In this document: in pieces, positions 1-64,000 of the stretch
How the letters are laid out: each line of letters opens with the position of its first letter
How positions within the stretch are numbered: position 1 is the stretch's first letter
Virus record (IMG/VR): IMGVR_UViG_3300046501_000460
Span: 1-64,000 of that record
Origin: a virus
Direction: 5' to 3' (one strand)
DNA length: 64,000 bases
Program-made: the position numbers and the translations under genes
Notes under the pieces: model-generated
Seen by the model: only the letters and a program-made list of their open reading frames with translations
What the model was told of the DNA's origin: nothing
Databases searched by the model: none

Positions 1-690
1 GGCACGCAGCTGCGCGGCGATCTGGCGGCCAATCGACCGCGACGACTCCTCGCTCGGCAGGCCGAGGAGCGCGCGGGCGTCGATGGGCGAGGCCGACTTA
101 ACGCGCAGCGCGGCGTCGCGCGCGGCGTTCATCGCGCGCGCCTGATCGATCTCGGATTCGGTGGCGCCAGCCAGCGGCTTGAATGTGGTCTGGTATAGGG
201 ATTTGGCGTTGGCCTGGAACTGCTTGAGCTTTTCGAGTTGACCATCCAGCGACTGCGCGGTCGTGGCCGCCAGCTCGCCATAGCGTGCCCGAACCGCCTC
301 AACCGGGATGCCTTGCGCGAGCTGGTTGAACGCCGCGGTGACGTTCGCAGCCGAGCCGCGCTGGATCTGTTCCCAGGTGCGAGCGTTGGCGGTCTTCATG
401 CGCAGGCCGGCGGCCTCGATCGCAGCCGCCGCCTTGGCGCCGCCCTCCTCGATGGCCTGCGCCTGGCGGCCGGTCATCGAGGCGATCATCTTGTCCGACG
501 TCGCGGCGAGGTTGGCGAAGCCGGTCACCATGGTGGCCTGCATCAGCTCCATCTGCTGCGCAAGCCGGTCGAGGGCCGAGTTGCTGCCGAGCGCCTCCAT
601 CGACGAGATCAGGCGATCAAGGCTCGATGTCACCTTGTCGATGCTCTCGCCACCAATCGCCACTACGTTTACGTCAATTTGATCGCTCAT
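1..690 (-). CDS. Tail tape measure protein, N-terminal part (cut by window edge)
   Basis: The frame is open from an ATG at 690 leftward to the window edge, giving 230 residues with no stop. The sequence is helical, rich in Ala and Gln, with repeated hydrophobic heptads and no Cys, as expected for the start of a tape measure, which sets tail length and is ejected with the DNA. Position supports this: it lies directly after the G/GT frameshift pair, the standard order in siphophages. Its likely ribosome site (GGGGG, 8 bases before the ATG) lies inside a perfect 15-bp hairpin. The C-terminal part, which usually decides the family, is not visible, so the call rests on position and composition. 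Confidence 0.75.
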   Translation of the reverse strand, partial: MSDQIDVNVVAIGGESIDKVTSSLDRLISSMEALGSNSALDRLAQQMELMQATMVTGFANLAATSDKMIASMTGRQAQAIEEGGAKAAAAIEAAGLRMKTANARTWEQIQRGSAANVTAAFNQLAQGIPVEAVRARYGELAATTAQSLDGQLEKLKQFQANAKSLYQTTFKPLAGATESEIDQARAMNAARDAALRVKSASPIDARALLGLPSEESSRSIGRQIAAQLRA

Positions 691-695
691 AAGCA

Positions 696-732
696 AAGCC
701 CCCGTTAGATTGCCATTATCTAACGGGGGCTT
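696..732 (-). promoter_or_regulatory. Perfect 15-bp hairpin over the tape-measure ribosome site
   Basis: Arms 696-710 and 718-732 are perfectly complementary with a 7-base loop. Read on the minus strand, the 3' arm contains the GGGGG that is the only Shine-Dalgarno-like string before the ATG at 690. Folded RNA would hide it. The arm is followed by a weak U-rich stretch (CTTTGCTT), so partial transcription termination is the alternative role. Confidence 0.6.
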
Positions 733-756
733 CCATGAAGCAAGTTTTCTGCCAGG

Positions 757-1505
757 CTACTTCTTGGCCTGCTTTTCGGCGACAAACTCAAGGTAGGTGC
801 TGTCAAGCCGATTCACGAATCTGAGGATACGCTCACGTTCTGTAAGATTGTCTATTTGAAACATGATGCAGTACGACAAGATCTCGGACATCGGTATGGG
901 CAGCGGCCCGGCCATGCTCACGTTGCGGCTTCGGGAGAGAGTCTGGTACGCCGTGTAATAGTGGTACTGGCGAAAATCCAGTACCGGCCTATTTTGCAGC
1001 GCCTGGGGCGGGTGCCCCAGGTCTTCCTGCATCTGGAGCAGATACTCCAGCTGCGCTCCCCAGGTCAGATCCCAGCGGAGGTAGTCGGCGAGTTTTTTTC
1101 GTCGACCTCCTCGGCCTTCACGCGGAAGTTGCGGAAGTCGGCGGCCTTCTTGGCCACTTCGGCCTGGAAGTCCTTGATCTGCAGCAGCATCTCGGCGTTG
1201 GCCACCGAGTACGGCAGCTCTTTGCCCTGGAAGCCCAGCGGACCGGTCCAGCCCAGCAGGATCGAACGGGACATGACGTGCGCCATGATCTTGTTCGAAC
1301 GATCTTCGGCGGTCGCCAGCTGCTCGTCGGTTTCCTTCTGGTCGAGGGTGTGCTTGTGTGCCTCGTACTGCTGCGCCAGCATGCGCGTGTACTTCGGGTT
1401 GTGTGCGCGGGCGATGATGAGCTTGACGCCGCCGCCCCAGTCGACCTCGCGGCCTTCGAGTTCAGCTTTCGGGTCGGTCGCGTACTGGCTCCAGATATCG
1501 AGCAT
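757..1505 (-). CDS. Tail assembly chaperone GT fusion made by -1 frameshift
   Basis: Ribosomes starting at 1505 read 138 codons and reach A AAA AAC (1098-1092), a classic -1 slippery heptamer correctly phased with the zero frame. Slipping back one base moves them into the frame that runs from CTC at 1092 to the stop at 757, adding 111 residues for a product of about 249. In lambda and relatives the short and fused proteins bind the tape measure and guide tail assembly. The downstream frame has no ribosome site of its own near its first ATG (1032), which supports expression only by frameshift. It lies directly upstream of the tape measure. No downstream pseudoknot was verified. Confidence 0.8.
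1065..1505 (-). CDS. Tail assembly chaperone, short (G-like) form
   Basis: A 146-residue acidic protein that begins at the ATG at 1505, with AAGGA six bases upstream. It is the zero-frame product of the frameshift pair and stops shortly after the slippery site. In the lambda model this form is made in large excess over the fusion. The family assignment is from gene order, size and the heptamer rather than from sequence recognition. Confidence 0.78.
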   Translation of the reverse strand: MLDIWSQYATDPKAELEGREVDWGGGVKLIIARAHNPKYTRMLAQQYEAHKHTLDQKETDEQLATAEDRSNKIMAHVMSRSILLGWTGPLGFQGKELPYSVANAEMLLQIKDFQAEVAKKAADFRNFRVKAEEVDEKNSPTTSAGI

Positions 1506-1563
1506 GATGTGTCCTTGCAGGGTTGAAATAGGGAAACCGTAGTGTGGAGAAAGAGTTGTCCGG

Positions 1564-1599
1564 TGTCAAGTTCTTCTTGGAAATGGCAACTGTGGTATG
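1564..1599 (-). promoter_or_regulatory. Possible sigma70-like promoter for the chaperone/tape-measure unit
   Basis: TTGACA (1569-1564) is followed 17 bases later on the minus strand by CACACT, a 3/6 match to a -10. It lies between the terminator after the tail tube gene and the chaperone start at 1505, where a promoter would be needed. The listed span reaches slightly upstream of the -35; the -10 lies at about 1546-1541. Confidence 0.3.
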
Positions 1600-1613
1600 T
1601 TGCGGCCTACGCA

Positions 1614-1644
1614 GAATAAAAAGGGCGCGACCGAAGTCGCGCCC
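1614..1644 (-). terminator. Intrinsic terminator after the tail tube gene
   Basis: Stem 1623-1631/1636-1644 (GGGCGCGAC paired to GTCGCGCCC) closes a UUCG-type loop and runs on the minus strand into TTTTTATT. It starts 29 bases past the tail tube stop codon. Very strong by sequence. Confidence 0.9.
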
Positions 1645-1672
1645 AACCCTGCTTCCCCACCCCTGAGAACTA

Positions 1673-2920
1673 TTACGGCGCCACGGCGTCGCCGACGCGG
1701 TCGATGATCAGCGTCTTGCGCAGGGCCGCGACAGCGTTGCCCTTATCCGACACGGCCGTGAAGCTGAATTCAGCCATCATATCAGTGTCTTGACCACCTG
1801 CCAGCACCTGGCCGTCCGACAGCATCGCCTTCGGCACGGTGAACACGTAGCCGTTGCCGACCGAGTCCTGCGTCGACACGATGAACGACGTGTAGGTATC
1901 TGCCAGGAACTTGGCGAACAGCGCGCCGTTGGCGAAGTATACCGTGATCTTGCCGGTCACCTTGAAGGTGCCGATGCCCACACCGACCAGACCCAGCACA
2001 CCGGCCGCGTCCTGCGCGCGCAGACCGCTGTCGATGTCGAACGAGATCGACTTGATCGACGTCGAGGTCAGCGGCGCGCCGCCTTCCCACAGCTGGCCCA
2101 GGCCGCGCACGCCGTTCTGGATATCGTACGTCTTCGAGGCGGCGACCGTGCCAGTCAGCTGCGTCGTGCCGTTGGACAGCATGTCCTTGCCGAGGAACGT
2201 GAACGTGGCTTCGGTCAGCGACTTCGAGGCGAACGTGGTCGAGAACTTCGACACGTTCATGCCGCGGAAAGTATGGTACTGGCCCACATCCAGCATCTGC
2301 TTCTCGATCGAGAACGGCTGCAGCGTCACGCCGTTGGAGATGCGCGAGCCGGAGATGACCGCGCCGGTGATGGCGCCCTCGGCCTTCAGCGGCGTGTTCA
2401 CGTCCAGCGTGATGGTCGTGGTGCCGTTGGTCGACAGCACGCGCACGAGGTTGTCCGTGGTCGGGTTGTTCACCGCGCCCGGCAAATCGACGAGGATCCA
2501 CTGGCCAGCAACGAGGTTCGAAAATGCGCTGGTACCGGTCGGCGCTGCGCCAGCGGTGATCACCGTGGAGGTTGTGCCCAGCACGCCGGCCGTCACGGAA
2601 GTCACGTTGAAAGCGGCACCAACGCCGTTGGTGCCGTAGGCAGCCCAGGTCGAGCGCATCAGGCCGGCCAGGAAGCGATCGTATTCAGCGTACTGCAGGT
2701 GCACCTTGATGTCGCCTTCGGCTTGCGCGCCGGTGGTGGTCATCGAGGTCAGTTCGGCGTTCGGGTTCAGCTCCTTGTCGTTTTCTTTCGACAGGTTGAA
2801 CTTGAGGGACTCGCCCGTGTTGCGCAGCGCGTACGGGTTGCCGGTGGTCGGGATGGTGCCGAAAGTCGATTCCAGCACATACGCCAGCTGGAGGCGATTG
2901 GCTGCTGCAAACGTGGGCAT
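1673..2920 (-). CDS. Major tail tube protein
   Basis: A 415-residue protein, rich in Gly, Thr, Ala and Val, with the alternating pattern of a beta-sandwich tail tube subunit. Early residues resemble phage tube proteins: an N-terminal 'R-L-Q-L-A-Y-V-x-E-S-T-F-G' segment and an 'N-A-E-L-T-S' stretch near residue 55. It is longer than many tube proteins, and residues of roughly 95-180 may be an added Ig-like or surface domain. Start at 2920 with GGAG upstream. It is flanked by the tail terminator-like gene upstream and the chaperones downstream, the usual order, and has its own terminator, which fits a highly expressed structural gene. Confidence 0.8.
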   Translation of the reverse strand: MPTFAAANRLQLAYVLESTFGTIPTTGNPYALRNTGESLKFNLSKENDKELNPNAELTSMTTTGAQAEGDIKVHLQYAEYDRFLAGLMRSTWAAYGTNGVGAAFNVTSVTAGVLGTTSTVITAGAAPTGTSAFSNLVAGQWILVDLPGAVNNPTTDNLVRVLSTNGTTTITLDVNTPLKAEGAITGAVISGSRISNGVTLQPFSIEKQMLDVGQYHTFRGMNVSKFSTTFASKSLTEATFTFLGKDMLSNGTTQLTGTVAASKTYDIQNGVRGLGQLWEGGAPLTSTSIKSISFDIDSGLRAQDAAGVLGLVGVGIGTFKVTGKITVYFANGALFAKFLADTYTSFIVSTQDSVGNGYVFTVPKAMLSDGQVLAGGQDTDMMAEFSFTAVSDKGNAVAALRKTLIIDRVGDAVAP

Positions 2921-2989
2921 GGTAGTTCTCCGAGGAAATTTCCCCGAAGTCTACCAAGGAAATATTGCCACGTGTAAATAGTTTGCCAC

Positions 2990-3421
2990 TTATTTGTGCA
3001 GCTTCGTAAAGTAGTAGAACGGGATGATCGCCGGCTCGTACCAGAGACCCAGATGCGCGCGGCCGCCGACCATCTGGGCCGCCTGCAGCTGCACACCTCC
3101 AAGGTTCTGGGTGCTGAAGTAGGGCAGCACGAAGTCACGCAGATCCTCGGCGTCGGCCACGCCGGCACCGCTCTTGACGACCGCCGTCAGCACGAGCTGG
3201 CCGTCAACGCGCACGAGTGGATCCGGGCCGATCTCGGCCTGGTCGCCGCCCATCGCCGCGATCACCACCTGCAGGAACGGGTCGGTCTGCTTCGACAGAT
3301 CGATCAGCGTGCGGTTGGGCGTCTCGACCGCAAGCGGGTAAGTGGTGAAGTCGGCAACGATCTGATTGACGACGGCCATGATGTTGGCGCGCGCGGCGCT
3401 GAAGGTGAGGGGCGTGGTCAT
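2990..3421 (-). CDS. Tail terminator-like protein
   Basis: A 143-residue protein between the gp10-like gene and the tail tube gene. That position and size match tail terminator (lambda U or DUF4128-like) proteins, which cap the tail tube and join it to the head. The beta-strand pattern in the second half (VLTAVV..., then a short Y-F-S strand and a final strand before PFYYF) fits this fold, but no diagnostic motif is visible. Its start (3421) overlaps the stop of the upstream gene (3418) in an ATGA arrangement, so translation is coupled. Confidence 0.6.
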   Translation of the reverse strand: MTTPLTFSAARANIMAVVNQIVADFTTYPLAVETPNRTLIDLSKQTDPFLQVVIAAMGGDQAEIGPDPLVRVDGQLVLTAVVKSGAGVADAEDLRDFVLPYFSTQNLGGVQLQAAQMVGGRAHLGLWYEPAIIPFYYFTKLHK

Positions 3422-3954
3422 GGCGCGGGATCCTTGGGTTTGATGTTCTGGGCCAGCGTGCGGATGTAGACTTCGATGCTGGTGTGCGACGGGATGACGT
3501 TCTCCGGGCGCAGGCGCTCGATTCCGTCGAGGCCCTGCATCATCGTGCCGCTGTCATCGACGCGCAGCTCGGTCGCGTTCACGAAGTGCACGCGGCTCTT
3601 CAGCGTCACCTTCTTGAGCTGCGCGGCGCCACGGCCGAGCGAGGACCGGACGGCTTCCGGGTCGCCCGCCTGGTGCATGCGGTAGGTGGTGGTGCCATTC
3701 GGGTTCTCCACGGGCACGGTCGATGCGGCCAGCTTCTCCGGCCACATCTTGTAGACCGGCATGTCGCCGTCGACGACGATGTTCCAGTTGCTGGCGAAAT
3801 CGCCCGACCATTGCGGCGACACCATCACCGCCCGCTCGTACAGGTAGTACAGCTTCTGCCGGAAGCGGCCCTCCGCAGTCTTGTGCAGCTTGGCACGCAC
3901 CGCCTCCAGTTTCTTGAGGTTCATGCGGATCGTGTCCGCGCGTACCGCAATCAC
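3418..3954 (-). CDS. Tail completion / HK97 gp10-like protein
   Basis: A 178-residue basic protein with a helical N-terminus followed by 'Y-E-R-A-V-M-V-S-P-Q-W-S-G-D-F-A-S-N-W', which resembles the 'sPvdTGrlrnSw' signature of gp10-type neck and tail-completion proteins. The start is GTG at 3954, overlapping the previous stop by four bases (GTGA). An ATG at 3921 is an alternative. The order connector, stopper, gp10-like, terminator, tube is the usual one. Confidence 0.6.
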   Translation of the reverse strand: MIAVRADTIRMNLKKLEAVRAKLHKTAEGRFRQKLYYLYERAVMVSPQWSGDFASNWNIVVDGDMPVYKMWPEKLAASTVPVENPNGTTTYRMHQAGDPEAVRSSLGRGAAQLKKVTLKSRVHFVNATELRVDDSGTMMQGLDGIERLRPENVIPSHTSIEVYIRTLAQNIKPKDPAP

Positions 3955-4790
3955 ACCAGCCTCACGCGCAGGACGCGCGCGTCCTGCTCGACGATCGAGG
4001 TCAGCACGCGCCAGCGCGCGCCCATCATCGTCAGCTCGCTGTTCGGCTGTGGCGCGATGCTGGCGCTGGCGACGAATACCACGCGATCACCTGGCTGGTT
4101 GTCGGCCTCGACCTGCGCGCGGTAGCGATAGAACTTGAGCGAGTCGGCCTGCACCACCGGCAAGGTGGTCGAGATCTCGTTGAACTTGTCGGTCACGAGA
4201 TTCAGTACGCCAGTGGTGAACGTCGCACTCTGGCGCGCGTCGGCGTCGAATTCGTCCGCCTCCAGCATGCACAGGCCATTGACCTCGGCGTAAACGCCGC
4301 GTACACGGTACAGGGTCGAGCCCTCGCGCAGGAACTTGCCGCGCACGTTCGCGGCCTCGTTCGGCGTGACGGAAACGCCCCAGAGCGGATCCCAATCACT
4401 GTAGGCTTTCGGGTTGCCCGAGTCCTTGTACAGCTCCTTCTGCGCGTACAACAGCGTGCCTCCGGCGTCGGCGCAGGCCTCGGCCGGCGTGAGCATGTGC
4501 ATCGGGCTGGTGCCGCGCTTGATGTCCCAGATACGGCGGATGCTGACACCCTGGAAGCTGTCGATCGAGCTGTTGCCGACGAGCCAAGGTTCGCCCAGCA
4601 AGGTGATCACGCCGCGCGCGGGCGCGGTGACGTCGACGGTGGTCGTCATCGATCGCCGGCGGATGGTGGCGCCGGCCGAAGTCTGGTCGGTCGCGGCCTT
4701 CGAGTGGCAGTGAAACAGGTAGGCGCCGGTGTACGCGTCGTACACCGGATCGTTGTTGAAGTACGACGCGACGGCCGCGAACTCCATCAT
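3951..4790 (-). CDS. Head-tail joining protein (unassigned)
   Basis: A 279-residue protein. The frame is open further upstream, but the start is set at 4790 because its ATG overlaps the stop of the preceding gene (TGATG). I do not recognise the family. It sits between the gp6-like connector and the gp10-like gene, where a head-closure or neck protein is expected. The C-terminal third has several beta strands ('R-W-R-V-L-T-S-I'), which resembles stopper-type barrels. Size is larger than typical stoppers, so an extra domain is possible. Confidence 0.6.
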   Translation of the reverse strand: MMEFAAVASYFNNDPVYDAYTGAYLFHCHSKAATDQTSAGATIRRRSMTTTVDVTAPARGVITLLGEPWLVGNSSIDSFQGVSIRRIWDIKRGTSPMHMLTPAEACADAGGTLLYAQKELYKDSGNPKAYSDWDPLWGVSVTPNEAANVRGKFLREGSTLYRVRGVYAEVNGLCMLEADEFDADARQSATFTTGVLNLVTDKFNEISTTLPVVQADSLKFYRYRAQVEADNQPGDRVVFVASASIAPQPNSELTMMGARWRVLTSIVEQDARVLRVRLV

Positions 4791-5275
4791 CAGGCCCCGG
4801 TGACCGGATCGGTCGACAGGCCGACCGCGACCCCGAAGACCTCGACGATGGCGGCCGGCGGCTGCGCCGCGGTGTTGATCAGCGCGTACGCCTTCTGCAG
4901 GCGCGAGCGCATGGCTGACAACACCGCGCCGATATCGCGACCCAGCTGCTCGTACGGGTTGACGTTGCGTGTGAGCTCGGCCTTCTCGTCCTTGATGGTG
5001 AGCGGCGCGAACATCGGCAGGGCGCCCAGACACTGCTGGGCCACGTTGTACGCGGCGTACGCCTGCATCAGGTCGAGGAAGCGATCCTGATCAGCGGTAC
5101 GTACGGTCAGCGCGCTGATCATGGCGAAGTCGGAAATGATCTGGGTGTTCAGGTCGCGCAGATCCTCGCGCAGCCGCGTCGAGTAGATCGAGTTGGTCAG
5201 GACGGCGTCGGGCAGTTCCTGCGCCGAGACGCCAAGTGCGGCGCGCACGCTGTCAGTGGTCACGAGGTCGGTCAT
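4790..5275 (-). CDS. Head-tail connector, gp6-like
   Basis: A 161-residue, mostly helical protein with an N-terminal 'V-R-A-A-L-G-V-S-A-Q-E-L-P-D' that resembles phage connector and adaptor proteins, which dock under the portal. AGGAG lies six bases before the ATG at 5275. It is the first gene of a transcription unit with its own promoter (5298-5325) immediately after a terminator. Confidence 0.6.
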   Translation of the reverse strand: MTDLVTTDSVRAALGVSAQELPDAVLTNSIYSTRLREDLRDLNTQIISDFAMISALTVRTADQDRFLDLMQAYAAYNVAQQCLGALPMFAPLTIKDEKAELTRNVNPYEQLGRDIGAVLSAMRSRLQKAYALINTAAQPPAAIVEVFGVAVGLSTDPVTGA

Positions 5276-5297
5276 TTATTTCTCCTAGGATGGAGAT

Positions 5298-5325
5298 ATT
5301 GTGGCACAGAAATTGCTTCTGGCAA
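5298..5325 (-). promoter_or_regulatory. Sigma70-like promoter for the connector gene
   Basis: On the minus strand TTGCCA (5325-5320), a 16-base spacer and CACAAT (5303-5298). The bases just before the -10 are GTGC, as at the other late promoters in this window. The -35 abuts the U-tract of the terminator at 5326-5350. Confidence 0.6.
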
Positions 5326-5350
5326 AGAAAAGCCCGCCTCGTGGGCGGGC
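5326..5350 (-). terminator. Intrinsic terminator
   Basis: Stem 5332-5338/5344-5350 (GCCCGCC with GGCGGGC) with a 5-base loop, followed on the minus strand by TTTTCTTT. It ends the transcript of the gene that stops at 5371. Confidence 0.85.
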
Positions 5351-5370
5351 CTTCTGTGGCGCGTCGTTGG

Positions 5371-5619
5371 TTATTTCGGCGCCGGCGTGAAGTCGACGTA
5401 GAAGGTGTCACCCTGGCGGAAGCGGCCCAGCAGTTCGGGATTGGTCACCGTCATCTGCAGGCTGGCCGACGGCGTCCAGTTCGCGAACGTGTTGTTCTCG
5501 TCGCTGCCGTCCGCCGGATAGCCGTCCGACTTGCAGACGGCGTTGAAGTGCAGAGTCTCGCAGCCGGAGCCCACGGCCACGTAGGAGACCGCCATCTTGG
5601 CGCGCATCACGGCGCTCAT
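5371..5619 (-). CDS. Small structural-region protein (82 aa)
   Basis: Starts at 5619 with ATGA overlap with the preceding gene and ends just before a strong terminator. The sequence has beta-strand character and ends in 'F-Y-V-D-F-T-P-A-P-K', which looks like a small beta-barrel. I do not recognise it. Its place between capsid and connector genes suggests a head accessory protein. Confidence 0.7.
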   Translation of the reverse strand: MSAVMRAKMAVSYVAVGSGCETLHFNAVCKSDGYPADGSDENNTFANWTPSASLQMTVTNPELLGRFRQGDTFYVDFTPAPK

Positions 5620-5948
5620 TCCTGCACCTCGCCGGCTGCCGGAGCCTGCACGTTCGGGTGTGCCTGCACGGTCGAGACCAGATCGGCTTCGCGCATGCGC
5701 TGCTCGGCCGCGGCTGCACGCGCAAGGCGGTCGGCTTCGTCGGCTTCGTTCTGGGCGTTGATCTTGGCCAGGTCCTTTTCGGTCGGCTCGTCGTTCGGAT
5801 CCGGGCAGCGGATGATGGTGGGCTGCTCGTGGACCCATTTGGTCAGCTCGGCCTTGGTGGCCTCACCCGGCTCGAAGCGGGCGCCCGAGTAGGGATCGAC
5901 CATCGGGAATTCGGTGGTGTTCTTCAGCCAAACACGTTGGTTTGCCAT
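5616..5948 (-). CDS. Small head-region protein (110 aa)
   Basis: Start at 5948 (N-terminus MANQRVWLKN), chosen over an upstream in-frame ATG because GAGGA lies eight bases before it and the promoter at 5978-6006 would exclude the longer form. The N-terminal half (roughly 1-55) has short strands and a 'R-F-E-P-G-E' turn; residues 60-95 are a charged helix rich in Ala, Glu and Arg. No family recognised. Proteins of this size and place are often head-completion or portal-adaptor accessories. Confidence 0.7.
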   Translation of the reverse strand: MANQRVWLKNTTEFPMVDPYSGARFEPGEATKAELTKWVHEQPTIIRCPDPNDEPTEKDLAKINAQNEADEADRLARAAAAEQRMREADLVSTVQAHPNVQAPAAGEVQE

Positions 5949-5977
5949 GGTGGTGGTCCTCAAGTTGTGGAGCGGGT

Positions 5978-6006
5978 ATTGTGGCACGGAAACTGCTAGG
6001 TGGCAA
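5978..6006 (-). promoter_or_regulatory. Sigma70-like promoter, late leftward unit
   Basis: TTGCCA (6006-6001), 17-base spacer, CACAAT (5983-5978) on the minus strand, with the CGTGC string before the -10 that recurs at other late promoters. Confidence 0.6.
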
Positions 6007-6021
6007 TTTGTTTGCTATACT
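6007..6021 (+). promoter_or_regulatory. Extended -10 promoter for the homing endonuclease
   Basis: TGCTATACT (6013-6021) is an extended -10 with a 5/6 hexamer. There is no good -35 17 bases upstream (CTGCTA, 3/6). It is back-to-back with the leftward late promoter. Confidence 0.5.
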
Positions 6022-6052
6022 AAAGGTTCAATAAACTTCATGAGGTAGGAAA

Positions 6053-6913
6053 ATGCTCTGGATCCCACTCACCGAACCACATCGCCTGCCGGCCGCGTGC
6101 GGCCTGTACCTGATCCGCCATCGCGAGTCTGGCCTGGAATACGTGGGCAAGTCCGTGAACATCCGCTCTCGGGCCTACGATCATCGCCGGGCCCGCACCG
6201 GCGTCACGTACTTGTACCGTGCGATCCGTAAGCACGGCGTCGAGGCATTCGATATTTGCGTGCTGGCGCTTGGCACCGAGGCCGAGATGACGCAACTGGA
6301 GATCGACACGATCGCCGCGCGCGGCACGTTCAACCCAGCCGGCTACAACCAGACGCGTGGCGGGGATGGCATCTCCGGTTATCGGGCGACACCGGAGCAT
6401 CGCGCAGCGATCAGCGCGCGGCAGCTGGGCCGGGCGATCACCGAAGAGACGAAAGCGAAAATGCGAGAGTCGCGGCTGATCAACAACCCGTTCAGAGGGC
6501 GCAGGCACTCGCCGGAAACGTTGGCGAAGATGTCCGCCGCGCTGACTGGGCGGCCTTCCGTCAAATCAGAGGAAGGGATGGAATCGTTCAGAGCGGCGAT
6601 GGCGAAGCGTCGAGGTAAGCCGGGGCATAAGCACACCGATGAAATGCGGCAACATCTGAGCGACGTCAAGAAGGGCGTCCCGAGGCCTGATGGATTTGGA
6701 GATCGCTATCGCGGAGAGAAGAATCCCATGTTCGGAAAACGCTCAGCATTTGCGAAGCAGGTTATAGCCTGGGTGCCGAATAGCCTGACACCGATGACGT
6801 TTGACACAGCTGAACTGGCAGCGATATGGGCAGGCTGCAGTGCTGCGAGCATGAGTGCTTATTGCTCCGGTAAGCAAAGAGCAAAATCTGGAATCCTATT
6901 TGCGTTCGCATGA
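6053..6913 (+). CDS. GIY-YIG homing endonuclease with NUMOD3-type repeats
   Basis: A 286-residue protein. The GIY-YIG nuclease domain is near the N-terminus: GLY at 17-19, YVG at 30-32, Arg at about 38-40, and the catalytic Glu at about 83 in 'Q-L-E-I-D-T-I', followed by 'Y-N-Q-T-R-G-G'. Residues of roughly 110-235 hold several NUMOD3-like DNA-binding repeats ('H-S-P-E-T-L-A-K-M-S', 'N-P-M-F-G-K'). It acts as a selfish element that cuts related genomes lacking it. It is the only plus-strand gene inside the late minus-strand operon, with its own promoter and a shared terminator, so it is a free-standing insertion. It looks intact. Confidence 0.9.
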   Translation: MLWIPLTEPHRLPAACGLYLIRHRESGLEYVGKSVNIRSRAYDHRRARTGVTYLYRAIRKHGVEAFDICVLALGTEAEMTQLEIDTIAARGTFNPAGYNQTRGGDGISGYRATPEHRAAISARQLGRAITEETKAKMRESRLINNPFRGRRHSPETLAKMSAALTGRPSVKSEEGMESFRAAMAKRRGKPGHKHTDEMRQHLSDVKKGVPRPDGFGDRYRGEKNPMFGKRSAFAKQVIAWVPNSLTPMTFDTAELAAIWAGCSAASMSAYCSGKQRAKSGILFAFA

Positions 6914-6916
6914 AAA

Positions 6917-6946
6917 AATAAAGCGACCTAGAAAGGTCGCTTTATT
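6917..6946. terminator. Bidirectional intrinsic terminator
   Basis: Perfect 12-bp stem (6917-6928/6935-6946) with a 6-base loop. The arms begin with AATAAA and end with TTTATT, so either strand yields a GC stem with a U-rich tail. It serves the endonuclease from the left and the major capsid gene from the right. Confidence 0.85.
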
Positions 6947-6953
6947 AGAAGCA

Positions 6954-6973
6954 ATCTCCTGCTGACAGGAGAT
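6954..6973. repeat. Short inverted repeat after the capsid gene
   Basis: Stem 6954-6961/6966-6973 (ATCTCCTG with CAGGAGAT, 4-base loop) between the capsid stop codon and the terminator. It may protect the 3' end of the abundant capsid mRNA; there is no U-tract. Confidence 0.4.
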
Positions 6974-6987
6974 CACTAGTTAAATCA

Positions 6988-8211
6988 TTACGAGATTACG
7001 AGTCGGTCGAAAGGAGTCAACTCCAGATCACCAAACGTCCTGTAGCACTCGGCCGACCAGTGCATAACCATCATCTCGCTGCGACGCAGGATGAAGGACT
7101 CGGTCGCCTGGTACTCGGCTTCCGTGTTGCTGACCAGCGTGATCGCCTTCGAAGCGTCCAGGGCCCAGACTTCGCCGGCCGGGATCGGGCCGCCTTCGGC
7201 TGCCGAGTCGACGATGAAGAACTTCACGTCCTGGAACGCCAGGTTGCCGACGCGGGCTTGCGCTTCGACGATCGGCAGGCGCTGGTCGTAAGCCGACAGG
7301 CCCGGGCGGCCGGTGCGTGCCTCGATTTTCAGGTACGTGTCGATATCGCAAGCTGCGTGCGTGATACGGCGCTTCTTGCGGTTGCGTGCCAGGAACTTCA
7401 CCCAGGCCTTGTGCGTCAGCACGCCGCCGGTGGCAGCCGAGTCCAGCGAGGTCGACGTCACGGACGGGACGGCGCCGATCACCATGTCGTTGTCGCCCAT
7501 GAAGATGCTCGACATGTAGGTGTAGACGCGCTGGTCCTTCTCGATCTCGAGGTAGCGCTTGACGGTCATGGCCAGCAGATCGATGGTCTGCGCCTTCATG
7601 GCCTGCTGCGACATCTCGATACCCATGCCGTAGGTCGGCAGGCGGCGGATCCGGTCGGACGTGGTGATCGACAGGATCGTCGGCGTCACGGCCAGCTGGG
7701 CGATGCGCTGCGCCTTGGCCTGGTTCGGACCTTGCGGGCCGGGCGTGGCGTAGTTGATGACCGGCTGTTCGAACGAGTCGCCGCCGATCGAGATGGTCTG
7801 GGCGACCATGTCGTTGAACATCACGGTGTCGGTCTCGCGATCCGGCTGGATGGCCGATTCGACGTACGCGATCAGCGCGGCCGGGAACAGGTTGCGCGAC
7901 TGGGTACCCAGCGGCGAACCCTTCTGCTGCACGTTGGTCGGGCTGCCGGCGTTGATGCCGCTGGTGCCTTCCAGGATCTCGGCCACGGTCGGTGCGCGCA
8001 GGCCGAAGATATTGTCCTTCGGCGCGCCGATGATACCTTCGGAGGCGCAGATCTGGGCGAAGGGCGTGCCCTTGCCCATGTCCGCGTCCTTCTGGTACAG
8101 CGAGTTGATGTACTGCGGGACCGACTTCTTGGCGGTCTTGGCGGCCGCGTAGACGGAAGCGTCGACCGTGACCGGCTGGGCGTTGCCCGATTTATCGATG
8201 AAAAATGCCAT
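6988..8211 (-). CDS. Major capsid protein, HK97 fold
   Basis: A 407-residue protein, the usual size for an HK97-type shell subunit. It lies after protease, scaffold-like and decoration-like genes. Features that fit are an N-terminal arm, a central basic stretch ('A-R-N-R-K-K-R-R') and a C-terminal beta-rich P/A-domain region ending '...L-T-P-F-D-R-L-V-I-S'. Phage capsid proteins of this sort form the head shell. The starting ATG is at 8211; the gene lies five bases after the decoration-like gene. Terminator structures follow the stop. Confidence 0.85.
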   Translation of the reverse strand: MAFFIDKSGNAQPVTVDASVYAAAKTAKKSVPQYINSLYQKDADMGKGTPFAQICASEGIIGAPKDNIFGLRAPTVAEILEGTSGINAGSPTNVQQKGSPLGTQSRNLFPAALIAYVESAIQPDRETDTVMFNDMVAQTISIGGDSFEQPVINYATPGPQGPNQAKAQRIAQLAVTPTILSITTSDRIRRLPTYGMGIEMSQQAMKAQTIDLLAMTVKRYLEIEKDQRVYTYMSSIFMGDNDMVIGAVPSVTSTSLDSAATGGVLTHKAWVKFLARNRKKRRITHAACDIDTYLKIEARTGRPGLSAYDQRLPIVEAQARVGNLAFQDVKFFIVDSAAEGGPIPAGEVWALDASKAITLVSNTEAEYQATESFILRRSEMMVMHWSAECYRTFGDLELTPFDRLVIS

Positions 8212-8216
8212 TTTAA

Positions 8217-8765
8217 TTAGCTCCCGATGCGCGAGATGACGATGGTGGTGCCGGGGGCGCCGGTACCTGCGGTGCCCAGCGAAACAACGCGCCAGGGATA
8301 AGCTGCCAGTTTTGCTTGCGCGCCGGCTTCGGTCAGCGTGGCCGGGACGGCGCCGATCTGGACGGTCGACTTGAGGACTTTCGGATACGGGTTGGCCATC
8401 GCGGTGCCCTTGGCTTCCTGCGTGCCGGCCACGACGTAGTCGCCGATCGCAAGGTTGCCGGTGCCTTCGGTCGCCTGCAGGCCGTTGGCCGTGACGTAGG
8501 CTTCCTTCTCTTCCTTCAGGCCGCCGACCGACCAGCCGTCGGACAGGGCTTGCTCGACCGAGGTGATGATGCCTTCGATCATGTCGCCGGCGGTGGCCAC
8601 GTCGAACTGCGATTCGCCGACCAGCTTGACGATCTTGCCCTCGTCGAGGTAGGTCATGGAGCCGCCGGTACCCGGGACGCCAGCCGTCGCACGGGCAGAA
8701 CCCAGGCGGACGGTCATGACGTCAGGGGTCGGACCCGTCGGCGTGATGTAGTGTGCTTTGGACAT
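8217..8765 (-). CDS. Head decoration-like protein
   Basis: A 182-residue Gly/Ala/Thr-rich protein between scaffold-like and capsid genes. The size, the place and the loose beta pattern ('G-K-I-V-K-L-V-G', 'A-I-G-D-Y-V-V-A-G') fit head decoration or stabilisation proteins (DUF2190-like or lambda D-like in role). No motif settles the family. ATG at 8765 with AGGGGA upstream. Confidence 0.55.
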   Translation of the reverse strand: MSKAHYITPTGPTPDVMTVRLGSARATAGVPGTGGSMTYLDEGKIVKLVGESQFDVATAGDMIEGIITSVEQALSDGWSVGGLKEEKEAYVTANGLQATEGTGNLAIGDYVVAGTQEAKGTAMANPYPKVLKSTVQIGAVPATLTEAGAQAKLAAYPWRVVSLGTAGTGAPGTTIVISRIGS

Positions 8766-8776
8766 GGTGATCCCCT

Positions 8777-9385
8777 TTATTTAACGAGTGCGTTCTGCAT
8801 GGTCGCGGCGAGCATCGGATCGAGCTCGGCCTTGACGGTCGATTTGTCTTCCGGCGTGGCCGCAGCTGCGACGCCGCCGACGCGGAACTGGGTCTTGAAC
8901 ACGCCGTCGATGCGCGCATGCTCAGCGACGATGTTGGTGGCGGTATAGCCTGCAGCGATGTCGGCCGAGCCGCCCAGCGCCACCAGCTTCTCCCCGATCA
9001 CTGCGCGCAGCGCGCCGACGAGACCGTCGACAGCGGCAGCCTGCGCCTTGAAACCCTCGACCTCGACCCGGGCCGCGATCAGGGCAGCATCCTTTTCGGT
9101 CAACTGCGCTTGCAGATGCGCGACCAGCTCGGACGGCGCGGCGGCAGCGGCCGGCGATGCGATGCCGGTACCTTCGGCCGGCGGCGCGGCCGGCGTGGCA
9201 GCGCCGGTAGCAGCGGCTGCTGCAGCAGCGGCAGCGGCGGCATCGTCAGCGCCCGGCGCGGCGGCCGGATCGGCTGCAGCCGGATTACCCGGCGGATTGG
9301 CTTCCGGCGCGGTCGCCAGCGAGGCGATCACTTCCGGGGTAGCTCCGGTCGCCAAGGCGGCGAGTTGTGCGGCGTTGAGTTTCAT
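8777..9385 (-). CDS. Scaffold-like protein, Ala-rich
   Basis: A 202-residue protein. Residues 25-85 are a low-complexity Ala/Pro segment that includes a run of 11 Ala; residues 85-130 form a likely coiled coil; the C-terminus is mixed charge. Internal coiled-coil scaffolds with disordered segments are common between the maturation protease and capsid genes, and this is exactly that position. It is probably digested by the S49-type protease next door during head maturation. Starts at 9385 with AAAGGA upstream. Confidence 0.65.
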   Translation of the reverse strand: MKLNAAQLAALATGATPEVIASLATAPEANPPGNPAAADPAAAPGADDAAAAAAAAAAATGAATPAAPPAEGTGIASPAAAAAPSELVAHLQAQLTEKDAALIAARVEVEGFKAQAAAVDGLVGALRAVIGEKLVALGGSADIAAGYTATNIVAEHARIDGVFKTQFRVGGVAAAATPEDKSTVKAELDPMLAATMQNALVK

Positions 9386-9410
9386 TTGGGCATCCTTTTG
9401 AACTGTGGCA

Positions 9411-9439
9411 ATTATTAGGCACGATTTTTGCTATGTCAA
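9411..9439 (-). promoter_or_regulatory. Sigma70-like promoter for the capsid gene cluster
   Basis: On the minus strand TTGACA (9439-9434), 17-base spacer, AATAAT (9416-9411), a 6/6 and 5/6 match. It would drive scaffold, decoration and capsid genes. The -35 lies inside the last codons of the protease gene. Confidence 0.7.
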
Positions 9440-10236
9440 CGATTTTTCGCTGCGGCAACAGCTTGGTCGCGCGTTTGCACCTTATCGACCAGGCCGGCGG
9501 TCACTGCCCGCTTGCCCATAAAGGTCTTGCCCTGCCCCATCCGCGCGCTGACCTCGTCGGTGGTGACGCCGCGCACCCTTGCGACGTGGGCTTCGAACAT
9601 GGCGTTCACGTCATTCACCTGGGACTGCATCTCGGCCTTGGCGGCGTCGGACAGCGGCTCGTACGGATTGCCCTGCATCTTGAATTCGCCGGAGCGGATG
9701 ACGGTCTTGTCGACGCCCTTCTCGGCAAGCTGTCGGTGGATCGAGGTGTGGATCATCACGGCGCCGATCGAGCCGGCAATGGCCATCGGGTCGATCGAGA
9801 TGCCGTCCGCCGCGCTGGCGGCCCAGTACGCGGCGCTCGCGCCGGTCGTGCTGATGTGGGAGTGCACGGGCTTGATCTTCTTGATCTGGCTGATGTACTC
9901 AGCCAGCGGCGGTGCGCCGGCGGCGGCGCCACCGCCCGAGCCGACGTCTAGGAGGATCGAATTGACGTCCGGATCGAGCGCCGCCTCGGTCAGCGCCGAG
10001 GTGATGTCGTCGTAGCCGGTACAGCCGAAGAAGGCCATCCAGCCAGCCTGGCCCATGATGAGCGAGCCCTCGATCGGCACGACTGCAAGGTTGCCCTGCT
10101 TCTGCCACATCTTGGGCATGTCGGGTTGCGTGGCCTCGCCAGCGAGCACGCGCCTGGCCATGTCCTGCGCGCTGGCCTGCGCGCGCACCACGACTTCATA
10201 GCTCTCCTCGGAGCCGGCCCAGAGGATGTGCGTCAT
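9436..10236 (-). CDS. Capsid maturation protease, peptidase S49 family
   Basis: A 266-residue protein with clear S49 (SppA/ClpP-like) features: 'I-L-L-D-V-G-S-G-G-G' at about 94-103, the nucleophile Ser at about 134 in 'T-T-G-A-S-A-A-Y-W-A-A-S-A-A-D', and the general base Lys at about 186 in 'S-G-E-F-K-M-Q-G'. In phages this enzyme processes scaffold and portal or capsid during prohead maturation. Its ATG overlaps the portal stop (ATGA), giving translational coupling with the portal, and it is followed by the scaffold-like gene. Confidence 0.9.
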   Translation of the reverse strand: MTHILWAGSEESYEVVVRAQASAQDMARRVLAGEATQPDMPKMWQKQGNLAVVPIEGSLIMGQAGWMAFFGCTGYDDITSALTEAALDPDVNSILLDVGSGGGAAAGAPPLAEYISQIKKIKPVHSHISTTGASAAYWAASAADGISIDPMAIAGSIGAVMIHTSIHRQLAEKGVDKTVIRSGEFKMQGNPYEPLSDAAKAEMQSQVNDVNAMFEAHVARVRGVTTDEVSARMGQGKTFMGKRAVTAGLVDKVQTRDQAVAAAKNR

Positions 10237-11813
10237 TTCTGCGGTCCTTTCGGTTTGCTGGGCGCATCGGACTTCTGGCCTTGCTGGCCAGCGCCCTGCT
10301 TGTTGCCCATCGGATTTTCGTTGCCCTTCGACGTGCCGTCGCCCTGCTGGCCCGCCATGCCGCCGGCCTGTGCCGCGGCGCCACCGCCAGCGAAGAAGCC
10401 GGTGCCCGACAGCGGCGTGAAGCCGGTCGGCGTCATCTCGCCGGTCAGCTCCAGCGCGGCCTCGTCGTCGGTGAGGAACCCAAGGCTGAGCTGCTCGAGC
10501 ACGCGCGCCTGCTTCATGGCCTTGAACGACTCAAGCTCGAGCGTCGGGCGCAGGTTGATGTCGTCGAACAGGAACTCGACGGTCACGTCCATGCCGAACA
10601 GGCGCACGGCCAGCGTCATCGCCTTGGAGATCAGCTCCTGCAGCTTCAGGCGCACCATGCCGTTGGCGCTGAGCATGAAGATCATGGTCTCGGTGCTGGC
10701 CACGTTCTGCGAGCCCGAACCATGGCCGAGGACCGACGGCAGCACCTTGGCGCCGGTCGAAACCTTCTCGTCGTAGATCGACTTGACGGTCTCGAATTCG
10801 CCCGCGTTCGCGCCGTTCATCTCCACCGTCTTGACGGTGAAAAAGTCGAAGTGCACGATCGCATCTTCCGGGTTCATCGTGTTGATGACCGAGTTGATCG
10901 ACGCGATCGTGTCGTTCATGTACTGCTTTGCCTTCTCCGTGTCGTTCAGGACTTCCGGCGGCAAGCGGTCGCGCAGCTTCTCCTCGTCGATCTCGACGTC
11001 GTAGCGCGGAAATACCGCGCGCTTACAGATCCGGCGCATGTCGTTGGCGAAGTCGGCGGCTGCCAGCACGGGCTGCACGGCCGCTTCCAGCGGGCTGATC
11101 GCGTACGCGGTCAGCAGATCCTGGTCGAGCGCGGTGTAGAAGAAGGTCGGGATGTCGAGGTCGATGTACTCGCCGCCGATCAGCTGCTGCGGCTTGATCG
11201 CCTGGGTGTTCTTGTCCTCGACGAACACCAGCTGCGAGACGGGCACGGGCTGGAGTTTGTAGGGCAGGCGGGTCTTGTCCAGCACCAGTTCCAGCGCGGC
11301 GCCGCCCTCGATGATGATTTCCTTGCCCAGGGCTTCGCACACCGAGCGCAGGCTGGACACCTGCGAGAAGCCCGACGCGAAGTCCGGCATGAAATCGAAC
11401 TGGCGCAGGATGCTGTTGGCGAGCGCAGTGGCTTCGCGGTTGAAGCTGCCGTCCATGTTGCGGGCCCTGACGGTCCACTTTTCCGGAATGCCCACGCGCA
11501 GGAAGGAGCTGACCGCGGTTGACAGGTCTGGTGTCAGGCGCGCCAGCGTGCGGATCGCGCCGGGCGTGTTCGCCGCCTGGCGCGCGGCATTCGCGATGTC
11601 CGTCGTCATCGCGCCGCTGTCCTTCTTGGTCAGCGGCGAGCTGACGTACGTCGTGTTGGGCACATAGCCCGGCTGCGTGACCTGCTTGTTCGGCGTCTTC
11701 GGCGTCTGTACCAGCGGCATTGCCGGCTGGCCGGTGACGGGCGTCAGCGTGCCGCCGCCCTTGGGCGCGGTGCCGGTCAGCTTGGCAAAGAGTTGTCGGG
11801 CGGCATTAAGCAT
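10233..11813 (-). CDS. Portal protein
   Basis: A 526-residue protein. Size, the helical core with 'S-P-L-E-A-A-V-Q-P-V-L-A-A-A', and its place between terminase and protease identify a portal, the dodecameric channel at the head vertex. The last 60 residues are a disordered Gly/Gln/Lys tail. The start is set at 11813 (MLNAARQ); an upstream in-frame ATG at 11912 is rejected because it lies beyond the promoter and runs through the terminator. The ATG comes only about seven bases after the -10 with no Shine-Dalgarno sequence, so the mRNA may be leaderless. Confidence 0.85.
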   Translation of the reverse strand: MLNAARQLFAKLTGTAPKGGGTLTPVTGQPAMPLVQTPKTPNKQVTQPGYVPNTTYVSSPLTKKDSGAMTTDIANAARQAANTPGAIRTLARLTPDLSTAVSSFLRVGIPEKWTVRARNMDGSFNREATALANSILRQFDFMPDFASGFSQVSSLRSVCEALGKEIIIEGGAALELVLDKTRLPYKLQPVPVSQLVFVEDKNTQAIKPQQLIGGEYIDLDIPTFFYTALDQDLLTAYAISPLEAAVQPVLAAADFANDMRRICKRAVFPRYDVEIDEEKLRDRLPPEVLNDTEKAKQYMNDTIASINSVINTMNPEDAIVHFDFFTVKTVEMNGANAGEFETVKSIYDEKVSTGAKVLPSVLGHGSGSQNVASTETMIFMLSANGMVRLKLQELISKAMTLAVRLFGMDVTVEFLFDDINLRPTLELESFKAMKQARVLEQLSLGFLTDDEAALELTGEMTPTGFTPLSGTGFFAGGGAAAQAGGMAGQQGDGTSKGNENPMGNKQGAGQQGQKSDAPSKPKGPQK

Positions 11814-11819
11814 GCCGCG

Positions 11820-11848
11820 AGTATGGCACGGAAATTGCCTCACGACAA
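11820..11848 (-). promoter_or_regulatory. Sigma70-like promoter for portal and protease
   Basis: TTGTCG (11848-11843), 17-base spacer, CATACT (11825-11820) on the minus strand, with CGTGC before the -10. The predicted transcription start falls at or next to the portal ATG (11813). Confidence 0.6.
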
Positions 11849-11865
11849 TCAGGAAATTGCGCCAA

Positions 11866-11890
11866 AGAAAAAGCCTGCTTTCGCAGGCTT
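11866..11890 (-). terminator. Intrinsic terminator before the portal gene
   Basis: Stem 11871-11878/11883-11890 (AAGCCTGC with GCAGGCTT, GAAA loop on the minus strand) followed by TTTTTCTTT. It closes the transcript of the gene that ends at 12014. Confidence 0.85.
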
Positions 11891-12013
11891 CGTCTCGGCC
11901 GGGAACCCCCAACCCTTACTACCGGACGTTGGCACCCGGTGGCAGCTTGTGGGACGCGGCCGCAGCCACAGGCCGACGCCTGCCTCTGACGCCCACGCGC
12001 TGGCCGCAGCTTA

Positions 12014-12313
12014 TCAGAGTTCCAGTCCGGAAAGCAAGCCGTCGACCTGCTCCCTGAGCGCGCGGACACGCTTGGTCTGCCTGTGGATCGCATCGGCCAG
12101 ATCCACCTGGCCGCCGGCAGTCTTCCCACCGACGCCGCCAGACGTGGGCGTTGGCTGGGTGACGGGCACGAGGCGCTGTGCCAGCTGCGCGACGCCCTCT
12201 ATCAGGTACGACAAGGTCTGGTCGAGGTCTTGCAGGGCAGCGGGGATTTGCGGCGTGCGCGGCTGGCTGGCGATTCCGACACATTTTTCCATATCGATGG
12301 GGCGGTGGTTCAT
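12014..12313 (-). CDS. Small late protein (99 aa), unassigned
   Basis: Start at 12313 with AGGAG seven bases upstream and its own promoter at 12341-12368. A helical protein with a proline/glycine-rich centre and a C-terminal amphipathic helix ('R-V-R-A-L-R-E-Q-V-D-G-L-L'). It lies alone between the terminase and the portal and has a terminator after it. Possible packaging accessory or head protein; I recognise no family. The 120 bases between its stop and the terminator hold no convincing gene. Confidence 0.7.
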   Translation of the reverse strand: MNHRPIDMEKCVGIASQPRTPQIPAALQDLDQTLSYLIEGVAQLAQRLVPVTQPTPTSGGVGGKTAGGQVDLADAIHRQTKRVRALREQVDGLLSGLEL

Positions 12314-12340
12314 GGTGACTCCTGTAGGGTGGGAGCCGCC

Positions 12341-12368
12341 ATGATAGCAAACAATTTCCAGATGTCAA
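12341..12368 (-). promoter_or_regulatory. Strong sigma70-like promoter
   Basis: TTGACA (12368-12363), 16-base spacer, TATCAT (12346-12341) on the minus strand, with TTTGC before the -10. The -35 overlaps the terminase stop codon. The best consensus match among the late promoters. Confidence 0.7.
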
Positions 12369-14059
12369 TGCTTGACCTTGAACGTCGAGAATAGCGGCAC
12401 GCCGATGAATGGGATGTCGCGCGACGCGGTCTCCATCAGCTGCGCCGCTACGTGCAGGTAGCCCAGCGAGTGCATGAAGTGGTCGTTGCCGTCCTTCGAC
12501 TTCTGCCAGGTGTAGACGATCTCCTGGTGCTTGTCGAATTCCTGCACCCGCTTCATGTCCAGCATGTGCAGCGACCAGAGCCGGTCGGTATGGTCGTGCA
12601 TCGGCTCCCACAGCAGCTGGCGCGACTTGTACAGGGCCATCACCTCGTCGAAGTTGACGTCGCGCATGATCTGCGCCTGGTTGATCGGCAGCTTGCCCTC
12701 GGCCTTGTTCTCGTCGACCATGACCAGCTTGAAGGTGGCCAGCAGCCGGCTTTGCGCGTAGACGCCGCCGTACAGGTTCTTGTCCTGGCGCTGCATCTGG
12801 TGCACGAGGTTCGTCTCGGGGAAGGCGTCGACCACGGTGATGAGCACGCGCCACAGCACCGCAAGTTGGCGCTTCCTCTCGGCCAGCTTGGCAAGTGGGC
12901 ACTGCTCCCGGTAGGTCACCAGCAGCTTGCCGTCGAGCGTGCGCCGGCCGACCGTGATGTGGCAGGTCTGGCCCACGTCGATGCCCATGGCGTGCAGCTC
13001 GCTCGAGCGCAGCGGGAACGGCGATCTGCACTCCTCGATGTCGTTCTCGGACAGCTGCGCATTGCCGGCGTCCGCGGTCTCGCCCAGCGCCTGGTTGACG
13101 AATTCGGCCCACGTCTTGTACTTCGTGATCTCCAGGATCAGCGACGGGATCGTGACGACGTTGGGCACTTCGAACGGCGTGACGTAATAGCCGATCGCCT
13201 CGTAGCTGTCGTCCGGGTTCTCGCAGATCCATTTCCGGTACGGCGGCGACAGGTCCGGCTCGCCGTCGCACTGCGGGCAGTGCAGGCGCGCCTCGCGCCA
13301 GCGCAGCGTGTCGATGTTGTGCTTGTTGATGTCCTTGAATTCCCCGGCGTAGTCGGGGATCTTGACGTCCTTGTGGAAGTTCGGCACGAACAGATGGCCG
13401 CAGTGCACGCATGTGCACGCGCGGCGCATGCGCCGGGCCGCTTTCATCTCCAGCGCGATGCCGCGGCCTTCAGTCGTTGGCGTGCCGAAGCGCCGCGTCA
13501 GCTTCCATTTGCTGTGCTTGATGCGGGACTGGAACTGGGCCAGCGTGTCCGGATCCGAGCGGTCGACCTCGTCGTGGATCAGCATGTCGGCCGGCACCGA
13601 CAGCGCGGTCGTCGAGCCCGAGCAGCCGCGCATGTACAGCAGGCTGGTGCCGATCGACTTGATGCTGGCGTTGTCCAGGTCCTTGTCGACCGATTCACGC
13701 AAGTCGGGCGACTCGTCGATGATGGGGTCCAGACGCGTCTTCGTGAAATTGGTCGCGTCGTTCGCGAACGGCAGCGTCAGGATGACCGAGAAGTATGGCA
13801 TCACGCGGCTCACCGCCAGCGCGTAGCGCGCCATACACTCCGACAGGCCGACCTGTGCGCACTTCTGCACGTACAGCGTCCTGCTGGTGTCGGACAGGAT
13901 GTCCTTCTGGAACTCGTGGTCGTAGAACGAGAAGCGGTCGCCCTTGAGGTAGGTCTTCTCCTCCAGGTAGCGCACGACATCGCCCAGGTCGTAGCTGTTG
14001 AAAAGCGCCTGCTCAAGCCGCTTGAGGTGCTCGACCAGCGCGGGATCGGAATGGCTCAT
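12365..14059 (-). CDS. Terminase large subunit, lambda gpA-like
   Basis: A 564-residue packaging ATPase-nuclease. The N-terminal ATPase shows 'K-C-A-Q-V-G-L-S' at 66-73, the deviant Walker A of the GpA type in which the key Lys comes first, and Walker B 'M-L-I-H-D-E' at 159-164. A zinc-binding insertion follows: C215/C217/C220 and C261/C264. The nuclease half has 'M-G-I-D-V-G-Q-T' with Asp at about 361 as first acidic residue. It pumps DNA through the portal and cuts concatemers. Its ATG overlaps the stop of a 28-residue membrane peptide gene. Confidence 0.88.
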   Translation of the reverse strand: MSHSDPALVEHLKRLEQALFNSYDLGDVVRYLEEKTYLKGDRFSFYDHEFQKDILSDTSRTLYVQKCAQVGLSECMARYALAVSRVMPYFSVILTLPFANDATNFTKTRLDPIIDESPDLRESVDKDLDNASIKSIGTSLLYMRGCSGSTTALSVPADMLIHDEVDRSDPDTLAQFQSRIKHSKWKLTRRFGTPTTEGRGIALEMKAARRMRRACTCVHCGHLFVPNFHKDVKIPDYAGEFKDINKHNIDTLRWREARLHCPQCDGEPDLSPPYRKWICENPDDSYEAIGYYVTPFEVPNVVTIPSLILEITKYKTWAEFVNQALGETADAGNAQLSENDIEECRSPFPLRSSELHAMGIDVGQTCHITVGRRTLDGKLLVTYREQCPLAKLAERKRQLAVLWRVLITVVDAFPETNLVHQMQRQDKNLYGGVYAQSRLLATFKLVMVDENKAEGKLPINQAQIMRDVNFDEVMALYKSRQLLWEPMHDHTDRLWSLHMLDMKRVQEFDKHQEIVYTWQKSKDGNDHFMHSLGYLHVAAQLMETASRDIPFIGVPLFSTFKVKH

Positions 14060-14142
14060 TGCAGGAATCCGGCGATAGGGCCACTGAAAATGATGGCCAG
14101 ATTGAACAGGATGAAGATCGTCCAGAATTTCTTGTGGCTCAT
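14056..14142 (-). CDS. 28-residue single-span membrane peptide
   Basis: A short frame from ATG 14142 to TGA 14056 encodes a basic N-terminus (MSHKKFW) and one hydrophobic span (residues 8-26). It overlaps the upstream gene (ATGA at 14142-14139) and the terminase start (ATGA at 14059-14056), so all three are translationally coupled. That double coupling is the main reason to believe it. Function unknown; lysis or membrane-tethering roles are possible. Confidence 0.6.
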   Translation of the reverse strand: MSHKKFWTIFILFNLAIIFSGPIAGFLQ

Positions 14143-14393
14143 GAGCCTGCTCCCCAGCTCAGCAGGTGGCGCTGCTCGTCAGGGATGCGCACGCCGACAG
14201 CACCGGTGATCACCTTTTCGACCCATCGATCGTTCTCGACGAGTGGCACGCCGTTACCGTCAGTGAGATAGATGCACGCCTCGCCGCGCTCCAGATCGAC
14301 CCAGACGCACGTGCCTCGCATTAGCGGCACGCCATCGATCAGCACGTCGGTGATGTGCACGGCGGCCGGGTGCTTGTTGGCTTCAATCCTCAT
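14139..14393 (-). CDS. Small packaging-operon protein (84 aa)
   Basis: A predominantly beta-stranded protein ('I-T-D-V-L-I-D-G-V-P-L', 'C-V-W-V-D-L', 'A-C-I-Y-L-T-D'). Its start at 14393 overlaps the end of the upstream gene, and its stop overlaps the 28-residue peptide start. Unrecognised; probably a small beta-barrel accessory. Confidence 0.7.
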   Translation of the reverse strand: MRIEANKHPAAVHITDVLIDGVPLMRGTCVWVDLERGEACIYLTDGNGVPLVENDRWVEKVITGAVGVRIPDEQRHLLSWGAGS

Positions 14394-14817
14394 TCCGGGC
14401 CTCCTCGGCTTTTTCTTCCTTCAGGAACTCGCCGTACATGTCGAAAAACTTGCGTTTCGACTCCAGCGGCAGGTCCTCCAGCACCTTGATGAAGGCCGAC
14501 TCGAAGCGCTTCAGGCGCTCCGCGCTGTAGACGATCTTCTGCTGCTTGACGATCTTCTCCAGCATGCCAGAGACCGAGTTGAACACCTGGGCGCGCTGGT
14601 TCGCCGGCGTGCCGTTGTCGTCCTGCACCGATGCCAGCAGGATCGTGCCGGCGCGGTATTGCAAGCCCAGCTCATCCGCAAGGTTGAGCTTGGTCAGGTC
14701 GAGGTTCAGCTTCTTGTCCAGCCGCATGCGCAGCGCCAGCATCTGGGAATCGTCCAAGCCTTCCAGCGGATCGACCTTGTCGGTTTGGCCCTTGAGCGAG
14801 TAATCCTTGAGCGACAT
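14383..14817 (-). CDS. Helical protein before terminase (144 aa), possible terminase partner
   Basis: Charged, almost fully helical protein. Residues 20-60 hold a 'D-S-Q-M-L-A-L-R-M-R-L-D-K-K-L' helix pair and residues 85-144 a long amphipathic helix rich in Lys and Glu. Small terminase subunits often combine a DNA-binding N-terminus with an oligomerising coiled coil, and this gene lies two genes before the large subunit. The HTH protein at 14972-15259 is the competing candidate; the two could also act together. Confidence 0.65.
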   Translation of the reverse strand: MSLKDYSLKGQTDKVDPLEGLDDSQMLALRMRLDKKLNLDLTKLNLADELGLQYRAGTILLASVQDDNGTPANQRAQVFNSVSGMLEKIVKQQKIVYSAERLKRFESAFIKVLEDLPLESKRKFFDMYGEFLKEEKAEEARNED

Positions 14818-14819
14818 GG

Positions 14820-14975
14820 TCAGTTCCCGAAAATGAGGGCCATGAGGGCGTCGTGTACCTGCAGTAGGCCGTAGACGACGTTGGCCAGCAGCCAGGCGAG
14901 GACCATGACAGCGATCGTGGCGCCGGCGATGAGCAGCATCGCGCCGCTGTTCTTGGGAGTGCGCGGCGTGCTCAT
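14820..14975 (-). CDS. 51-residue membrane peptide
   Basis: ATG at 14975 overlaps the stop of the HTH gene (ATGA); stop at 14820, just before the next gene. Residues 1-11 are polar and basic, residues 12-35 form one hydrophobic span (A-M-L-L-I-A-G...), then a short amphipathic tail. Holin-like in size and form, but no lysin is visible nearby. Function not known. Confidence 0.65.
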   Translation of the reverse strand: MSTPRTPKNSGAMLLIAGATIAVMVLAWLLANVVYGLLQVHDALMALIFGN

Positions 14976-15259
14976 GCTTTGCTCCGGATCCGGTAGATGG
15001 TGCGCTCGCTGCAGCCGGCGGCCGCGGCGGCTTCCTTGACGCTCAGGGTCGTGGCGACGCGGCGCCGGTGCTCGGCGCGGGCGGCGTTCAGTTCCTTGGT
15101 GCTGGGCTTGGCCGGGATCGCTTCACGGGCGATGCCCATGCGCTTGAGGACGCGGCAGATGTACGACTCGTGGGTGTCCAGCAGCTGCGCGAGTTCACGG
15201 TTGGTGATCTCGCGGCGGACGATGCGGTCGATGTAGGGTTTGAGGTCGTCGCTTAACAT
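14972..15259 (-). CDS. Helix-turn-helix DNA-binding protein, candidate small terminase or late regulator
   Basis: A 95-residue basic protein with two helix-turn-helix units: residues 18-42 ('T-N-R-E-L-A-Q-L-L-D-T-H-E-S-Y-I') and residues 72-94 ('L-S-V-K-E-A-A-A-A-A-G-C-S-E-R-T-I'). As the first gene of the packaging operon it could be the small terminase subunit that recognises cos or pac, or a regulator acting on the divergent control region beside it. Start set at 15259 rather than 15283 because a -10 lies at 15267-15272. Neither start has a Shine-Dalgarno sequence, so a leaderless start is likely. Confidence 0.75.
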   Translation of the reverse strand: MLSDDLKPYIDRIVRREITNRELAQLLDTHESYICRVLKRMGIAREAIPAKPSTKELNAARAEHRRRVATTLSVKEAAAAAGCSERTIYRIRSKA

Positions 15260-15266
15260 GGCAAAA

Positions 15267-15272
15267 AGTATG
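15267..15272 (-). promoter_or_regulatory. -10 element of the late leftward promoter
   Basis: CATACT on the minus strand, seven bases before the ATG at 15259. The preceding bases (ATGG) resemble the GTGC context of other late promoters, but no good -35 stands 16-18 bases upstream; an activator may be needed. Confidence 0.4.
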
Positions 15273-15317
15273 CCATGAAGCATTCTTTTTGCCTAGCAAC
15301 TTCTGTTCCAGCGTCAA

Positions 15318-15410
15318 TTTCGGCGGAAATTTGCCGAAAATTGCAAAAATTTCTGAAAAATTAGTGAAAAATTGCAAAAAGTTTAAAAAATTGAGGGAAA
15401 TTTTTGGGGA
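15318..15410. repeat. Palindrome and phased A-tracts, possible origin or bent DNA
   Basis: Arms 15318-15324 and 15333-15339 (TTTCGGC with GCCGAAA) form a 22-bp palindrome. From 15337 A-tracts of 4-6 recur about every 8-11 bases (starting at 15337, 15345, 15356, 15367, 15376, 15385). Two near-copies of a 17-19-base unit, GAAAATTGCAAAAA-like, lie 30 bases apart (15336 and 15366). The segment is far more AT-rich than its surroundings. Confidence 0.55.
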
Positions 15411-15597
15411 CCCAGGAGCGCGCGGCCACCTGCCGCCCCGCCGAAAACTACCCCCGTCAGAATCGCTCAGATCGCGCCATACGGCACGACACAATCCGCG
15501 TGCGCCAGCGTACACAGAAATAACAAGCGCAACCTGCGCCATTCTGGCGCGTCCTAGGGCCATTGCATAAAAGCAACAGTGTCGATGCCGACGTCCA

Positions 15598-15712
15598 GGT
15601 CCAACCGCATTTAACACTTTGGTCCAACCAATTACGCTGTCTGGTCTGGCCAAAGTGGTCTGACCAATTGTGCGGTCTGGTCAGACCAGGTTGCCCACCT
15701 GCCAGACCAATA
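15598..15712. repeat. Array of TGGTNNNACCA operator-like dyads
   Basis: Perfect dyads at 15619-15631 (TTGGT-3-ACCAA), 15656-15666 and 15678-15688 (CTGGT-3-ACCAG including flanks), a one-mismatch copy at 15642-15652, a shorter copy at 15598-15606 and a half-site at 15702-15709. Centres of the last four full sites are 22, 14 and 22 bases apart. TGGTNNNACCA is the core bound by the FadR/PdhR branch of GntR regulators. No GntR gene is seen in this window. Iteron-type origin binding is the alternative. Confidence 0.7.
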
Positions 15713-15727
15713 GATTTTAACTATACA
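15699..15727 (+). promoter_or_regulatory. Rightward promoter beside the dyad array
   Basis: CTGCCA (15699-15704), 17-base spacer, TATACA (15722-15727). The -35 overlaps the last half-site of the array, so a bound regulator would sit over or next to polymerase. It would drive the gene at 15858. Confidence 0.5.
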
Positions 15728-15857
15728 GGTAATTAAAAAATACAATGAGCTCTAGGATCACAGTTTTGATATGATTCTTACGTCGTCTGGCAAACGACAC
15801 GGCGCCGCAGTCATGGCGCATCACTCTCAACCGTTACACACACGTATAGGACACACC

Positions 15858-16634
15858 ATGAAAACCGCACAATCCCGCACCGTCGCCATGTCCGACATGT
15901 TCCGCGCTCTGGCCGGCTGCCCGGAAGCGCAATTCGATATGATCGCTTGCACGGTCTACAGCGCTGCCTACTCCATCATGCTGGCGGGCAACAAAACCCA
16001 ATTCAACAAGCTGGAAGCGGACGCGGCCATGTACGGCACTAGCACGGACGCGAGCAAGACGATCCGCGCCCTGTTCGGCATCAAGGCGATGAACGCCGTA
16101 TCGAAGCACTTCCAGCGCACCTACTACGCTGTATCCGAAGCACTGCGCCAGTGCGGCATTCCGGCCGACATGCAAAAGGACTTGCCGCAGGGCAAGGCGA
16201 ACGGTGCCGCGCGTCATGCGATCCTTGATCCGCTGGCGCAAGACTACGCTGACGCTTTCACGGCCGTATTCACGTCCGTGATGATTATGCCGACCAAAAC
16301 CGACGAGGAGCGCACGGCAGCGGCGGCGGATCGTGAGGCGAAGAAAGCCGAGAAAGAAGCCGAGGCGGCGAAGCTGGCCAAAGAAGCCGAACGTGAAGAG
16401 CGCGCGAAAATCGACGCTGAAGTCAAGGCGCGCGTTGACCGTGCCACCGAAGCGACCGAAAAGGCGCTGGAGCTGGCCACCGCGCCCGATACCATGGCGC
16501 GCACCGTCGCCGACATGCTCATGTCCGGCACGCTGTCGGCCGATCTGGAAGCACTCCTGATCGAAGCGGCGCAGGCGCGGGAAACGGCTCTGTTACTGGC
16601 GCGCGCCGCCAGCGCCGAACCCGTCCCAGCCTGA
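15858..16634 (+). CDS. 258-residue helical protein with coiled coil, unassigned
   Basis: First rightward gene after the control region. Start at 15858 (MKTAQSRT) with AGGA upstream; in-frame ATGs at 15771 and 15813 lack one. Residues 1-140 are a mixed helical domain; residues 150-205 are a highly charged coiled coil rich in Lys, Glu and Ala; the C-terminus is again helical. No family recognised. As the first early-type gene behind an operator array it could be a host-takeover or DNA-binding protein; that is inference from place only. Confidence 0.8.
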   Translation: MKTAQSRTVAMSDMFRALAGCPEAQFDMIACTVYSAAYSIMLAGNKTQFNKLEADAAMYGTSTDASKTIRALFGIKAMNAVSKHFQRTYYAVSEALRQCGIPADMQKDLPQGKANGAARHAILDPLAQDYADAFTAVFTSVMIMPTKTDEERTAAAADREAKKAEKEAEAAKLAKEAEREERAKIDAEVKARVDRATEATEKALELATAPDTMARTVADMLMSGTLSADLEALLIEAAQARETALLLARAASAEPVPA

Positions 16635-17347
16635 TCCCTCGCGTCCCTACAGGGACGCTGTCTAGTGCGGCGCGTGCGCCGTACCAGACAGCGTTACCCT
16701 GCGCACGTCCGTACATAACGATACGGAACCCCGTGCGCGCTCTTTCGGTCTCGAATCGTCGGCCCAGCTGGCCGATGTACCCCGAGATTGATTGGGAACC
16801 GTCCTTTAACAATGTGCGCCCATGTGTTCCGCGAATCGTGAATTCGTTGCGGACTGTTCTTTGACATCGTCCTTTCGGTGGCTCGTTCGGTTTGCTTCGC
16901 CCTATACCGTCCCGCGCAGTCATGGATGCCGTCAGTAGAAAACGCACAGTCGCCGCCAGTTCGGCGACTGGCGCGATTGCAAAGAAAACCCGTACGACGC
17001 GACGTAGTGCGCCGGGATACGGGTAATCGGTTCGCATGCTGGAGATTGCCGGATAGATACCGGCCGCATCAAAGGCATGGCCAGCGAAAACGGCGCTTGC
17101 CGCAACACGGGAATGGTGTGTTGCGGATCTGGGCCAGATAAGCCGGAACCGGATGAGATCGTTGCAATCGCGTAGGCAAACACAAAATCCGGGTTTAGCA
17201 GGCCCGGCCGCGATGAGCGGAATTGCTTTGGCAAGCGATAGCGCCACCGTCCCGGCGCGCAATAGGGACAACGGTAATACCCTGCGCACTGTCCTTGTCG
17301 GTTGATACGGGCAGGCACAGTGCGCAGTCATTACCGAGGAGGACCGC
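16635..17347 (+). ncRNA. Structured leader region without convincing genes (713 bases)
   Basis: Many perfect stems occur: 16641-16647/16652-16658, 16656-16663/16686-16693 (these two share bases and exclude each other), 16701-16707/16732-16738 enclosing 16709-16713/16722-16726, 16947-16955/16962-16970 (9 bp) and 17282-17292/17317-17327 (11 bp, next to the ribosome site of the next gene). Only tiny open frames exist (16775-16864, 16922-17026, 17077-17175, 17153-17305), with no good ribosome sites. Best read as an RNA leader that controls the genes from 17348 on. Confidence 0.45.
16803..16866 (+). promoter_or_regulatory. nut-like antitermination element (boxA / hairpin / boxA)
   Basis: CCTTTAACAA (16803-16812) and TGTTCTTTGACA (16855-16866) resemble the rrn boxA core (GCTCTTTAACAA). 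Between them is a 5-bp, 5-base-loop hairpin (16832-16836/16842-16846) in the place and size of a boxB. Phage nut and rRNA leader sites use this layout to load Nus factors. Confidence 0.35.
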
Positions 17348-17638
17348 ATGAGAAAAGTCTTGACGTTGCCGATTAAGACGGCCCTGTCTGGCACGCTGGC
17401 GCAGTATGCAAAAGCATTGCCTAAACTGCATGAAAACCTGATCCGCGAACCGGTGATCGAGCAGCGCTCGAAGCTGTTCGATCCGGAGATTGCGCCAGTG
17501 GCGCCGCGCCGGAAGATGAAGAAACGCCACGTCGTCGAATCGACCGGGCTGGCCATGCCAGCACGGCGCGGCGGCGAACTGAATCGGCCGGACAAGTCCG
17601 AGCCACGTACAAACCTGACATTCAACTGGGAGAGATAA
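17348..17638 (+). CDS. Basic 96-residue protein, unassigned
   Basis: ATG at 17348 with GAGGAGG seven bases upstream, just after the 11-bp leader hairpin. The protein is basic, with a cluster 'P-R-R-K-M-K-K-R-H' near residue 55 and a disordered C-terminus. Small basic early phage proteins often bind nucleic acid or a host enzyme; nothing more specific can be said. Confidence 0.75.
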   Translation: MRKVLTLPIKTALSGTLAQYAKALPKLHENLIREPVIEQRSKLFDPEIAPVAPRRKMKKRHVVESTGLAMPARRGGELNRPDKSEPRTNLTFNWER

Positions 17639-17642
17639 CAAA

Positions 17643-17894
17643 ATGAAAACCATCTACGAATCTGCAATCGAAACGTCCGCTGAATATGAGGGCCAGCTGT
17701 GCGACGTAATGCGCGAGTATGGCGCCGATCTGGCCGAACTGACGCGCCGCCTGCACATGCGGCAGGCAGCAATCGCCGGTGAGCAGGACTGGAAAAGCTT
17801 CCCTGACGGAAGCTCGGAAGTCCGGATTACCGAGCTGGACGGCACCAGCCTTGATTACACGGCCTACATTCGCAAGGTCAACCTGGTCTGCTAG
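17643..17894 (+). CDS. Small acidic protein (83 aa), unassigned
   Basis: Start at 17643, four bases after the previous stop, with GGGAGAGATAAC upstream as ribosome site. N-terminal half helical ('E-Y-E-G-Q-L-C-D-V-M-R'), C-terminal half two or three beta strands ('E-V-R-I-T-E-L', 'L-D-Y-T-A-Y-I'). Unrecognised. Confidence 0.75.
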   Translation: MKTIYESAIETSAEYEGQLCDVMREYGADLAELTRRLHMRQAAIAGEQDWKSFPDGSSEVRITELDGTSLDYTAYIRKVNLVC

Positions 17895-17903
17895 AGCTTC
17901 AAT

Positions 17904-17923
17904 GTGAGCGCGTCGGCGCTCAC
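17904..17923 (+). terminator. Hairpin between small genes (weak terminator)
   Basis: Perfect stem 17904-17911/17916-17923 (GTGAGCGC with GCGCTCAC, GTCG loop). No U-tract follows (GTGGACG), so it is more likely an RNA-processing or stability element than a full terminator. Confidence 0.4.
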
Positions 17924-17950
17924 GTGGACGTTCTAACAACAAGGAAGACG

Positions 17951-18199
17951 ATGAAAACCAATCTCCGCACGATCCGTATCGGCCATGGCGCCTACAGCGG
18001 CACCAACGCCCTGAAACACGTCACCAGCAAGTCGGCCGCAGTCCGCGAGCTGGTCCAGCGCGGCGCCGCGCCGGCCGAGGCGCGCCACGTCGTAACGCTG
18101 GCGGCCAACAAGCCGAACGGCTATGCCTGCCTCACGATCAATCACGACGTGGTCGAGATCTTCGCCATGAATACCGCCTGGGCATGGGGGCAGGCATGA
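17951..18199 (+). CDS. Small protein (82 aa), unassigned
   Basis: Start at 17951 (MKTNLRT) chosen over a frame-extending ATG at 17924, because AAGGA lies seven bases before it. Contains a helix 'K-S-A-A-V-R-E-L-V-Q-R-G-A' and a C-terminal beta hairpin. Its stop overlaps the next start (ATGA). Confidence 0.75.
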   Translation: MKTNLRTIRIGHGAYSGTNALKHVTSKSAAVRELVQRGAAPAEARHVVTLAANKPNGYACLTINHDVVEIFAMNTAWAWGQA

Positions 18200-18381
18200 A
18201 CTTCGCTCGATCCCTGCTCAGCCTCGTCACGATCGTCGTGCTGGTGGCCATCGACAACCAGGCCAGCGGCCCCGACGGCCTGATCAACTACGGCGACCTG
18301 ATGCGCCTCGTGGTCTGGTCCCTGATCGCCTGCAACGCTGTCACCATCTACGAGTATGTGCGCAAGGTGGCGCATGACTGA
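18196..18381 (+). CDS. Small membrane protein (61 aa, two spans)
   Basis: Two hydrophobic segments (about residues 5-22 and 38-54) separated by a polar loop. Coupled to the gene before (ATGA) and after (ATGs at 18374 inside its last codons). Holin-like topology is possible; no lysis partner seen. Confidence 0.65.
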   Translation: MNFARSLLSLVTIVVLVAIDNQASGPDGLINYGDLMRLVVWSLIACNAVTIYEYVRKVAHD

Positions 18382-18511
18382 ATTCGACCTGATGCAGCTG
18401 GCCATGGTCGCCGCCGGCGCCATGGCCCTGATCGTCATTGCATGGCCGGAGTCCAGCGCGAGCCGTCAGGCAGGTACGCAAACACCCGCTGCTCTGCCGG
18501 ATCGAACCTAA
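18374..18511 (+). CDS. 45-residue membrane peptide, convergent overlap with next gene
   Basis: ATG at 18374, TAA at 18511. Residues 6-25 form a hydrophobic span, followed by a polar tail rich in Ser, Arg and Thr. The last 77 bases overlap, tail to tail, the minus-strand gene ending at 18435. Good coupling to the preceding gene is the main support. Confidence 0.5.
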   Translation: MTEFDLMQLAMVAAGAMALIVIAWPESSASRQAGTQTPAALPDRT

Positions 18512-19172
18512 ATTCCGTGCAGCCCGCAAGGGTCGCGGCCAGGCGCACCCTGTAGTCGTCACACACGTGGATCGCGACCGGGATGTCGATCCACTTATCC
18601 TTGACCCAGTGCCACTCGCGACCCTCGATAGCCTTGGGCCGAGACGGCTTCTTGAAGTCCGTCTTGACGTTGACAGGCTTGCGCACCGCGCCGGTCTCCA
18701 GCAGATACTTGGCGCGCAGGTCGCGCTCGAATGCCTCCACGCGCTCGACATACACCATGTCGCGCCGGTAAAACTCGGCAGCCATCATCTCCCAGTGTGC
18801 CCGGCAGGCGCCCGGTGAGATGTGACCCATGTTGCTCAGCGGATGGAAGTACAGCGGACCCTTCTTGATCTCACGGTAACGCAGGCGCTTCACGCGCGCC
18901 GGGTAGAGGTTGCCACGCGAGAAGTCCAGGGGATCGGTCCCCAGCTGGACAACTGGAAACTCGGGCCAGTTGCCGTAATACAGGCACCACGCGATGTCGA
19001 CACCGCGCAAGCGTTGGCCATTGAACAGCGTGACCGCGTGATTCGCATCCATGCTTTTCACAGGCATCGCGGCACCCGATGCAAGCTTGCGGTAGAGGTG
19101 CGGACCCTCTAATACAAAAAAGACATGTACGTCCTCTGGAGGGAGGATCGCGTTGAGGTGAGTGTTGGCCAT
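18435..19172 (-). CDS. HNH-like protein with lost catalytic histidines (245 aa)
   Basis: Start at 19172 (MANTHLN) with AAGGG before it; the frame is open further upstream, beyond the promoter. Residues 45-100 follow the outline of an HNH_3-type homing endonuclease: 'N-G-Q-R-L-R-G-V-D-I-A-W-C-L-Y-Y-G-N-W-P', then 'D-P-L-D-F-S-R-G-N-L'. Where an active enzyme has H-x-x-A-W and an I-D-H pair, this one has D-I-A-W and V-Q-L. I infer an inactivated or repurposed endonuclease. It stands alone on the minus strand with its own promoter. Confidence 0.6.
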   Translation of the reverse strand: MANTHLNAILPPEDVHVFFVLEGPHLYRKLASGAAMPVKSMDANHAVTLFNGQRLRGVDIAWCLYYGNWPEFPVVQLGTDPLDFSRGNLYPARVKRLRYREIKKGPLYFHPLSNMGHISPGACRAHWEMMAAEFYRRDMVYVERVEAFERDLRAKYLLETGAVRKPVNVKTDFKKPSRPKAIEGREWHWVKDKWIDIPVAIHVCDDYRVRLAATLAGCTEFRFDPAEQRVFAYLPDGSRWTPAMQ

Positions 19173-19234
19173 AATTACCCTTTTCGTTGTCAGGTGGGAA
19201 ACATCAGGAGCACAGTCCGCTCTTGAAGTTACAA

Positions 19235-19262
19235 ATAATAGCACAGAATCCAAGGTGTGCAA
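19235..19262 (-). promoter_or_regulatory. Sigma70-like promoter for the HNH-like gene
   Basis: TTGCAC (19262-19257), 16-base spacer, TATTAT (19240-19235) on the minus strand, with TGTGC before the -10, as at the late promoters. Confidence 0.6.
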
Positions 19263-19708
19263 GCGGGTGCTTCCCTCTAGACACACCTAAAAAGGTAACT
19301 ACTTATACTGTGATGACATATCCTGATAGGCTTTTTGAAAATTTTGGCTAGAGCGTTTTGGTGTTGAGTCCGTTCTGTTCCCTTATTTTGGTCCTTTTTT
19401 CAAAACGCGTTTTTGGGGGGGCCTTTTATAATTTCTGAAGTGCCGTCCAGAGCACAGAAAATACCTAGGTAAGTCACAGGAATTTAAGTTTTCTGTATAG
19501 TAAGTTTAAAGTGAAGTGTTCTCTTGCCCTATTTCGGATGTGTGCTTCTTTGGACTTCTCGTGCACACTTTTTAAGCAACGTCCGCAAACTGTCACCTTA
19601 TGTGACCTCTCCCCATACTTACTGTGCGCCAGTACTCTTATTCCACGTGCTTGTACGATTCTGGTGGGGGGTACACGCGAATTCACAGCAAAAACTCATT
19701 CTTACGCC
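19263..19708 (+). promoter_or_regulatory. AT-rich upstream region of the large rightward cassette
   Basis: About 450 bases with much lower GC than their surroundings. TATACT (about 19304-19309), TATAAT (19427-19432) and TATAGT (19496-19501) occur as possible -10 elements. Only the last has a fair -35. A 12-base palindrome AAAACGCGTTTT (19402-19413) lies in a T-rich segment. No plausible gene; a 70-codon minus-strand frame (19474-19686) is rejected. Confidence 0.5.
19473..19501 (+). promoter_or_regulatory. Early-type rightward promoter
   Basis: GTCACA (19473-19478), 17-base spacer, TATAGT (19496-19501). It is the best rightward promoter ahead of the roughly 60-gene cassette that starts at 19709. 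Confidence 0.5.
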
Positions 19709-19885
19709 ATGAAATCTTTCTTCCCGTTCAAGAATCCGACCTTGAAAGAAGTACAACAACGTGAAATTTGTGAAACCGAGCTTGCGCTGCACGAAGCCCG
19801 CATCGCCAAGGATCGTGCCGACGCCACCGTCAGCATGTTCGAAACCCGCCTCGAAAGGCTCCGACGTGAACACTTTGGAAATTGA
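19709..19885 (+). CDS. 58-residue coiled-coil protein
   Basis: First gene of the long cassette; ATG at 19709 with no clear ribosome site. Residues 10-55 are one charged helix ('E-L-A-L-H-E-A-R-I-A-K-D-R-A-D'). The open frame continues upstream to 19511, but that part lies in the AT-rich non-coding segment. Function unknown. Confidence 0.6.
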   Translation: MKSFFPFKNPTLKEVQQREICETELALHEARIAKDRADATVSMFETRLERLRREHFGN

Positions 19886-20132
19886 CGCCGTGCTAACAAC
19901 TGCCTACCACGCGGCCGCCACGCTGGCCGCTGCCGAGGTCAAGAAGCACCTGCACCGCTTCGACCTGCGCCGGCATCCGGTCAGCTGCCACGGCGGCTGC
20001 CTGCTCGTGGGCAGCCGCCCCTTCTTCGAGTTCACCGGTGCCCATCCGCTGCATCACGCCATCCGCGAGGCTGGGCAGTTCATCGACGTGCTGCCCATGC
20101 CCGTCCGACGGCTTGTGGGGACCTACCTATGA
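19866..20132 (+). CDS. Small protein (88 aa), unassigned
   Basis: GTG start at 19866 with AAAGG seven bases upstream, overlapping the previous gene by 20 bases. Contains His/Cys residues in the middle ('H-P-V-S-C-H-G-G-C') that could bind a metal, and 'H-P-L-H-H-A-I-R'. No family recognised. Confidence 0.65.
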   Translation: MNTLEIDAVLTTAYHAAATLAAAEVKKHLHRFDLRRHPVSCHGGCLLVGSRPFFEFTGAHPLHHAIREAGQFIDVLPMPVRRLVGTYL

Positions 20133-20428
20133 AGAACCAGTTCCGCGCGCGTATCCTCACGGCGATCCGCGCCCTGATCGACACCAACCCGACCTTGGGC
20201 ATCGCACAGGCCGCAGACCTGATCGCCAGGGAAGACCACCGCCGCAAGGTGCACGAGGTCTGCACCACCATCATCCTCGAGGTGGCGCAGGACCTCGAAC
20301 CTTGCGAATCGATCGATGCCTACCTGCGCCAGCACGGCAGCGCCGTAACGCCCCACCAGGCCCGCCTGAACTGGCTGGCAGACGCCATCAAGCGCTGCGC
20401 CACCATGCCCGACAAGGAGACAGCATGA
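20129..20428 (+). CDS. Helical protein (99 aa), unassigned
   Basis: ATGA overlap at both ends. A fully helical, mildly acidic protein ('R-I-L-T-A-I-R-A-L-I-D', 'S-I-D-A-Y-L-R-Q-H'). Not recognised. Confidence 0.75.
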   Translation: MKNQFRARILTAIRALIDTNPTLGIAQAADLIAREDHRRKVHEVCTTIILEVAQDLEPCESIDAYLRQHGSAVTPHQARLNWLADAIKRCATMPDKETA

Positions 20429-20784
20429 CCAATTCCGCCTACGTACTCGACCTCGAACAGCAGGTTTCCGACCTCACCGGCGACTGTTACCAGAAGCAAA
20501 ATCGCATCCACGACCTTGAGGCCGAGAACGAGAACCTGCAGCGCGAGTTCGACGAGACCGTGCAGGTGCGAGACCAGCTGCTGCGCGACCTTGCTGCCCT
20601 GCGTGAACAGCGCAACAAGCCCACGATCGAGGCCGTCGCCGCCCAGGCCGCGCAAGCCGAGCATGCCGTGCTTGAGGCTTACCTCAAGGTGGCTCTGGCC
20701 GGCCGCGACCCAGCCGACTTCCGCCTGTACCAGCGGACTGACTGGTCGAGCAACACCCGCGAAACGTGGCTGGAGCCGAAATGA
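20425..20784 (+). CDS. Coiled-coil protein (119 aa)
   Basis: ATG at 20425 with AAGGAGA upstream. Residues 5-65 are a continuous heptad coiled coil ('D-L-E-A-E-N-E-N-L-Q-R-E-F'); the C-terminus is a short globular tail containing Trp and Tyr. Phage cassettes often carry such bZIP-like proteins of unknown role. ATGA overlap with the next gene. Confidence 0.75.
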   Translation: MTNSAYVLDLEQQVSDLTGDCYQKQNRIHDLEAENENLQREFDETVQVRDQLLRDLAALREQRNKPTIEAVAAQAAQAEHAVLEAYLKVALAGRDPADFRLYQRTDWSSNTRETWLEPK

Positions 20785-21050
20785 GACCCTTCCAGACCAC
20801 CTATTACGGCCCCGGCCGCGGCAAGAAGAAGCCCATCGTCAAGATCACCTACGGCAGCAATCGCCACGAGATCCTCCCCAACATCATGCGCCGCCTGACC
20901 CAGAACCTCGACGGCGCGGTCGTTGTCGAGACCATCGACGTCGAGTACGGCGAGCTGCTGCTCGTCGTCACGATGTTCCCGGGCGAAGCGATCCGCGTCG
21001 CCTTCAAGAAAGCCACCCACCCGGTCCTCGTGACCCACGAACTGGAGTAA
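20781..21050 (+). CDS. Beta-rich protein (89 aa), unassigned
   Basis: Starts at 20781 (MRPFQTT). Basic N-terminus ('G-P-G-R-G-K-K-K-P'), then alternating strands and a helix. Could bind nucleic acid; no family recognised. Confidence 0.75.
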   Translation: MRPFQTTYYGPGRGKKKPIVKITYGSNRHEILPNIMRRLTQNLDGAVVVETIDVEYGELLLVVTMFPGEAIRVAFKKATHPVLVTHELE

Positions 21051-21053
21051 CCC

Positions 21054-21545
21054 ATGACCCACACCCTCGAAACCGCCAACGACCTGATCGACCGCTATTA
21101 CGCCCTGGTCAAGGCCCAAGCCGACGAGATCGCCCAGCTGCGGGAAGAGCGCGACCTGCTGCAGCGCACCCGTATCGACGACCATACCGCCGAGCTCGAG
21201 GCCCTCAAGCGGGCCCGCCGCGAAGAGCTGGCCGAGTTGGCGCGCGTCTCCGGTGAGCTGGCCAGCGTTTCCGCCGAGCGCGAGAAGCTGATCGAAGCCC
21301 GCCACAACCAGGCCGACACCATCACCCGCCTGCAGCACGAACTTGCCGAGATGACCCGGCTGCGCGATCAGTGGCATCAAGCCTACACGGGCGACGCCGC
21401 CCAGCACGACAAGACGGCCACTATGCTCTGGCAGGTGGAGCAGCAGCATAACGACCTGCTCACGAAGTGCGCCAAGCAGAAGGAGACCATCGACCGCCTG
21501 CAGCACATCATCGCCAATGTTCAATCCCTCGTTTCGGAGGCCTGA
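21054..21545 (+). CDS. Long coiled-coil protein (163 aa)
   Basis: Almost the whole length (residues 10-155) is predicted coiled coil, rich in Glu, Arg, Leu and Gln. ATG at 21054, three bases after the previous stop. Function unknown; presumably a dimeric or structural partner. Confidence 0.75.
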   Translation: MTHTLETANDLIDRYYALVKAQADEIAQLREERDLLQRTRIDDHTAELEALKRARREELAELARVSGELASVSAEREKLIEARHNQADTITRLQHELAEMTRLRDQWHQAYTGDAAQHDKTATMLWQVEQQHNDLLTKCAKQKETIDRLQHIIANVQSLVSEA

Positions 21546-21546
21546 C

Positions 21547-21843
21547 ATGACCCTGACCTGCGACCACCTCCCACCCCTGCGCGGCGCACACGATCTGCTC
21601 GCCAACTATGAGTACGACTACATCTGCCCGGCCCTGTCCGATGCCGCCAACAGGCTGGATCTCGACCAGGAAACTGTCACGCCCATTCACGAGGTCATCA
21701 CCCAAGGTATCGACCACTACAGCGTACTGGACAGCTGGCTCTATGACCAAGGTTTCCGGCCGCAAGGTGAGGCCGACTACATGCGCCTCGCACGACTTGC
21801 GTGGCTGGACAAACTCATCTGGGATATCAAGCATGCTGAATAA
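21547..21843 (+). CDS. Paralog family member 1 of 3 (98 aa)
   Basis: First of three tandem relatives. N-terminus 'C-D-H-L-P-P-L-R-G-A-H-D-L-L' and C-terminus 'L-A-R-L-A-W-L-D-K-L-I-W-D-I' match the next two genes, while the middle is variable. The variable middle of different length between constant ends suggests a family that keeps a scaffold and changes its contact surface. Function unknown. Confidence 0.75.
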   Translation: MTLTCDHLPPLRGAHDLLANYEYDYICPALSDAANRLDLDQETVTPIHEVITQGIDHYSVLDSWLYDQGFRPQGEADYMRLARLAWLDKLIWDIKHAE

Positions 21844-22156
21844 ACAACACCTCCCCATCCTCAAGGCCGCGCGCGACATCGTGTTCGAGAAGGACGGCCC
21901 GATCTGCAGCGCCTTGGACGAGGTGCCCGCCAGCCGTATCCTCATCCGCGACGTCAAGCTGTACATCGCCGTACATCTGGCGCCGCGCAACCTGATGTCG
22001 ACGTGGCTGCTCGAGCAGATGTTTCCGAACATACCCATCCGGGACGTGCCCGAGCCCTACCTCGGTGGGTACTGTGCCGAGAACGGCGTGCTGACCCTCG
22101 CCCGACTTGCGTGGCTCGATCGCATCATCGCCGACATCGAGGAGCAGTCGTGCTGA
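21833..22156 (+). CDS. Paralog family member 2 of 3 (107 aa)
   Basis: ATG at 21833, overlapping member 1 by 11 bases. N-terminus 'K-Q-H-L-P-I-L-K-A-A-R-D-I-V', C-terminus 'L-A-R-L-A-W-L-D-R-I-I-A-D-I-E-E'. A longer, hydrophobic middle replaces that of member 1. Confidence 0.75.
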   Translation: MLNKQHLPILKAARDIVFEKDGPICSALDEVPASRILIRDVKLYIAVHLAPRNLMSTWLLEQMFPNIPIRDVPEPYLGGYCAENGVLTLARLAWLDRIIADIEEQSC

Positions 22157-22494
22157 CCCGTGACCACCTACCGCTGCTGCACGCCGCGCGTGAGCTGATC
22201 GAAACAGGCCGGGAGGAGTTCATCTGCCTGGCCGCCAACGAGGCCCACTACAGGCAAGACCAGAGGCTGTTTGACGCCTCCCCCAAGCTTCTGGACGATA
22301 TCGTCCACCACGTCCAATCGGCCCTAGCCGGCTACGAGACTCTGGAAGAGTGGCTGGCTGAGGAGATCGCGCCGGATTACTCGTACAGCCCACGCATCAC
22401 GCTGCGGGCGCACAACATTAACACCCGGCACATGACCCTGGCCCGGCTTGCGTGGCTGGACAAAATCATCCATGACATCGAGGAGAACACATGA
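22150..22494 (+). CDS. Paralog family member 3 of 3 (114 aa)
   Basis: GTG start at 22150 overlapping member 2. N-terminus 'R-D-H-L-P-L-L-H-A-A-R-E-L-I', C-terminus 'L-A-R-L-A-W-L-D-K-I-I-H-D-I-E-E'. The middle is rich in Asp, Tyr and His. ATGA overlap with the next gene. Confidence 0.75.
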   Translation: MLTRDHLPLLHAARELIETGREEFICLAANEAHYRQDQRLFDASPKLLDDIVHHVQSALAGYETLEEWLAEEIAPDYSYSPRITLRAHNINTRHMTLARLAWLDKIIHDIEENT

Positions 22495-22802
22495 CCACCA
22501 ACCTTCTCATCGGCACCGCACCGTCCGACGACTATCCCGGTCTGCTCAACATCAGCGTACAGATCGTGCAGGACGGCGGTTCGATCGTCGTTTATCAGGG
22601 TCGTCACATCATGGCCAGGCCAGACGTCGGCGGTGCGGAACTGCCCGCCATCCAGCCCATGACCGCCGAACGCGCGCACGACATCCTCAACGACGGCGCG
22701 GCGTACATCCGCTTCGACGCCGACTCTGTTCTCCTCGACGGTTACTTCAGTCTCGACGAGCTGCAGGCTGTTATCACCCTCTTTCACAAGGATCCGAAAT
22801 GA
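22491..22802 (+). CDS. Small protein (103 aa), unassigned
   Basis: Alternating strands in the first half ('L-L-N-I-S-V-Q-I-V'), helices and an acidic patch in the second ('D-A-D-S-V-L-L-D'). ATGA overlaps on both sides. Unrecognised. Confidence 0.75.
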   Translation: MTTNLLIGTAPSDDYPGLLNISVQIVQDGGSIVVYQGRHIMARPDVGGAELPAIQPMTAERAHDILNDGAAYIRFDADSVLLDGYFSLDELQAVITLFHKDPK

Positions 22803-23128
22803 CCATCGACATCAGCGCCGACATCGCCGGCGCCATCGACATGCTGCGCACCGTCGCCACGTGCGGCGACAACGAATGTTCGGACTGCCGCGCGTACGCC
22901 AAGCGCCACCGCAGGAATCTGCTGCAGGTGCAGGCCCAGCTCACACCCGAGCTGCGCAACGCCGCGCGCTACCGCGGCATGCGCGACGCCCTCATCAACC
23001 AGGACCTGTCCTTCTTCGATCGCATGGAGGCCGCCTGCCCCAAGCTGCGCGACGAGAGCGCAGACGTGATGCCCACGGCCGAGGAGTGGGACGCGGCACT
23101 GGACCACGTGCTCGGGCTGGGGAGCTGA
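22799..23128 (+). CDS. Helical protein with Cys cluster (109 aa)
   Basis: Start at 22799 (MTIDIS). Residues 20-32 contain 'C-G-D-N-E-C-S-D-C', a possible metal-binding motif, followed by a basic helix. The C-terminus has a 'M-P-T-A-E-E-W-D' segment. Not recognised. Confidence 0.75.
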   Translation: MTIDISADIAGAIDMLRTVATCGDNECSDCRAYAKRHRRNLLQVQAQLTPELRNAARYRGMRDALINQDLSFFDRMEAACPKLRDESADVMPTAEEWDAALDHVLGLGS

Positions 23129-23129
23129 C

Positions 23130-23588
23130 ATGGCCATCGACCACGACACCATCCGCGCCGTGTTCCTGCAGCACGGCTTCACCGTCAAGGAGGGGCAGGC
23201 CGACCTCAAGCCGTACGTGTTCGAGGCGGCCGAGGCGCTGCTCGACCTGCAGAACCTTGCGGAGCGCATCCGCACCGTACTGCCAGCCGACGCGCAGCTG
23301 GCGCGCAGCCAGTGGCTGACGGTTGAGGAGGCCTACGCCCAGTACGACGGCCGCCACAAGATAGATCTGGCGACCTTCAAGGCGCTGTGCGCCAAGCACG
23401 GCTGGCGTTGGGAGCGGCCGCTGTCCATGCGGCCGGTACTGACCGAAGACCAGATCCACACGCTGCGCTGTGCGGCCGAGAACATGCGCAGCGACGACGA
23501 TTCAATAACCGCCGCCGCGCGCTTCCGCCTGGCCCACCAACTGGAGCACATCGCAAACTGCGCCACCCTTCATCTGCCCAAGGACTGA
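23130..23588 (+). CDS. Phage hypothetical protein with conserved N-terminal helix pair (152 aa)
   Basis: The N-terminal motif 'I-R-A-V-F-L-Q-H-G-F-T-V-K-E-G-Q' with 'L-K-P-Y-V' resembles a short domain I have seen repeated in uncharacterised siphophage proteins. The rest is helical with Trp-rich 'C-A-K-H-G-W-R-W'. No function known. Confidence 0.75.
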   Translation: MAIDHDTIRAVFLQHGFTVKEGQADLKPYVFEAAEALLDLQNLAERIRTVLPADAQLARSQWLTVEEAYAQYDGRHKIDLATFKALCAKHGWRWERPLSMRPVLTEDQIHTLRCAAENMRSDDDSITAAARFRLAHQLEHIANCATLHLPKD

Positions 23589-23589
23589 C

Positions 23590-23817
23590 ATGCCCTACAT
23601 CACACTCACCGAGATCAGTAACCCCAGCCAGCCGCGCGCGGTCCTCGTGAACATCGCCCACATCCAGATCATCAGCACGCGCAAGGTCGCGAATTACGGC
23701 GACACGCACCACACGCTGAAGACCTATATCGAGATCGCCGGCCGCGCCGACGTGCTGGACGTGGCTGAGACGCCGACCGACATCCTGCGTGCGATCGAGG
23801 AGGCCGGCCATGCATGA
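23590..23817 (+). CDS. Small beta-barrel-like protein (75 aa)
   Basis: ATG at 23590. Mostly strands ('R-A-V-L-V-N-I-A-H-I-Q-I-I') with a C-terminal helix. Looks like a flagellar-FlbD or small adapter type fold by pattern only; no confident family. Confidence 0.7.
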   Translation: MPYITLTEISNPSQPRAVLVNIAHIQIISTRKVANYGDTHHTLKTYIEIAGRADVLDVAETPTDILRAIEEAGHA

Positions 23818-24175
23818 CATCTACCCCTTCGTCCTGCAGCGCCAGGCCGGCGAAGAGCTCTGGGGCCGCTTCTGGGTCGAGAACCCGGACCGCCGCGTGG
23901 CATGGTCTCATGTGCGCGTCGCGGTGCGCAGCCCGATACACATCGAATTTGCCGTGTACGACTACCGCGGGCTGATCGCCGAGATCAGCCACAGCTACAG
24001 CGACACCACCCTGTACCCATTCGTCAACGAGGAGCAGCTGCGCGTTGCCGGCCGCGTGCTGGCCGAGCGCGAGCGACTTGCGGCCGCGCGTGAACTGGAG
24101 GCCAAACTGGCCGCCATCCACCTCGAACTTTTCGGAGAACCACCCCAATGCGAATCGACCGACTCCAACGACTGA
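23810..24175 (+). CDS. Acidic protein (121 aa), unassigned
   Basis: Start at 23810 (MHDIYPF), overlapping the previous gene by eight bases. First half beta ('F-W-V-E-N-P-D-R-R'), last 40 residues a helix. Overlaps the next gene by 28 bases. Confidence 0.7.
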   Translation: MHDIYPFVLQRQAGEELWGRFWVENPDRRVAWSHVRVAVRSPIHIEFAVYDYRGLIAEISHSYSDTTLYPFVNEEQLRVAGRVLAERERLAAARELEAKLAAIHLELFGEPPQCESTDSND

Positions 24176-24519
24176 CCCAGATCCTAGCCCGTGTGCCGGA
24201 AGATCAGTTCGACCTGTCCACGTGGCAGTGCGGCACCGCTGCGTGTGCGGTCGGGCATGCAGCCAGAGACCCGCAATTTCAGATCGAGGGCCTGCGCCTG
24301 TCGAGTCCGCTCGCTGGCTATCCGACCATCGTCATCGACGGCGAGGAGCTCAAGCACTGGGACGCCGTGCAGGTGTTCTTCGAGCTGCGCGAGGATCAGG
24401 CGTATGCGCTGTTCAATGAGGACGCCTACCGGTACAACGGCATCCCGAATCCGCGCGCGATGCATGTCGTCGCCCGCATCAACGACATGATCGCACGGCA
24501 CCAGCAGGAGGCAGCATGA
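24148..24519 (+). CDS. Cys-containing phage protein (123 aa)
   Basis: Contains 'F-D-L-S-T-W-Q-C-G-T-A-A-C-A-V-G-H-A' at about 21-38, a motif with two Cys and a His found in a family of uncharacterised phage proteins that I recognise only by appearance. A redox or metal role is possible. The remaining part is helical. Confidence 0.75.
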   Translation: MRIDRLQRLTQILARVPEDQFDLSTWQCGTAACAVGHAARDPQFQIEGLRLSSPLAGYPTIVIDGEELKHWDAVQVFFELREDQAYALFNEDAYRYNGIPNPRAMHVVARINDMIARHQQEAA

Positions 24520-24626
24520 TTCGCTTCCTCTGCACCATCGCCGCCGCCATCCTGCTCGTCGCCGCCATCGGCGCCGAAATCTCGCGGCCCTATTTCAAAC
24601 ACGACCACATGGAGACCCGGAAATGA
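24516..24626 (+). CDS. 36-residue membrane peptide
   Basis: ATG at 24516 and TGA at 24626, each overlapping a neighbour (ATGA on both sides). A hydrophobic N-terminal segment (residues 3-20, Ala/Ile/Leu) suggests an anchored or exported peptide, followed by a polar tail. Confidence 0.6.
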   Translation: MIRFLCTIAAAILLVAAIGAEISRPYFKHDHMETRK

Positions 24627-25096
24627 CCTCCGAAGAAATCGCTGCGCGCCTGCGCGCCGCGGCAAAAGATCCAGCCAGCCTGCTGTACGCCGAGGACGCC
24701 GAGTACGTGCTGCGCACGGCCGCCAACATGGTCGAGGGCTATCAGAAGTTCCTCAACAAGACCGACTGGGTGCAGATGGAGTACCTCGAAGGACGAGGCT
24801 TCTCGAACGCCAGCGGCCGGCACCGCGCCGACCTGCTGACCGAGGAGGTCGACCGGCTGCGCGCCGAGGTGGCGCGGCTGCGTGGCGTCATGCCGGACCC
24901 GGCATGCACCTACTATCTAGCGCGTGCGCGCGGTGCCGTGGTCCTGCGCCAGACGCGCTACCGTGACCTGCTGCTGGCTGGCGAGCCGCATCCGCACGAC
25001 GTGTGCGCCGTAGCAGGCAGCAAGCAGCAGATGCGCCAGACGGCTATGGCCCTGCAGGGCACCATCGACTGGTCCAGCATTCCGGAGGATGAATGA
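24623..25096 (+). CDS. Helical protein (157 aa), unassigned
   Basis: ATGA overlaps on both sides. Residues 70-95 hold a short coiled coil ('E-E-V-D-R-L-R-A-E-V-A-R-L-R'); the C-terminus is mixed. Not recognised. Confidence 0.75.
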   Translation: MTSEEIAARLRAAAKDPASLLYAEDAEYVLRTAANMVEGYQKFLNKTDWVQMEYLEGRGFSNASGRHRADLLTEEVDRLRAEVARLRGVMPDPACTYYLARARGAVVLRQTRYRDLLLAGEPHPHDVCAVAGSKQQMRQTAMALQGTIDWSSIPEDE

Positions 25097-25569
25097 AATC
25101 GACTGTTGCAGAAGTGCGCACCGAGTACCGCAGCGATGACGCTGTGATTGAGGCTGCCCGGCGCATCCTAGTCAAGCGCCTGAAGCAGCCCGGCGCGGCG
25201 TTCTCCTCGCCGAATGACGTCAAGGCCTACTTGACGCTGCAGCTGGCACAGCTTGAATCTGAGCGATTCGACGTCCTGTTTCTCGATGTCAAGAATCGAA
25301 TGATTCGGCATGAGGCCATGTTCGCCGGCACCGTTACCAGCAGCACCGTGCATCCGCGTGAGGTGGTCAAGCTGGCGCTGGCCCTGAACGCCACCGGCGT
25401 GATCCTGGCGCACAACCACCCATCCGGCGTGGCCGAGCCAAGTGACGCCGACCACCGCCTGACGCGCGCGCTGACTCAGGCCCTGGGATTGATTGACGTT
25501 CGCGTGCTGGACCATATCATCGTGGCCGGCGTGACCACGTATTCGTTTGCCGAACATGGCCTGGTCTAG
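25093..25569 (+). CDS. radC-like: RadC-like JAB/MPN domain protein
   Basis: A 158-residue protein with the RadC core: 'H-N-H-P-S-G' at 107-112 and Ser117/Asp120, matching H-x-H-x7-S-x2-D of the metal-binding JAMM motif. Host RadC is longer (about 220 residues), with an N-terminal HhH region that this one lacks. Biochemical role of RadC is not settled; phage and plasmid copies are often near anti-restriction or recombination genes. Neighbours here are a 3'-5' exonuclease and small unknown genes. Confidence 0.88.
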   Translation: MKSTVAEVRTEYRSDDAVIEAARRILVKRLKQPGAAFSSPNDVKAYLTLQLAQLESERFDVLFLDVKNRMIRHEAMFAGTVTSSTVHPREVVKLALALNATGVILAHNHPSGVAEPSDADHRLTRALTQALGLIDVRVLDHIIVAGVTTYSFAEHGLV

Positions 25570-25578
25570 AGGGTACGA

Positions 25579-25749
25579 ATGAAGATCCTCACCCTGCACG
25601 AGAAGATCACCCTCAAGGGCGAGCTGGCGCGCCGTGGCGCGCCGCCGTCCCTGCTGGTGCGTCTCACCGCGGCGACCGCTGCGTGCCTGCACTGGCGCGG
25701 CTACGGCCGGCCAATGTCCACCCGTTGTTCACCCACACCCAAGGAGTAA
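25579..25749 (+). CDS. 56-residue basic peptide
   Basis: ATG at 25579, TAA at 25749; its final codons AAG GAG TAA also form the ribosome site of the exonuclease gene. Helical, basic, unrecognised. The upstream ribosome site (GAGGGTACGA) is fair. Confidence 0.5.
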   Translation: MKILTLHEKITLKGELARRGAPPSLLVRLTAATAACLHWRGYGRPMSTRCSPTPKE

Positions 25750-25751
25750 CT

Positions 25752-26288
25752 ATGCCTCACGTAATGATTGACATCGAAACGCTCGGCACCGCGCCGGGCT
25801 CCGTCATCCTCTCGATTGGCGCCGTCTGCTTCGACCAGCGTGGCGTCCACCACGACAAGAAGGCCCACTGGACTATCGATCCCAAAAGCTGTGTGGCGCA
25901 GGGCCTGACCATTGATCCAGACACCGTGGCCTGGTGGATGCGCCAGAGCGACGCTGCGCGCGTTGCGGCATTTGCCGTCGAGCCGCTGCACCTGATCCGC
26001 GCCCTGAGCAGCCTGCACGAGTGGTACGAAATGCAGGCTGGCGAGAAGGTCTGGTGCCACGGTGCCACGTTCGACGTGCCGCTACTGGACGCTGCATATC
26101 GTGCAGTCTATGTGCAGGCGCCGTGGCACTTCTCCGCGGTCCGCTGCACCCGCACGCTGTACGAGCTGGCCGATGTCTGGCCGGATCGCACGAAGGGTAC
26201 GCACCACAACGCGCTGGATGACGCCATCGCACAAGCCGAAGCCGCAGTGCTGGCGCACCAGAAGCTGGGCATCTGGGAGGCAGCATGA
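25752..26288 (+). CDS. 3'-5' exonuclease, DEDD superfamily (Rv2179c-like)
   Basis: Start at 25752 (MPHVMIDIETLG) with AAGGAG upstream. 178 residues. Exo I motif 'M-I-D-I-E-T-L-G' (Asp7, Glu9), and the Exo III region 'H-N-A-L-D-D-A-I-A-Q' in which His, Asp and Asp are the expected metal ligands. The family acts as an RNA or DNA 3' exonuclease in phages and bacteria. It is separate from the DnaQ-like protein at 54588, so the phage encodes two stand-alone DEDD exonucleases plus the polymerase domain. Confidence 0.85.
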   Translation: MPHVMIDIETLGTAPGSVILSIGAVCFDQRGVHHDKKAHWTIDPKSCVAQGLTIDPDTVAWWMRQSDAARVAAFAVEPLHLIRALSSLHEWYEMQAGEKVWCHGATFDVPLLDAAYRAVYVQAPWHFSAVRCTRTLYELADVWPDRTKGTHHNALDDAIAQAEAAVLAHQKLGIWEAA

Positions 26289-26497
26289 GCTACGTCCTCA
26301 TCGTCCTGATGCTCAACAGCGTCTGGTATCAGGCCAGCGCAAACTCGCCGCGCAGCCAGCCGGCACCGACCGTGACCATGCAGGAGTTCGATAGCGAGAA
26401 GGCCTGCCTGTTTGCCGGCAACGCGATCCTGCGCCGTGCTGGCGAAGCCGCCGGCCATCTGCGCGCGGTGTGCGTGCCGAAGGGAGACCGGAAGTGA
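26285..26497 (+). CDS. Small protein with N-terminal hydrophobic segment (70 aa)
   Basis: ATGA overlap with the exonuclease gene. Residues 3-13 are hydrophobic ('V-L-I-V-L-M-L'), short for a membrane span but like an export signal. Two Cys (in 'K-A-C-L-F' and 'A-V-C-V-P') might form a disulfide. Not recognised. Confidence 0.7.
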   Translation: MSYVLIVLMLNSVWYQASANSPRSQPAPTVTMQEFDSEKACLFAGNAILRRAGEAAGHLRAVCVPKGDRK

Positions 26498-26826
26498 ACC
26501 TCTACTGGGCCTACCACGGCACCGAGTTCAAGCCGCTGGGCCGCCACGCCAGTTGGGACGACGCTGCGCATTACGCCGACGGCGCGCTGCCCGGCTGGCA
26601 CAGCGTCGTCTCGATCGACGAGCTGCGCACGCTGCACACCCAGATCGGCCTGCAACTTGGGCAGCGCATCCCGTCCGACCAGCTGGGTCAGCACGCCGAA
26701 GCATATCTCGACACGCTCCAGCGGCTGGGCCCGCAGGATCCGGAATACTGGCCGGCGCGCCGGCGCACGACGTCAGCCAAGGCGCGGCTGGAAGCCTTCA
26801 TCCGCCAATTTGCGAAAGGAAACTGA
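26494..26826 (+). CDS. Small protein (110 aa), unassigned
   Basis: GTG start at 26494, overlapping the previous stop (GTGA). Trp/His-rich N-terminus ('L-Y-W-A-Y-H-G-T'), helical remainder ending 'F-A-K-G-N', which is similar to the end of the next gene ('F-A-K-G-N-L'). Confidence 0.7.
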   Translation: MNLYWAYHGTEFKPLGRHASWDDAAHYADGALPGWHSVVSIDELRTLHTQIGLQLGQRIPSDQLGQHAEAYLDTLQRLGPQDPEYWPARRRTTSAKARLEAFIRQFAKGN

Positions 26827-27017
26827 TGATCTCCAAACCCGATCCCGCAGCAGAGCGCCGCGCACGCCAGCAGCACGCCCTGTCCATGCTGCAGATCGCC
26901 ATCGAAGAGGCAAGGGCCTGCGGCCTGCTCGAACGCATCGCCAACACCTGCATCCGGTACCGCAGTGTCGACGACGTCTGCCACGTGCTTGACCATTTCG
27001 CGAAAGGAAACCTGTAA
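26826..27017 (+). CDS. Helical protein (63 aa)
   Basis: ATG at 26826 in a TGATG junction. Charged helices ('A-E-R-R-A-R-Q-Q-H', 'A-I-E-E-A-R-A-C'). Its C-terminal bases match those of the gene before (GCGAAAGGAAAC), likely because they provide the next ribosome site. Confidence 0.7.
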   Translation: MISKPDPAAERRARQQHALSMLQIAIEEARACGLLERIANTCIRYRSVDDVCHVLDHFAKGNL

Positions 27018-27202
27018 TGCAACTCGAAATCAAAATCGTTATCGACTTCGGCGAGGACGGCCCGCCGACGGGCGACATGAACGACATCTTCCGCTACTCC
27101 ATGGAGCGTCTGCAGGAGGCAACCACGCCGATCTGCAACACGTACGGCGCCTCGGCCACGATGCACACAGGCTGGACCTCGTCCGGCGACGACGAGGAGT
27201 GA
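27017..27202 (+). CDS. Acidic small protein (61 aa)
   Basis: TAATG junction at 27017. Beta start ('L-E-I-K-I-V-I-D-F') and acidic ends. Unrecognised. Confidence 0.7.
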   Translation: MQLEIKIVIDFGEDGPPTGDMNDIFRYSMERLQEATTPICNTYGASATMHTGWTSSGDDEE

Positions 27203-27204
27203 CC

Positions 27205-27597
27205 ATGCACCGCTACAGGCTGACCATCAAGCATGACAAGGGCACCGTCCACATCGACACGCACGCCATCAACGAGGCCAAGGCGCGCGAGATCATCATG
27301 GCCGCCGAGCTCTGCCCGTCCCGGGCGATCCGCCGCGTGCGCGCCGTCGACGAGCACGGCTTCGAGATGCAGCCCTCCAACCCGAGCCAGCGCCGCGTGA
27401 TCGCGCCGCCAGCCGCCAACGTGCGCATCACCGATTTCCCGGGCTACCGACTCTCGGCCGCCAAGACCCCGACGCGCTACGAGGTGCTCCTCGACGGGCG
27501 CTGGCGCCGCGTCTTTACGACACGAGACACTGGCCTGCGCTACTGCGTCCATGACAACCTGAACGTGGTCGTGGACCTGCCGGGAGATTTGACATGA
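27205..27597 (+). CDS. Small protein (130 aa), unassigned
   Basis: ATG at 27205 just after the previous stop. N-terminal beta-alpha unit ('M-H-R-Y-R-L-T-I'), basic middle, and a C-terminal strand set ('R-Y-E-V-L-L-D-G-R-W-R-R-V'). No family recognised. Confidence 0.7.
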   Translation: MHRYRLTIKHDKGTVHIDTHAINEAKAREIIMAAELCPSRAIRRVRAVDEHGFEMQPSNPSQRRVIAPPAANVRITDFPGYRLSAAKTPTRYEVLLDGRWRRVFTTRDTGLRYCVHDNLNVVVDLPGDLT

Positions 27598-27779
27598 AAG
27601 AGTTGACCCATTACGGCTTGACGCGCGAGGAGTTCGCCTCCCGGGTCGGCAAACATCCGTCCTGCTTCGAGGACCGCTTACGGCCGCTGTGCGGCAACGG
27701 CAGCTATCACGCGAAGTGCGTCCGAAATGAGAAAGTGGTCGACTGCCCAGTATGCCGACAGATGCGAGGCATGCCATGA
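27594..27779 (+). CDS. Zinc-ribbon-like small protein (61 aa)
   Basis: Cys residues at about 24, 33, 42, 51 and 54, including 'C-P-V-C' near the C-terminus, suggest one zinc site. ATGA overlaps at both ends. Such small ribbons in phages often bind host polymerase or nucleases; unproven here. Confidence 0.7.
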   Translation: MKELTHYGLTREEFASRVGKHPSCFEDRLRPLCGNGSYHAKCVRNEKVVDCPVCRQMRGMP

Positions 27780-27883
27780 GAGCCCTGCGCGCCGCCATGG
27801 AGACCGTCGGCTGGATGACCTCCATCCTCTTCCTTCTCGGTACTCTCGGCATCGGGAAATTCGTCATGACCTATCACCTGTAA
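27776..27883 (+). CDS. 35-residue membrane peptide
   Basis: ATG at 27776 overlapping the previous stop; TAA at 27883. One hydrophobic span (residues 12-31). Ends at the TAAAGGA that serves as the next ribosome site. Confidence 0.6.
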   Translation: MRALRAAMETVGWMTSILFLLGTLGIGKFVMTYHL

Positions 27884-27894
27884 AGGAAATCAAA

Positions 27895-28128
27895 ATGCTG
27901 AACCGCTCGAAAGTAGATCTGCTCGGCCGCGCCGCGGCCGACGTGGCCAAGTCGGCCACCGAAGTGCTGGCCCTGAACGCCAAGATGCGCCACGCCGAGA
28001 CGCAGGTGGCCGCCGTCGACTGGCACCCGTCGGCTGTGACCCGTGCGCGGGAGGATCTCGACGAGGCCGAGGCAACCCTCCGCGGCATGGTCGAGGTGCT
28101 CAAGCTGCAGATCGCGGGGCTGGAATGA
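27895..28128 (+). CDS. Coiled-coil protein (77 aa)
   Basis: Start 27895 with AAAGGA nine bases upstream. Helical throughout, with heptads in residues 40-75 ('R-E-D-L-D-E-A-E-A-T-L-R'). Unrecognised. Confidence 0.75.
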   Translation: MLNRSKVDLLGRAAADVAKSATEVLALNAKMRHAETQVAAVDWHPSAVTRAREDLDEAEATLRGMVEVLKLQIAGLE

Positions 28129-28310
28129 GCTACCCGCCCGAACTTGCACGCGCTGATCAGCTGCTGACGGCCGAAGAACTGCGTCAGAAATACGAGACCG
28201 AGCACCCACAACACCTCCGCTGGATGTGGCGGCAGGCGGTCGTCGATGACAAGACGATCCGCAGCTACTGGGATTGGGTGCAGGCCCAGCTCGAGGAGGA
28301 GGAGCCGTGA
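28125..28310 (+). CDS. Small acidic protein (61 aa)
   Basis: ATGA overlap. Helical, Trp-rich C-terminal half ('W-M-W-R-Q', 'Y-W-D-W-V') ending in four Glu. Unrecognised. Confidence 0.7.
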   Translation: MSYPPELARADQLLTAEELRQKYETEHPQHLRWMWRQAVVDDKTIRSYWDWVQAQLEEEEP

Positions 28311-28492
28311 GCCTCCTCGCCCACGCCACCGCCGGCGCCGCCGGTGCACATCTCGAGCGCGAAACTCGTGCGCTCGCCGACCTCGCCCAGCACGAAGTCG
28401 CCGAGGCGCGCCGGATCCAGGCCCAGACCGGCTGCACGTGGACCGAAGCCCTGCGCATCGCCTACCAGAACAACCGAAAGGAAAACCCATGA
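28307..28492 (+). CDS. Small helical protein (61 aa)
   Basis: GTG start at 28307 in a GTGA overlap. Ala/Glu-rich helix followed by 'T-G-C-T-W-T-E-A-L-R-I-A-Y', a segment that resembles short phage domains of unknown role. Confidence 0.7.
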   Translation: MSLLAHATAGAAGAHLERETRALADLAQHEVAEARRIQAQTGCTWTEALRIAYQNNRKENP

Positions 28493-28677
28493 CCCGCAAG
28501 ACCCTGAGCCTCACGCTCGACGTCACCTACGAGCTGAATGACGCCCACCCGGGCGATCTGATCGACAACCTGCTGGCGCTCGCTACGCGTGCCAGCGCCG
28601 AAGGTTGGCTGACCGAAGGCACCGATGCCGAAGTCGTCGTCGCCGATCCCACCGTCCGATATGGAGTTGAACCATGA
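28489..28677 (+). CDS. Small protein (62 aa)
   Basis: ATG at 28489 in ATGA overlap. A beta-alpha-beta pattern with a central helix ('L-I-D-N-L-L-A-L-A-T-R-A'). Unrecognised. Confidence 0.7.
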   Translation: MTRKTLSLTLDVTYELNDAHPGDLIDNLLALATRASAEGWLTEGTDAEVVVADPTVRYGVEP

Positions 28678-29081
28678 CCCAAGCACTCTACGCCCTCAAC
28701 GACGCCCAGCACGCCACCGTGCTGGCCGCGCTGCGTTACTACCAGCAGGCCCGTGCAGTGCTGCAGGACGTTCCCTTCAATGTCCGCGACATCGCCACCA
28801 ACAGCGATACCGTCACGCCGCTCACGGCCGTCGAGGTGGGCCAGCTGTGTGACAACCTGAACCACCACGGCCTGACGTTCGGCGAGATCGTCAACATCCT
28901 CGGCGCCGACAGCGGGCCGTACGTGGAGGCCGCGCACGAGCACCGGCTGCTCTCCGAAGGCACGCTCGAGGTCGACGGCAAGACGATCGTCAGCGAGAGC
29001 GAGGGCGGCGCCTACGTCATGGCCTGGCTGTGGGTGGACGTCCCGGGCGGAGATGAGGATGGCGAGGAGGATGACGAATGA
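28674..29081 (+). CDS. Acidic-tailed protein (135 aa)
   Basis: N-terminal helix 'H-A-T-V-L-A-A-L-R-Y-Y-Q-Q-A' followed by 'I-A-T-N-S-D-T-V-T-P-L', a layout I have seen in other phage hypotheticals. The last ten residues are almost all Asp, Glu and Gly, reminiscent of DNA-mimic tails. ATGA overlaps. Confidence 0.75.
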   Translation: MTQALYALNDAQHATVLAALRYYQQARAVLQDVPFNVRDIATNSDTVTPLTAVEVGQLCDNLNHHGLTFGEIVNILGADSGPYVEAAHEHRLLSEGTLEVDGKTIVSESEGGAYVMAWLWVDVPGGDEDGEEDDE

Positions 29082-29272
29082 ACCACGACTACACCCTCGA
29101 CACATGGCGCTTCGCCAAGGATCGCTACTGCGGCAAGGTGGATCCGCTTACCGAGCGCCTGCCCAAGCTGCTGGAAGACCCCGACATCGCGGCGGCCGTC
29201 TCGGCCATCCGCAACGCCGAGCGTGCCATCGAGGCGCGCGTCACCGAACTGCTGGAGGACGACGGACAATGA
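29078..29272 (+). CDS. Helical protein (64 aa)
   Basis: ATGA overlaps at both ends. Charged helices with an acidic C-terminus ('L-L-E-D-D-G-Q'). Unrecognised. Confidence 0.7.
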   Translation: MNHDYTLDTWRFAKDRYCGKVDPLTERLPKLLEDPDIAAAVSAIRNAERAIEARVTELLEDDGQ

Positions 29273-29478
29273 ACGGCATTACCACCCGCGACATCGAACA
29301 CTACAACCCCAGCTGCAACGCCCGCGGCACGATCAAAGCCGGCACGCCGGTACGCCATGTCCGGAAGGATGGTTGGGCTGGCTGGGTGCTCACGACCCGC
29401 CCCGACTGGATGTGGGACTGGGACTGGCAGCACCACTTCGTCGACGTGCCGGCCGACGCCGTACAGGAGACACCATGA
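29269..29478 (+). CDS. Trp-rich small protein (69 aa)
   Basis: ATG at 29269. A run 'P-D-W-M-W-D-W-D-W-Q-H-H-F' near residue 45 gives an unusual aromatic patch. SH3-like turn 'K-A-G-T-P-V-R-H' precedes it. Unrecognised. Confidence 0.7.
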   Translation: MNGITTRDIEHYNPSCNARGTIKAGTPVRHVRKDGWAGWVLTTRPDWMWDWDWQHHFVDVPADAVQETP

Positions 29479-29666
29479 GCTGCACTATCTGCGGCAAGCC
29501 GATCGTGCTGGTGCCATCGGCGGCCGAGCGCGCCGCCAAGGACGTCACCGGCAGGCCGGCCAGTTATTACACCGGGCTGTTCCGCCAGCATAGCGACTGC
29601 TTTCTCGAGCAGCGCGCCCACGACACCACGGCGCTGATGCGCCGCCTCAACAAGGAGAAATCATGA
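29475..29666 (+). CDS. Small zinc-finger-like protein (63 aa)
   Basis: 'C-T-I-C-G-K-P' at the N-terminus and 'H-S-D-C' at about 38-41 suggest one zinc ion. The rest is helical. ATGA overlaps. Confidence 0.75.
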   Translation: MSCTICGKPIVLVPSAAERAAKDVTGRPASYYTGLFRQHSDCFLEQRAHDTTALMRRLNKEKS

Positions 29667-30067
29667 TCATCGCACTACCCAACGACGGCCGCGGCCTGCT
29701 GTACCACGTCACCGATTTGGACGGCCGCACCGTGCACGCCTATCGCGACCTCGACGCCGCCATTCGGTCGCGCGAGGGCGACCAGCGCATCTTCATCCAG
29801 TGCGAGGCCGATGGTAGCTGGCTGACTGGCCCGCCGACGCCGGTGGTTCGCCCGCTGGGCGACGTGCTGGCCGGCGAGACGCCAGCGATGGCGCGCACGT
29901 ACGCCCAGTATCGCGATCTGCTGGAAGCTGCGCCCGGCGCGGCCGAGCTCGACCGCATCCGCGCCAATATCACCTGCGCGACCCGCGCCAGCCAGCTGAA
30001 CCTTGTGCAGGCGGGCCGGCTGTACGACCGCGCTGACGCCATCCAACGCAGCAAGGAGGCGTCATGA
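29663..30067 (+). CDS. Protein of 134 aa, unassigned
   Basis: N-terminal beta region, then helices with 'Y-A-Q-Y-R-D-L-L-E-A-A'. ATGA overlaps on both sides. Unrecognised. Confidence 0.75.
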   Translation: MIIALPNDGRGLLYHVTDLDGRTVHAYRDLDAAIRSREGDQRIFIQCEADGSWLTGPPTPVVRPLGDVLAGETPAMARTYAQYRDLLEAAPGAAELDRIRANITCATRASQLNLVQAGRLYDRADAIQRSKEAS

Positions 30068-30816
30068 CCGAATACATCGACAAGCAGGGCGGCCGCGTCC
30101 AGCCCATCGACGTGCTGGCCGACCCGGTCGAGTTCTACCCGTCCGGCGGCGGCTTCCTTCACAACATGCCGCGTGCACGCTTCCTCGAAGAGTTCCGGCC
30201 GGCGCCGACGAAGAAGTGGCGCCGCGCCACCACGTCGGCCGACTGGATCGATCTCGGCGCCGGCGACCAGATCTCGTACCTGCCCTGCTGGTCCGACGGC
30301 AGCTTGTGGAATGGCTGGGGCATGCCCGCCTTCGCCCGCGTCGAGGTCGACTATCAGATCGGGATCAGCAAGCAGGGCGGCCTGTTCCCGATGCGCTGGG
30401 AAGGCGACAACGTCGTCGTGACGGACGAGGACGGAGACTACGCCATCGCGCCGCTGACGATGCCGGACGGCTCGCTGGCGTGGGATATCGGCGCCGGCAG
30501 CTGGTGCTGGGACCGCTGCATGGTCGTGCCGACCCTGCCCGAGACCCTGGTGCGCATGCAGAAGGAGGTGCTGGACTGCATCAGCATCGGGCAGGTGCCG
30601 GAGACGGTCGCCAGCCTGGAAGCGCTGGCCGACATCATCGACATCAACGAGCTGGGCGGCTTCTGTGAAGACGAGCTGGCCGACCGCCTGATCGCCCACT
30701 TCGGCGGTCGCGACGAACACGAGGGCATGCCGCAGGCGATGCTCGACTACATCAACGCCGCGCAGGCCCAGCTCGATGGCTGGCTCAAGGCCGGCGGCCA
30801 CAAGGAGAAGAAATGA
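30064..30816 (+). CDS. Protein of 250 aa, unassigned
   Basis: Largest unknown in this part of the cassette. N-terminal 140 residues form a Trp-rich beta region ('W-I-D-L-G-A-G-D-Q-I', 'D-E-D-G-D-Y-A-I-A-P-L'); the C-terminal 110 are helical. ATGA overlaps. No family recognised. Confidence 0.75.
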   Translation: MTEYIDKQGGRVQPIDVLADPVEFYPSGGGFLHNMPRARFLEEFRPAPTKKWRRATTSADWIDLGAGDQISYLPCWSDGSLWNGWGMPAFARVEVDYQIGISKQGGLFPMRWEGDNVVVTDEDGDYAIAPLTMPDGSLAWDIGAGSWCWDRCMVVPTLPETLVRMQKEVLDCISIGQVPETVASLEALADIIDINELGGFCEDELADRLIAHFGGRDEHEGMPQAMLDYINAAQAQLDGWLKAGGHKEKK

Positions 30817-31019
30817 GAGTCATCAGCGATGCGCCCATACCAGGCACCGAGGACCTGTTTCACACACTTGTCGAGCGTGCCCCGGACGAAGACCTCCACA
30901 CTTCCGTGGCCGACGGCTTCTACCAGATCGGTCACGTTGTCGTGCCTGGCCACTACCTCAACGACATGCGTCGCGTCGCATGGGACGTCGAGGCGCAGGA
31001 GTGGAAGGTGGTGCGATGA
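30813..31019 (+). CDS. Small protein (68 aa)
   Basis: Acidic/His-containing middle ('D-E-D-L-H-T-S-V') and a C-terminal strand pair ending 'E-W-K-V-V-R'. ATGA overlaps. Unrecognised. Confidence 0.7.
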   Translation: MRVISDAPIPGTEDLFHTLVERAPDEDLHTSVADGFYQIGHVVVPGHYLNDMRRVAWDVEAQEWKVVR

Positions 31020-31303
31020 GCTACCCATGCACCATCTTTTTGCAGCCGCACGGCCGCCGCGACCAGATCATGATCCAGGATATCGATCCGGACGATGAGG
31101 CCTGGTTCCGTACGAACAGCGTCAAGCTCTCGATGGAGGCGGGCGCTCCCGGCGAGGTCATCGTCTACGCCGACATCGGCCTCGTCGATGAAGACGGCGA
31201 GCCGGAAGAAATCATCGTGTTCTCGGACACGATGGACTGTATCGAAACCCTGCACAAGCTGCGCGAGGCGTGCGAGGAACGTAAAGCGAAGGAGCAGTCA
31301 TGA
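31016..31303 (+). CDS. Acidic small protein (95 aa)
   Basis: ATG at 31016. About one quarter Asp/Glu; strands in the first two thirds and a charged C-terminal helix. Could be a DNA-mimic inhibitor by composition; no direct evidence. Confidence 0.7.
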   Translation: MSYPCTIFLQPHGRRDQIMIQDIDPDDEAWFRTNSVKLSMEAGAPGEVIVYADIGLVDEDGEPEEIIVFSDTMDCIETLHKLREACEERKAKEQS

Positions 31304-31566
31304 ACACCTCCAAACTACTTGCCCAATCGCAGCGCTTTGTCCAAGCACTCGACGAGCTGGGCTTCAACGCCGACGCTGGTGTCAGCGGCGCCGACACCGT
31401 CGACGTCATCTGTTGGCACCTGCCGCTGCTCAACAAACTGCCGGCGCTGTGCGAGCTTGCGGATGCGGTCGGCACGTTCCTGAGCGCCAAGGTGCCCGAG
31501 GACGGCAGCTACTCGCAGATCATCGAGCCGCTGCTCGCTGCGCACACAAAACTGAAAGGAGCCTGA
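31300..31566 (+). CDS. Helical small protein (88 aa)
   Basis: ATGA start overlap. Helices with a 'D-T-V-D-V-I-C-W-H-L-P' segment. Unrecognised. Confidence 0.7.
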   Translation: MNTSKLLAQSQRFVQALDELGFNADAGVSGADTVDVICWHLPLLNKLPALCELADAVGTFLSAKVPEDGSYSQIIEPLLAAHTKLKGA

Positions 31567-31567
31567 C

Positions 31568-31975
31568 ATGCCCTACGAAACCGTTCGGGTCGACCCCGAA
31601 CTTTTCTGCACGACGCACAACGGCGTCAACGTCTTCTGCACCTACAAGGACGACGAGATCGCGCAGGGTCGCCGGCGCTACTGGTACACGCTGCATGCGA
31701 GTGATGACGACCACGCTTTCGACGTGCGCGAATTCGACTCGGCCTACCATCTGGATCAGCATCCGCCCTACCTGCAGACGGCCAAGACGCCAGACGACAT
31801 GAAGGCGCTGAAGGCCGCCTGGGACCACTGGTTCGATGTCGAAGAGCCAGACCACATCCGCGCCATCATCGAGGCGTCGATCGACGCCGGCCTGATCCCG
31901 CTGCCCGAGGACATGGCGGACAACACCATCGAGCCGGGCACCGCCGACGCCACTGATACGGTGCGTCTGGAATGA
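31568..31975 (+). CDS. Protein of 135 aa, unassigned
   Basis: ATG at 31568. Beta N-terminus with aromatic residues ('R-R-Y-W-Y-T-L-H-A-S'), acidic helical C-terminus. Its stop (31973-31975) overlaps the next ATG. Confidence 0.7.
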   Translation: MPYETVRVDPELFCTTHNGVNVFCTYKDDEIAQGRRRYWYTLHASDDDHAFDVREFDSAYHLDQHPPYLQTAKTPDDMKALKAAWDHWFDVEEPDHIRAIIEASIDAGLIPLPEDMADNTIEPGTADATDTVRLE

Positions 31976-32170
31976 AAGAATCCGACATCGCCCACGAGAA
32001 CAGCCGCTACTGGGTGCCGCGACGTGAAGCGCGCCGCGTACACCGTCTACGTCAGCGGCGCCACCCATTCCACCAGCGACAGCAGCTACCCGCTCACCGC
32101 GGACGGCCTATCGCTGGCCAAAGCCCGGGCCGATTATCTGGCCGGGCGCGACAAGGAGAAGACGAAATGA
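31972..32170 (+). pseudogene. Small gene broken by a one-base frameshift, or frameshift-expressed
   Basis: An ATG at 31972 in ATGA overlap opens a frame with a plausible start (MKESDIAHENSRYWV) that turns into Arg/His-rich nonsense after about codon 18. The +1 frame then becomes clearly coding ('Y-T-V-Y-V-S-G-A-T-H-S-T-S-D-S-S-Y-P' and 'L-A-K-A-R-A-D-Y-L') and stops at 32170, overlapping the next ATG as expected. Together they match one continuous phage protein of about 65 residues that I recognise by appearance. A base is inserted, or shifted, between about 32008 and 32026. Starting at a GTG (32024) is the alternative. Confidence 0.6.
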
Positions 32171-32421
32171 CACGTGAGCGTGAAACCTACAACCAGGAGC
32201 TTGCGGCGATCGACCGGCAGACGCGCGCGGCCCGCAAGGAGCTGAACGCGTTGATTCGCGGCGCCGAGGCCTTCGACCTCGTGCTGACGATCGAGCAGTC
32301 GCCGCTGTGGCCGCCGGCCATGGGCAATTACGAGACCGTCGGCAAGGTGCGCCTGTCGCGTGAGCGGTACCAACGACTTGCGGCGCTGAAGGCCGCGGCC
32401 GAGAAGTCCGAAACGAAATAA
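32167..32421 (+). CDS. Small helical protein (84 aa)
   Basis: ATG at 32167, coupled to the previous stop, ribosome site AAGGAGA. Charged helices at both ends with a Pro/Trp loop in the middle. Unrecognised. Confidence 0.75.
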   Translation: MTRERETYNQELAAIDRQTRAARKELNALIRGAEAFDLVLTIEQSPLWPPAMGNYETVGKVRLSRERYQRLAALKAAAEKSETK

Positions 32422-32449
32422 CCCACCACCCACCCACAAAGGAACCCAC

Positions 32450-34492
32450 ATGTCCGACCAATTCCACCTCTTTTCCAAAGCCGTGCACGCCCAGTTTACC
32501 GAGATGATCAAGGGCGAGCTCTTCGTCGTCGACATCGACGGCGACACCCTGTACGAAGCCTACCAGGCGGCCTTTCCGGCCGGCACCAACGAGATCTTCC
32601 GCACGCGGCGCGAGCACGAGTGCAGCTGCTGTGAGAATTTCATCCGCAACATCGGCAACGTGGTGTCGATCCGCGACGGCAAGCTGGTGACGGTGTGGGA
32701 TGTGACGGTGCTGGCGCTGCCGGTCCCGTACGGACAGGTGGCCAGCACACTTGCCGCGGCGGTCCGCGCCGGTACGATCAAGTCCGTGTTCCGCAGCGAG
32801 ATGCCGTCCTATGGCGCCGAGAAGACGGCCGAGCCGGCCAACGAAAAGAACGGCGGTTGCCAGATTATCTGGAACCACTTCCACGGCAAGGTCGCCAAGG
32901 CGCACTATGCCGGCAAGGAAGCCGCGGCGCGCATCGGCGAGGCAGCCGCGCTGGCCCAGGTGCTGGGCCGCGGCTTGCGCGAGATCCGCCCGGACGATGT
33001 CCAGACCGTGCTCGAGCTGATCGACGCGAACGCGCTGTATCGCGGCGCCGAGAAGCGCCATGTCGTGCAGGGCTTCCAGCACCTGCAGGGTGACTTTCTG
33101 CTCACCGAGACCGAGCAGGAGGACCTGTTCATCTGGTCCAACATCTCCCACCCGGCTGCGCGCACCCGAAACGACGTCATCGGCACGCTGCTGACAGACC
33201 TTGCGGAAGGCAAGCCGCTGGAACTGGCCGTCAAGTCCTACGAGGACAAGGTGTCGGGCACGAACTACAAGCGCCCGACGGCCTTGATCACGCCGCGCAT
33301 GGTGGAAGACGCGATGAGGACCGTGCAGGAACTGGGCCTCGAGCCCGCGCTGCAGCGCCGCTTCGCGCGCATCGACGACGTGTCCGTCAACGATATCCGC
33401 TTCGTCGACAACGCGGTGCGCGGCCGCATGAAGGGCGGCCTGTCCGATCTGCTGATGGCCGAGGCGAAGAAGAACGTGACGGTCGACGCCGGCGCCGCGC
33501 AGGATATCGGCGTCGACGACTTCCTCGCGACCGTCGTGCCGAAGGCGAAGTCGATGTCGGTGCTGCTGAAGAACCGGCACCTGCCGAACTTCGTCAGCCT
33601 GACGGCGCCTGTGCACGCCGACGCGCCGCCGCTGTTCAAATGGGACAACGGCTTCGCCTGGTCGTACGACGGCAACGTGACCGATTCGATCAAGGATCGC
33701 GTGAAGGCGGCCGGCGGCGTTACTGACGCGGTGATGCGTGTGTCGCTGGCCTGGTTTAATTTCGACGACCTCGACCTGCATGCGATCGAGCCGGGCGGCC
33801 ATGAGATCTGCTTCCACCAGTACCGCAAGGGTCGTACCCCGGCCTTCTCCCCGAACGGCGGCCAGCTCGACGTCGACATGAATGCCGGCGGCGGCTCCAC
33901 TCGTAACGCGGTCGAGAACATCATCTGGCAGAAGGTGCCCGGCGACGGCGAGTACCGCGTTGTCGTGCACAATTATTCGAAGCGCGAGACCACCGATAAC
34001 GGCTACACGCTGGAAGTCGAATTCGGCGGTGTCGTGCGCCAGTTCAGCTGCCCGGTCTCGCCGCGCAACAACGGCCAGGACCTCGCGCTGGTGATCACGA
34101 TGAAGGGCGGCCGCATCGCGCAGATCCAGTGCGGCGTCGGCATCGAAGCCGGCGACAAGGCGCAGGAGAAGTGGGGCGTGCACACCGAGCAGTTCGTGAA
34201 GGTCGACACCCTGATGCTCTCGCCCAATCACTGGGGTGAGCAGGCCGTCGGCGCCAAGCACACGATCTTCATCCTCGACGGCTGCAAGAATCCGGCGCCG
34301 ACGCGCGGCGTCTACAACGAGTTCCTGCGCAGCGACCTCGACAAGCACCGCAAGGTGTTCGAACTGCTGGGCGCGAAGACCATGTGCCAGCCCGCCGCCG
34401 ACCAGCTGTCCGGCGTCGGCTTTACGGCGGCGCGCGGCGATGAAGTCGTCGTCCAGGTGGACGGCGGCCGGCAGTACAACGTGAAGTTCTAA
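32450..34492 (+). CDS. Large protein (680 aa) with DUF2135-like beta domain
   Basis: Start 32450 with AAAGGAAC upstream. Residues 1-370 are mainly helical and include 'C-S-C-C' near residue 60. Residues of roughly 400-560 form a beta sandwich with 'L-A-W-F-N-F-D-D-L-D-L-H-A-I-E-P-G-G' and 'G-G-Q-L-D-V-D-M-N-A-G-G-G', which follows the 'WdtndtDLDLhv..P.G' pattern of DUF2135/YfaP-like domains, often in secreted or toxin-associated proteins and probably calcium-binding. It is by far the largest gene of the cassette and has spaced, uncoupled neighbours, so it may be made at high level. Role unknown. Confidence 0.7.
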   Translation: MSDQFHLFSKAVHAQFTEMIKGELFVVDIDGDTLYEAYQAAFPAGTNEIFRTRREHECSCCENFIRNIGNVVSIRDGKLVTVWDVTVLALPVPYGQVASTLAAAVRAGTIKSVFRSEMPSYGAEKTAEPANEKNGGCQIIWNHFHGKVAKAHYAGKEAAARIGEAAALAQVLGRGLREIRPDDVQTVLELIDANALYRGAEKRHVVQGFQHLQGDFLLTETEQEDLFIWSNISHPAARTRNDVIGTLLTDLAEGKPLELAVKSYEDKVSGTNYKRPTALITPRMVEDAMRTVQELGLEPALQRRFARIDDVSVNDIRFVDNAVRGRMKGGLSDLLMAEAKKNVTVDAGAAQDIGVDDFLATVVPKAKSMSVLLKNRHLPNFVSLTAPVHADAPPLFKWDNGFAWSYDGNVTDSIKDRVKAAGGVTDAVMRVSLAWFNFDDLDLHAIEPGGHEICFHQYRKGRTPAFSPNGGQLDVDMNAGGGSTRNAVENIIWQKVPGDGEYRVVVHNYSKRETTDNGYTLEVEFGGVVRQFSCPVSPRNNGQDLALVITMKGGRIAQIQCGVGIEAGDKAQEKWGVHTEQFVKVDTLMLSPNHWGEQAVGAKHTIFILDGCKNPAPTRGVYNEFLRSDLDKHRKVFELLGAKTMCQPAADQLSGVGFTAARGDEVVVQVDGGRQYNVKF

Positions 34493-34520
34493 CCACCCAC
34501 CCACCATGAAAGGAAATACC

Positions 34521-34958
34521 ATGTCTGAAAACACCGTCAACATCTTCGAGCAAGCGACCCGCCAGAAGCTGCGCTTCGATACGCCCACGCACTCCGGCCT
34601 CTCCATCGAGCAGCTGTGGGATCTGCCGCTGCAGACCACCCGCACCAACCAGTCCGACCTCGACGGCGCCGGCCGTGTGCTGATCAAGGCGCTGCGCGAG
34701 CTCGACGACGACAGCCTCGTCACGCCGCGCAACACCGATGCGCATGCCGAACTGGAACTGAAGCTGGCCGTCGTCAAGCACATCATCGGCGTGCGCCAGG
34801 CCGAAGGTGCTGCCAAGGCGGCACGCGTCGCTGCAGCAGGCGAGGCCCAGCAGCTGGAATCCCTGCTTGCGACGAAGAAGGCGGCCGAGCTGCAGAACCT
34901 GCCGACCGAGGAAATCGAGAAGCGCCTGGCCGAGGCCCGCGCCCGCGCCGCCAGCTGA
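34521..34958 (+). CDS. Helical protein (145 aa) paired with the 680-aa protein
   Basis: Start 34521 (MSENTVN) with AAAGGA eight bases upstream. Residues 95-143 are a long Ala/Glu-rich helix. It lies 28 bases after the 680-residue gene and shares its spaced, strong-ribosome-site style, so a functional pair is likely. I recognise 'L-S-I-E-Q-L-W-D-L-P-L' as typical of small phage hypotheticals. Confidence 0.75.
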   Translation: MSENTVNIFEQATRQKLRFDTPTHSGLSIEQLWDLPLQTTRTNQSDLDGAGRVLIKALRELDDDSLVTPRNTDAHAELELKLAVVKHIIGVRQAEGAAKAARVAAAGEAQQLESLLATKKAAELQNLPTEEIEKRLAEARARAAS

Positions 34959-34968
34959 TCAACGTGAC

Positions 34969-34986
34969 GGGAGGCTGCGGCCTCCC
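34969..34986 (+). terminator. Hairpin after the paired genes
   Basis: Stem 34969-34975/34980-34986 (GGGAGGC with GCCTCCC, TGCG loop). No U-tract, so a weak terminator or 3'-end stabiliser. Confidence 0.4.
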
Positions 34987-34999
34987 GCTGGAGAAACCT

Positions 35000-35044
35000 A
35001 TGAAGAAACGCCGCATCGCCAAGCCGGAGGTCGAAGATGCCTGA
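35000..35044 (+). CDS. 14-residue basic leader peptide (doubtful)
   Basis: ATG at 35000 with GGAGA six bases upstream; encodes MKKRRIAKPEVEDA and overlaps the next ATG at 35037. It could serve as a coupling leader for the next gene. Confidence 0.3.
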   Translation: MKKRRIAKPEVEDA

Positions 35045-35273
35045 CCGACGCTGGCACACCACCTGGTGGTGGTTCCTGATCGGCTGGGTCTGGCACGGCG
35101 AGCGCCGCTCCGGCTTCGACCGGCGCCAGCGCACCGCCGACCTGCCCGCCATCAACCGCACACTGCTCGGCCTGCCGATCGTCATCGACGACAGCGTGCC
35201 GCCCGGGCATGTCGAATTCCGCAGCGGCCGGCGCACGGTCGACATCGAAATTAATACGAAGGAAGAAAAATGA
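35037..35273 (+). CDS. Small protein (78 aa), unassigned
   Basis: Trp-rich N-terminus ('T-T-W-W-W-F-L-I-G-W-V-W') that may touch the membrane, basic middle, strands at the end. ATGA overlap with the next gene. Confidence 0.65.
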   Translation: MPDRRWHTTWWWFLIGWVWHGERRSGFDRRQRTADLPAINRTLLGLPIVIDDSVPPGHVEFRSGRRTVDIEINTKEEK

Positions 35274-35578
35274 AAGTCCAACTGTACGCCTACCTGACCG
35301 AATTCGATATGCAGTACCTCAAGCCGGAAGACCTGCGCGATGTCGACAAGTTGGTTCCCCAGCTGCACTACTCCACCGTGGATCCGGCCCGGATCAGCAA
35401 CGTGACCGTCGGCACCGCCGAGATCGATGTCGAGCTGCTGCCGCCCGAGCAGATCATCGGCAATGCCGTGCTGTCCCTGCGCTCCAAGGCGGCTGGTGTT
35501 CGCGCCAAGGCGACGGCCGAGGCGGCCGTGTTGGAAGGTAAGGCGCAGCAGCTGCTGGCCATCGAGAACAAATCGTAG
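35270..35578 (+). CDS. Protein of 102 aa, unassigned
   Basis: Beta-alpha-beta pattern with an Ala/Lys-rich helix at 70-98. ATGA overlap at its start. Unrecognised. Confidence 0.75.
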   Translation: MKVQLYAYLTEFDMQYLKPEDLRDVDKLVPQLHYSTVDPARISNVTVGTAEIDVELLPPEQIIGNAVLSLRSKAAGVRAKATAEAAVLEGKAQQLLAIENKS

Positions 35579-35628
35579 AGCTATACACCTTTTACCTGTG
35601 GTAGAGTTCTGCTTTCGTTGGAGGAACT

Positions 35629-36318
35629 ATGCCGCAGAGAAAATACCTGATTGGCCAAAAATTTGGCCGTCTCACCGTGGTAGCGATCGCTGCCGAATCC
35701 GAGTGGACGCCATCACCGTTCCGAAAGGGGCGGCAGCCTGTTCCCTGGAAGTGCCTTTGTGATTGCGGTAAGACCGTATTCACGGACACCAGTCACCTGA
35801 CCAAGGGGAACACACGAAGCTGTGGGTGCCTCCAGAGGGACGTGACAAGTGTTCGAGCCAGGTCCCATGGGCATTCCACAGGCGGCAAGCTATCGCCAAC
35901 CTACCACAGCTGGGCGGCCATGTGGACCCGAGTCACCAACCCGAGGCAGCGCAGTTTCAAGGACTACGGTGCGCGCGGAATTACTGTCTGCCCAGAGTGG
36001 AAATCCTTCGAGCGATTCCTTGCGGATATGGGCGAGAGGCCAAGCGGGCTGACCCTGGAAAGGTGCCGTGTGAACGAAGGGTACAGACCGGACAACTGTT
36101 ATTGGGCGGACGGCGAAACTCAGGGAAACAACCGGCAGGCGCAGCGTAAATACTTTGTGGATGGCCGATGGTACGGACTACTGCAGCTTTCGAGGTACTG
36201 GGGCCTGAACCCGTATCAGACACGGAAGCGCATTTCGAATTCTTCAATTAAAGACAATACAGGAGGTGTTTATGGGCTGGCTCTGGATGCACAAGCCGAA
36301 AGGCATGAAGGTCGCTGA
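35629..36318 (+). CDS. Putative homing-endonuclease-type protein with zinc motifs (229 aa)
   Basis: Start 35629 with GGAGG six bases upstream. Residues of about 40-70 contain 'W-K-C-L-C-D-C-G-K' and 'R-S-C-G-C-L', two Cys pairs that occur in phage-encoded HNH/AP2 endonuclease relatives. Residues 90-160 follow the pattern W-x-x-M-x-x-R...Y-G-A-R-G-I-T-V-C-x-x-W...N-C-Y-W-A of the same mobile family. The usual L-D-R-I segment reads L-E-R-C here. It overlaps the following gene by 47 bases and is less GC-rich than its neighbours, both signs of insertion. Confidence 0.7.
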   Translation: MPQRKYLIGQKFGRLTVVAIAAESEWTPSPFRKGRQPVPWKCLCDCGKTVFTDTSHLTKGNTRSCGCLQRDVTSVRARSHGHSTGGKLSPTYHSWAAMWTRVTNPRQRSFKDYGARGITVCPEWKSFERFLADMGERPSGLTLERCRVNEGYRPDNCYWADGETQGNNRQAQRKYFVDGRWYGLLQLSRYWGLNPYQTRKRISNSSIKDNTGGVYGLALDAQAERHEGR

Positions 36319-36814
36319 TTTCTTGATCAACTATTCCGGTGCGTTGCGTTGGTCAGAGTCTCCGTACACGTATCGTGTGCTCGATCATTCAATAGTACGG
36401 TTGAGAACTGCGTATTTTGCAGTGGAGCAGGTCCACAAGGAGACCGGCGAGCGCCGCGTCTGGGCCGCCGTGTTCCTGCTTGGCTTCTGCCCGAAGAGCG
36501 AGCACAACTTCGGTTACAAGGACATGGATGAGAGCTGCGGACCTTGCGAGAGTGAGTGCCCCGAACGCATCCTCGACCTGCTCACGCCGACCGAATACGA
36601 GCACGCGATCGACTGGCGCGCTCGCTGCCGCGCGTACCACGAGCGGCGCCGCGCGCGGCCGAAGATCAAGGTCGGCGACACGTTGGTGTACGGCGGTCGC
36701 GATTATCGCGTCAGCAGCCGGGCTGGTCGCTCGTGGTTGATCGTCGGCACCGATGGCTGCCAGTATCGAATGACCGATGCGCGCGCCCGCCGCGCGGAAG
36801 TGAGGCCGGCATGA
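36272..36814 (+). CDS. Protein of 180 aa, unassigned
   Basis: Start 36272 (MGWLWMHKP), five bases after a perfect AGGAGG that lies inside the preceding gene. Contains 'C-P-K-S-E-H-N-F-G-Y-K-D-M-D-E', then 'C-G-P-C-E-S-E-C-P' at about 88-96, likely metal-binding, and a C-terminal 70-residue beta domain ('K-V-G-D-T-L-V-Y-G-G'). The first Cys-rich half resembles a recurring phage hypothetical. ATGA overlap with the next gene. Confidence 0.75.
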   Translation: MGWLWMHKPKGMKVADFLINYSGALRWSESPYTYRVLDHSIVRLRTAYFAVEQVHKETGERRVWAAVFLLGFCPKSEHNFGYKDMDESCGPCESECPERILDLLTPTEYEHAIDWRARCRAYHERRRARPKIKVGDTLVYGGRDYRVSSRAGRSWLIVGTDGCQYRMTDARARRAEVRPA

Positions 36815-37314
36815 GCACCCGACGCCGCGGCGTGCCGCACAACCCGGCCGCCGGCTACGCCTTCACCCTGCTCGACGAGATCCGCGCCTCCAAAACCGAC
36901 CCGCTGCCGCTGGCACAGCGGCAGGCGCGCGTGAAGGATGCACGCGACAACCTCGCCATGCTGACGCACGGCGCCGAACCGTCGCGCTTTCACTGGCGCG
37001 TGCTGGCCACGGTCGGCAACATCTTCGAGGTGATGCTCGAACTTGAGATGGTGAACGATCCGGAGGGCCTGCTGTGGAAGGCCCAGAACACGCTCAAGGC
37101 GGCCGCCGAATACTCGATCGAGCACGGCGTCGCTCCGCGGCTTGTGGGCGAGGAGGCCGAGACGATCGCGTCCCTGATCAACGCCTACGAGGAGGTGATG
37201 GCGGTGATCTCGCATCGCGAATTCATCCGGGTGCTGCGCGAGACCGACAAGCGCATGCGCGTGCTGCGGCCCGGCGACTACAACGCTAACCCTGCCAAGC
37301 GCCGCAAACCCTGA
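36811..37314 (+). CDS. Helical protein (167 aa), unassigned
   Basis: ATG at 36811. Mostly helical, with 'Y-E-E-V-M-A-V-I-S-H-R-E-F-I-R' near the end and a basic C-terminus. Unrecognised; reads like an uncharacterised phage family of similar size. Confidence 0.75.
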   Translation: MSTRRRGVPHNPAAGYAFTLLDEIRASKTDPLPLAQRQARVKDARDNLAMLTHGAEPSRFHWRVLATVGNIFEVMLELEMVNDPEGLLWKAQNTLKAAAEYSIEHGVAPRLVGEEAETIASLINAYEEVMAVISHREFIRVLRETDKRMRVLRPGDYNANPAKRRKP

Positions 37315-37315
37315 C

Positions 37316-37714
37316 ATGGCCGACTATCACATCCCTGTGTTCCTCGAACAGCCTGTCGTCGAGGAGCCGCCCAAACCCCCACCGCGCCGCGTCCGGCCGC
37401 CTGTCGACACGTTCGAGACGGTCAGCGAGCGGATCGAAAGCCTCAGAGCGCACCTCGCCGTTTACCGGGCCCGGGTCACGAATCTGACCCAGCGTGCCGC
37501 TGTGCTGCGTGAGCAGGCGCGCCAGCTGGAGCTGCAGGCCGAAGAGCTCGATCCCATCATGCAGGACATCAGCCGGGTCCGCAACGTCCTGTACCAGAAG
37601 CGGCTGCGGCTGCGGCTGCGCCCACCACCCGAAGGAGAAACAACATGTTCCACCCCTACGTCATCAGCCTCGACAACGACAAGTACCGCGTCATCAACGA
37701 CAACGGAATCCTGA
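37316..37714 (+). CDS. Coiled-coil protein (132 aa) running into the next gene
   Basis: Pro-rich N-terminus, then a coiled coil (residues 40-95). At 37600-37619 the DNA repeats CGGCTG three and a half times, giving 'L-R-L-R-L-R'. The last 23 codons overlap the next gene in another frame and give a Ser/Thr string, so the natural end may have been lost by slippage in the repeat. Confidence 0.6.
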   Translation: MADYHIPVFLEQPVVEEPPKPPPRRVRPPVDTFETVSERIESLRAHLAVYRARVTNLTQRAAVLREQARQLELQAEELDPIMQDISRVRNVLYQKRLRLRLRPPPEGETTCSTPTSSASTTTSTASSTTTES

Positions 37715-37953
37715 CCTTTCTGCGCTACGGTGCCGCGTGGCCGTCAGCGCAGGAAAGCCTGGCGTTTTCGAAGGTCGTGCTGGCCATGGCCCAGCGCATC
37801 GAGGAGCTGGAGGTCGCGATCGGCGAGGTGCTGGGCGGTACCATGCAGGCGAATGGGCAGCGCGCTACGGATGGCATGAAGTATGCCGCCGTGATGGGCA
37901 AGCCAGTCGGGCACTGGCAGGAGCGCCTGCAGCGCGTGCTGGAGCAGAAATAA
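37645..37953 (+). CDS. Protein of 102 aa, unassigned
   Basis: ATG at 37645 with GAAGGAGA upstream. N-terminal strands ('Y-V-I-S-L-D-N-D-K-Y-R-V-I'), then helices ('R-I-E-E-L-E-V-A-I-G-E-V-L'). TAATG junction with the next gene. Confidence 0.75.
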   Translation: MFHPYVISLDNDKYRVINDNGILTFLRYGAAWPSAQESLAFSKVVLAMAQRIEELEVAIGEVLGGTMQANGQRATDGMKYAAVMGKPVGHWQERLQRVLEQK

Positions 37954-38531
37954 TGCCCACCCCAACCCTCACCCGCAAGCAGTACCTCGGCCGCCGGCAG
38001 GAGATGTTCGAGAAGTGGCTGGTCGAGCGCGGCGCCGAATTGCTCACGCCCACCAACGAATGGGAGCTGCTGCGCTTCCGGACCGAGAAGGGCACCGGCA
38101 TCATCTACACGAACAAGCACGGCCATCTGACGTGGATGGGCCCGGCTACTGAGGCATACCTTGCGCACGTCAGCAACCGGTCCAGCTGGCGCGCGGTGCC
38201 TAGGGAGGAGCGCAAGTACAAGTCGAGCCCGACGTGCCAGGCGCTGCGCCGGCGCGACGGCGATGCTTGCTTTTACTGCCATCTGCCGGTCGCCGTCGAG
38301 GACGAGTCGGTCGAGCACCTCGTGAACCTGACGCATCAAGGTCCGGACCACATCGCCAACATGGCGCTGGCGCACCGCGACTGCAACCGCGAGGCCGGCC
38401 ATCTGTCGGTGATGGAGAAGATCCGCTTCCGCGAGACGTGCTGGCAGCGCCTGCACACGCATGGCACGCTGGCGAACCCTGCGCTGGAGATGGTCGAGGC
38501 GCCCGGCGAAATCACACCACCTTGGGACTGA
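37953..38531 (+). CDS. HNH endonuclease-like protein (192 aa)
   Basis: Start at 37953. Residues 97-155 form an HNH-type zinc fold: 'R-D-G-D-A-C-F-Y-C', then 'V-E-H-L-V-N-L-T-H-Q-G', 'N-M-A-L-A-H-R-D-C-N'. Cys pairs and the H-N-H spacing are intact. The N-terminal 95 residues are an unrecognised, probably DNA-binding, domain. Tight coupling to neighbours is unlike a homing gene; it may have a phage function such as DNA processing. Confidence 0.8.
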   Translation: MPTPTLTRKQYLGRRQEMFEKWLVERGAELLTPTNEWELLRFRTEKGTGIIYTNKHGHLTWMGPATEAYLAHVSNRSSWRAVPREERKYKSSPTCQALRRRDGDACFYCHLPVAVEDESVEHLVNLTHQGPDHIANMALAHRDCNREAGHLSVMEKIRFRETCWQRLHTHGTLANPALEMVEAPGEITPPWD

Positions 38532-38533
38532 AT

Positions 38534-38851
38534 ATGGAACACGGAAAACCACACACCACGAAGCACGTCGCCATGTATTGCGACTGGAAGGGCGGTGGCC
38601 TGGGCGATCTGCTCAAGGTCCGGTTGGAAGGTATGACGCTGATCGACGATCGTGACCTCGCGCGGCTGCTGCATTACCAGGCCGTGATGGAAGCTGAGCC
38701 GCTGCCATCGCATGTCGTCGACGTCCTACATCTGGCGCTCAAGGCGCTGGGCGGCCCGCGCGGCGCCAAGCCGAAAACGCAGAAGGGCATCGACGCGAGG
38801 GAGGCGATCCGCAACCTCCTTGCGACAGCGCCGATCGAGAGGGAGGCCTGA
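38534..38851 (+). CDS. Small protein (105 aa), unassigned
   Basis: ATG at 38534, just after the HNH stop. Basic, helical C-terminal half with 'P-R-G-A-K-P-K-T-Q-K-G'. Unrecognised. Confidence 0.7.
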   Translation: MEHGKPHTTKHVAMYCDWKGGGLGDLLKVRLEGMTLIDDRDLARLLHYQAVMEAEPLPSHVVDVLHLALKALGGPRGAKPKTQKGIDAREAIRNLLATAPIEREA

Positions 38852-38852
38852 T

Positions 38853-39095
38853 ATGAACCCACCAACCATCCGAGAAGCCCTCGACCACCTGAGCGAACAC
38901 TACGGCCTGACGGCAGCCCAGGTGCGGGAACTGGTGCGCACGCCGCTGCATCCACGCGAGTTGCGTGATGAGTTTGCCGGTCGCGCCATGCAGACGCTCG
39001 TTGGTCAGGGCTGGCCTGATGCCGGCCGCATGGCCGAGGAGGTGTACAAGGTGGCCGATGCCATGCTCGCGGCCCGATTGCCCAAGGAGACCTGA
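38853..39095 (+). CDS. Small helical protein (80 aa)
   Basis: Start 38853 with GGGAGG upstream. Helices, one of which ('L-T-A-A-Q-V-R-E-L-V-R-T-P') could be part of a DNA-binding fold. Unrecognised. Confidence 0.7.
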   Translation: MNPPTIREALDHLSEHYGLTAAQVRELVRTPLHPRELRDEFAGRAMQTLVGQGWPDAGRMAEEVYKVADAMLAARLPKET

Positions 39096-39096
39096 C

Positions 39097-39276
39097 ATGA
39101 ACCTCTGGAGCGTCACCATCACGTTCACCGACGGCACCTACTACAGCGACATCTGGGCCACGACGCCCGGCGGCGCGCTGCAGCTGGCCCTGACGGACGC
39201 GCGCGGCGTCGAGACCACGCCGCTCTTCACCGGCGAGGTGCGCGACGTCGTCATCAACTGGAAGGAAAAATCATGA
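39097..39276 (+). CDS. Small beta protein (59 aa)
   Basis: ATG at 39097 with AAGGAGA upstream. A beta-alpha-beta pattern ('S-V-T-I-T-F-T-D-G-T-Y-Y') common in short phage hypotheticals. Ends in the GGAAAAA that precedes the next start. Confidence 0.7.
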   Translation: MNLWSVTITFTDGTYYSDIWATTPGGALQLALTDARGVETTPLFTGEVRDVVINWKEKS

Positions 39277-39527
39277 TGTATCTCTACGGCATGCGCGTCA
39301 TCGAGTCGCCCTACGTTAATGACGCAGCCCGGTTCGAACTGGGTCCGGGCGTGCGCCAGTTCCTGACGCCGGAATACCTCGCCCAGTTCGACATCTGGTC
39401 GCGCAGCTTCTTCGGCATCAAGCCCACCATCTACAAGGCGCAGGATCCCGCTGGCGACGTGCTGATCGTCTCGCCGTACGGCTATGAGATCTTATGCCGC
39501 GCCGCACCGAAAGAATACCTGCCATGA
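39273..39527 (+). CDS. Protein of 84 aa, unassigned
   Basis: Two tandem ATGs (39273 and 39276); the first overlaps the previous stop. Mixed alpha/beta with several aromatic residues. Unrecognised. Confidence 0.7.
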   Translation: MMYLYGMRVIESPYVNDAARFELGPGVRQFLTPEYLAQFDIWSRSFFGIKPTIYKAQDPAGDVLIVSPYGYEILCRAAPKEYLP

Positions 39528-39748
39528 CTACCCACATCCTGCGCATCGACGCGCACTGCATGGACGTCGAGATGGAGGCCCTGTTCCTGCGCAACTACGA
39601 CGTCCGGATCGCCGAGCGCCACAACGCCCCGTGGGAGTGGGCCTTCGTCGGCACTCGCCAGAACCTGGCCCAGATGGTCACCGACCACTGGGGCTATCCG
39701 GAGGACGAGCTGCCTGGCGTCCTCGACCTGATTAAGGAGCAGACGTGA
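39524..39748 (+). CDS. Protein of 74 aa, unassigned
   Basis: ATGA overlap. Contains a His/Cys/Asp-rich opening ('R-I-D-A-H-C-M-D-V-E') and an acidic C-terminus. Unrecognised. Confidence 0.7.
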   Translation: MTTHILRIDAHCMDVEMEALFLRNYDVRIAERHNAPWEWAFVGTRQNLAQMVTDHWGYPEDELPGVLDLIKEQT

Positions 39749-40422
39749 CCACCCACACCGTCCACTTTTCGCGCATCGCCAACAACGCCAAGACTGGGCC
39801 GATCCCGGTCACCACCAGCAGCCGCAGCACCTGCCCCACGACCTGCGCGTTCAAGAACAACGGCTGCTACGCCGAGAACTTCCCGCTCAAGCTGCACTGG
39901 GACCGCGTCTCGCGCGGCGAGCGCGGTATGGCCTGGGAGGGCCTCGTCGACGAGATCAGCCGGCTGCCGAAGGGCCAGCTGTGGCGACACAACCAGGCCG
40001 GCGATCTGCCGGGCGCGGACGACGTCATCGACGGCGCAGCGCTCAAGCAGCTGGTGCGCGCCAATCGCGGCCGCCGCGGCTTCACGTACACGCACTACCC
40101 GACGTCGCCGGCGAATCTGCGCGCGCTGCGCCACGCGAACAAGAACGGCTTCACGATCAATCTGTCGGCGGACTCACTGGCCGACGCGGACCGACTTGCT
40201 AAGCACCGCTTGCCGATGGTCGTGGTGGTGCCGCAAGGCTGGGAGGGCGGCACCACGCCGGCCGGGCGCAAGGTGACGCTGTGCCCGGCGCAGTTCATGG
40301 ACGCCATGAACTGCGCCAACTGCGGGCTGTGTCAAAAAGCCGATAGGCATGCTATCGTCGCGTTTGAAGCGCACGGGGCGCGCCGCGCCCATGTGTCGCG
40401 CATAGCGAACACGGGGGAATAG
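39745..40422 (+). CDS. Cys-rich phage protein (225 aa)
   Basis: GTG start at 39745 overlapping the previous stop. Cys clusters at about 31-42 ('C-P-T-T-C-A-F-K-N-N-G-C-Y-A') and 182-199 ('C-P-A-Q' and 'C-A-N-C-G-L-C') could hold a metal or an iron-sulfur centre. I recognise the family as a common uncharacterised phage protein (DUF7227-like, from memory). The fold between clusters looks like an alpha/beta barrel, as in proteins relating to Gp37/Gp68 phage proteins. Enzymatic role is plausible but unproven. Confidence 0.75.
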   Translation: MTTHTVHFSRIANNAKTGPIPVTTSSRSTCPTTCAFKNNGCYAENFPLKLHWDRVSRGERGMAWEGLVDEISRLPKGQLWRHNQAGDLPGADDVIDGAALKQLVRANRGRRGFTYTHYPTSPANLRALRHANKNGFTINLSADSLADADRLAKHRLPMVVVVPQGWEGGTTPAGRKVTLCPAQFMDAMNCANCGLCQKADRHAIVAFEAHGARRAHVSRIANTGE

Positions 40423-40424
40423 CC

Positions 40425-40613
40425 ATGCTACATACTGTCACCATCACGCATGTCGTCGAAGCCGACACGTGGGACGGCGCCATCGAGAAGGTGCTGCGAA
40501 ATCCGATCGCGCATGTGGCCGACTGCCGGGTCAAGACGCCCGGCAGGCAGCTGATGCACGTCATGGCCAGCGTATTCAAGGAGGCGTACGAGCGCCTCCA
40601 GCTTACGGCTTGA
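40425..40613 (+). CDS. Last gene of the cassette (62 aa)
   Basis: ATG at 40425 with GGGGGAAT upstream. A beta-alpha-beta small protein. Its end overlaps the end of the minus-strand tail gene by 11 bases with no obvious terminator between them. Confidence 0.7.
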   Translation: MLHTVTITHVVEADTWDGAIEKVLRNPIAHVADCRVKTPGRQLMHVMASVFKEAYERLQLTA

Positions 40614-40761
40614 CCTTGATGTAGGTCGGCGCCTTCGCCGGGAGTGCTGGTGGTGACGGTGCTGCAGCCGGCTGTTCGGCCGACTGCTCTTCGGCCGCGG
40701 CCTGGGCGCGCTGCTGCGCGGCGACGAGCGCCGCTGCGCTGAACGTGACTTCCTGTGCCAT
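40603..40761 (-). CDS. Last gene of the tail-tip operon (52 aa)
   Basis: Start 40761 with GGAGG upstream; TGATG junction with the gene before. Ala/Gln-rich helix and Pro-rich end. Unrecognised. Confidence 0.65.
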   Translation of the reverse strand: MAQEVTFSAAALVAAQQRAQAAAEEQSAEQPAAAPSPPALPAKAPTYIKVKP

Positions 40762-41078
40762 CAATGGTCCTCCAGATTGAAGTAGATCGTCCGGTCGAAG
40801 CGCTCGCCGTTGGCGCAGGTGACGCGCGCCGTGCCGCACGGGCTGGTCGCGTTCGTCGTCCCGTTCGTCACCGACAACAGGGCGATGACCGTGGTGCCCT
40901 GCACTGTGGGGCCCTGCGTGGCGGTCATGCCAACCAGGTTCAGCGCGGCGGTCGCCGCCGTCGTGGCGCGGTCGGACAGATCCTTCGTGACGTCCCAGAC
41001 GACGAAGTTGATGTCGTCCGGATCGATGTCGATCGTCCAACCCTTGGCGCCCATATAAGGTGTGGTTGCGTTTGCCAT
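40761..41078 (-). CDS. Tail-region protein (105 aa)
   Basis: Beta-strand pattern ('G-W-T-I-D-I-D', 'F-V-V-W-D-V') with Thr/Ala-rich middle. It follows the repeat-rich fibre-like gene. Might be a tail-tip or fibre chaperone; unrecognised. Confidence 0.65.
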   Translation of the reverse strand: MANATTPYMGAKGWTIDIDPDDINFVVWDVTKDLSDRATTAATAALNLVGMTATQGPTVQGTTVIALLSVTNGTTNATSPCGTARVTCANGERFDRTIYFNLEDH

Positions 41079-41095
41079 GTGTGCCTCGAATAATG

Positions 41096-42712
41096 TTAAA
41101 AGACTACGGTCTTGATGCTGCCGCCGAACACGACACGCTTCACGCTGCCGTCGAAGGTGACGCGCTTCGTGCCGCCGGCGAAGGCGACACGCTTCGCGCC
41201 GCCGTCAAAGACGACTTTCTTTACGCCGCTGCCGCCGAACGTCACGACGCGCGTGCCGCCGCCAAACACGACCACCTTGGTGCCGCCAGCGAACGACACG
41301 ACGTGCGTGCCGCCAGCGAACGTGACCCAGTGCGCTTTCGTGATTGACGCCTTGTCGATCGTGACGGGTGGGATCGCGCCAGCGAGGAATGCGGCCAGCA
41401 CGTCGGTCGCGGCAAGGCTGTCGCTGGCGCTCGCGATCGCGGTCAGCAGCGAGCTCGTCGCGTCGGTCACGGTCACGCTGTCGGCGCGCGTCGCGCTGGC
41501 GCTGCCGGCCGCGACGGCCTGATCGATCAGCCCCAGGCTGTCGATGTAGGCGGCAGCGGCCTGCGCGGCCGACGTGGTCGAATCCGACAGGCTCAAGCTG
41601 TCCGTGCGCGTCGCCGTGCCGGCGGCGCTGCTCGAAGCGCTGTCGTTCAGGGCAAGCGTGTCGACGAGGGCTGACACGGCCTGCTGCAGGCTTGCGAAGG
41701 CTTCAGACGCGCTCAGGCTGTCGCTGGCAGCTGCCAGCGCCGAGAGCGCGCTGGAGACCGCGTCGCCGAGCGTGAGCGTGTCGGCCGCGGCGGCGGTGTT
41801 CGTTGCGGCCGCGCTGCCGCTCTCCGCGGCGGACAGGATGTCGGCCACCTGCGCGGCGCTAAAGTACGTGGCGCTGGTCAGGTCGGCCGCCGTGATGGCG
41901 TCCAGCCAGGCGGCACTGGTCTCAGTGCTGGGCGAGAACGCCGATGTGCGGCGGAAGCGCGGCCTGAACAGCTGCCACGGGTTGTCGGCCAACGACACCA
42001 TCTCCGAATCGGCCAGCGTACGCCGCCATACTGCAACAAGCATCAGCGCGCCCGTACTCCATTGCTGGGCGCTGGTGACCCGCGCGCCTACGCTAATTGG
42101 TATGCCTATTCCCGGCGTCTTCATCGTGCCGCTACTGTATGTCGCGGTAGCCATGACACCGTTCTGGAAGCAGGCAGTTCGTCCGGGCATCGCGGTAGCG
42201 CCCATGGTGAATCCGCGCGACAGCTCTGTTACCGTCAATGCCGACGATGCCGTGACATTGCCGAGCAAGGCGGACATGGCTGAATTGAACGGAAGGAATT
42301 CGACCTTGCCGTTGGCAACTCGAAACTGGAAATAGCGCTCCGAGCTGTTATCCATGTCAATCGCGCTCTGCGTGACAGAGGCAGAGCCGCATGTGCCAAC
42401 CGCAAACAGGCTGTAATTAGGCGAGGTGATAGCGCCGTTCGATGCCAGCGTGTACATTGGGTTGCTGCCGGTCGGGCACCCTCCCGTACCCTGCGGCGTG
42501 TTTGACTGCTTGCCAGCCGAGTAAGCCACATTGTTCATTGAGACGGCAGAGCCAGAACCGTCGAGAGCCGTCACAAACCCGTACGCCTGGTCCGCGTGCA
42601 TCAAGCATACGGTCATGTCTTTCGTGATTGGGTTGTCCCAATCAATCGATACAGCCTCCCCGGGGAGAGGCTGTGTCGTTCTTACGCGGCGCCTGGAAAA
42701 CGGTGCAGTCAT
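41096..42712 (-). CDS. Repeat-built tail fibre or adhesin-like protein (538 aa)
   Basis: Three parts are visible. Residues 1-265 look like a LamG/concanavalin-type sandwich ending with 'N-P-W-Q-L-F-R-P-R', a phrase common in phage tail proteins. Residues 311-450 hold six full 20-residue repeats that each begin D-S/T-L-x-L-x-D. Residues 463-538 hold eight 9-residue repeats of the type V-x-F-x-G-G-T-K-R, suggesting a beta-solenoid or beta-roll. Likely a receptor-contacting structural protein. It overlaps the upstream gene by one base. Confidence 0.75.
   Translation of the reverse strand: MTAPFSRRRVRTTQPLPGEAVSIDWDNPITKDMTVCLMHADQAYGFVTALDGSGSAVSMNNVAYSAGKQSNTPQGTGGCPTGSNPMYTLASNGAITSPNYSLFAVGTCGSASVTQSAIDMDNSSERYFQFRVANGKVEFLPFNSAMSALLGNVTASSALTVTELSRGFTMGATAMPGRTACFQNGVMATATYSSGTMKTPGIGIPISVGARVTSAQQWSTGALMLVAVWRRTLADSEMVSLADNPWQLFRPRFRRTSAFSPSTETSAAWLDAITAADLTSATYFSAAQVADILSAAESGSAAATNTAAAADTLTLGDAVSSALSALAAASDSLSASEAFASLQQAVSALVDTLALNDSASSSAAGTATRTDSLSLSDSTTSAAQAAAAYIDSLGLIDQAVAAGSASATRADSVTVTDATSSLLTAIASASDSLAATDVLAAFLAGAIPPVTIDKASITKAHWVTFAGGTHVVSFAGGTKVVVFGGGTRVVTFGGSGVKKVVFDGGAKRVAFAGGTKRVTFDGSVKRVVFGGSIKTVVF
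41099..41326 (-). repeat. 27-bp tandem repeats coding for a 9-residue beta unit
   Basis: Eight consecutive units at the end of the fibre-like gene. One unit in the middle is a residue longer. Units differ mainly at third positions and at the Lys/His/Arg sites. Confidence 0.8.
41363..41782 (-). repeat. 60-bp repeats coding for a 20-residue D-S-L unit
   Basis: Six full units of exactly 20 residues plus a partial seventh. The DNA is diverged, so the repeat is conserved at protein level. Confidence 0.8.
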
Positions 42713-43188
42713 TACGTGTACTGCTGCATCGCCGGCAGAGCCTTGAGCACCCAGCCCGAGTTCATCGATTGTGTGCTGCGGTTGATCAGGTAGACGTTGT
42801 AGATGACCGGGAATAGCTCACACTCGCCCGACTGGAACAGCAGGGCGGTATTGGCGACCGGCGTTTTCGGAAACACGAAAACGGCCTTGCGCATCGTGAA
42901 CGGGATGATGCTCGCCCCTGCCGTGGTGTCGATGTCCGCGTAGTTGGTGCCGTCCAGCGACGGCACCAGATATAGGTCAGCCATGGTCGTCACGTTGGCG
43001 GTGATGCCCGTGATGGCGCTGACGGCCGCCGACAGCGAGAACGTTACGGCAAGCATATCGGCCGCGTTGCCGTTTGCACGGCAATCCAGTTTGGTGGTGG
43101 CCAGTACAGCCGAGCCGGAGGCTGCAGATGAGCCGCTGGACTCCAGCGTCAGGAGGGAACCTTCCTGCCATTTCATAACGCCGGCCAT
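42712..43188 (-). CDS. Tail-region structural protein (158 aa)
   Basis: Ser/Ala-rich beta protein with segments like 'L-Y-L-V-P-S-L-D-G-T-N-Y-A-D' and 'F-V-F-P-K-T-P', which I associate with small phage tail or baseplate-hub proteins. One-base overlaps with both neighbours. Function from context only. Confidence 0.7.
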   Translation of the reverse strand: MAGVMKWQEGSLLTLESSGSSAASGSAVLATTKLDCRANGNAADMLAVTFSLSAAVSAITGITANVTTMADLYLVPSLDGTNYADIDTTAGASIIPFTMRKAVFVFPKTPVANTALLFQSGECELFPVIYNVYLINRSTQSMNSGWVLKALPAMQQYT

Positions 43189-43634
43189 TATTCTTCACTC
43201 CATGCGGCAAGGATTTCGCTGTTGGATGGCGCCGGAATGCCTAGCTTCTCGACGCGGCTGGCAGGGATCGTCGCTAGCGCGTACAGGCCGTCGACCTCTT
43301 CCTGCGTTGCGATTTCGTGCTGAACCCAGGCTCGCAGCATGGCCTGCAGCCGCGGATCTTCCAGATGGATCGGGTCGCCGCACGCGAACGAGTCACGGAT
43401 GACGAGGCAAGCGGCCCGGCACGGGTTGCTCGTGTCCAGGCTGGCGTCATAAATTTTGGCGTAGGGGCCCATTGCAGCCCACGCTTTAGCGGTGGTCGAG
43501 CGCAGGGGGCCGACCATGCTGAACGACTGCGCCGTCAGCAAGTCGTAAACGCGCTGCGGGTCGCCCGGAAGATGTTCGGCATAGCCGAGTCCTTCCGGGT
43601 CATTCCTCAGCTCAGAGGCAAGCAGGCTTTGCAC
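43188..43634 (-). CDS. Tail-region helical protein (148 aa)
   Basis: GTG start at 43634 with AAGGAG upstream. Helical, with two Cys in the middle ('N-P-C-R-A-A-C-L'). Unrecognised; could be a fibre assembly chaperone. Confidence 0.65.
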   Translation of the reverse strand: MQSLLASELRNDPEGLGYAEHLPGDPQRVYDLLTAQSFSMVGPLRSTTAKAWAAMGPYAKIYDASLDTSNPCRAACLVIRDSFACGDPIHLEDPRLQAMLRAWVQHEIATQEEVDGLYALATIPASRVEKLGIPAPSNSEILAAWSEE

Positions 43635-43637
43635 GAC

Positions 43638-43817
43638 TCACTCCTTGATGCGGATCTCGTCTTCCGCGAAGAGACGCTCGTGAGGCTCGCCGTCGGTGCC
43701 CACGTAGGCAACCCTGTACTTCACCTCGCCATCGACGATTTCCGGACCGACGACCTTGCCCTCGATCGGGGAGATGTTCTGGACGACGTCGTCGTCCGCT
43801 TTGAATGCGACAGGCAT
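43638..43817 (-). CDS. Small beta-barrel protein (59 aa)
   Basis: ATG at 43817 with AAGGAG six bases upstream, stop at 43638. Reads MPVAFKADDD, then strands ('V-V-Q-N-I-S-P', 'K-Y-R-V-A-Y-V-G'). SH3-like in outline. Good ribosome site and spacing support it. Confidence 0.7.
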   Translation of the reverse strand: MPVAFKADDDVVQNISPIEGKVVGPEIVDGEVKYRVAYVGTDGEPHERLFAEDEIRIKE

Positions 43818-43826
43818 GTCGACTCC

Positions 43827-44408
43827 TTAGATGGACAGTTGATACGAGACGGTCAGCGTGCCGCCGTTGCTGACCACCTGGTCGCCGCCGGAGAACAGGC
43901 CGGCACTGACCAAGGTGCCGGCGGTGCCGTCCTTGGTCGAGCTGGTGGTCACGAGCGAACCCTTGACGGTGCCGGCGCCGGTGAAGTTGAACGACGCGGC
44001 GGCGCTCATGGCCTTCGTGCGGCTGCCGGCGCCGCTGCCGGTCGCGGCCGACCAGCCGATCGACGGACGGGCGGTTTGCGAGAAGGTTGGCGCGTTGGTG
44101 CCGCCGGCTTCGGTCCACGTGGGATGTGACGCCATCGTGTCACCGGCAACGGGAGCCGACGTGTAGCTGACCGAGCTGATCAGGCCGAGGTAATGTGCGG
44201 CCGTATAGCCCGAACCGCCGAAATACTTGTCGAGGATGTCCTTGGCGCCGGCGTCGGTGACGAGGTTGTCGTAGCTTTCGGACCAGATCAGCTCACCGTC
44301 TTCGTAATAGCGCGCCTCGTAGTGTCCGTGCACCGGGGCGCAGTCGCCGTCGGCGGCGTGAGTGCCGGCCGCGGCCGTCGTGTTCGATTTGATGTTGAGG
44401 GAGTCCAT
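43827..44408 (-). CDS. Tail-tip structural protein (193 aa)
   Basis: First gene of the leftward tail-tip operon; start 44408 (MDSLNIK) with AAGGA five bases upstream. Contains 'Y-E-A-R-Y-Y-E-D-G-E-L-I-W-S-E-S', 'N-L-V-T-D-A-G' and 'Y-L-G-L-I-S', phrases typical of phage structural proteins of the minor-tail type. Gly/Thr/Ser-rich second half. Confidence 0.75.
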   Translation of the reverse strand: MDSLNIKSNTTAAAGTHAADGDCAPVHGHYEARYYEDGELIWSESYDNLVTDAGAKDILDKYFGGSGYTAAHYLGLISSVSYTSAPVAGDTMASHPTWTEAGGTNAPTFSQTARPSIGWSAATGSGAGSRTKAMSAAASFNFTGAGTVKGSLVTTSSTKDGTAGTLVSAGLFSGGDQVVSNGGTLTVSYQLSI

Positions 44409-44457
44409 GGCGATCCTTGCGAGGAGAAGTGCAGGCCCCGCAAACGAACGCGCAGAC

Positions 44458-44485
44458 CATGCCAGAATGCAATAATTCTGGCATG
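44458..44485. promoter_or_regulatory. 28-bp palindrome over the tail-tip promoter
   Basis: Perfect 11-base arms (44458-44468 and 44475-44485, CATGCCAGAAT with ATTCTGGCATG) around 6 bases. One arm contains the -10 of the leftward promoter, so a bound dimer would block it. It may also fold in the 5' leader. Confidence 0.6.
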
Positions 44486-44503
44486 CTTCTTGCCTGAAGT
44501 AAA
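44475..44503 (-). promoter_or_regulatory. Sigma70-like promoter of the tail-tip operon
   Basis: TTTACT (44503-44498), 17-base spacer, CAGAAT (44480-44475) on the minus strand, with ATGC before the -10 as in the late promoter set. Confidence 0.55.
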
Positions 44504-44549
44504 GAAACAACTGATCCTTGTCAAGGAGGTATTGATTCGAGAAAATATT

Positions 44550-44577
44550 TTGACAGCGCACTAAAGTTTGCCTTAAC
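44550..44577 (+). promoter_or_regulatory. Rightward promoter of the replication region
   Basis: TTGACA (44550-44555), 16-base spacer, CTTAAC (44572-44577), with TTTGC before the -10. Weak -10 but a perfect -35 and the shared context. Confidence 0.5.
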
Positions 44578-44613
44578 CTGATGTTCCCTTTCCCTACAGA
44601 AAAAATCACAACC

Positions 44614-45462
44614 ATGTGGCTCAAGAACGCAACCATCTACGGGATCTCCCCCAAAGCACAATTCCCCATCGAGCAGCTGCAGGCTGCTCGATTCGTTCCT
44701 GTCGACAGCCTGCAGCTGCAGTCGGTCGGCTTCTCGCCAGTCCGCGAGGGCGAACTTGCCTACAGGCAAGGTAAGCACATCCTGCTGCGTTTCACGATCG
44801 AGAAGAAGCACATCCCGGGCTCGGCCGTAGCTGTGCTGGTGGAAGACAAGGCCGCGGCGCTGGAGAAAGCGCAGGGCTTCCCGCCGGGCAAGAAGGCGCG
44901 CAAGGAGCTCAGGGAGCGTGCGATCGACGAACTGCTGCCGCGCGCGCTGTCGACCCGCCGCACGACGCAGGTCTGGATCGACCAGGACCAGCACCGCATC
45001 GTGATCGATTCGGCCTCGAACTCGACCTGCGACGAGATCATCAAGGCGATGATCAAGCTGTTCCCGACGATCGAGTTCCAGGACGTCAGCTGGCCGCGCG
45101 CCAAGGTCGTGACGGCGTGGGTGGCCGACGAGGAGCCGGACGACTTCACGATGGACGATTCGGTCGTGCTGCAGTACCCGGGCGAGAAGGGCAAGCGCGT
45201 GAAGTTTGAACGCGCGACGGCGCAGGGCGCGGACGTGATCAACCACCTGACGGCCGGCGCCCACGTCGACTCGGTCGCCATGACCTTCTCCAGCCGCCTG
45301 TCGTTCGTCATGACGGACAACATGCGCATCCGCCGCATCAAGGCGCTGGACATCGTGCAGGAGGGCCGCGACGCTGAGAACGACGACCGCTTCGACAGCG
45401 ACGTCGCGCTGATGACGCGCGAACTGGGCTGCCTGATCGACGCTCTGGTGCGGGAGGCGTGA
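44614..45462 (+). CDS. rdgC: RdgC-like recombination-associated protein
   Basis: A 282-residue protein, near the 300 of host RdgC. Start 44614 (MWLKNATIYGI), because RdgC proteins begin M-W-F-K/R-N-L-x-x-Y; the frame is open 11 codons further up. Matching features include 'F-V-P-V-D-S-L-Q-L-Q-S-V-G-F', 'Y-R-Q-G-K-H-I-L-L-R-F' and the centre 'R-T-T-Q-V-W-I'. RdgC is a ring that binds duplex DNA and restrains RecA. In a phage it could shield its own DNA or limit RecA-driven recombination at forks. First gene of the replication block; coupled to the next gene (TGATG). Confidence 0.88.
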   Translation: MWLKNATIYGISPKAQFPIEQLQAARFVPVDSLQLQSVGFSPVREGELAYRQGKHILLRFTIEKKHIPGSAVAVLVEDKAAALEKAQGFPPGKKARKELRERAIDELLPRALSTRRTTQVWIDQDQHRIVIDSASNSTCDEIIKAMIKLFPTIEFQDVSWPRAKVVTAWVADEEPDDFTMDDSVVLQYPGEKGKRVKFERATAQGADVINHLTAGAHVDSVAMTFSSRLSFVMTDNMRIRRIKALDIVQEGRDAENDDRFDSDVALMTRELGCLIDALVREA

Positions 45463-45770
45463 TGGGCATCCGTAAAATTGGGCCCGTGACCGAGGTCACG
45501 CCCGGTCAGTGGATTCTGCAGACCCCGCTGCTGAACGACCACCTCGTGTCCGAGCCGCGCGAGGTTATCCGCCGCTCCGGCAAGCGCATCTACTATCGCA
45601 ACCGCCACGGAGAGGACGATGGCACCTACTGCAGCATCGCGACGGTAGTGGCCCTGTGCGACACGAAGGCGGATGCGGACACCGTGTACGCCGTCAGCAA
45701 GTCGCAGTTCGATGCCCTGCGCGCGGTGCGTCACGACCACCTCGGCCGTCTCAAGGCGCTGGTCGCATGA
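45462..45770 (+). CDS. Small protein between RdgC and methyltransferase (102 aa)
   Basis: ATG at 45462 in TGATG junction. Strand-rich start ('Q-W-I-L-Q-T-P-L'), a helix at the end ('S-K-S-Q-F-D-A-L-R-A-V'). Its stop overlaps the methyltransferase start. Not recognised. Confidence 0.7.
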   Translation: MGIRKIGPVTEVTPGQWILQTPLLNDHLVSEPREVIRRSGKRIYYRNRHGEDDGTYCSIATVVALCDTKADADTVYAVSKSQFDALRAVRHDHLGRLKALVA

Positions 45771-47134
45771 CCGCGTACTACAACGAATTCAACCCCGCGG
45801 CGGCCGAGTGGCTGCGCAACCTGATCGCAGAAGGCCTGATCGCGCCGGGCGTGGTCGACGAAAGGAGCATTGCCGATGTCACACCCGGAGACCTTGCCGG
45901 ACTTGACCAAGTACATTGGTTTGCCGGAATCGGAGGCTGGTCCCTCGCTCTCCGACTTGCAGGCGTCCCTGATAGCCGTCCAGTCTGGACGGGCAGCGCG
46001 CCTTGCCAGCCTTTCTCCTCGGCAGGCGCAGGCGGCGGGTTTGATGATGAGCGGCACCTGTGGCCCGCTCTCTTCCACCATGTCAGCGTCCGACGACCTG
46101 CAGAAATCTTTGGAGAGCAGGTTGCAAGCAAGCCTGTCGACCTGTGGATCGACGCTTTACAAGCTGACCTGGAAAGCGTGGGTTACGCCGTCGGGGCGGT
46201 TGCGTTCCCGTCTGCGGGCTGTGGCGCACCGCACATCCGAGACCGCTGCTACTGGGCTGGCCGGCTGGGTAACGCCGACGTCACGCGACTGGAAGGATTC
46301 GGGAGCGGACATTCGACCCCGCTCGGACAATGGCAAGGCTCGACTGGACCAGCTGCCACGCCAGGCGAACCTGTGTGGCTGGCCGACGCCGATCGCGAAG
46401 GAGGCCAAGGCGGGTCTGCACTGCTCGAATCAGGTGACGGTGAGCATGGCGGCCCAACTGGTTGCGGACGGTCCGGCCCGGTTGCTGGTTTCTGGCGAGA
46501 CGCTGACTGGCTCAGTTGCCGGGACGGCAAGTGGCGGCCAGTTGAACCCATCCCACAGCAGATGGTTGATGGGCTACCCAAAAGCCTGGGACGATTGCGC
46601 TCCGAACAAACCCACGCGTTCGCGAAAGAGGTGATGGAGTATGCCGAGGCCTGCGAAATCGACGCCAGAGAAGCGCTGCACAATGTGTGGATGTCGCTTG
46701 CAGAGGAGACGCTTCGGCGAACGTCTGGAGGACTTTCAGGCGTTCATGAAGCGCCAGTTTTGCTCGCTTTCCTGCGCCAACTCGCGTACGAAGGGTGGGA
46801 CGTCGCGCAGGGCTTACCAAGCCCAAGCCCGCAAACTCCGGAAGGAGGCCTGCGAGTGTTGTGGGAGCGTGAAGCTGCTGCACGTGCATCACATCAACGA
46901 GGACTGGTCGGACAATCGTCCGGAAAACACGCAGACGCTGTGCGTGTTTTGTCATCAGTTCTGGCACGCCACACACAGGCGTGCTGGGGTGAAGCCTTCG
47001 ACCGCCATGCCTCCGATGCCGTTCCTCTCATCGGTGACGCAAGGTCTCGGGTGATTCGTCTGCACGGCTACGGCAACGCCATTAACCCGTACGCCGCGGC
47101 CGCCTTTCTCAAAGCATTTTACGGAGTAAACTGA
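45767..47134 (+). CDS. DNA cytosine-C5 methyltransferase
   Basis: A 455-residue protein with motif I '[11 protein letters not shown]' at 52-62, catalytic motif IV '[12 protein letters not shown]' with Cys80, 'F-G-E-Q-V' in place of the usual E-N-V, motif VIII 'P-H-I-R-D-R-C-Y-W' and motif X 'G-Y-G-N-A-I-N-P' at the C-terminus. The variable region also reads like phage relatives ('[11 protein letters not shown]', '[10 protein letters not shown]'). It probably marks phage DNA against host restriction. Two other genes lie nested in its +1 frame (45876-46634 and 46641-47054). ATGA overlap at its start. Confidence 0.9.
45876..46634 (+). CDS. Protein nested in the +1 frame of the methyltransferase (252 aa)
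   Basis: ATG at 45876 with AAAGGAG (45861-45867) eight bases upstream, all inside methyltransferase codons. The product shows phrases I know from separate phage proteins: '[11 protein letters not shown]', '[11 protein letters not shown]', 'S-R-D-W-K-D-S-G', '[13 protein letters not shown]'. The whole gene lies within the methyltransferase gene. Function unknown; the companion arrangement suggests a tie to DNA modification or its protection. Confidence 0.75.
46641..47054 (+). CDS. HNH endonuclease nested in the methyltransferase frame (137 aa)
   Basis: ATG at 46641 with AGGTGA upstream, six bases after the first nested gene and in the same +1 frame. N-terminal zinc ribbon 'C-T-M-C-G' with 'F-C-S-L-S-C', then a classic HNH: 'C-E-C-C-G', '[12 protein letters not shown]', '[11 protein letters not shown]'. 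All catalytic and zinc residues are present. Such proteins sit near terminase or methylation genes in phages. Its whole coding length is shared with the methyltransferase. Confidence 0.8.
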   Translation: MPRPAKSTPEKRCTMCGCRLQRRRFGERLEDFQAFMKRQFCSLSCANSRTKGGTSRRAYQAQARKLRKEACECCGSVKLLHVHHINEDWSDNRPENTQTLCVFCHQFWHATHRRAGVKPSTAMPPMPFLSSVTQGLG

Positions 47135-47476
47135 ATGACCGCCGGAATCCTGGGCCCCTGTGCCCGCCGCGTTGTCCGCTGCACCCTGATCACGCCCGGC
47201 GGCCACGCCATCATCGGCGAGAACTGGTGCATGAACCCACAGCCCGCGTGCCCGCGCGCCGAGGGCGAAGGGTACGAGAAGTGCCAGACGATCTGCCATC
47301 AGGTCGGCCACGCCGAGGAAGTCGCGGTGCTGCTGGCCGGGCCGTCAGCGGTCGGTGCCCACGCCTATGTCGAGAACCACACGTACGCCTGCCGCAACTG
47401 CCAGGAAGTCCTGTTTGCTGCCGGCGTCGCCGCGCTGACGATCGGCGCGCCACCTGATCGGAGGGAAGATGTTTGA
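47135..47476 (+). CDS. dCMP/cytidine deaminase-like protein (113 aa)
   Basis: Zinc-binding 'G-H-A-E-E' at 58-62 and 'Y-A-C-R-N-C-Q' at 84-90 with the spacing of the H-A-E...P-C-x-x-C deaminase core; Pro is replaced by Ala. An extra Cys set ('A-C-P-R', 'K-C-Q-T-I-C') precedes it, as in dCMP deaminases of the ComEB type. It could convert dCMP to dUMP, or act on a modified pyrimidine. It directly follows the cytosine methyltransferase. Confidence 0.75.
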   Translation: MTAGILGPCARRVVRCTLITPGGHAIIGENWCMNPQPACPRAEGEGYEKCQTICHQVGHAEEVAVLLAGPSAVGAHAYVENHTYACRNCQEVLFAAGVAALTIGAPPDRREDV

Positions 47477-47693
47477 CAACGAAATTTTCAACGCAGGCCT
47501 GCACCATGTGGTTGCGGGTCTGCCGGGCGCGCTGTTGCTGTGGATCGGCGTCTGGATGGGGCGCCGCTCGCGCGACATCGAAGTCCACGGCTACAGGCTG
47601 ACGAACAGGTTCCTCGAGAACCTCGCGGTCATGAACGCGAAGATCGCGGACAAGGCACTTGCCGAGATCAGCAAGTCGCGGAAGGATACTTGA
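47469..47693 (+). CDS. Small membrane-anchored protein (74 aa)
   Basis: One hydrophobic span (residues 12-30, 'V-V-A-G-L-P-G-A-L-L-L-W-I'), then a basic helix of 40 residues. N-out or N-in anchored adapter. Overlaps neighbours at both ends. Confidence 0.7.
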   Translation: MFDNEIFNAGLHHVVAGLPGALLLWIGVWMGRRSRDIEVHGYRLTNRFLENLAVMNAKIADKALAEISKSRKDT

Positions 47694-48127
47694 TGCCCTC
47701 GACCCCTGACTTCAACGTCGCCCGGGATCTCGAAAAAGTGCGCGCCTTAACGGCGCGCATTTCGTATCCCCACTGGATGCATCGGCCCGGGACCTGGACG
47801 TGGACGCGCCCCGACGGCATGTCGCAGGGCTTCTCGTCGATGATCTACACCCAGCCTGGCCTGTGCAATCTGCTGTGGCTGGCGATGGATCTGGACCGGC
47901 CGCCCGAGGCGTACAACGCGCTGGCCAACCCGCTGTACATGCTGCTGGTGGTCAATCGCGATGCGAAGCTGCGCGGCGAGCCGCTGACGGATATGGCGGC
48001 CCTGCTGACGCTGCGCCAATTCCACGACCTGCTGCCGGAATCGACAGCGGCCGTGAACCCGGTCGAGCACGCCTACCCGCTGCTACGACTGCTTGCGGAA
48101 AGGAGGCTCGATCATGCTCACCCTTGA
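47693..48127 (+). CDS. Protein of 144 aa, unassigned
   Basis: ATG at 47693 in TGATG junction. Mostly helical, with Trp-rich 'P-G-T-W-T-W-T-R-P'. It overlaps the HNH gene start by 14 bases. Unrecognised. Confidence 0.7.
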   Translation: MPSTPDFNVARDLEKVRALTARISYPHWMHRPGTWTWTRPDGMSQGFSSMIYTQPGLCNLLWLAMDLDRPPEAYNALANPLYMLLVVNRDAKLRGEPLTDMAALLTLRQFHDLLPESTAAVNPVEHAYPLLRLLAERRLDHAHP

Positions 48128-48722
48128 GCAGGCGCAGGCTGCTGGACTGCGGCGTTTCTTTACGGGTCAGCCCTGCCGTAATGGCCACGCCGCAGAGCGA
48201 TATGTCGCTGGCGGCGCATGCGTGCAGTGTGCAGCGGTTCGAATGGCGAAAGCGTCAAAAAAGTGGAAGGACGCACATCGAGAGTTGATGCGCCAGGCCA
48301 GCAAATCATGGAGGGGTTCCAATGCAGATAAGGTGAGGGCGACCAACGCTGCCTGGGCCGCTGCGAATCCGACCCTGAAAGCCGAGATGCACAGGGCCTG
48401 GCGAGAAGCTAACCCGGAGTATCACCGTCGATACTCTGCCGCACGCCGTCAAAAGCAGTCCGAGGATCAGCTGTCACGAGGCATCGTGGAGAGACTGTGG
48501 CAGCTCCAAGCTGGCCGCTGCGCCTGCCCCTGCCGGCAGCACCTGCTGCGGAATGATTTTCACATTGACCATATCGTCGCGCTCTCCCGTGGCGGGCGGA
48601 ACATCGACAGCAACGTGCAATTGCTAACTCCGGAATGCAACCTGAAGAAGTACAACAAGGACAATTCGGAATTTTTCGTTGAGCAGGCTGCGAGATTCGG
48701 AGGGCGGCATGCTCACACTTGA
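48114..48722 (+). CDS. HNH homing endonuclease (202 aa) with copied helicase start
   Basis: Start 48114 with AAAGGAGG upstream. N-terminal zinc segment 'F-F-T-G-Q-P-C-R-N-G-H' plus 'C-V-Q-C', a helical linker with repeats, then HNH 'C-P-C-R' with 'F-H-I-D-H-I-V-A-L-S-R-G-G' and 'N-V-Q-L-L-T-P-E-C-N'. The first 20 bases are 19/20 identical to the first 20 of the helicase gene at 48709. It looks inserted at the 5' end of the helicase gene, rebuilding that start for itself. Lower GC than neighbours. Confidence 0.85.
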   Translation: MLTLEQAQAAGLRRFFTGQPCRNGHAAERYVAGGACVQCAAVRMAKASKKWKDAHRELMRQASKSWRGSNADKVRATNAAWAAANPTLKAEMHRAWREANPEYHRRYSAARRQKQSEDQLSRGIVERLWQLQAGRCACPCRQHLLRNDFHIDHIVALSRGGRNIDSNVQLLTPECNLKKYNKDNSEFFVEQAARFGGRHAHT

Positions 48723-50157
48723 GCAGGCTATCGAGAGGTACCCGCTGCCGCACCCGCTGGGTGGCACGATGGTGCTGGAGGAGCTTCAAAAGCAGGACAT
48801 CGTGCGCGCCGCCATGTGGCGCCGCGCGCTGCTCGATCTGCCTGTCGGCTATGGCAAGACGGTGATCGGCACCTGCATCTCACTGATGTTGCAGCCGGAC
48901 GTCACTGTCGTGCTGGTGCCGCCGATCCTGATCGCGCAATGGGTCGCATGGCTCAACAGCATCCCGGGCGCCGGCACGGCTATCGCGTACAACGGCTCGC
49001 CGAAGGCGCGCGCGGCGATGCCAGTGGCAAGCGTGCGTTGGATCGTGACGTCATATCAGGTATTCAATAACGACATCGCGCGCCTGACGAAGGATCTGGC
49101 GCACCACGCAGTGATGCTGATGGTCGACGAGGTGCAGGCCCTGAAGGGCCGCGGCGTGCTCTTCAAGAACGTGCGGACGTTCACGGCCGGCGGCCGCGAC
49201 CTGATCATGATGTCGGGCACGATCATGAGCAAGCCGGGTGATGGCTACGCGTACGTCAAGCTGAACACGCCGGACGTCTACGCCAGCTACACCCAGTTCG
49301 AGAACATCCACGTCGAGAAGCGCGACCCGATGTTCAACCAGCCAACCGCCTGGCACAACCTCGATCTGCTGCAGACGAACCTGAGCATGCGGCGCGTGCG
49401 CCGCACGAAGGAGGAAGTGCACAGCGCGCTGCCCAAGGCAAACTACATCCCGATCTACTACGACCTGTCGAAGGAGCACATGGCGCTGTACAAGCGCCTG
49501 ATGAAGGAGCAGCTGCTGCTGCTCGACGACGGAAGCAAGATCGATGCCACGACGGCCACGCGGCTGTACCACGCCGCGCAGCAGATCGTGCTGGACTTCG
49601 GCCACTTCGCCGGTGACCCTGACAAGCGCAGCGCGATCTTCGACCTGGTCGACGGCATCGCCGCCGAGATCAATCTCGGCGGCGAAATCATGATCGACAA
49701 CGAGACGAGGCCGGCCAGCAAGCTGATCCTGTGGACCGCGCACCGCAGCGTGACGCGCCTGATCGGCGAGCACATGTCGGCCCGGCTTGCACCACTTGGG
49801 AAGCGCGCGGTGATGGCGTATTCCGAGGTGGACTCGAAGAAGTCGGTGCGCGAGTTCATGAAGGACCCGAACACGGTCAACCTGACAGCCCAGCCGGGCA
49901 GCGCGGGCGTCGGGCTGAACCCCCAGTACCTGTGCTGGGAATGCGCCTTCGTACAGATCCCGACGACCACGATCCCGTTCATCCAGGCATCTGGCCGGAT
50001 CGACCGCAAGGGCCAGCGTTACAACCCGAACATCAGGTTGCTGGTCGCGCGCGGTACGATCCAGGAACAGCTGTTGAAGAACCTTTTCGACAATGACGAC
50101 CTCGTGAACCGGGCGTCCGGGTCGAAAGCCGGGATCAGAAATTTGATTTTCCCGTAG
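48709..50157 (+). CDS. SNF2-type DNA helicase/translocase (482 aa)
   Basis: Walker A 'V-G-Y-G-K-T-V' at 46-52, Walker B 'M-V-D-E-V-Q-A-L' at about 137-144, motif III 'M-S-G-T-I-M', and motif VI 'A-S-G-R-I-D-R-K-G-Q' at about 426-435, the R-x-x-R-x-G-Q box of SNF2 proteins. Such stand-alone phage enzymes remodel or unwind replication structures. Start 48709 (MLTLEQA) with CGGAGG upstream, overlapping the HNH stop. Confidence 0.9.
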   Translation: MLTLEQAIERYPLPHPLGGTMVLEELQKQDIVRAAMWRRALLDLPVGYGKTVIGTCISLMLQPDVTVVLVPPILIAQWVAWLNSIPGAGTAIAYNGSPKARAAMPVASVRWIVTSYQVFNNDIARLTKDLAHHAVMLMVDEVQALKGRGVLFKNVRTFTAGGRDLIMMSGTIMSKPGDGYAYVKLNTPDVYASYTQFENIHVEKRDPMFNQPTAWHNLDLLQTNLSMRRVRRTKEEVHSALPKANYIPIYYDLSKEHMALYKRLMKEQLLLLDDGSKIDATTATRLYHAAQQIVLDFGHFAGDPDKRSAIFDLVDGIAAEINLGGEIMIDNETRPASKLILWTAHRSVTRLIGEHMSARLAPLGKRAVMAYSEVDSKKSVREFMKDPNTVNLTAQPGSAGVGLNPQYLCWECAFVQIPTTTIPFIQASGRIDRKGQRYNPNIRLLVARGTIQEQLLKNLFDNDDLVNRASGSKAGIRNLIFP

Positions 50158-50171
50158 GAAATAGCTGTAGA
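50143..50171 (+). promoter_or_regulatory. Possible promoter before the primase unit
   Basis: TTGATT (50143-50148), 17-base spacer, TGTAGA (50166-50171). Weak -10; a TAGAAT two bases on would need a 19-base spacer. Confidence 0.25.
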
Positions 50172-50215
50172 ATTCCCGCTTCATGTCGTATCACCACCGT
50201 ATAAGGAATTGCAAC

Positions 50216-50698
50216 ATGGATAACCCATCCACAGCGCGGGCGCACAAGCTCGCGCTGCAGGCCAAGTGGCTCAACCAGCGCATGGTCGACAACGACCGCT
50301 GGACGCTGGACATGCCCAGCCCGCGCGTGGTCAAGGTGAGCGACCGGAAGACCTTCATTGCCTGGCGCAGGGACGCTGCCGGCAAGGTGGAGGTCGTTGA
50401 TATGTTGCGTGTTAACGACGTCGAGATTTCGTTTACCCGCGGCATCACTGTCAAGTTCAGCGCTGGCGCCACTTCCAACACCATCTGCATCACCGCGCAC
50501 CCGCGCGAGATCGTCCCGGGCGTCTTCGCCTGGATCCCACCGCACGCCGAGCTCCGCTACGGCCCGCACAATCCCGAGGACGCGACGTCGCGCTGGCGCC
50601 TCACCTTGCCGATGCTCGTTCGGCAGATGACCACCAGTTCGACTGTCCTGTCGACGCTCAAGGAATTTCAGGACCTCCACCCCAACATTAGCCTGTGA
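50216..50698 (+). CDS. Protein of 160 aa before the primase, unassigned
   Basis: Start 50216 (MDNPSTARA) with AAGGA eight bases upstream; an in-frame ATG at 50183 has none. Helical N-terminus, beta-rich centre ('E-V-V-D-M-L-R-V-N-D-V-E-I-S-F') and helical end. Its place eight bases before the primase-helicase suggests a replication accessory. Confidence 0.75.
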   Translation: MDNPSTARAHKLALQAKWLNQRMVDNDRWTLDMPSPRVVKVSDRKTFIAWRRDAAGKVEVVDMLRVNDVEISFTRGITVKFSAGATSNTICITAHPREIVPGVFAWIPPHAELRYGPHNPEDATSRWRLTLPMLVRQMTTSSTVLSTLKEFQDLHPNISL

Positions 50699-50705
50699 GG
50701 CCCGC

Positions 50706-53645
50706 ATGAGCGCATTCCACTACTACCAGATCAAGGGTGGCGAAGAGGCATGGCAGGCCGTGCCGGTATCCCACCGCGACCAGATTCTGCAGGACGTGCG
50801 CCCGGTCTTCATGACCGTGCTGTCCGTCTCCAAGCTGGTTGACGAATTGTCCTACGAGGAGAAGCTGAAGCTGGCGTACGCCGGCCCGTTCTATTCCGAT
50901 TTCGACTCGGAAGACGAGACGCTCGTGATCGTCAAGGTCAATGAATACCTCGACAAGCTCGAAGGCCTGGGCGTCGACCTCGAGATGTGTCGCCTGTTCG
51001 CCACCGGCGGGCGCGGCTTTCACATCGAGGTGCCGCCCGAGGTCTTCATGGAGAAGGTGCCCAAGGGCGGCGTCGTCGGTCTGCCGTCGGTCTATCGCGA
51101 GATGGCGCTGGCGCTGGCCGTCGACACCCTCGACCTGAAGATCTATTCGACCGGGCGCGGCCGCATGTGGCGCACGCCCAACGTCAAGCGTCAGAACGGC
51201 CGCTACAAGGTACCCATCACGGTCGCCGAGATGCGGGAGATGACCCCCGAACTTGCGATCCTTCTGTCGTCGCAACCGCGCGAGAGCGTGCCGGTCAAGT
51301 CGCCGGCCTTCTGCGTCAAGCTGTCGATCGAATTCTCCAAGGCGTCCCAGAAGGTCGAGGATCTGCTGAAGAAGCGCGCGCGCTTCAAGCCGGATCCGGC
51401 GATGCGTGAACGTGCGTCGGCCGAGTCGGTGCACTTCATGATGGCCGGCCTGGGCATCAAGGAGTCCGCCGGCTTTCAGGAGATCGCCACGCAGCTGGCC
51501 ATCGCCGCGGTGACCGCGGGCCTGAACGAGGACCGCTTCATCGTCGAGTGCGAGGGGCTGATCAACAACCACAAGGGCGATAGCAGCCGCTACGGCTCGC
51601 CGGCGAAGCGCACCGAAGAGCTGCGCCGCATGCACCGCTACATGGACGGTAACGCCTGCTACGAATTCTCGGTCGGCGCAATCAAGACGCTGCTGAATCA
51701 TGCCGCGCCCGATCTCGACGGCATTGCCGTCACGAAGGAAGAAGTCCTCGAAGAGATCGAGAGCGCGGCCCAGCAGACCGAGGACGAAGCGGAGCTGCAG
51801 GACGAGTATGCGGACGTGGCCAAGGGCGTGACGCTGTCGAAATACGGCGTCTACATGGACGGCGAGTTCGGCAAGAAGCGGATCTGCGCGGTGTCGTTCG
51901 ACGCGGCCTCGATTCTCATGTCGAGCGAGACGGACCAGATCATCGGCTACGACGCCACGGTGCTGGTCAACGGCAAGTCGGTGGGCAACGTCACGCTGGA
52001 GGTCGACATGTTCAGCGGGCTGGTGCCTTTCAACCGGTTCGTGGCGAAATACGGGCACGCCTTTCAGGGCAATGACGCCCAGGTAAGGACGGTAATGATG
52101 CGTTTTGTAGAGCAGGCAAAGAAGAAGGGCAACATCAGCTACATCGTGACGCGCGAGGGTCTCGACATCGTCAACATCCCGAACCACCCGGACCCGGCGC
52201 TGCATGAGCCGTTCATGGTGTGGGCGGACAACCACGGCGTCCGCCTGGAACCGCGCGTGGCCGACCTTGGGCTGAAGATCAAGTTCGCCGGCTACCCGGA
52301 CCCGCGCGGGATGTTCAAGACCGACATCTCGAACGCGCCTGCGCTGGCCCAGTGGCTGGCCGAGCCAGGCAACAAGGCGCTGCTGGCCGACACCTTGGGC
52401 AACCTGCTGGCGTGCCAGCGGCCTGAGGTGCTGGGCAAGGTGTTGGGCTGGTACACGGCCTGCTTCTGGAAGCAGCTGTTCCAGAAGCACTACGGCAAGT
52501 TCCCGCTGCTGCACGTGAATGGGCCGGCCGGCATGGGCAAGACCGAGATGCAGATCGGCATCTCGAACCTGTTCTACTGGCGCGGCGAGCCGCGGCCGCT
52601 GTCGCCCGGGTCGACCAACTTCGCGCTGCTGCAGCACCTGATGGCGTCGTCGTCGATCCCGCTGATACTTGACGAGTACAAGCCGCACGTGATGCTCAAG
52701 CAGCGCGTCGACCAGCTCAAGGGTCTGTTCCGCGATGCCTACAACCAGCGTGACCAGGCGCGTGGTGGCGGCTCGCGCGAGAGCGACGACTACCGTGTGC
52801 TGCAGTTCTCGCAGATGGCCGCGCCGATGGCGTTCATCGCCGAGGCGGCCGAGGAAGAGGCGGCCGTCATGGAGCGCGTCGTGCTGGTCACGCTGGCGCG
52901 TCCGGCGCAGAGCCAGGGCCTGAAGAACCACGCGCACTGGCAGGCGTTCTGGCGCAATCGTCATCTGCTGGGGATTCTCGGGCAATACCTCGCCATGAGT
53001 GTTTTGGAGGAGGCAAATGCTGAAAAGTTCACGGCCGAGTTCGACGATCTGTACAAGGAAGCCAAGGATCGCTTCATGCTGTCCGAGGCCGACTTGAGTG
53101 GCAACCTGAGCGAGGAGGAGTTGAAGGACAAGCAGAACACGAAGGAGCGCCCGGTGTTCAACCACTCGGTCGCGCGCTTCGGGTTCCGCCAGCTGCGGCG
53201 CCTGATCAACGATGCCGTCGGCACCCAGTTCGACGACCGCATGGCCGAGATGGAAGAAGGCGTCTTCGCCCGCCTGCACGATCTGCACGCGGCGACCACG
53301 CCGGAATACGTCAAGGTGCTGTCCGAGATCTCCAGCATGAGCCACCACATCGAGGTCGACCGGCCCGACGCGGTGCGCAAAAACCACGAGTACGCGTTCT
53401 CGCGCATCGGTGGGCGGGACTGTATCGAGATCGCGATCCGGCCGGCGTACCATCGCTACCGCATGCACTGCCGGTCCACCGGGCTGGAGGCGCTGTTCGG
53501 CGGCTTCGAGAGCTTCGCGCACTCGATCCAGGATTGCTCGGCCTTCATCAAGCGCGGTACCGGCGAGGTGCTGCAGATGCCGGGCGTCTACACGTTCGAC
53601 CTGCACGAGCTTGCGCGGATGGGGGTTGATACCTTCAAGAATTAA
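50706..53645 (+). CDS. AEP primase-helicase fusion (979 aa)
   Basis: N-terminal archaeo-eukaryotic-type primase: 'Y-S-D-F-D-S-E-D-E' at 63-71 with the metal-binding D-x-D, 'A-T-G-G-R-G-F-H-I-E' at 99-108, and the basic segment ending 'Q-N-G-R-Y-K-V-P' at 163-170. The C-terminal ATPase has Walker A 'N-G-P-A-G-M-G-K-T' at about 604-612 and Walker B 'I-L-D-E-Y' at about 653-657. A single protein primes and unwinds. It is the largest replication gene after the polymerase and is separated from the next gene by a promoter. Confidence 0.85.
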   Translation: MSAFHYYQIKGGEEAWQAVPVSHRDQILQDVRPVFMTVLSVSKLVDELSYEEKLKLAYAGPFYSDFDSEDETLVIVKVNEYLDKLEGLGVDLEMCRLFATGGRGFHIEVPPEVFMEKVPKGGVVGLPSVYREMALALAVDTLDLKIYSTGRGRMWRTPNVKRQNGRYKVPITVAEMREMTPELAILLSSQPRESVPVKSPAFCVKLSIEFSKASQKVEDLLKKRARFKPDPAMRERASAESVHFMMAGLGIKESAGFQEIATQLAIAAVTAGLNEDRFIVECEGLINNHKGDSSRYGSPAKRTEELRRMHRYMDGNACYEFSVGAIKTLLNHAAPDLDGIAVTKEEVLEEIESAAQQTEDEAELQDEYADVAKGVTLSKYGVYMDGEFGKKRICAVSFDAASILMSSETDQIIGYDATVLVNGKSVGNVTLEVDMFSGLVPFNRFVAKYGHAFQGNDAQVRTVMMRFVEQAKKKGNISYIVTREGLDIVNIPNHPDPALHEPFMVWADNHGVRLEPRVADLGLKIKFAGYPDPRGMFKTDISNAPALAQWLAEPGNKALLADTLGNLLACQRPEVLGKVLGWYTACFWKQLFQKHYGKFPLLHVNGPAGMGKTEMQIGISNLFYWRGEPRPLSPGSTNFALLQHLMASSSIPLILDEYKPHVMLKQRVDQLKGLFRDAYNQRDQARGGGSRESDDYRVLQFSQMAAPMAFIAEAAEEEAAVMERVVLVTLARPAQSQGLKNHAHWQAFWRNRHLLGILGQYLAMSVLEEANAEKFTAEFDDLYKEAKDRFMLSEADLSGNLSEEELKDKQNTKERPVFNHSVARFGFRQLRRLINDAVGTQFDDRMAEMEEGVFARLHDLHAATTPEYVKVLSEISSMSHHIEVDRPDAVRKNHEYAFSRIGGRDCIEIAIRPAYHRYRMHCRSTGLEALFGGFESFAHSIQDCSAFIKRGTGEVLQMPGVYTFDLHELARMGVDTFKN

Positions 53646-53674
53646 TTGACACAGGTAAAGAAGTTTGCCATACT
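53646..53674 (+). promoter_or_regulatory. Strong sigma70-like promoter for the ssDNA-binding-like gene
   Basis: TTGACA (53646-53651), 17-base spacer, CATACT (53669-53674), with TTTGC before the -10. The best rightward member of the shared promoter set; a stand-alone strong unit with the terminator at 54544-54571. Confidence 0.75.
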
Positions 53675-53739
53675 GAATTTTCCCCAAGCCGGGCGGGGAT
53701 CCATGCCCCGGCAATCCGATGATGATAGAGGTAATGAAA

Positions 53740-54525
53740 ATGGCACTGAATCAAAAAGCAAACACCCAGACCGCAGACTTCGAAGCTCCGGACGACGACA
53801 CCGTCGGCAACGAGCAGGATCAGGCAGCGGCGATCCGCGCGAAAGCGCAGGAACGTCTGACAGCTGCGGCAACTGCGCATCAGGCTACCAAGCCGGCCGA
53901 GAATGCCGTCGCAACCGCCAAGCCGCAAGGCGGTCAGGTTGCACTGCGCAAGGCTCTGGTGAATCCGCTGGCGCCGCTGAAGGGCGCTTTCACGGTCGAG
54001 TGGGACACCCTGCGCAGCCTGAAGGTCACCAACGGCAACGTGCTGGACAACCAGTCGGGCAAGACTCTGGGCGACGTCGTCGGCCTGGAACTGCTGTCCT
54101 TCCAGGACCAGTGGGTGATCTCGCCGGGCGTGGATGGTGACGAAGCGAAGGAACACGTGCGCTACTCGAACGACGGTGAGACGACCACCAACGGCGAGGA
54201 CTGCAACGAGTATCTCGAGCAGCTGAAGAAGGCGGACTTCCCGGACGCCAAGATGTCGAAGCGTACCGTGATCTGCGGCTCGCTGTTCGATATCGGCGAC
54301 AAGGGTCGCAAGGACTGCAAGGACATCCAAGACTGCCTCGTGCAGCTGTCGCTGGCGCCGACTTCGAAAGCGTCGTTCGATCGCTACATGATGGACCAGG
54401 CCTTCAAGATCGGCAAAGCGCTGATCTCGCCGGAAGGCGCGGAACGTCTGAAGCTGGAATGCACTGTCGTGACGAAGGGCAAGAACAGCTGGACCGTCGT
54501 CAACTTCAGCCGCTACGACGCGTAA
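53740..54525 (+). CDS. Probable ssDNA-binding protein (261 aa)
   Basis: Start 53740 (MALNQKA) with GAGG upstream; earlier ATGs at 53719, 53722 and 53734 are possible. Residues 1-75 are disordered, Ala/Gln-rich; residues 80-255 are a beta-rich domain with conserved-looking aromatic positions ('W-D-T-L-R-S-L-K-V', 'F-Q-D-Q-W-V-I-S-P-G', 'T-V-V-N-F-S-R-Y'). A gene between primase-helicase and exonuclease with its own strong promoter and terminator fits a protein needed in bulk, such as an SSB. No SSB motif was confirmed. Confidence 0.6.
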   Translation: MALNQKANTQTADFEAPDDDTVGNEQDQAAAIRAKAQERLTAAATAHQATKPAENAVATAKPQGGQVALRKALVNPLAPLKGAFTVEWDTLRSLKVTNGNVLDNQSGKTLGDVVGLELLSFQDQWVISPGVDGDEAKEHVRYSNDGETTTNGEDCNEYLEQLKKADFPDAKMSKRTVICGSLFDIGDKGRKDCKDIQDCLVQLSLAPTSKASFDRYMMDQAFKIGKALISPEGAERLKLECTVVTKGKNSWTVVNFSRYDA

Positions 54526-54543
54526 TCGTCGTCGCCACCACCC

Positions 54544-54571
54544 AAAAGGGACCTCTTCGGAGGTCCCTTTT
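54544..54571 (+). terminator. Strong intrinsic terminator
   Basis: Perfect 12-bp stem 54544-54555/54560-54571 with a TTCG loop, ending CCCTTTTCT. Its arms begin with AAAA, so it may act in both directions. Confidence 0.9.
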
Positions 54572-54587
54572 CTACAGGAGAAACACC

Positions 54588-55304
54588 TTGGACATGCAAC
54601 AACCACAAGAAGAAGTCCGCGAGATCGCCTGGGTCATCGCTGATACCGAAACCACCGGCCTGACGGGCCCGGCCTGCGAGGTCGCCTTCCGCGAGATCTG
54701 CCCGGATACGCTGGAGACGATCCGCGAGATCCAGTCGCTGATCGATCCGGAGTGCCCGATCGAGCCGGGCGCGCAGGATGTGCACGGCATTACGCAGGAA
54801 ATGGTCGCCAACGCGCCGACGATGGACGAGTTCTTGACGGTGCCGGGTTATCTGGACGGCGCCTTCGACGGCCGCGACATCGTCCTGATCGCGCACAACG
54901 CCCCGTTCGACGAGAAGCGCCTGCGCAAGGTCGGCAGCATCGTGTCGTCAGTCTGCACGCTGTTCCACGCCCGCCGCCTGATCCCTGAAGCCGAAAACCA
55001 CAAGCTGCCGACATTGCGTGAGCACTTCGGCTTTCCGAAGAACGAGGCGCACCGCGCGATGGCCGACGTGGCCACGACGCACCGCCTGCTCAAGGAGGTT
55101 ATGGCTCGCGCCGGCCGGCGCTCCTTGCGCGACTTCCACGCCACGCAGGAAACGACGATCCATCGCTGGGTGTTCGGCAAGTACCGCGGCCGTCTGCTGA
55201 TCGACACGCCGCGCGAATACCTCGAGTGGTTCAAGAAGCAGCCTGACGTCGAGGCGAACCTGAAAGCGTCGATCGTCAAGGCGCTCAAAGTCATCCCCAA
55301 ATAA
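54588..55304 (+). CDS. DnaQ-like DEDDh 3'-5' exonuclease (238 aa)
   Basis: 'I-A-D-T-E-T-T-G-L' at about 17-25 (Exo I), 'A-H-N-A-P-F-D' (Exo II) and 'A-H-R-A-M-A-D-V' (Exo III) are all intact. Residues 190-235 form a C-terminal extension ('I-H-R-W-V-F-G-K-Y-R-G-R-L-L') similar to the DUF3820-like tail of phage exonucleases. The start is TTG at 54588 because AGGAG lies seven bases before it; an ATG at 54594 is possible. Proofreading or end-processing role. Confidence 0.88.
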   Translation: MDMQQPQEEVREIAWVIADTETTGLTGPACEVAFREICPDTLETIREIQSLIDPECPIEPGAQDVHGITQEMVANAPTMDEFLTVPGYLDGAFDGRDIVLIAHNAPFDEKRLRKVGSIVSSVCTLFHARRLIPEAENHKLPTLREHFGFPKNEAHRAMADVATTHRLLKEVMARAGRRSLRDFHATQETTIHRWVFGKYRGRLLIDTPREYLEWFKKQPDVEANLKASIVKALKVIPK

Positions 55305-55322
55305 CAACGAAAGGAACCACCC

Positions 55323-55955
55323 ATGAATTTCGCACAATACCCCGCCCTCGCCGCCCGCACCGAAAAAGAGCTGCCGACCCGCCTCGATCGCCTGGAACAC
55401 GCCGCGCTCGGCCTGGTCACCGAGACCGGCGAAATCGCCACCATCGTCAAGCGCATCAAGATCTACGGCAAGTCGCTCGACAGCCTCGTCGAGAAGGGTC
55501 CGGACGCCGGCAAGTCGTTCCGCGCGCTGATCGCCGAAGAGATGGGCGACGTGCTCTGGTACCTCCCGATCGTCACGCGCGAGTTCGGCGTCAGCGACGA
55601 AGTGTTCGGTACCATGGACAGCGCCGAGTTCCTCGAGCCGCAGGAAGGCCTGCCGGCTATCGCGCTGGACAAGGCCTTGGCCAGCGTGTCGCGTCGCCTG
55701 AGCATCGCCGCCGCTACGGTCGCCAACTTCGTCGAGGACGAGTTTATCGCGCAGCAGACCCAGGTGGACCTTGGTCTGGCTGTCGGCACGATCACCACCA
55801 GCTTGGCAAACCTCGCGTGGCTGATCGGCGCCGACCTGCGCCAGGTCGCGGCCGACAACATCGCCAAGCTGAAGCTGCGCTATCCGGAGAAGTACAGCGA
55901 TGTGGCGGCCGAGGCGCGCGCTGACAAGGGTGGCGAAGACGCGCGGAATAGCTGA
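55323..55955 (+). CDS. MazG-like nucleotide pyrophosphohydrolase (210 aa)
   Basis: All-alpha MazG pattern: 'E-T-G-E-I-A-T-I-V-K-R' near 38-48, 'E-E-M-G-D-V-L-W-Y-L' near 71-80 (Glu/Asp metal ligands), and 'N-I-A-K-L-K-L-R-Y-P-E-K-Y' at the end. The centre (95-170) holds a partial second copy of helices. It hydrolyses NTPs or dNTPs to monophosphates, perhaps to lower host alarmone or to shape the dNTP pool. AAAGGAA ribosome site. Confidence 0.85.
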   Translation: MNFAQYPALAARTEKELPTRLDRLEHAALGLVTETGEIATIVKRIKIYGKSLDSLVEKGPDAGKSFRALIAEEMGDVLWYLPIVTREFGVSDEVFGTMDSAEFLEPQEGLPAIALDKALASVSRRLSIAAATVANFVEDEFIAQQTQVDLGLAVGTITTSLANLAWLIGADLRQVAADNIAKLKLRYPEKYSDVAAEARADKGGEDARNS

Positions 55956-55956
55956 T

Positions 55957-57027
55957 ATGGCATCCCACCTGATCAGCGCCGCGGCGCAGGTCCGGTCTCT
56001 GGCAAAAGCGGTTTCGGCCGCTTTTGCCGCGTCTGCGCTCACCGACGAGGAGCGCAACCCGGACCGCATCGAGATCCCCGACCTGCCGTGGACGGCCCCG
56101 CCGTTGCGCTGCAGCGCGACCTTGGGCGGCGTGCCGCTGTCCGATTACCTGAACGTGCCGATGGCGCTGGACGAAACGCTGCTGCATCGCTTCTGGGTCA
56201 AGACGCTGGACGACCTGTGGCACCGGCCGTCGTCGGCGATCCGCCGCGGCGCGTTCGCCAACTGCGCGCAGGGCATGCCGAAGCTGAAGGTCGGCCAGCG
56301 TGCATTCCTGTTCTCGACGCCGGCGGGCTTCCCAGCGCAGCTCGACTCCAGCGCGGGCGCCATGCTCTCGATCGAGGTGGCGCACGCGGCGGCCCAGTCG
56401 TTACCCATCCTCGACGTCGTCTCGGACGAGGACAACTACTACGTTGTCATGCCGGACGAGAGGATCATCGGCGTGCGCGCCGGCAAGCCGGCCTGCGACT
56501 CTCCCTGGGGCGATCGCGTTTCGGGCATGGTGCAGGAGATGCTGGAGATGAGCCGCGGCGAGCCGGACTACACCCTGCGCTTCGACCAGCTTGCGGCAAT
56601 GCGCTCGGTGGTGAACGTGCACCGCAGGCGCTTCCCTGAGTTTCAGGGCCTCGACTGGGGCCTGCAGGCGCTGCGCATCCTGACGCTGGGCGGCCACTGC
56701 CCGGAGCTGATGACCCAGATGCGCATGACATCGATGGAGCTGCCGCAGCTGCGCCGCAACGAGCAGATCCTGCGTGACTGCCTGGCGATCGTCGACGACT
56801 TGTCCCTGTCGGATCGCAGCAAGCTGCAGATCTGGCAGAACTATCTCGTGCCTGAAGTGATCAGCGTCTCGCGCTTCAAGCAGGTGATCTACGGCGGGGC
56901 CCAGTGGCCGTTCTCGCTGCCGCTGGCGAAACTCGAATCGATCCGTACCTGGCTGGAGGAGCGCTACCGCGCGCTGCCGGCCAACATCCAGAAGGAGGGC
57001 GTATGCAGACCCATCGCCACACCCTGA
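55957..57027 (+). CDS. Protein of 356 aa, unassigned
   Basis: Start 55957 (MASHLISA). Mixed alpha/beta, with 'F-L-F-S-T-P-A-G-F-P' and 'Y-V-V-M-P-D-E-R-I-I-G-V-R-A-G' in the centre. Lies between MazG and the polymerase, so a replication or nucleotide role is likely, but I recognise no family. It overlaps the next gene by 25 bases. Confidence 0.75.
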   Translation: MASHLISAAAQVRSLAKAVSAAFAASALTDEERNPDRIEIPDLPWTAPPLRCSATLGGVPLSDYLNVPMALDETLLHRFWVKTLDDLWHRPSSAIRRGAFANCAQGMPKLKVGQRAFLFSTPAGFPAQLDSSAGAMLSIEVAHAAAQSLPILDVVSDEDNYYVVMPDERIIGVRAGKPACDSPWGDRVSGMVQEMLEMSRGEPDYTLRFDQLAAMRSVVNVHRRRFPEFQGLDWGLQALRILTLGGHCPELMTQMRMTSMELPQLRRNEQILRDCLAIVDDLSLSDRSKLQIWQNYLVPEVISVSRFKQVIYGGAQWPFSLPLAKLESIRTWLEERYRALPANIQKEGVCRPIATP

Positions 57028-57191
57028 TCGAAGTGGTGATCTCCACCGGTGCCGCGTTTGTTATCAGCGCGCTGCTGCAGCACTACTTCGTCAACCCGCA
57101 CTGGCACCTGCACTCGTCGCCGGCGGACAGTGTCGGCATCACCGTGTTCTTCACCGTCGTCTCACTGGTGCGGAGCTACATTTTCAGATGA
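57003..57191 (+). CDS. Small two-span membrane protein (62 aa)
   Basis: Two hydrophobic segments and the ending 'F-F-T-V-V-S-L-V-R-S-Y-I-F-R'. That 'T-x-x-S-x-x-R-S-Y-x-x-R' ending marks a widespread family of phage membrane proteins (DUF7220-like, from memory) of unknown role. ATG at 57003, GGAGGG upstream. Confidence 0.75.
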   Translation: MQTHRHTLIEVVISTGAAFVISALLQHYFVNPHWHLHSSPADSVGITVFFTVVSLVRSYIFR

Positions 57192-57217
57192 ATGTTCAAT
57201 AAATTGGGAGTCAAGAA

Positions 57218-57562
57218 ATGAAGATGGAACAAGATCCGAACGGCGTCGCAGCAAGTCAGCCGGGCGCAAAACTCGACGCCGGCAAGTCGCCGGTCCGCCG
57301 TGGCCTGCTGGAATACTTTCCGCGCGCATGTCTTGCAGTCGCGGAAGTGAGCGCCGCCGGCGCCAACAAGTACACGTGGGGCGGCTGGCAGACGGTGCAG
57401 GGCGGCGTGGACCGATACGGCGACGCTGAGGCGCGCCACATCTGCAAGGCGGCGATCGAGGGTGAGATCGACAAGGACTTTGGCCTGTTGCATGCGGCCC
57501 ACGAGGCGTGGAACGCGCTGGCGCGCCTGGAGCTGATCCTGCGCGAGAAGGAACGGGCATGA
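57218..57562 (+). CDS. dATP/dGTP pyrophosphohydrolase-like protein (114 aa)
   Basis: Start at 57218 (or 57224), GGGAG upstream. 'G-A-K-L-D-A-G-K-S-P' at 13-22, 'A-A-G-A-N-K-Y-T-W-G-G-W', 'R-Y-G-D-A-E-A-R-H' and 'D-K-D-F-G-L-L-H-A-A-H-E-A-W-N' follow the DUF5664 pattern of phage dNTP pyrophosphohydrolases, a MazG-related all-alpha fold. In some phages such enzymes remove a standard dNTP so that a modified one is used. Here it lies close to MazG and a deaminase-like gene. Confidence 0.8.
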   Translation: MKMEQDPNGVAASQPGAKLDAGKSPVRRGLLEYFPRACLAVAEVSAAGANKYTWGGWQTVQGGVDRYGDAEARHICKAAIEGEIDKDFGLLHAAHEAWNALARLELILREKERA

Positions 57563-57801
57563 GCGAGCGCACCGCAGACGAACTTGAGACGGCCGAGAAG
57601 CTGCGACAGGAGTCCTCCGACTTCGGCCTGGCCCAGGTGCGTGAGCACCTGAAGGCCGAGCACCACCCGGAGTTCAATGGCAAGGACTGCGTCGGCTGTG
57701 GCGACGAGCTGGCACCGGTGCGCATCGCGTATAAGCGCGTGCGTTGCGCGGCCTGCCAGACCGAGATCGAAAAACGACAGAAGCAGATGCGGAGGGCCTG
57801 A
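57559..57801 (+). CDS. TraR/DksA-type zinc-finger protein (80 aa)
   Basis: 'C-V-G-C' at 43-46 and 'C-A-A-C' at 62-65 give a C4 zinc finger of the TraR/DksA class, preceded by a helix. Proteins of this group act in the RNA polymerase secondary channel. At 80 residues it is of TraR length, so it may change host transcription. TGATG junction with the polymerase gene. Confidence 0.8.
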   Translation: MSERTADELETAEKLRQESSDFGLAQVREHLKAEHHPEFNGKDCVGCGDELAPVRIAYKRVRCAACQTEIEKRQKQMRRA

Positions 57802-60800
57802 TGAAAAGATACCGTCGCGGCGGCTTTGACATGTCGTCCTTCATGTGGACGATGATGTCGTGGGGGAAGGACAAAGAAAACGGCTACGAGGTCGAGCACG
57901 AAGGGAAAACGGTTTACATCAATTCGGGCCAGTACGGCTACGACAATACGCTCGGCCGCATGCTCGACTGCATGAAGGCTTACAGGCTGAACCCGATCGA
58001 CGTGATCCTCGTGTTCGAAGGCCAGAACAGCAAGGGCAAGCGCCTGCTGATCGACAACCAGTACAAGGGCGGCGACAAGAGTAGCCGCCCACCCGAGGCG
58101 TACGCGGAATTCGAGAAGTGCCGCGAGATGCTGAAGACGACGTTCCGCGAGCTCGGCGCCCAGCTGCTGTGGCAGGACTTCGCCGAGGGCGACGATACGC
58201 TCGGCTGGCTGGCGCACAATACCGAGGACGACCTGATCGTCTTCACGTTCGATAACGACCTGACGGTGTTGAACCTGCACCCGAACACCCACGGCGCGCG
58301 TGTCTCGACGTGGATCAACGAGATGTTCGAGTTCAACAAGTACGGCGTGTTCGACTACCACCTCGTCACCACCTATAAGGCGTTGGTCGGCGACAGCTCG
58401 GACAACATCAAGGGTTGCCCGGGTTTCGGCCCGAAGAAGTTCGAGGCGCTGTGCGAGCAGTACGGCTTCGACGGCCTGGCCGAGATCCACCAGATGCTGG
58501 TGAACAGCAACCTGTCGCCGCTGGCCGACTACATCTCAGGTCCGCAGGACAAGCTGCTGCAGATGATCCTGGACAACGCATCGCAGGTGATCCGCTGCTT
58601 CGACCTTGCGCGTATCCGCCCCGAGTGGGTGAACACCATGCGCAACCCGCTGCACTGGGAAGCCGGCATGGTGCGCCAGCTGCAGCCAACCGACCGCGAC
58701 CCGCGGCTGAAAGCCTGGTACGGCCGTACGCGGCTTATCACCGGCACCACGTTTGCCCAGGCCTGCGAGTGGGCCATGCCGCACATCGCCGCATCGCGCG
58801 AGGTGGCGCTGGACATCGAGACCTCGACGCCGGACGAGTCCGACGAGTGGCTGGCCGCGCTGGGCGACCCGGACGGCGTCGACGTGTTCGGCTCCGAGCT
58901 GACTGGCCTTGCGCTCACGTTCGGTCCGAACAACCAGTACACGCTCTACTTCTCGGTCGACCACGCCGACACGGACAACATCGCCAGCGAGGATCTGCGC
59001 CAGTTCATCGCGTCGATCCCGCAGTCGATCCCGCTCGTCATCCAGAACGTGTCGTTCGAGCTGGCTGTGCTCTTCAACGAGTGGGGCGCGCGCCAGATGG
59101 ACAACGGCTACCACGGCTTCCTGCCGAACGTGCTGGACACGAAGATCGAGGCCAACTACGTCGACGAGAACATCCCGACCGGCCTGAAGCAGCGCTCGCA
59201 CGGCACCCTGGGATACCGCCAGCAGACGTACGAAGAGACGTGCGTGATCACGGCGCACCCGTCCGAGCTGTTCAAGGGCGGCAAGTTCGTGCGCGAGGAC
59301 TACGTCTATGAGACGGTCGGCACTGGCCGTTTCGAGCCGCTGACGGCCGAAGAGGACGCCGCCGGCATCGTGCCGACCGAACTCACGAAGGTGCAGCTGA
59401 AGCTGGTACCAACTGGTGAAGTCGACGAAGCCGGCGAGCCGGTGATGGAGCCAGTCGTGGCCACCCAGACGCGCCGCTACAAGATGCGCGAGCTGCCGGC
59501 GGCCTACGTCCTTGGGTATGGCGCTGATGACACGATCTGCACGATCGCGCTGCACAACTACTACAAGCTGTTCATGCAGCTGGAGCACACGTGGGACGTG
59601 TACCGCGAGGTGGAGATCGACGCGGCCTACCAGCACGCGAAGAACTTCATCGACGGTACCGAGATTTCGGTCGCGCGCTGCAAGGCGCTCGAGCGCGAGG
59701 ACGACATCACGTACGACAACGCCTGGGAGGTGGTGCGCCAGTACCTGATCGAGCAGGGCTGGGCCGGCACGGCGCCGCCGACCTACACGATCGACATCAC
59801 GCCGGCGCAGATCAAGGAGGCGTACACGATCGTGACCGGCGAGGTGCTGGACACGATGATGCGCACGAACTCGAAGATCGTGAAGTTCATCGAGACCGAG
59901 ACGGAGCATCTGCAGTTCGCGCGCATGCTGGATCGGCTGGTGCAGGCCGGCGCGGCCGTGCGCGGCGAGAAGCACGATCTGCCGGATGGCACCGTGCCGG
60001 CCGAGATCGAGAAGGAATTCACCGCGTACGTCCGTGGCTATTTCGAGGGCGAGCCGCAGTTCAACAAGGGTTCGCCGCTGCAGATGCAACGTCTGATGTA
60101 CGGGGTGATGGGCCTGCCGATCCGTGTCCGGAACATGCCGACCGACACGATGAAGAGGGCCGGCATCCGCGAAGGCACGCCGAAGACGGACGCACTGGCC
60201 GTGGCCTACGCCTTGCAGGACTGCATGCCCGAGCAGAAGCCCGTGCTGGAAGCCCTCAAGCTGATGGGCATGGTCACGACGCGCCGCTCGCTGTATTACT
60301 CGAAGTACCCGTACTACCCGCACTGGAAGGACGGCCGCGTGCGCTCGCAGCACAATCAGGCGGCAACCGTTACGCGCCGCGCCAGCGAATCCAAGCCCAA
60401 CAAGCAGCAGCTGCCCAAGCACGCGAAGATCGAGGGGCAGGAGGCCAAGTTCCGCGAGGTGATCGTGCCGCACAAGCCGGGCGCCGTCATTGTCTCCATG
60501 GACTTCGACTCGCAGGAGATGGTGCTGATCGCATTCCAGTCGCAGGACCCGAACGCACTGTCGTGCTTCCAGGGCGAGAAGCGCAAGTCGCCGCACACCA
60601 TCACGGCGCTGGGTATCGTCCGCGAGGAGAACAAGCTCGACTGGACGTACGAGGACTACGAGGCGGCGCTGGAAAAAGCGCTGGGCGACGAGATGGCGCA
60701 CCTCGCCAAGGAGACCCGCAAGCTGGGCAAGAAGGTGAATTTCACGGCCGAATATGGCGCGATGGCCGAGAAGGTCGCCGCCACGCTCATGATCTCGGTT

Positions 60801-61385
60801 GAGCGTGCCCAGCTGTTCCTCGATGCGCGCGCGGCGATGTACCCGGTCGCCGAGCAATGGAAGGCCGCCATCCGCGAGGAGGTGAAGCAGAACGGTGTCG
60901 TCCGGACCATGGGCGGCGCTGTGCGCCATCTGGGCGACATCCTGCAGAACGGCACCAGCTTCGAGAAGAGCAAGGCCGAGCGCCAGGCTGTCAACTTCAA
61001 GGTGCAGGGCCCGGCCGGCGAGCAGACGAAGCTTGCAGAAGGTCGCATGTGGCGCGACAACCTGTCGTACGACTTCGACGCGATCTGTTACGGGCCGATT
61101 CACGATGAAGTGGTCTGGTCGGTGATGCTGGAAGACCTGTACGAGTTTCTGCCGCGCTGCCATGCGGCGATGACGGCGCCGTACGCCAACATGGACCTCG
61201 AGGTGGTGTCCACCATCTCGTTCGGCCCGAACTTCTACCGCCAGACCGAGATCGGCCCGTACCCGACCCGTGAGGCGATCGAGGCCGGCATGCTGGAGAT
61301 GCATCTGCAGATGGTCGCCCGCGGCGAGACCACGTGGGAGCAGTCGTGGATTTCGAATGATGAACAATGGAAGGAGGCAGCATGA
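57801..61385 (+). CDS. polA: DNA polymerase I-type with 5' nuclease and 3'-5' exonuclease (1194 aa)
   Basis: Residues 20-290 are a FEN-type 5'-3' nuclease with H3TH 'G-D-S-S-D-N-I-K-G-C-P-G-F-G' at 196-209. The 3'-5' exonuclease starts with 'A-L-D-I-E-T-S-T-P' at about 336-344. The family A polymerase shows motif A 'M-D-F-D-S-Q-E' at 899-905, motif B 'K-V-N-F-T-A-E-Y-G' at 977-985 and motif C 'I-H-D-E' at 1100-1103. Phage family A enzymes usually lack the 5' nuclease. At 1194 residues it is also larger than bacterial Pol I (about 930), with extra sequence near 480-560. Start at 57801. Confidence 0.9.
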   Translation: MKRYRRGGFDMSSFMWTMMSWGKDKENGYEVEHEGKTVYINSGQYGYDNTLGRMLDCMKAYRLNPIDVILVFEGQNSKGKRLLIDNQYKGGDKSSRPPEAYAEFEKCREMLKTTFRELGAQLLWQDFAEGDDTLGWLAHNTEDDLIVFTFDNDLTVLNLHPNTHGARVSTWINEMFEFNKYGVFDYHLVTTYKALVGDSSDNIKGCPGFGPKKFEALCEQYGFDGLAEIHQMLVNSNLSPLADYISGPQDKLLQMILDNASQVIRCFDLARIRPEWVNTMRNPLHWEAGMVRQLQPTDRDPRLKAWYGRTRLITGTTFAQACEWAMPHIAASREVALDIETSTPDESDEWLAALGDPDGVDVFGSELTGLALTFGPNNQYTLYFSVDHADTDNIASEDLRQFIASIPQSIPLVIQNVSFELAVLFNEWGARQMDNGYHGFLPNVLDTKIEANYVDENIPTGLKQRSHGTLGYRQQTYEETCVITAHPSELFKGGKFVREDYVYETVGTGRFEPLTAEEDAAGIVPTELTKVQLKLVPTGEVDEAGEPVMEPVVATQTRRYKMRELPAAYVLGYGADDTICTIALHNYYKLFMQLEHTWDVYREVEIDAAYQHAKNFIDGTEISVARCKALEREDDITYDNAWEVVRQYLIEQGWAGTAPPTYTIDITPAQIKEAYTIVTGEVLDTMMRTNSKIVKFIETETEHLQFARMLDRLVQAGAAVRGEKHDLPDGTVPAEIEKEFTAYVRGYFEGEPQFNKGSPLQMQRLMYGVMGLPIRVRNMPTDTMKRAGIREGTPKTDALAVAYALQDCMPEQKPVLEALKLMGMVTTRRSLYYSKYPYYPHWKDGRVRSQHNQAATVTRRASESKPNKQQLPKHAKIEGQEAKFREVIVPHKPGAVIVSMDFDSQEMVLIAFQSQDPNALSCFQGEKRKSPHTITALGIVREENKLDWTYEDYEAALEKALGDEMAHLAKETRKLGKKVNFTAEYGAMAEKVAATLMISVERAQLFLDARAAMYPVAEQWKAAIREEVKQNGVVRTMGGAVRHLGDILQNGTSFEKSKAERQAVNFKVQGPAGEQTKLAEGRMWRDNLSYDFDAICYGPIHDEVVWSVMLEDLYEFLPRCHAAMTAPYANMDLEVVSTISFGPNFYRQTEIGPYPTREAIEAGMLEMHLQMVARGETTWEQSWISNDEQWKEAA

Positions 61386-61666
61386 AGGCAGCAGTAACGA
61401 AGGACGAAGTGTTCACCCTGACCGTCGGCGACGTGAAGTTTGCAGACATGCGCGCCGTGTCGCGATGGGAAGGCCTGACGAAGCTGCAGAACGGCCGCGG
61501 CGAGGCGCTGGTCGTGTCAGGTCTCGGCGACGGCCGCAGCTTCGGCGCCGCGTTCGACACGATCTTCGGCGGCATCTTCCGCACCGGAGACCAGACTGAC
61601 GAGGCTGGCGTGCTGATCGTGATGGGCTCGCCGTGCCTGCTCGCGCAGATGAGGGAGAAAATATGA
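61382..61666 (+). CDS. Small protein (94 aa) after the polymerase
   Basis: Start 61382 (MKAAVTK), ATGA overlap with the polymerase stop, GGAGG upstream. Gly-rich beta protein. Unrecognised; may be a polymerase accessory by position. Confidence 0.7.
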   Translation: MKAAVTKDEVFTLTVGDVKFADMRAVSRWEGLTKLQNGRGEALVVSGLGDGRSFGAAFDTIFGGIFRTGDQTDEAGVLIVMGSPCLLAQMREKI

Positions 61667-62013
61667 GGGACCTTGTCGCACTGGCGGTCGCCCGAACCTT
61701 GGGCGTCTCGTCGAAGATGATCTTCGGCTGGGAGCTGAACGCGCTGCAGCGCGGCATTCGCGGTGCACCGGGCATGCTGGAGACGCAGTTACAGGTTCAC
61801 CTGTTCAGCGACCTAGAGATGCTGCGCCGGCTCCAGAACGGCGAGCGGCGCGGCAGCTGGGCGCTACACGGCGTTAGCGCGGAGGCGGGCGGTCCGCTGG
61901 ATGTTCCAGCGCGACTCGATGTCGTGCTCCTGTACGGTAAGGAGACGCAGCACATCTTCAAGGCGCTGGCGCAGCAGATGGTTTACCGCAAACCGGCGAA
62001 GCGCCGGAAATAA
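61663..62013 (+). CDS. Protein of 116 aa, unassigned
   Basis: Start 61663 (MRDLVAL), ATGA overlap. Helical N-terminus and basic C-terminal tail ('K-P-A-K-R-R-K'). Followed by an inverted repeat at 62021-62040 (GCCCGGC with GCCGGGC). Confidence 0.7.
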   Translation: MRDLVALAVARTLGVSSKMIFGWELNALQRGIRGAPGMLETQLQVHLFSDLEMLRRLQNGERRGSWALHGVSAEAGGPLDVPARLDVVLLYGKETQHIFKALAQQMVYRKPAKRRK

Positions 62014-62061
62014 CAACCCCGCCCGGCCGCCGCGCCGGGCACAACCCTGAAAGGAAATGCC

Positions 62062-62349
62062 GTGGGAATTTCTTACGAGGCCAAACTGATCGTCGGCCTG
62101 CCGCAGGACGAGATTGAGTGTGACGACGAAGACCGGCGCGAGGACCTGCTGGAGGAGCTGGACCGCGCGTCCAGCCATTACGATTGCGACAGCGACGCCC
62201 GGATTTCTGGCATCGAGATTGAGCATTCCGGCGATTACAGCTTCAAGGAGATCACGCTCGACTGGGCAAAAATTGAAGCGGCCAAGGCTCGATTCCGCGA
62301 GCTGACTGGTCAGGAAGGCAGGCTGTACCTCTCACTGCACAGCAGCTGA
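62062..62349 (+). CDS. Acidic protein (95 aa), unassigned
   Basis: GTG start at 62062 with AAAGGAA upstream. 'D-D-E-D-R-R-E-D-L-L-E-E-L' acidic helix, then strands. Unrecognised. Confidence 0.7.
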   Translation: MGISYEAKLIVGLPQDEIECDDEDRREDLLEELDRASSHYDCDSDARISGIEIEHSGDYSFKEITLDWAKIEAAKARFRELTGQEGRLYLSLHSS

Positions 62350-62375
62350 TTACAAAACCACCCTGAAAGGCAAGC

Positions 62376-62588
62376 ATGAAACGAGAAATCACCATCACCA
62401 TCGACGGCCCGGCAGGCGCCGGCAAGACCACGCTGGCGCGCTACCTAGCCACCGACTTGAAGATCCGCCACGGCGTGCAGGTCAAACTGATCGACGACGG
62501 CAACCGCCCTGTGTCGGTCCCGGACGTGCACGAAACGCTGGAAAACTACTTCGACGCCAACGTCACCATCATCGTGGAGCAAAAATAA
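62376..62588 (+). CDS. Small P-loop protein (70 aa)
   Basis: Walker A 'G-P-A-G-A-G-K-T-T-L' at 10-19 after a beta strand, one helix, and a second strand. Only the first third of a normal kinase is present; there is no visible Walker B or lid, so it is a mini P-loop protein or a remnant of a nucleotide kinase. AAAGG ribosome site and TAATG junction with the next gene show it is still maintained. Confidence 0.7.
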   Translation: MKREITITIDGPAGAGKTTLARYLATDLKIRHGVQVKLIDDGNRPVSVPDVHETLENYFDANVTIIVEQK

Positions 62589-63130
62589 TGCCGGAGGCGA
62601 CACCGAAACGCTTGACCTTAGAGCAGCTGAAATCGTGGCTTGATTACTGCCCCGACACCGGCGTGTTCACGTGGCGGTGTCGCCGCGGCCGGCAGGCGGC
62701 TGGCAGTATTGCTGGCCGGCCGCACAAGTCGGAAGGCGGCAAGCTGTATTGGGCTGTCCGCGTCGGGGGCGAGCAGATCCTTGCGCATCGATTGGCATGG
62801 TTCTATGTGGCGGGGCGCTGGCCTTCAGCTGAAATCGATCACGAGGACGGCAACGGCCAGAACAACAGCTTTGTCAATCTGAAGGAAGCGACACGCCTCA
62901 GTAACAGCAAGAATCTGTCACTTCACCGGAAGTCTCGGACCGGAGTGACAGGCGTCCGGCCCCGACCAGGAGGTCGTTTTGAAGCCGCGATCTTCTGTAA
63001 CGGGCAGCATCATCACCTGGGCATGCATGACACATTCGACGCGGCAGTTGCCGCGCGTCGAAAGGCTGAGCAGGACCTTAATTTTCATCCACACCACGGG
63101 AACCTCCCGCAATCTGAAAGAAGAAGATGA
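62588..63130 (+). CDS. HNH-AP2 homing endonuclease (180 aa)
   Basis: HNH_3 core 'L-A-H-R-L-A-W-F-Y-V-A-G-R-W-P' followed by 'E-I-D-H-E-D-G-N-G-Q-N-N' and 'V-N-L-K-E-A-T', then an AP2 DNA-binding domain ('T-G-V-T-G-V-R-P-R-P-G-G-R-F', 'D-A-A-V-A-A-R-R'). All catalytic residues are intact, unlike the relative at 18435-19172. It sits between the P-loop gene and the ligase and overlaps the ligase start (ATGA). Confidence 0.88.
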   Translation: MPEATPKRLTLEQLKSWLDYCPDTGVFTWRCRRGRQAAGSIAGRPHKSEGGKLYWAVRVGGEQILAHRLAWFYVAGRWPSAEIDHEDGNGQNNSFVNLKEATRLSNSKNLSLHRKSRTGVTGVRPRPGGRFEAAIFCNGQHHHLGMHDTFDAAVAARRKAEQDLNFHPHHGNLPQSERRR

Positions 63131-63996
63131 CCTTCAAACCTCTCCTGGCCGTCGAGGCCGACTTCGACATCCTGACCTACCCTAAGCTGGCCAGCATTAA
63201 GCTGGACGGCATCCGCTGCGTCATCGTCGACGGTCAGGCCGTGACGCGCAGCCTGAAGCCGATCCCGAACGCGCACATCCGCGGCATCCTGTCGCGTGCC
63301 GAGCTGGACGGCCTGGACGGCGAGATTCTGTGCGCTGAGCCGACCGACCCGGACTGCTACCGGAAGACCAACAGCGCCGTCATGGGGCGCGACGGCGAGC
63401 CGGAATTCACCTTCTACGTGTTCGACAAACACGACGAGGCGGCTGACTTCCGCGAGCGTCTCGGCCGTGCCCACGACCTAGTGCAACGTCTCGGCGGCTG
63501 CCTCCTGCTGCTGGAACACACTGTCGTCACCTGCAAGGAGGAACTTGACGAGTTCGAGCAGCAGGCTGTTGATGCTGGCCACGAAGGCATCATGCTGCGC
63601 TGCCCGCAGGGCCGATATAAGCAGGGCCGCTCGACAGCGAAAGAGCAGATCCTGCTTAAGGTGAAGCGTTTCGTTGATGGCGAGGCCGAGGTGATCGGCG
63701 TGCAGGAGGAGATGGCCAACATGAACGAAGCGACGAAGAACGCCTTGGGCCAGACCGAGCGCTCGTCACATGCTGCCGGCAAGGTGGGCAAGGGTACGAT
63801 GGGCGCGCTGCTGGTGCGTGACCTGATGACCGGCGTCGAATTTTCGATCGGTAGCGGCTTCACCCGGGCCGATCGCGAGGCGGGTTGGCCGGTCGGCACG
63901 CTCGTGAAGTACAAGTCGTTCCCGGTCGGCGTGAAGGACAAGCCGCGCTTTCCGATTTTTCTCGGTCTCCGCTCGCGCGAAGACATGGCAGCCTAA
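63127..63996 (+). CDS. ATP-dependent DNA ligase (289 aa)
   Basis: Nucleotidyltransferase motifs: I 'I-K-L-D-G-I-R' with the adenylated Lys25, III 'L-D-G-E-I-L' at about 58-63, IIIa 'F-Y-V-F-D', IV 'E-G-I-M-L-R' and V 'L-L-K-V-K-R-F'. The C-terminal OB-like domain ('G-A-L-L-V-R-D-L-M-T-G-V-E-F') completes it. A compact T7-type enzyme, shorter than T7 ligase (about 360). It seals Okazaki fragments and completes the replication set. ATGA start overlap. Confidence 0.9.
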   Translation: MTFKPLLAVEADFDILTYPKLASIKLDGIRCVIVDGQAVTRSLKPIPNAHIRGILSRAELDGLDGEILCAEPTDPDCYRKTNSAVMGRDGEPEFTFYVFDKHDEAADFRERLGRAHDLVQRLGGCLLLLEHTVVTCKEELDEFEQQAVDAGHEGIMLRCPQGRYKQGRSTAKEQILLKVKRFVDGEAEVIGVQEEMANMNEATKNALGQTERSSHAAGKVGKGTMGALLVRDLMTGVEFSIGSGFTRADREAGWPVGTLVKYKSFPVGVKDKPRFPIFLGLRSREDMAA

Positions 63997-64000
63997 CCAT

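What the first reader, a model, noticed from the sequence alone, without database searches (positions are those of the whole stretch)
15598..15727. Array of TGGTNNNACCA dyads over a rightward promoter
Three perfect and several imperfect TGGTNNNACCA dyads lie in about 110 bases with centre spacings of 22, 14 and 22, and the last half-site overlaps a promoter -35. This core is the site type of FadR/PdhR/LldR (GntR family) regulators, which sense host acyl-CoA, pyruvate or lactate. No GntR gene is seen in this window. The phage may read host metabolism through a host regulator, or carry its own regulator elsewhere. Replication iterons are the alternative.
Basis: partly seen in the sequence, partly recalled or inferred. 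Interest (0 to 1): 0.7.

Follow-up and report, generated by a model that had tools for sequence, protein, structure and literature searches.

The report
PdhR/LldR-type operators on phage promoter
A bacterial virus and several of its relatives carry, just upstream of an early promoter, a phased row of DNA sites like those by which bacteria sense pyruvate or lactate, so its early genes may respond to the host's carbon state through a host protein that the virus itself does not appear to encode.

Summary
The array is real. Three perfect and one near-perfect TGGTNNNACCA dyads lie at 15620-15688 with spacings 22, 14 and 22. The three perfect ones are the only ones in the 87.6-kb phage contig, and no shuffle of the contig gave such a cluster. 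Relatives carry the dyads at the same place, between leftward late genes and rightward early genes, with centres mostly 58, 81, 104 or 127 bp upstream of a conserved -10 region. Other relatives with the same core genes carry different palindromes there.

The site type is the PdhR/LldR branch of FadR-subfamily (FCD) GntR regulators. The window's central dyad matches the published E. coli LldR box 14/14. In bacterial genomes, paired copies precede FCD-GntR genes, including pdhR-aceE, and the palindrome of relative G002 occurs letter for letter beside lactate-dehydrogenase genes.

No GntR or FCD gene was detected in these phages. The only recognised helix-turn-helix gene also occurs in relatives without the dyads, so a host regulator is the best candidate. 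Host identity, binding and the sign of the effect are untested. Iterons and a phage-borne repressor are less likely.

The parts
15597..15607 (.). Degenerate dyad AGGTCCAACCG (2 mismatches), centre 139 bp upstream of the -10
15620..15630 (.). Dyad TGGTCCAACCA (perfect core; 11/14 to the LldR box with flanks), centre 116 bp upstream of the -10
15642..15652 (.). Dyad TGGTCTGGCCA (1 mismatch), centre 94 bp upstream of the -10
15653..15669 (.). AAGTGGTCTGACCAATT: perfect 14/14 match to the E. coli LldR box AAnTGGTCnGACCAnTT; dyad core 15656-15666, centre 80 bp upstream of the -10
15678..15688 (.). Dyad TGGTCAGACCA (perfect core; 11/14 to the LldR box), centre 58 bp upstream of the -10; same position in G001 (59) and G002 (58)
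15705..15709 (.). Half-site GACCA, about 21 bp beyond the last dyad; identical in G001, GGCCA in G002
15717..15746 (+). Early promoter P1: weak -35 TTAACT (15717-15722), -10 TACAAT (15741-15746); the -10 is conserved in most relatives
15771..15776 (+). Possible second -10 (TATGAT-like) downstream of conserved CACAG
   Evidence: alignment; read by eye
15858..16634 (+). First rightward early gene (258 aa, function unknown; no PHROG match below 0.01); shared by eight of the contigs, replaced in G003
14972..15283 (-). Divergent leftward gene with two helix-turn-helix motifs; also present in relatives without the dyads, so unlikely to be the dyad-binding protein
15290..15410 (.). AT-rich low-complexity stretch present in relatives with or without dyads (possible unwinding or origin element)

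Best explanation
The array is a tandem set of operators for a host-encoded regulator of the PdhR/LldR/GlcC group (FadR-subfamily, FCD-domain GntR proteins that sense pyruvate, lactate or glycolate). One dimer would bind each dyad; neighbouring dyads 22-23 bp apart lie on the same face of the helix, so dimers can bind side by side. The array lies upstream of the early promoter P1, with centres near -70 and -93 and further out, where helix-phased contact with RNA polymerase or cooperative occlusion can set P1 output. The phage would thereby tie the onset or strength of early transcription to the host's carbon state. Shown: site type, pairing, conservation, register to P1, no detectable phage GntR or FCD gene. 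Inferred: host origin of the protein, its ligand, the sign (activation slightly favoured by position), and that P1 fires early.
For: Perfect LldR boxes at this one locus in three phages: window 15653-15669, G001, G002 (box from PMC10272880; PdhR box AATTGGTnnnACCAATT from PMC7660256). Scan of one genome per species for paired TGGTCYRACCA: 63 loci, 25 of them within about -19 to +43 bp of the predicted start of a GntR-like ORF; 10 of 10 tested are GntR+FCD; four gammaproteobacterial ones match PdhR best, and both of the two whose next gene was tested are followed by aceE. In 369 gammaproteobacterial genomes the palindrome AATTGGTCAGACCAATT occurs twice, once between an LldR/PdhR-like gene and a lactate-oxidation-type gene, once upstream of lldD. 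Dyad centres in seven phages fall at 58-59, 80-83, 104-105 or 127-128 bp from the -10 region, apart from a second set in the window. No GntR or FCD gene over cut-off; the only recognised HTH protein among the proteins scanned is shared with dyad-less relatives.
Against: No binding data. The host is unknown: RdgC best hits are Burkholderiales, but at only 38% identity. The window's other dyads score only 9-11 of 14 to the LldR box. The box as such was not enriched in the 369 genomes (4 genomes with a match, about 11 with the reversed control), though its two exact palindromes lie at lactate genes. Two of the window's dyads (94 and 116 bp) and the degenerate 139 copy are off the common register. 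Unrecognised phage DNA-binding proteins are not excluded: one small gene (32024-32170) is found in five of five dyad phages compared and none of four others. The register test ignores shared ancestry, and the -10 positions in G004 and G006 rest on the alignment. Presence of the dyads is scattered on the terminase tree.
Confidence: 0.63

Rival explanations
1. The dyads are operators of a phage-encoded regulator of a family not recognised here (small repressor or activator), and the different palindromes in relatives are other specificities of such a system, as with immunity operators.
For: The array is replaced by other palindromes in G003 and in G005/G007 at the same place, as phage operators often are. 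A small gene at 32024-32170 follows the dyads in the five dyad phages compared.
Against: No DNA-binding domain specific to dyad phages was recognised by Pfam or PHROG among the proteins scanned. The adjacent HTH gene is 81% identical in dyad-less G003 with nearly the same predicted recognition helices. The site matches a bacterial regulator box letter for letter.
Confidence: 0.2
2. Replication iterons: the dyads bind a phage initiator at an origin next to the AT-rich stretch 15290-15410.
For: Repeats beside an AT-rich conserved stretch at the gene-orientation and GC-skew switch point.
Against: Relatives with the same replication genes lack the dyads but keep the AT-rich stretch. The dyads keep register with the promoter and number only two in several relatives. 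The skew switch coincides with the change of gene orientation.
Confidence: 0.06
3. Upstream activator sites for a sigma-54 promoter: sigma-54-like elements (TGGCAY-N5-TTGCW) follow the last dyad by about 8-9 bp in G004, G006, G008 and G009/G010.
For: Elements found at that place by motif scan and direct reading.
Against: The window has no such element in this region. Many similar hits are spacers of late sigma-70 promoters. The dyads are too close to be a usual enhancer (general knowledge).
Confidence: 0.06

Closest known systems
LldR operators (E. coli lldPRD and other targets; AAnTGGTCnGACCAnTT, found in pairs; PMC10272880)
   Same: Box matched 14/14 by window 15653-15669; paired arrangement; A/T-rich flanks
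   Different: On a phage early promoter, not a metabolic operon; up to four dyads; regulator gene not detected in the phage
PdhR operators (AATTGGTnnnACCAATT; PMC7660256) and the paired operator before pdhR-aceE in gammaproteobacteria (L098, L111)
   Same: Same core; paired TGGTCTGACCA dyads 21 bp apart start to start in L098, 22-23 in the phages
   Different: There they sit about 25 bp before the regulator's own start codon; here 58 bp or more upstream of a promoter -10
Host regulator sites on phage promoters (Spo0A boxes on phi29 early promoters, LexA-controlled phage genes; from general knowledge, no paper read)
   Same: A host sensor protein would gate phage transcription
   Different: The sensor would report carbon metabolism (pyruvate, lactate or glycolate), and the sites form a helically phased array shared across a phage group

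Membership tests
PdhR/LldR-type (FadR-subfamily, FCD GntR) operator | Palindromic TKGT-N3-ACMA core (PMC4494728) | tested here: met
PdhR/LldR-type (FadR-subfamily, FCD GntR) operator | 17-bp box AAnTGGTCnGACCAnTT | tested here: met
   14/14 at 15653 and in G001, G002; 11-13 at most other dyads of the relatives, 9-11 at the window's other dyads
PdhR/LldR-type (FadR-subfamily, FCD GntR) operator | The same sites occur at genes of FCD-GntR regulators or their target operons | tested here: met
PdhR/LldR-type (FadR-subfamily, FCD GntR) operator | Cognate regulator present in the same cell | not testable with these tools
   Not detected in the phage contigs; host unknown
PdhR/LldR-type (FadR-subfamily, FCD GntR) operator | Specific binding, altered by pyruvate, lactate or glycolate | not testable with these tools
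   needs EMSA or footprinting
Phage-encoded operator/repressor system | A DNA-binding gene that co-varies with the operator type | tested here: inconclusive
   No recognised one; one small unknown gene co-occurs
Replication iterons | Repeats conserved with the replication genes across relatives | tested here: not met
   Relatives with the same replication genes lack them
Sigma-54 enhancer sites | -24/-12 promoter downstream in the same region | tested here: not met
   Absent from this region of the window, present near the dyads in some relatives

The most novel reading that the evidence does not exclude
A group of apparently virulent phages gates an early promoter with exchangeable cassettes of host-regulator operators on a common helical register. 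In one class the cassette reads pyruvate or lactate through host PdhR/LldR-type proteins, while related phages carry cassettes for other host regulators, so that the phage's early programme is matched to the metabolism of its particular host.
Probability: 0.3. Interest if true: 0.8.

Novelty: new variant of a known kind. Interest (0 to 1): 0.6.

Why it matters
Whether phages without a recognisable repressor sense host physiology when starting early transcription is largely open. Here is a concrete, conserved and testable case in which the sensor would be a host carbon-metabolism regulator; binding and the effect of gene deletions can be tested in E. coli K-12 with well-known proteins.

Tried and rejected
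Known-phage DNA match for the region: none. Rfam: none. tRNA: none. Sigma-54 promoters: a home-made matrix scan (weights from memory) gave many hits, but most conserved ones proved to be spacers of late sigma-70-type promoters in which GCAA-N5-RTGCC lies between -35 and -10, so sigma-54 is kept only as a side note. Adjacent HTH protein as the binder: rejected, since it is nearly the same in dyad-less G003. Iterons: disfavoured (see rivals). Viral contigs L049, L050, L051 and L055 carry the dyad pair but showed no protein match to this group in the part's list that was printed. Paper searches for phage plus sigma-54, PdhR or LldR promoters found no direct precedent in the library.

Full report
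What is there. The window is bases 1-64000 of an 87,574-bp viral contig whose first and last 127 bases are identical. Late genes including the terminase run leftward and early genes run rightward from an intergenic region at about 15284-15857. In it lie TGGTCCAACCA (15620), TGGTCTGGCCA (15642), TGGTCTGACCA (15656) and TGGTCAGACCA (15678), plus a degenerate copy at 15597 and a half-site at 15705. The three perfect copies are the only ones in the contig. None of 200 shuffled contigs gave a cluster of four sites with at most one mismatch.

Relatives. Scans with the divergent HTH gene, the first early gene, the dyad pair and the terminase brought in related contigs G001-G012. Dyads of the form TGGTCYRACCA, mostly in pairs 22-23 bp apart, lie at the same place in G001, G002, G004, G006, G008 and G010; G009 carries the same sites as G010. 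G003, G005, G007, G011 and G012 lack them. In G003 the place holds CTTATACATGACTGACATGTATAAG, and in G005 and G007 a shared TGCCTATTATTTMGGCA palindrome. On a terminase tree the dyads need about four gains or losses, two at least on well-supported branches, so the cassette is exchangeable or the genes have different histories through recombination.

Register. Measured from dyad centre to the first base of the conserved -10 (TACAAT or its aligned counterpart), the sites fall at 58-59 (window, G001, G002), 80-83 (window, G001, G002, G004, G010, degenerate copies in G006 and G008), 104-105 (G004, G006, G008, G010) and 127-128 (G006, G008). The window has two further dyads at 94 and 116 and a degenerate one at 139, a second set off this register. 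A constant register with variable occupancy points to action on this promoter. The random-register test ignores shared ancestry, and the -10 positions of G004 and G006 rest on the alignment.

Site type. FadR-subfamily sites have conserved TKGT/ACMA boxes, usually with 3 bases between GT and AC (PMC4494728). The E. coli LldR box is AAnTGGTCnGACCAnTT, found twice in each bound region (PMC10272880), and the PdhR box is AATTGGTnnnACCAATT (PMC7660256). Window 15653-15669 matches the LldR box 14/14, as do sites in G001 and G002; contigs without dyads have no site above 11. Independently, a scan of one genome per bacterial and archaeal species for the pair gave 63 loci. In 25 of them the predicted start of a GntR-like ORF lies between about -19 and +43 bp of the pair (ORF starts and GntR calls there are rough), and all 10 proteins tested carry GntR and FCD domains. 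The four gammaproteobacterial ones match PdhR best, and the two whose downstream gene was tested are followed by aceE. The Actinobacterial pairs have a TG rather than AAT flank, so they belong to other members of the family. In 369 gammaproteobacterial genomes the LldR box as such was no commoner than its reversed control (4 genomes against about 11), but its only two exact AATTGGTCAGACCAATT copies, identical to a G002 site, lie next to lactate genes: one between an LldR/PdhR-like gene and a lactate-oxidation-type gene, one upstream of lldD.

Who binds. No GntR domain was found in the contig or seven relatives, and no FCD domain over cut-off in 13 contigs. Among the proteins scanned, the only recognised HTH protein is 14972-15283 (the Pfam lists were cut at 25 families), which dyad-less G003 shares at 81% identity with nearly the same predicted recognition helices. 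A host protein is therefore the simplest source. RdgC at 44614 is closest to Burkholderiales proteins on plasmid records, a weak hint to the host.

How it may act. Centres near -70 and -93 and beyond (taking the first base of the -10 as -12) lie upstream of the promoter, where helix-phased activation is usual (general knowledge); cooperative occlusion is also possible. The sign is not shown. Binding, ligand, early timing and host are untested, so the overall confidence is 0.63.

Noticed in passing
window 5302, 5982, 9417, 11824 and relatives: Conserved GCAA-N5-RTGCC lies in the spacer between -35 and -10 of several late leftward sigma-70-type promoters; it mimics a sigma-54 site read backwards.
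   Followed up: partly
G004, G006, G008, G009/G010 early region; window 44479 and contig 73607: Sigma-54-like TGGCAY-N5-TTGCW elements, about 8-9 bp downstream of the last dyad in some relatives and conserved at two other places.
   Followed up: partly
window 15708-15723 and relatives: A dyad GATAG-N7-CTATC next to the P1 -35 recurs, often imperfectly, in most relatives regardless of operator class.
   Followed up: no
G003, G005, G007 early regions: Different palindromes occupy the place of the dyads; their cognate regulators are unknown.
   Followed up: no
window 15253-15283: The HTH gene starts right after a -10-like CATACT without a clear ribosome site, so its mRNA may be nearly leaderless.
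   Followed up: no
G004 5728 and 24262: Two extra TGGTCCAACCA copies outside the early control region.
   Followed up: no
window 32024-32170: Small gene of unknown function found in five of five dyad phages compared and in none of four others.
   Followed up: partly
window 44453-44480: Strong palindrome ATGCCAGAATGCAATAATTCTGGCAT in a second divergent promoter region next to an RdgC gene.
   Followed up: no

Follow-up and report, generated by a model that had tools for sequence, protein, structure and literature searches.

The window analysed here comprises 64,000 nucleotides, corresponding to positions 1 to 64,000 of the IMG/VR virus record IMGVR_UViG_3300046501_000460 (87,574 bases; 87.6 kb), and three same-strand open reading frames (ORFs) are stacked at its methyltransferase locus (Table 1). 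The longest, termed alpha, encodes a C5-cytosine DNA methyltransferase, and two further ORFs lie in its +1 frame, the first of which is termed beta and the second of which encodes an HNH endonuclease. All three ORFs were present with the boundaries given in the original prediction, as were the perfect AAAGGAG eight bases before the beta ATG and, in the 455-codon frame, the four motifs that it had named (I, IV, VIII, and X). The product of the second nested ORF had been described as a complete zinc-ribbon HNH, and it has every zinc and HNH residue that is invariant in its family. The observation of two genuine genes nested in the +1 frame of alpha was confirmed. An RdgC-like gene (window 44581-45462, + strand; PF04381, E=1.7e-68) is located two genes upstream of the methyltransferase.

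Table 1. Positions of genes, sites, and segments at the overlapping methyltransferase locus (window coordinates).
Feature	Position	Strand	Basis or remark
Alpha, C5-cytosine DNA methyltransferase (putative large subunit)	45767..47134	+	455 codons/aa; motif, profile, and Foldseek matches
AAAGGAG Shine-Dalgarno sequence of beta	45861..45867	+	alpha frame there reads GAA-AGG-AGC (E-R-S)
Beta, +1 gene inside alpha, probable motif-IX/target-recognition subunit	45876..46634	+	252 aa; phrog_1008
Motif-IX-like segment of beta	46527..46604	+	near-invariant in 71 betas
HNH insertion, approximate extent	46600..47066	+	DNA comparison with HNH-free relative L003
HNH insertion as read in the alpha frame (about alpha residues 280-420; predicted to be helical)	46604..47030	+	model pLDDT
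HNH gene: Shine-Dalgarno-like site AAGAGGTG, overlapping the beta end	46626..46633	+	sequence
Hidden HNH endonuclease (zinc ribbon and HNH), +1 frame, probable homing endonuclease	46641..47054	+	137 aa
Motif X and C-terminus of alpha	47066..47131	+	sequence; comparison with L003

Alpha is a C5-cytosine DNA methyltransferase by its motifs I (FAGIGGWSL), IV (PCQPFS), VI (GEQV), VIII (RDRCYW), and X (GYGNAINP) and by its match to PF00145 (E=2e-10). It also matches phrog_363 (E=8e-72) and M.HhaI (E=4e-15), and its fold matches in Foldseek are M.HaeIII and M.HhaI. The PF00145 and M.HhaI matches stop at motif VIII, and motif IX was not found in alpha's own frame.

The length of the beta ORF in the window was not used as proof of a gene, because the +1 open run in this gene alone is not significant against synonymous shuffles (P about 0.1). 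ORF length alone is weak evidence in this GC-rich genome, since antisense ORFs of 940-1090 codons lie opposite real genes (window 32108-35368, 50688-53714, and 58536-61367, all on the - strand). Among the homologues, a beta-like ORF was present in the +1 frame of alpha in 80 of 80 viral loci for which alpha alone served as the query. Of the bacterial loci retrieved with the beta profile, which numbered 80 and came mostly from Pseudomonadota, every one had it in the +1 frame of an alpha ORF; beta without alpha was never found in these two sets. The same arrangement occurs in Paenibacillus, Acinetobacter, and Microbacterium and in Vequintavirinae phages. Stops in the +1 frame of homologues, which had been named in advance as evidence against nested genes, were not encountered, and this frame was open in every homologue fetched. 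In 63 non-redundant genes, the +1 open run had a median of 298 codons as compared with 148 in synonymous shuffles, and the excess was absent from the other four frames. At the Shine-Dalgarno sequence of beta, the alpha frame reads D-E-R-S-I. AGG, a rare codon, encodes this arginine in 49 of the 111 non-redundant homologues, as against 5.9% of the arginine codons elsewhere in the same homologues, and the spelling GAT-GT at an alpha Asp-Val, which creates the beta ATG, is found in 85 of the 111. Judged by this codon usage, the Shine-Dalgarno sequence and start codon of beta are under selection. A frame-aware divergence count over 601 pairs, which are not phylogenetically independent, gave a dNN/dNS of 0.79 and a dSN/dSS of 0.54 for the beta frame in the overlap, compared with 1.16 and 1.29, respectively, when that frame is counted in the 5′ part of alpha outside the overlap, and alpha-synonymous divergence was 0.34 in the overlap versus 0.59 in that 5′ part. 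This overlap-aware comparison, which had been proposed as a check, shows purifying selection on the beta frame. Because of the conservation of the +1 frame, the codons used at its Shine-Dalgarno sequence and start, and the frame-aware divergence, beta is very probably a translated and selected gene.

The beta product matches phrog_1008 (E=2.5e-29) and phrog_31772. Its best-conserved part, (G)GQLNPxHSRWLMGxPxxWDxCAP, resembles C5 motif IX, and LNPxxSRWLMGxPxxW is the near-invariant core of this segment in the alignment of betas. The distribution of the segment among relatives is complementary. In the single-chain actinophage relatives (ShiLan gp70, JKSyngboy gp4, KyMonks1A, Neville, and Estave1), a motif-IX-like segment (e.g., LAPAFSEWMMGWPAGW) stands in frame 0 directly before motif X; the loci concerned are L342, L344, L347, L348, and L352, of which L342 and L344 are flagged by a pattern scan and the other single-chain loci were judged from printed sequences. 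In the split relatives, by contrast, which come from Microbacterium, Acinetobacter, Vequintavirinae, epsilon15, K1ind2, and phiKX1 (L345, L350, L353, L354, epsilon15, K1ind2, and phiKX1), the segment is in the +1 frame and motif X in frame 0, and the pattern scan and printed sequences revealed no such segment in their frame 0. The beta profile matches the +1 ORF of Paenibacillus strongly (E=6e-20) and the in-frame segment of single-chain ShiLan gp70 weakly (domain E=0.003). In the ShiLan gp70 locus itself, a +1 open stretch (L344:2501-2960) resembles the N-terminal half of beta (E=3e-5) and is either a relic or a by-product of alpha conservation. Pfam and PDB profile searches with beta gave no match, and C5 methyltransferases were not among the PDB matches of a 30-mer from its motif-IX-like segment. 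The AlphaFold model of beta, for which rows from annotated phage records were left out of the alignment, was poor (pLDDT 60), and Foldseek found no fold match for it. Because of this poor model and the missing fold match, the "motif IX" label rests on the short motif and its complementary distribution, and the role of beta as a subunit is one that we infer.

The absence of Pfam, PDB, and fold matches would also suit a genuine overlapping gene whose product is an independent phage protein, such as a regulator, an anti-restriction protein, or a DNA-binding factor, instead of a methyltransferase subunit, as would the N-terminal half of beta, for which we know of no counterpart in ordinary C5 methyltransferases. 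Such a protein appears unlikely in view of the constant company of alpha, the replacement of the in-frame segment of single-chain relatives by the C-terminal segment of beta, and the placement of motif IX on a separate small subunit in M.EcoHK31I. Beta is probably the missing motif-IX subunit of the methyltransferase, a role that the original prediction had not recognised, and a split enzyme of the M.EcoHK31I type is the most plausible interpretation of the alpha/beta pair. Alpha, in frame 0, would supply the catalytic domain with motifs I to VIII and X, and beta, for which the same DNA is read in the +1 frame from a separate Shine-Dalgarno sequence, would supply the motif-IX/target-recognition part, so that the two products together could form the methyltransferase.

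The product of the HNH gene matches several phage HNH families, and its gene is absent from the four closest alphas (L003, L008, L009, and L010; 71-77% core identity) as well as from most alpha homologues. Between the window and L082/L084, the alpha cores are about 51-53% identical as against 75-77% for the HNHs, and L089 and L090 share 97% in the HNH versus 68% in alpha. There is no correlation between alpha-core identity and HNH identity over 13 loci that bear an HNH (rho 0.10). When mapped on a tree built from 114 alphas, the presence of the HNH requires 10 changes, at least seven of which are forced by well-supported branches. The segment preceding motif X is duplicated, in diverged copies, at the borders of the insertion; the alpha-frame copies read "DG..xSLGRL" and "PLxxxxxxRVxRLxGYGNAI", and the beta-frame copies read "RWLMGxPxAWDxCAP" and, at the HNH end in several copies, "LPPEWDDCAPTETPS". 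An Rfam search of positions 45000-48000 (E<=1) found no match to an RNA family or intron, on which ground a self-splicing intron in the locus was rejected, and a Pfam search found no intein match. The patchy distribution of the HNH gene suggests homing, and in these features the gene looks like a homing element and not like a restriction partner.

The original prediction had proposed that the methyltransferase and the nuclease could form a self-marking or anti-competitor module. In an overprinted restriction-modification module of this kind, methylation would prevent cutting by the HNH, its cognate restriction enzyme. The location of a methyltransferase and an HNH at one locus would suit such a module, as would the weak similarity of the HNH to the ZorE HNH. 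However, the HNH is missing from the nearest alphas and from most homologues, it moves between unrelated alphas, its similarities do not follow those of alpha on either the pairwise comparison or the tree, and the border duplication fits an inserted element. The self-marking proposal did not stand up to these observations and is very improbable; a type II restriction-modification system, which entails a stable partnership of nuclease and methyltransferase, was rejected because the HNH is mobile across alphas. As a homing endonuclease, the HNH would most likely cut the conserved motif-IX/X segment of alpha/beta genes that lack the insertion, and repair of the cut allele could then copy the HNH gene in. 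A clearly divergent HNH is found at the same insertion site and in the same frame in L022 (L022:3908-4372). The phage is rich in homing-type nucleases, since it carries a GIY-YIG/NUMOD3 endonuclease and two more HNH genes (window 6053-6913, 37494-38531, and 48117-48722, all on the + strand).

In most copies, the ATG of the HNH gene adjoins the stop codon of beta or falls within 6 bases of it, and a purine-rich Shine-Dalgarno-like site lies upstream of this ATG. The HNH may be translated by re-initiation at the stop of beta, as this spacing suggests. Across the HNH, the alpha frame contains no stop in 55 distinct copies (<90% identity), whereas synonymous shuffles predict about 326 stops and the third frame of the same copies has 225; the product of the per-copy probabilities is 1e-159 with the copies treated as independent. 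Over the HNH, the frame-aware test gave the alpha frame a dSN/dSS of 0.76 and a dNN/dNS of 1.21 and the third frame 0.61 and 1.07, respectively, and thus no alpha-specific protein-level constraint beyond that of the unused third frame. Pairwise conservation of the alpha frame over the HNH looked positive against synonymous shuffles. Since the control in the third frame came out high as well (97% of pairs) and the frame-aware test pointed to no alpha-specific constraint, the idea that the HNH stretch encodes a second selected protein was dropped. The earlier proposal that nearly 1.2 kb is under selection in both frames is consequently upheld for the first ~760 bases but not for the HNH stretch, where the alpha frame is free of stops but is under no more purifying selection than the third frame.

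Alpha might instead end functionally before the HNH, with the open alpha frame beyond that point as a passive outcome of GC-rich codon usage. GC-rich DNA has few stops, and the lack of constraint on the alpha-frame residues would be expected in that case, but the stop counts above and the retention of motif X past the insertion in the copies examined leave this explanation with hardly any probability. Alpha would still be produced, lengthened ahead of motif X by a spacer of about 120-140 residues that is probably helical, and may remain active with this insert. In the alpha model, the insert contains helices predicted with confidence at alpha residues 279-341 and 391-418 (pLDDT blocks mostly 82-94), which may be a by-product of the HNH codons, because base 1 of each HNH codon is base 2 of an alpha codon and largely sets hydropathy. 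The lack of stops in its alpha-frame translation is what lets the HNH persist in the gene with neither an intron nor an intein.

The window-like arrangement, with the HNH out of frame and the alpha frame open, was seen in 62 of 80 loci fetched with the HNH, and in 15 of the 80 alpha ends at the HNH insertion (L297, L300, L301, L304-L312, L314, L319, and L320; a divergent group termed the L297 type). In the inspected members of the L297 type, it is the HNH+2 frame, open through the HNH, that encodes motif X, and where beta was detected the HNH+2 ORF with motif X is the beta-frame ORF. In the cases examined, the HNH is thus offset by +1 from the frame that contains motif X, be it that of alpha or another. 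The L297-type loci are apparently split methyltransferases re-wired by the mobile element. A further-reaching possibility, which we hold only tentatively, is that the HNH element was selected as dual-coded, giving a homing nuclease in one frame and, in the other, a benign folded helical insert domain with which an unspliced mobile element can reside in an enzyme just ahead of motif X, and that in some lineages it re-wired the assembly of the split enzyme by transferring motif X from alpha to beta. In L083 (=L262), L289, L290, and L293, beta-like and HNH sequences are fused in one +1 ORF. The record of L178 (Komagataeibacter phage phiKX1) has a beta fragment and short ORFs annotated but lacks a full-length alpha or an HNH gene in its annotation. 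Loci of this kind are often incompletely annotated in public records, and most alpha/beta homologues are annotated as one methyltransferase or not at all.

The locus as a whole is probably a split C5 methyltransferase with overlapping subunit genes that was invaded by a homing HNH gene. Long same-strand overlapping genes of phages are rarely proven, and the alpha/beta family offers a large and testable case, with a selected Shine-Dalgarno sequence, frame-aware purifying selection, and hundreds of homologues; its distribution suggests that an overlap like that of M.EcoHK31I is widespread among phages. Re-initiation at the stop of beta, assisted by a Shine-Dalgarno sequence, could answer, for the alpha/beta family, how hidden out-of-frame HNHs are translated, and the locus shows how a mobile gene sits in a coding sequence without splicing. 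No report of overlapping genes in cytosine methyltransferases beyond M.EcoHK31I was found in a literature search with thin coverage of subscription journals, and the same incompletely covered literature yielded no report of the alpha/beta/HNH combination, the broad phage spread of the overlap, the coupled start, or the motif-X frame switch. The three-gene stacking, the proposed translation coupling, and the loci with motif X moved into the frame of beta appear to be new, while the alpha/beta overlap and the hidden out-of-frame HNH are of kinds already known from M.EcoHK31I and the ShiLan domain, respectively.

Lee, Kam and Shaw are said to have found in 1995 that the small gene of M.EcoHK31I is nested inside the large one in another frame. 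The M.EcoHK31I small subunit has 176 aa, whereas beta has 252 aa and is found in a phage record. By motif layout, this two-polypeptide enzyme (YGGCCR) resembles the alpha/beta pair in that motif IX is off the large subunit; its large subunit holds motifs I-VIII and X, and motif IX alone is on the small subunit (PMC3404938). Unlike in M.EcoHK31I, an HNH gene is inserted before motif X in the present locus, and no cognate restriction gene was recognised next to alpha/beta. M.AquI is likewise a split C5 methyltransferase, with motifs I-VIII on the large subunit and IX-X on the small one; the L297-type loci share with it the placement of motif X, which they have on the beta frame, whereas alpha retains motif X in the window. 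Homing genes within coding genes with duplicated ends are known from fungal atp6 and rps3 and from phage Aeh1 nrdA/mobE, which are similar to the present locus in having a homing gene in a coding sequence together with border duplication or a split host gene. In contrast to those cases, the host reading frame here runs through the HNH gene in another frame. A counterpart in this respect is the ShiLan domain, a hidden out-of-frame HNH reported in 2025 in a phage methylase gene, the frame of which stays open (PMC11855218). The ShiLan element has no detectable intron and a patchy distribution, the first residues of its insert resemble what follows the insertion site, and according to its authors the HNH lacks a recognisable ribosome-binding site (PMC11855218). 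The two systems share the out-of-frame HNH, the open host frame, the patchy distribution, the similarity at the borders, and the lack of a detected intron, and the ShiLan HNH matches the window HNH weakly (13.7 bits) over the HNH motif only. The methylase differs, however, and the insertion in the window lies in an already overlapping gene pair, where a Shine-Dalgarno-like site precedes the HNH gene, whose start is located at the stop of beta. Judged by these shared features, the HNH of the window is a hidden out-of-frame HNH of the ShiLan kind in another methylase.
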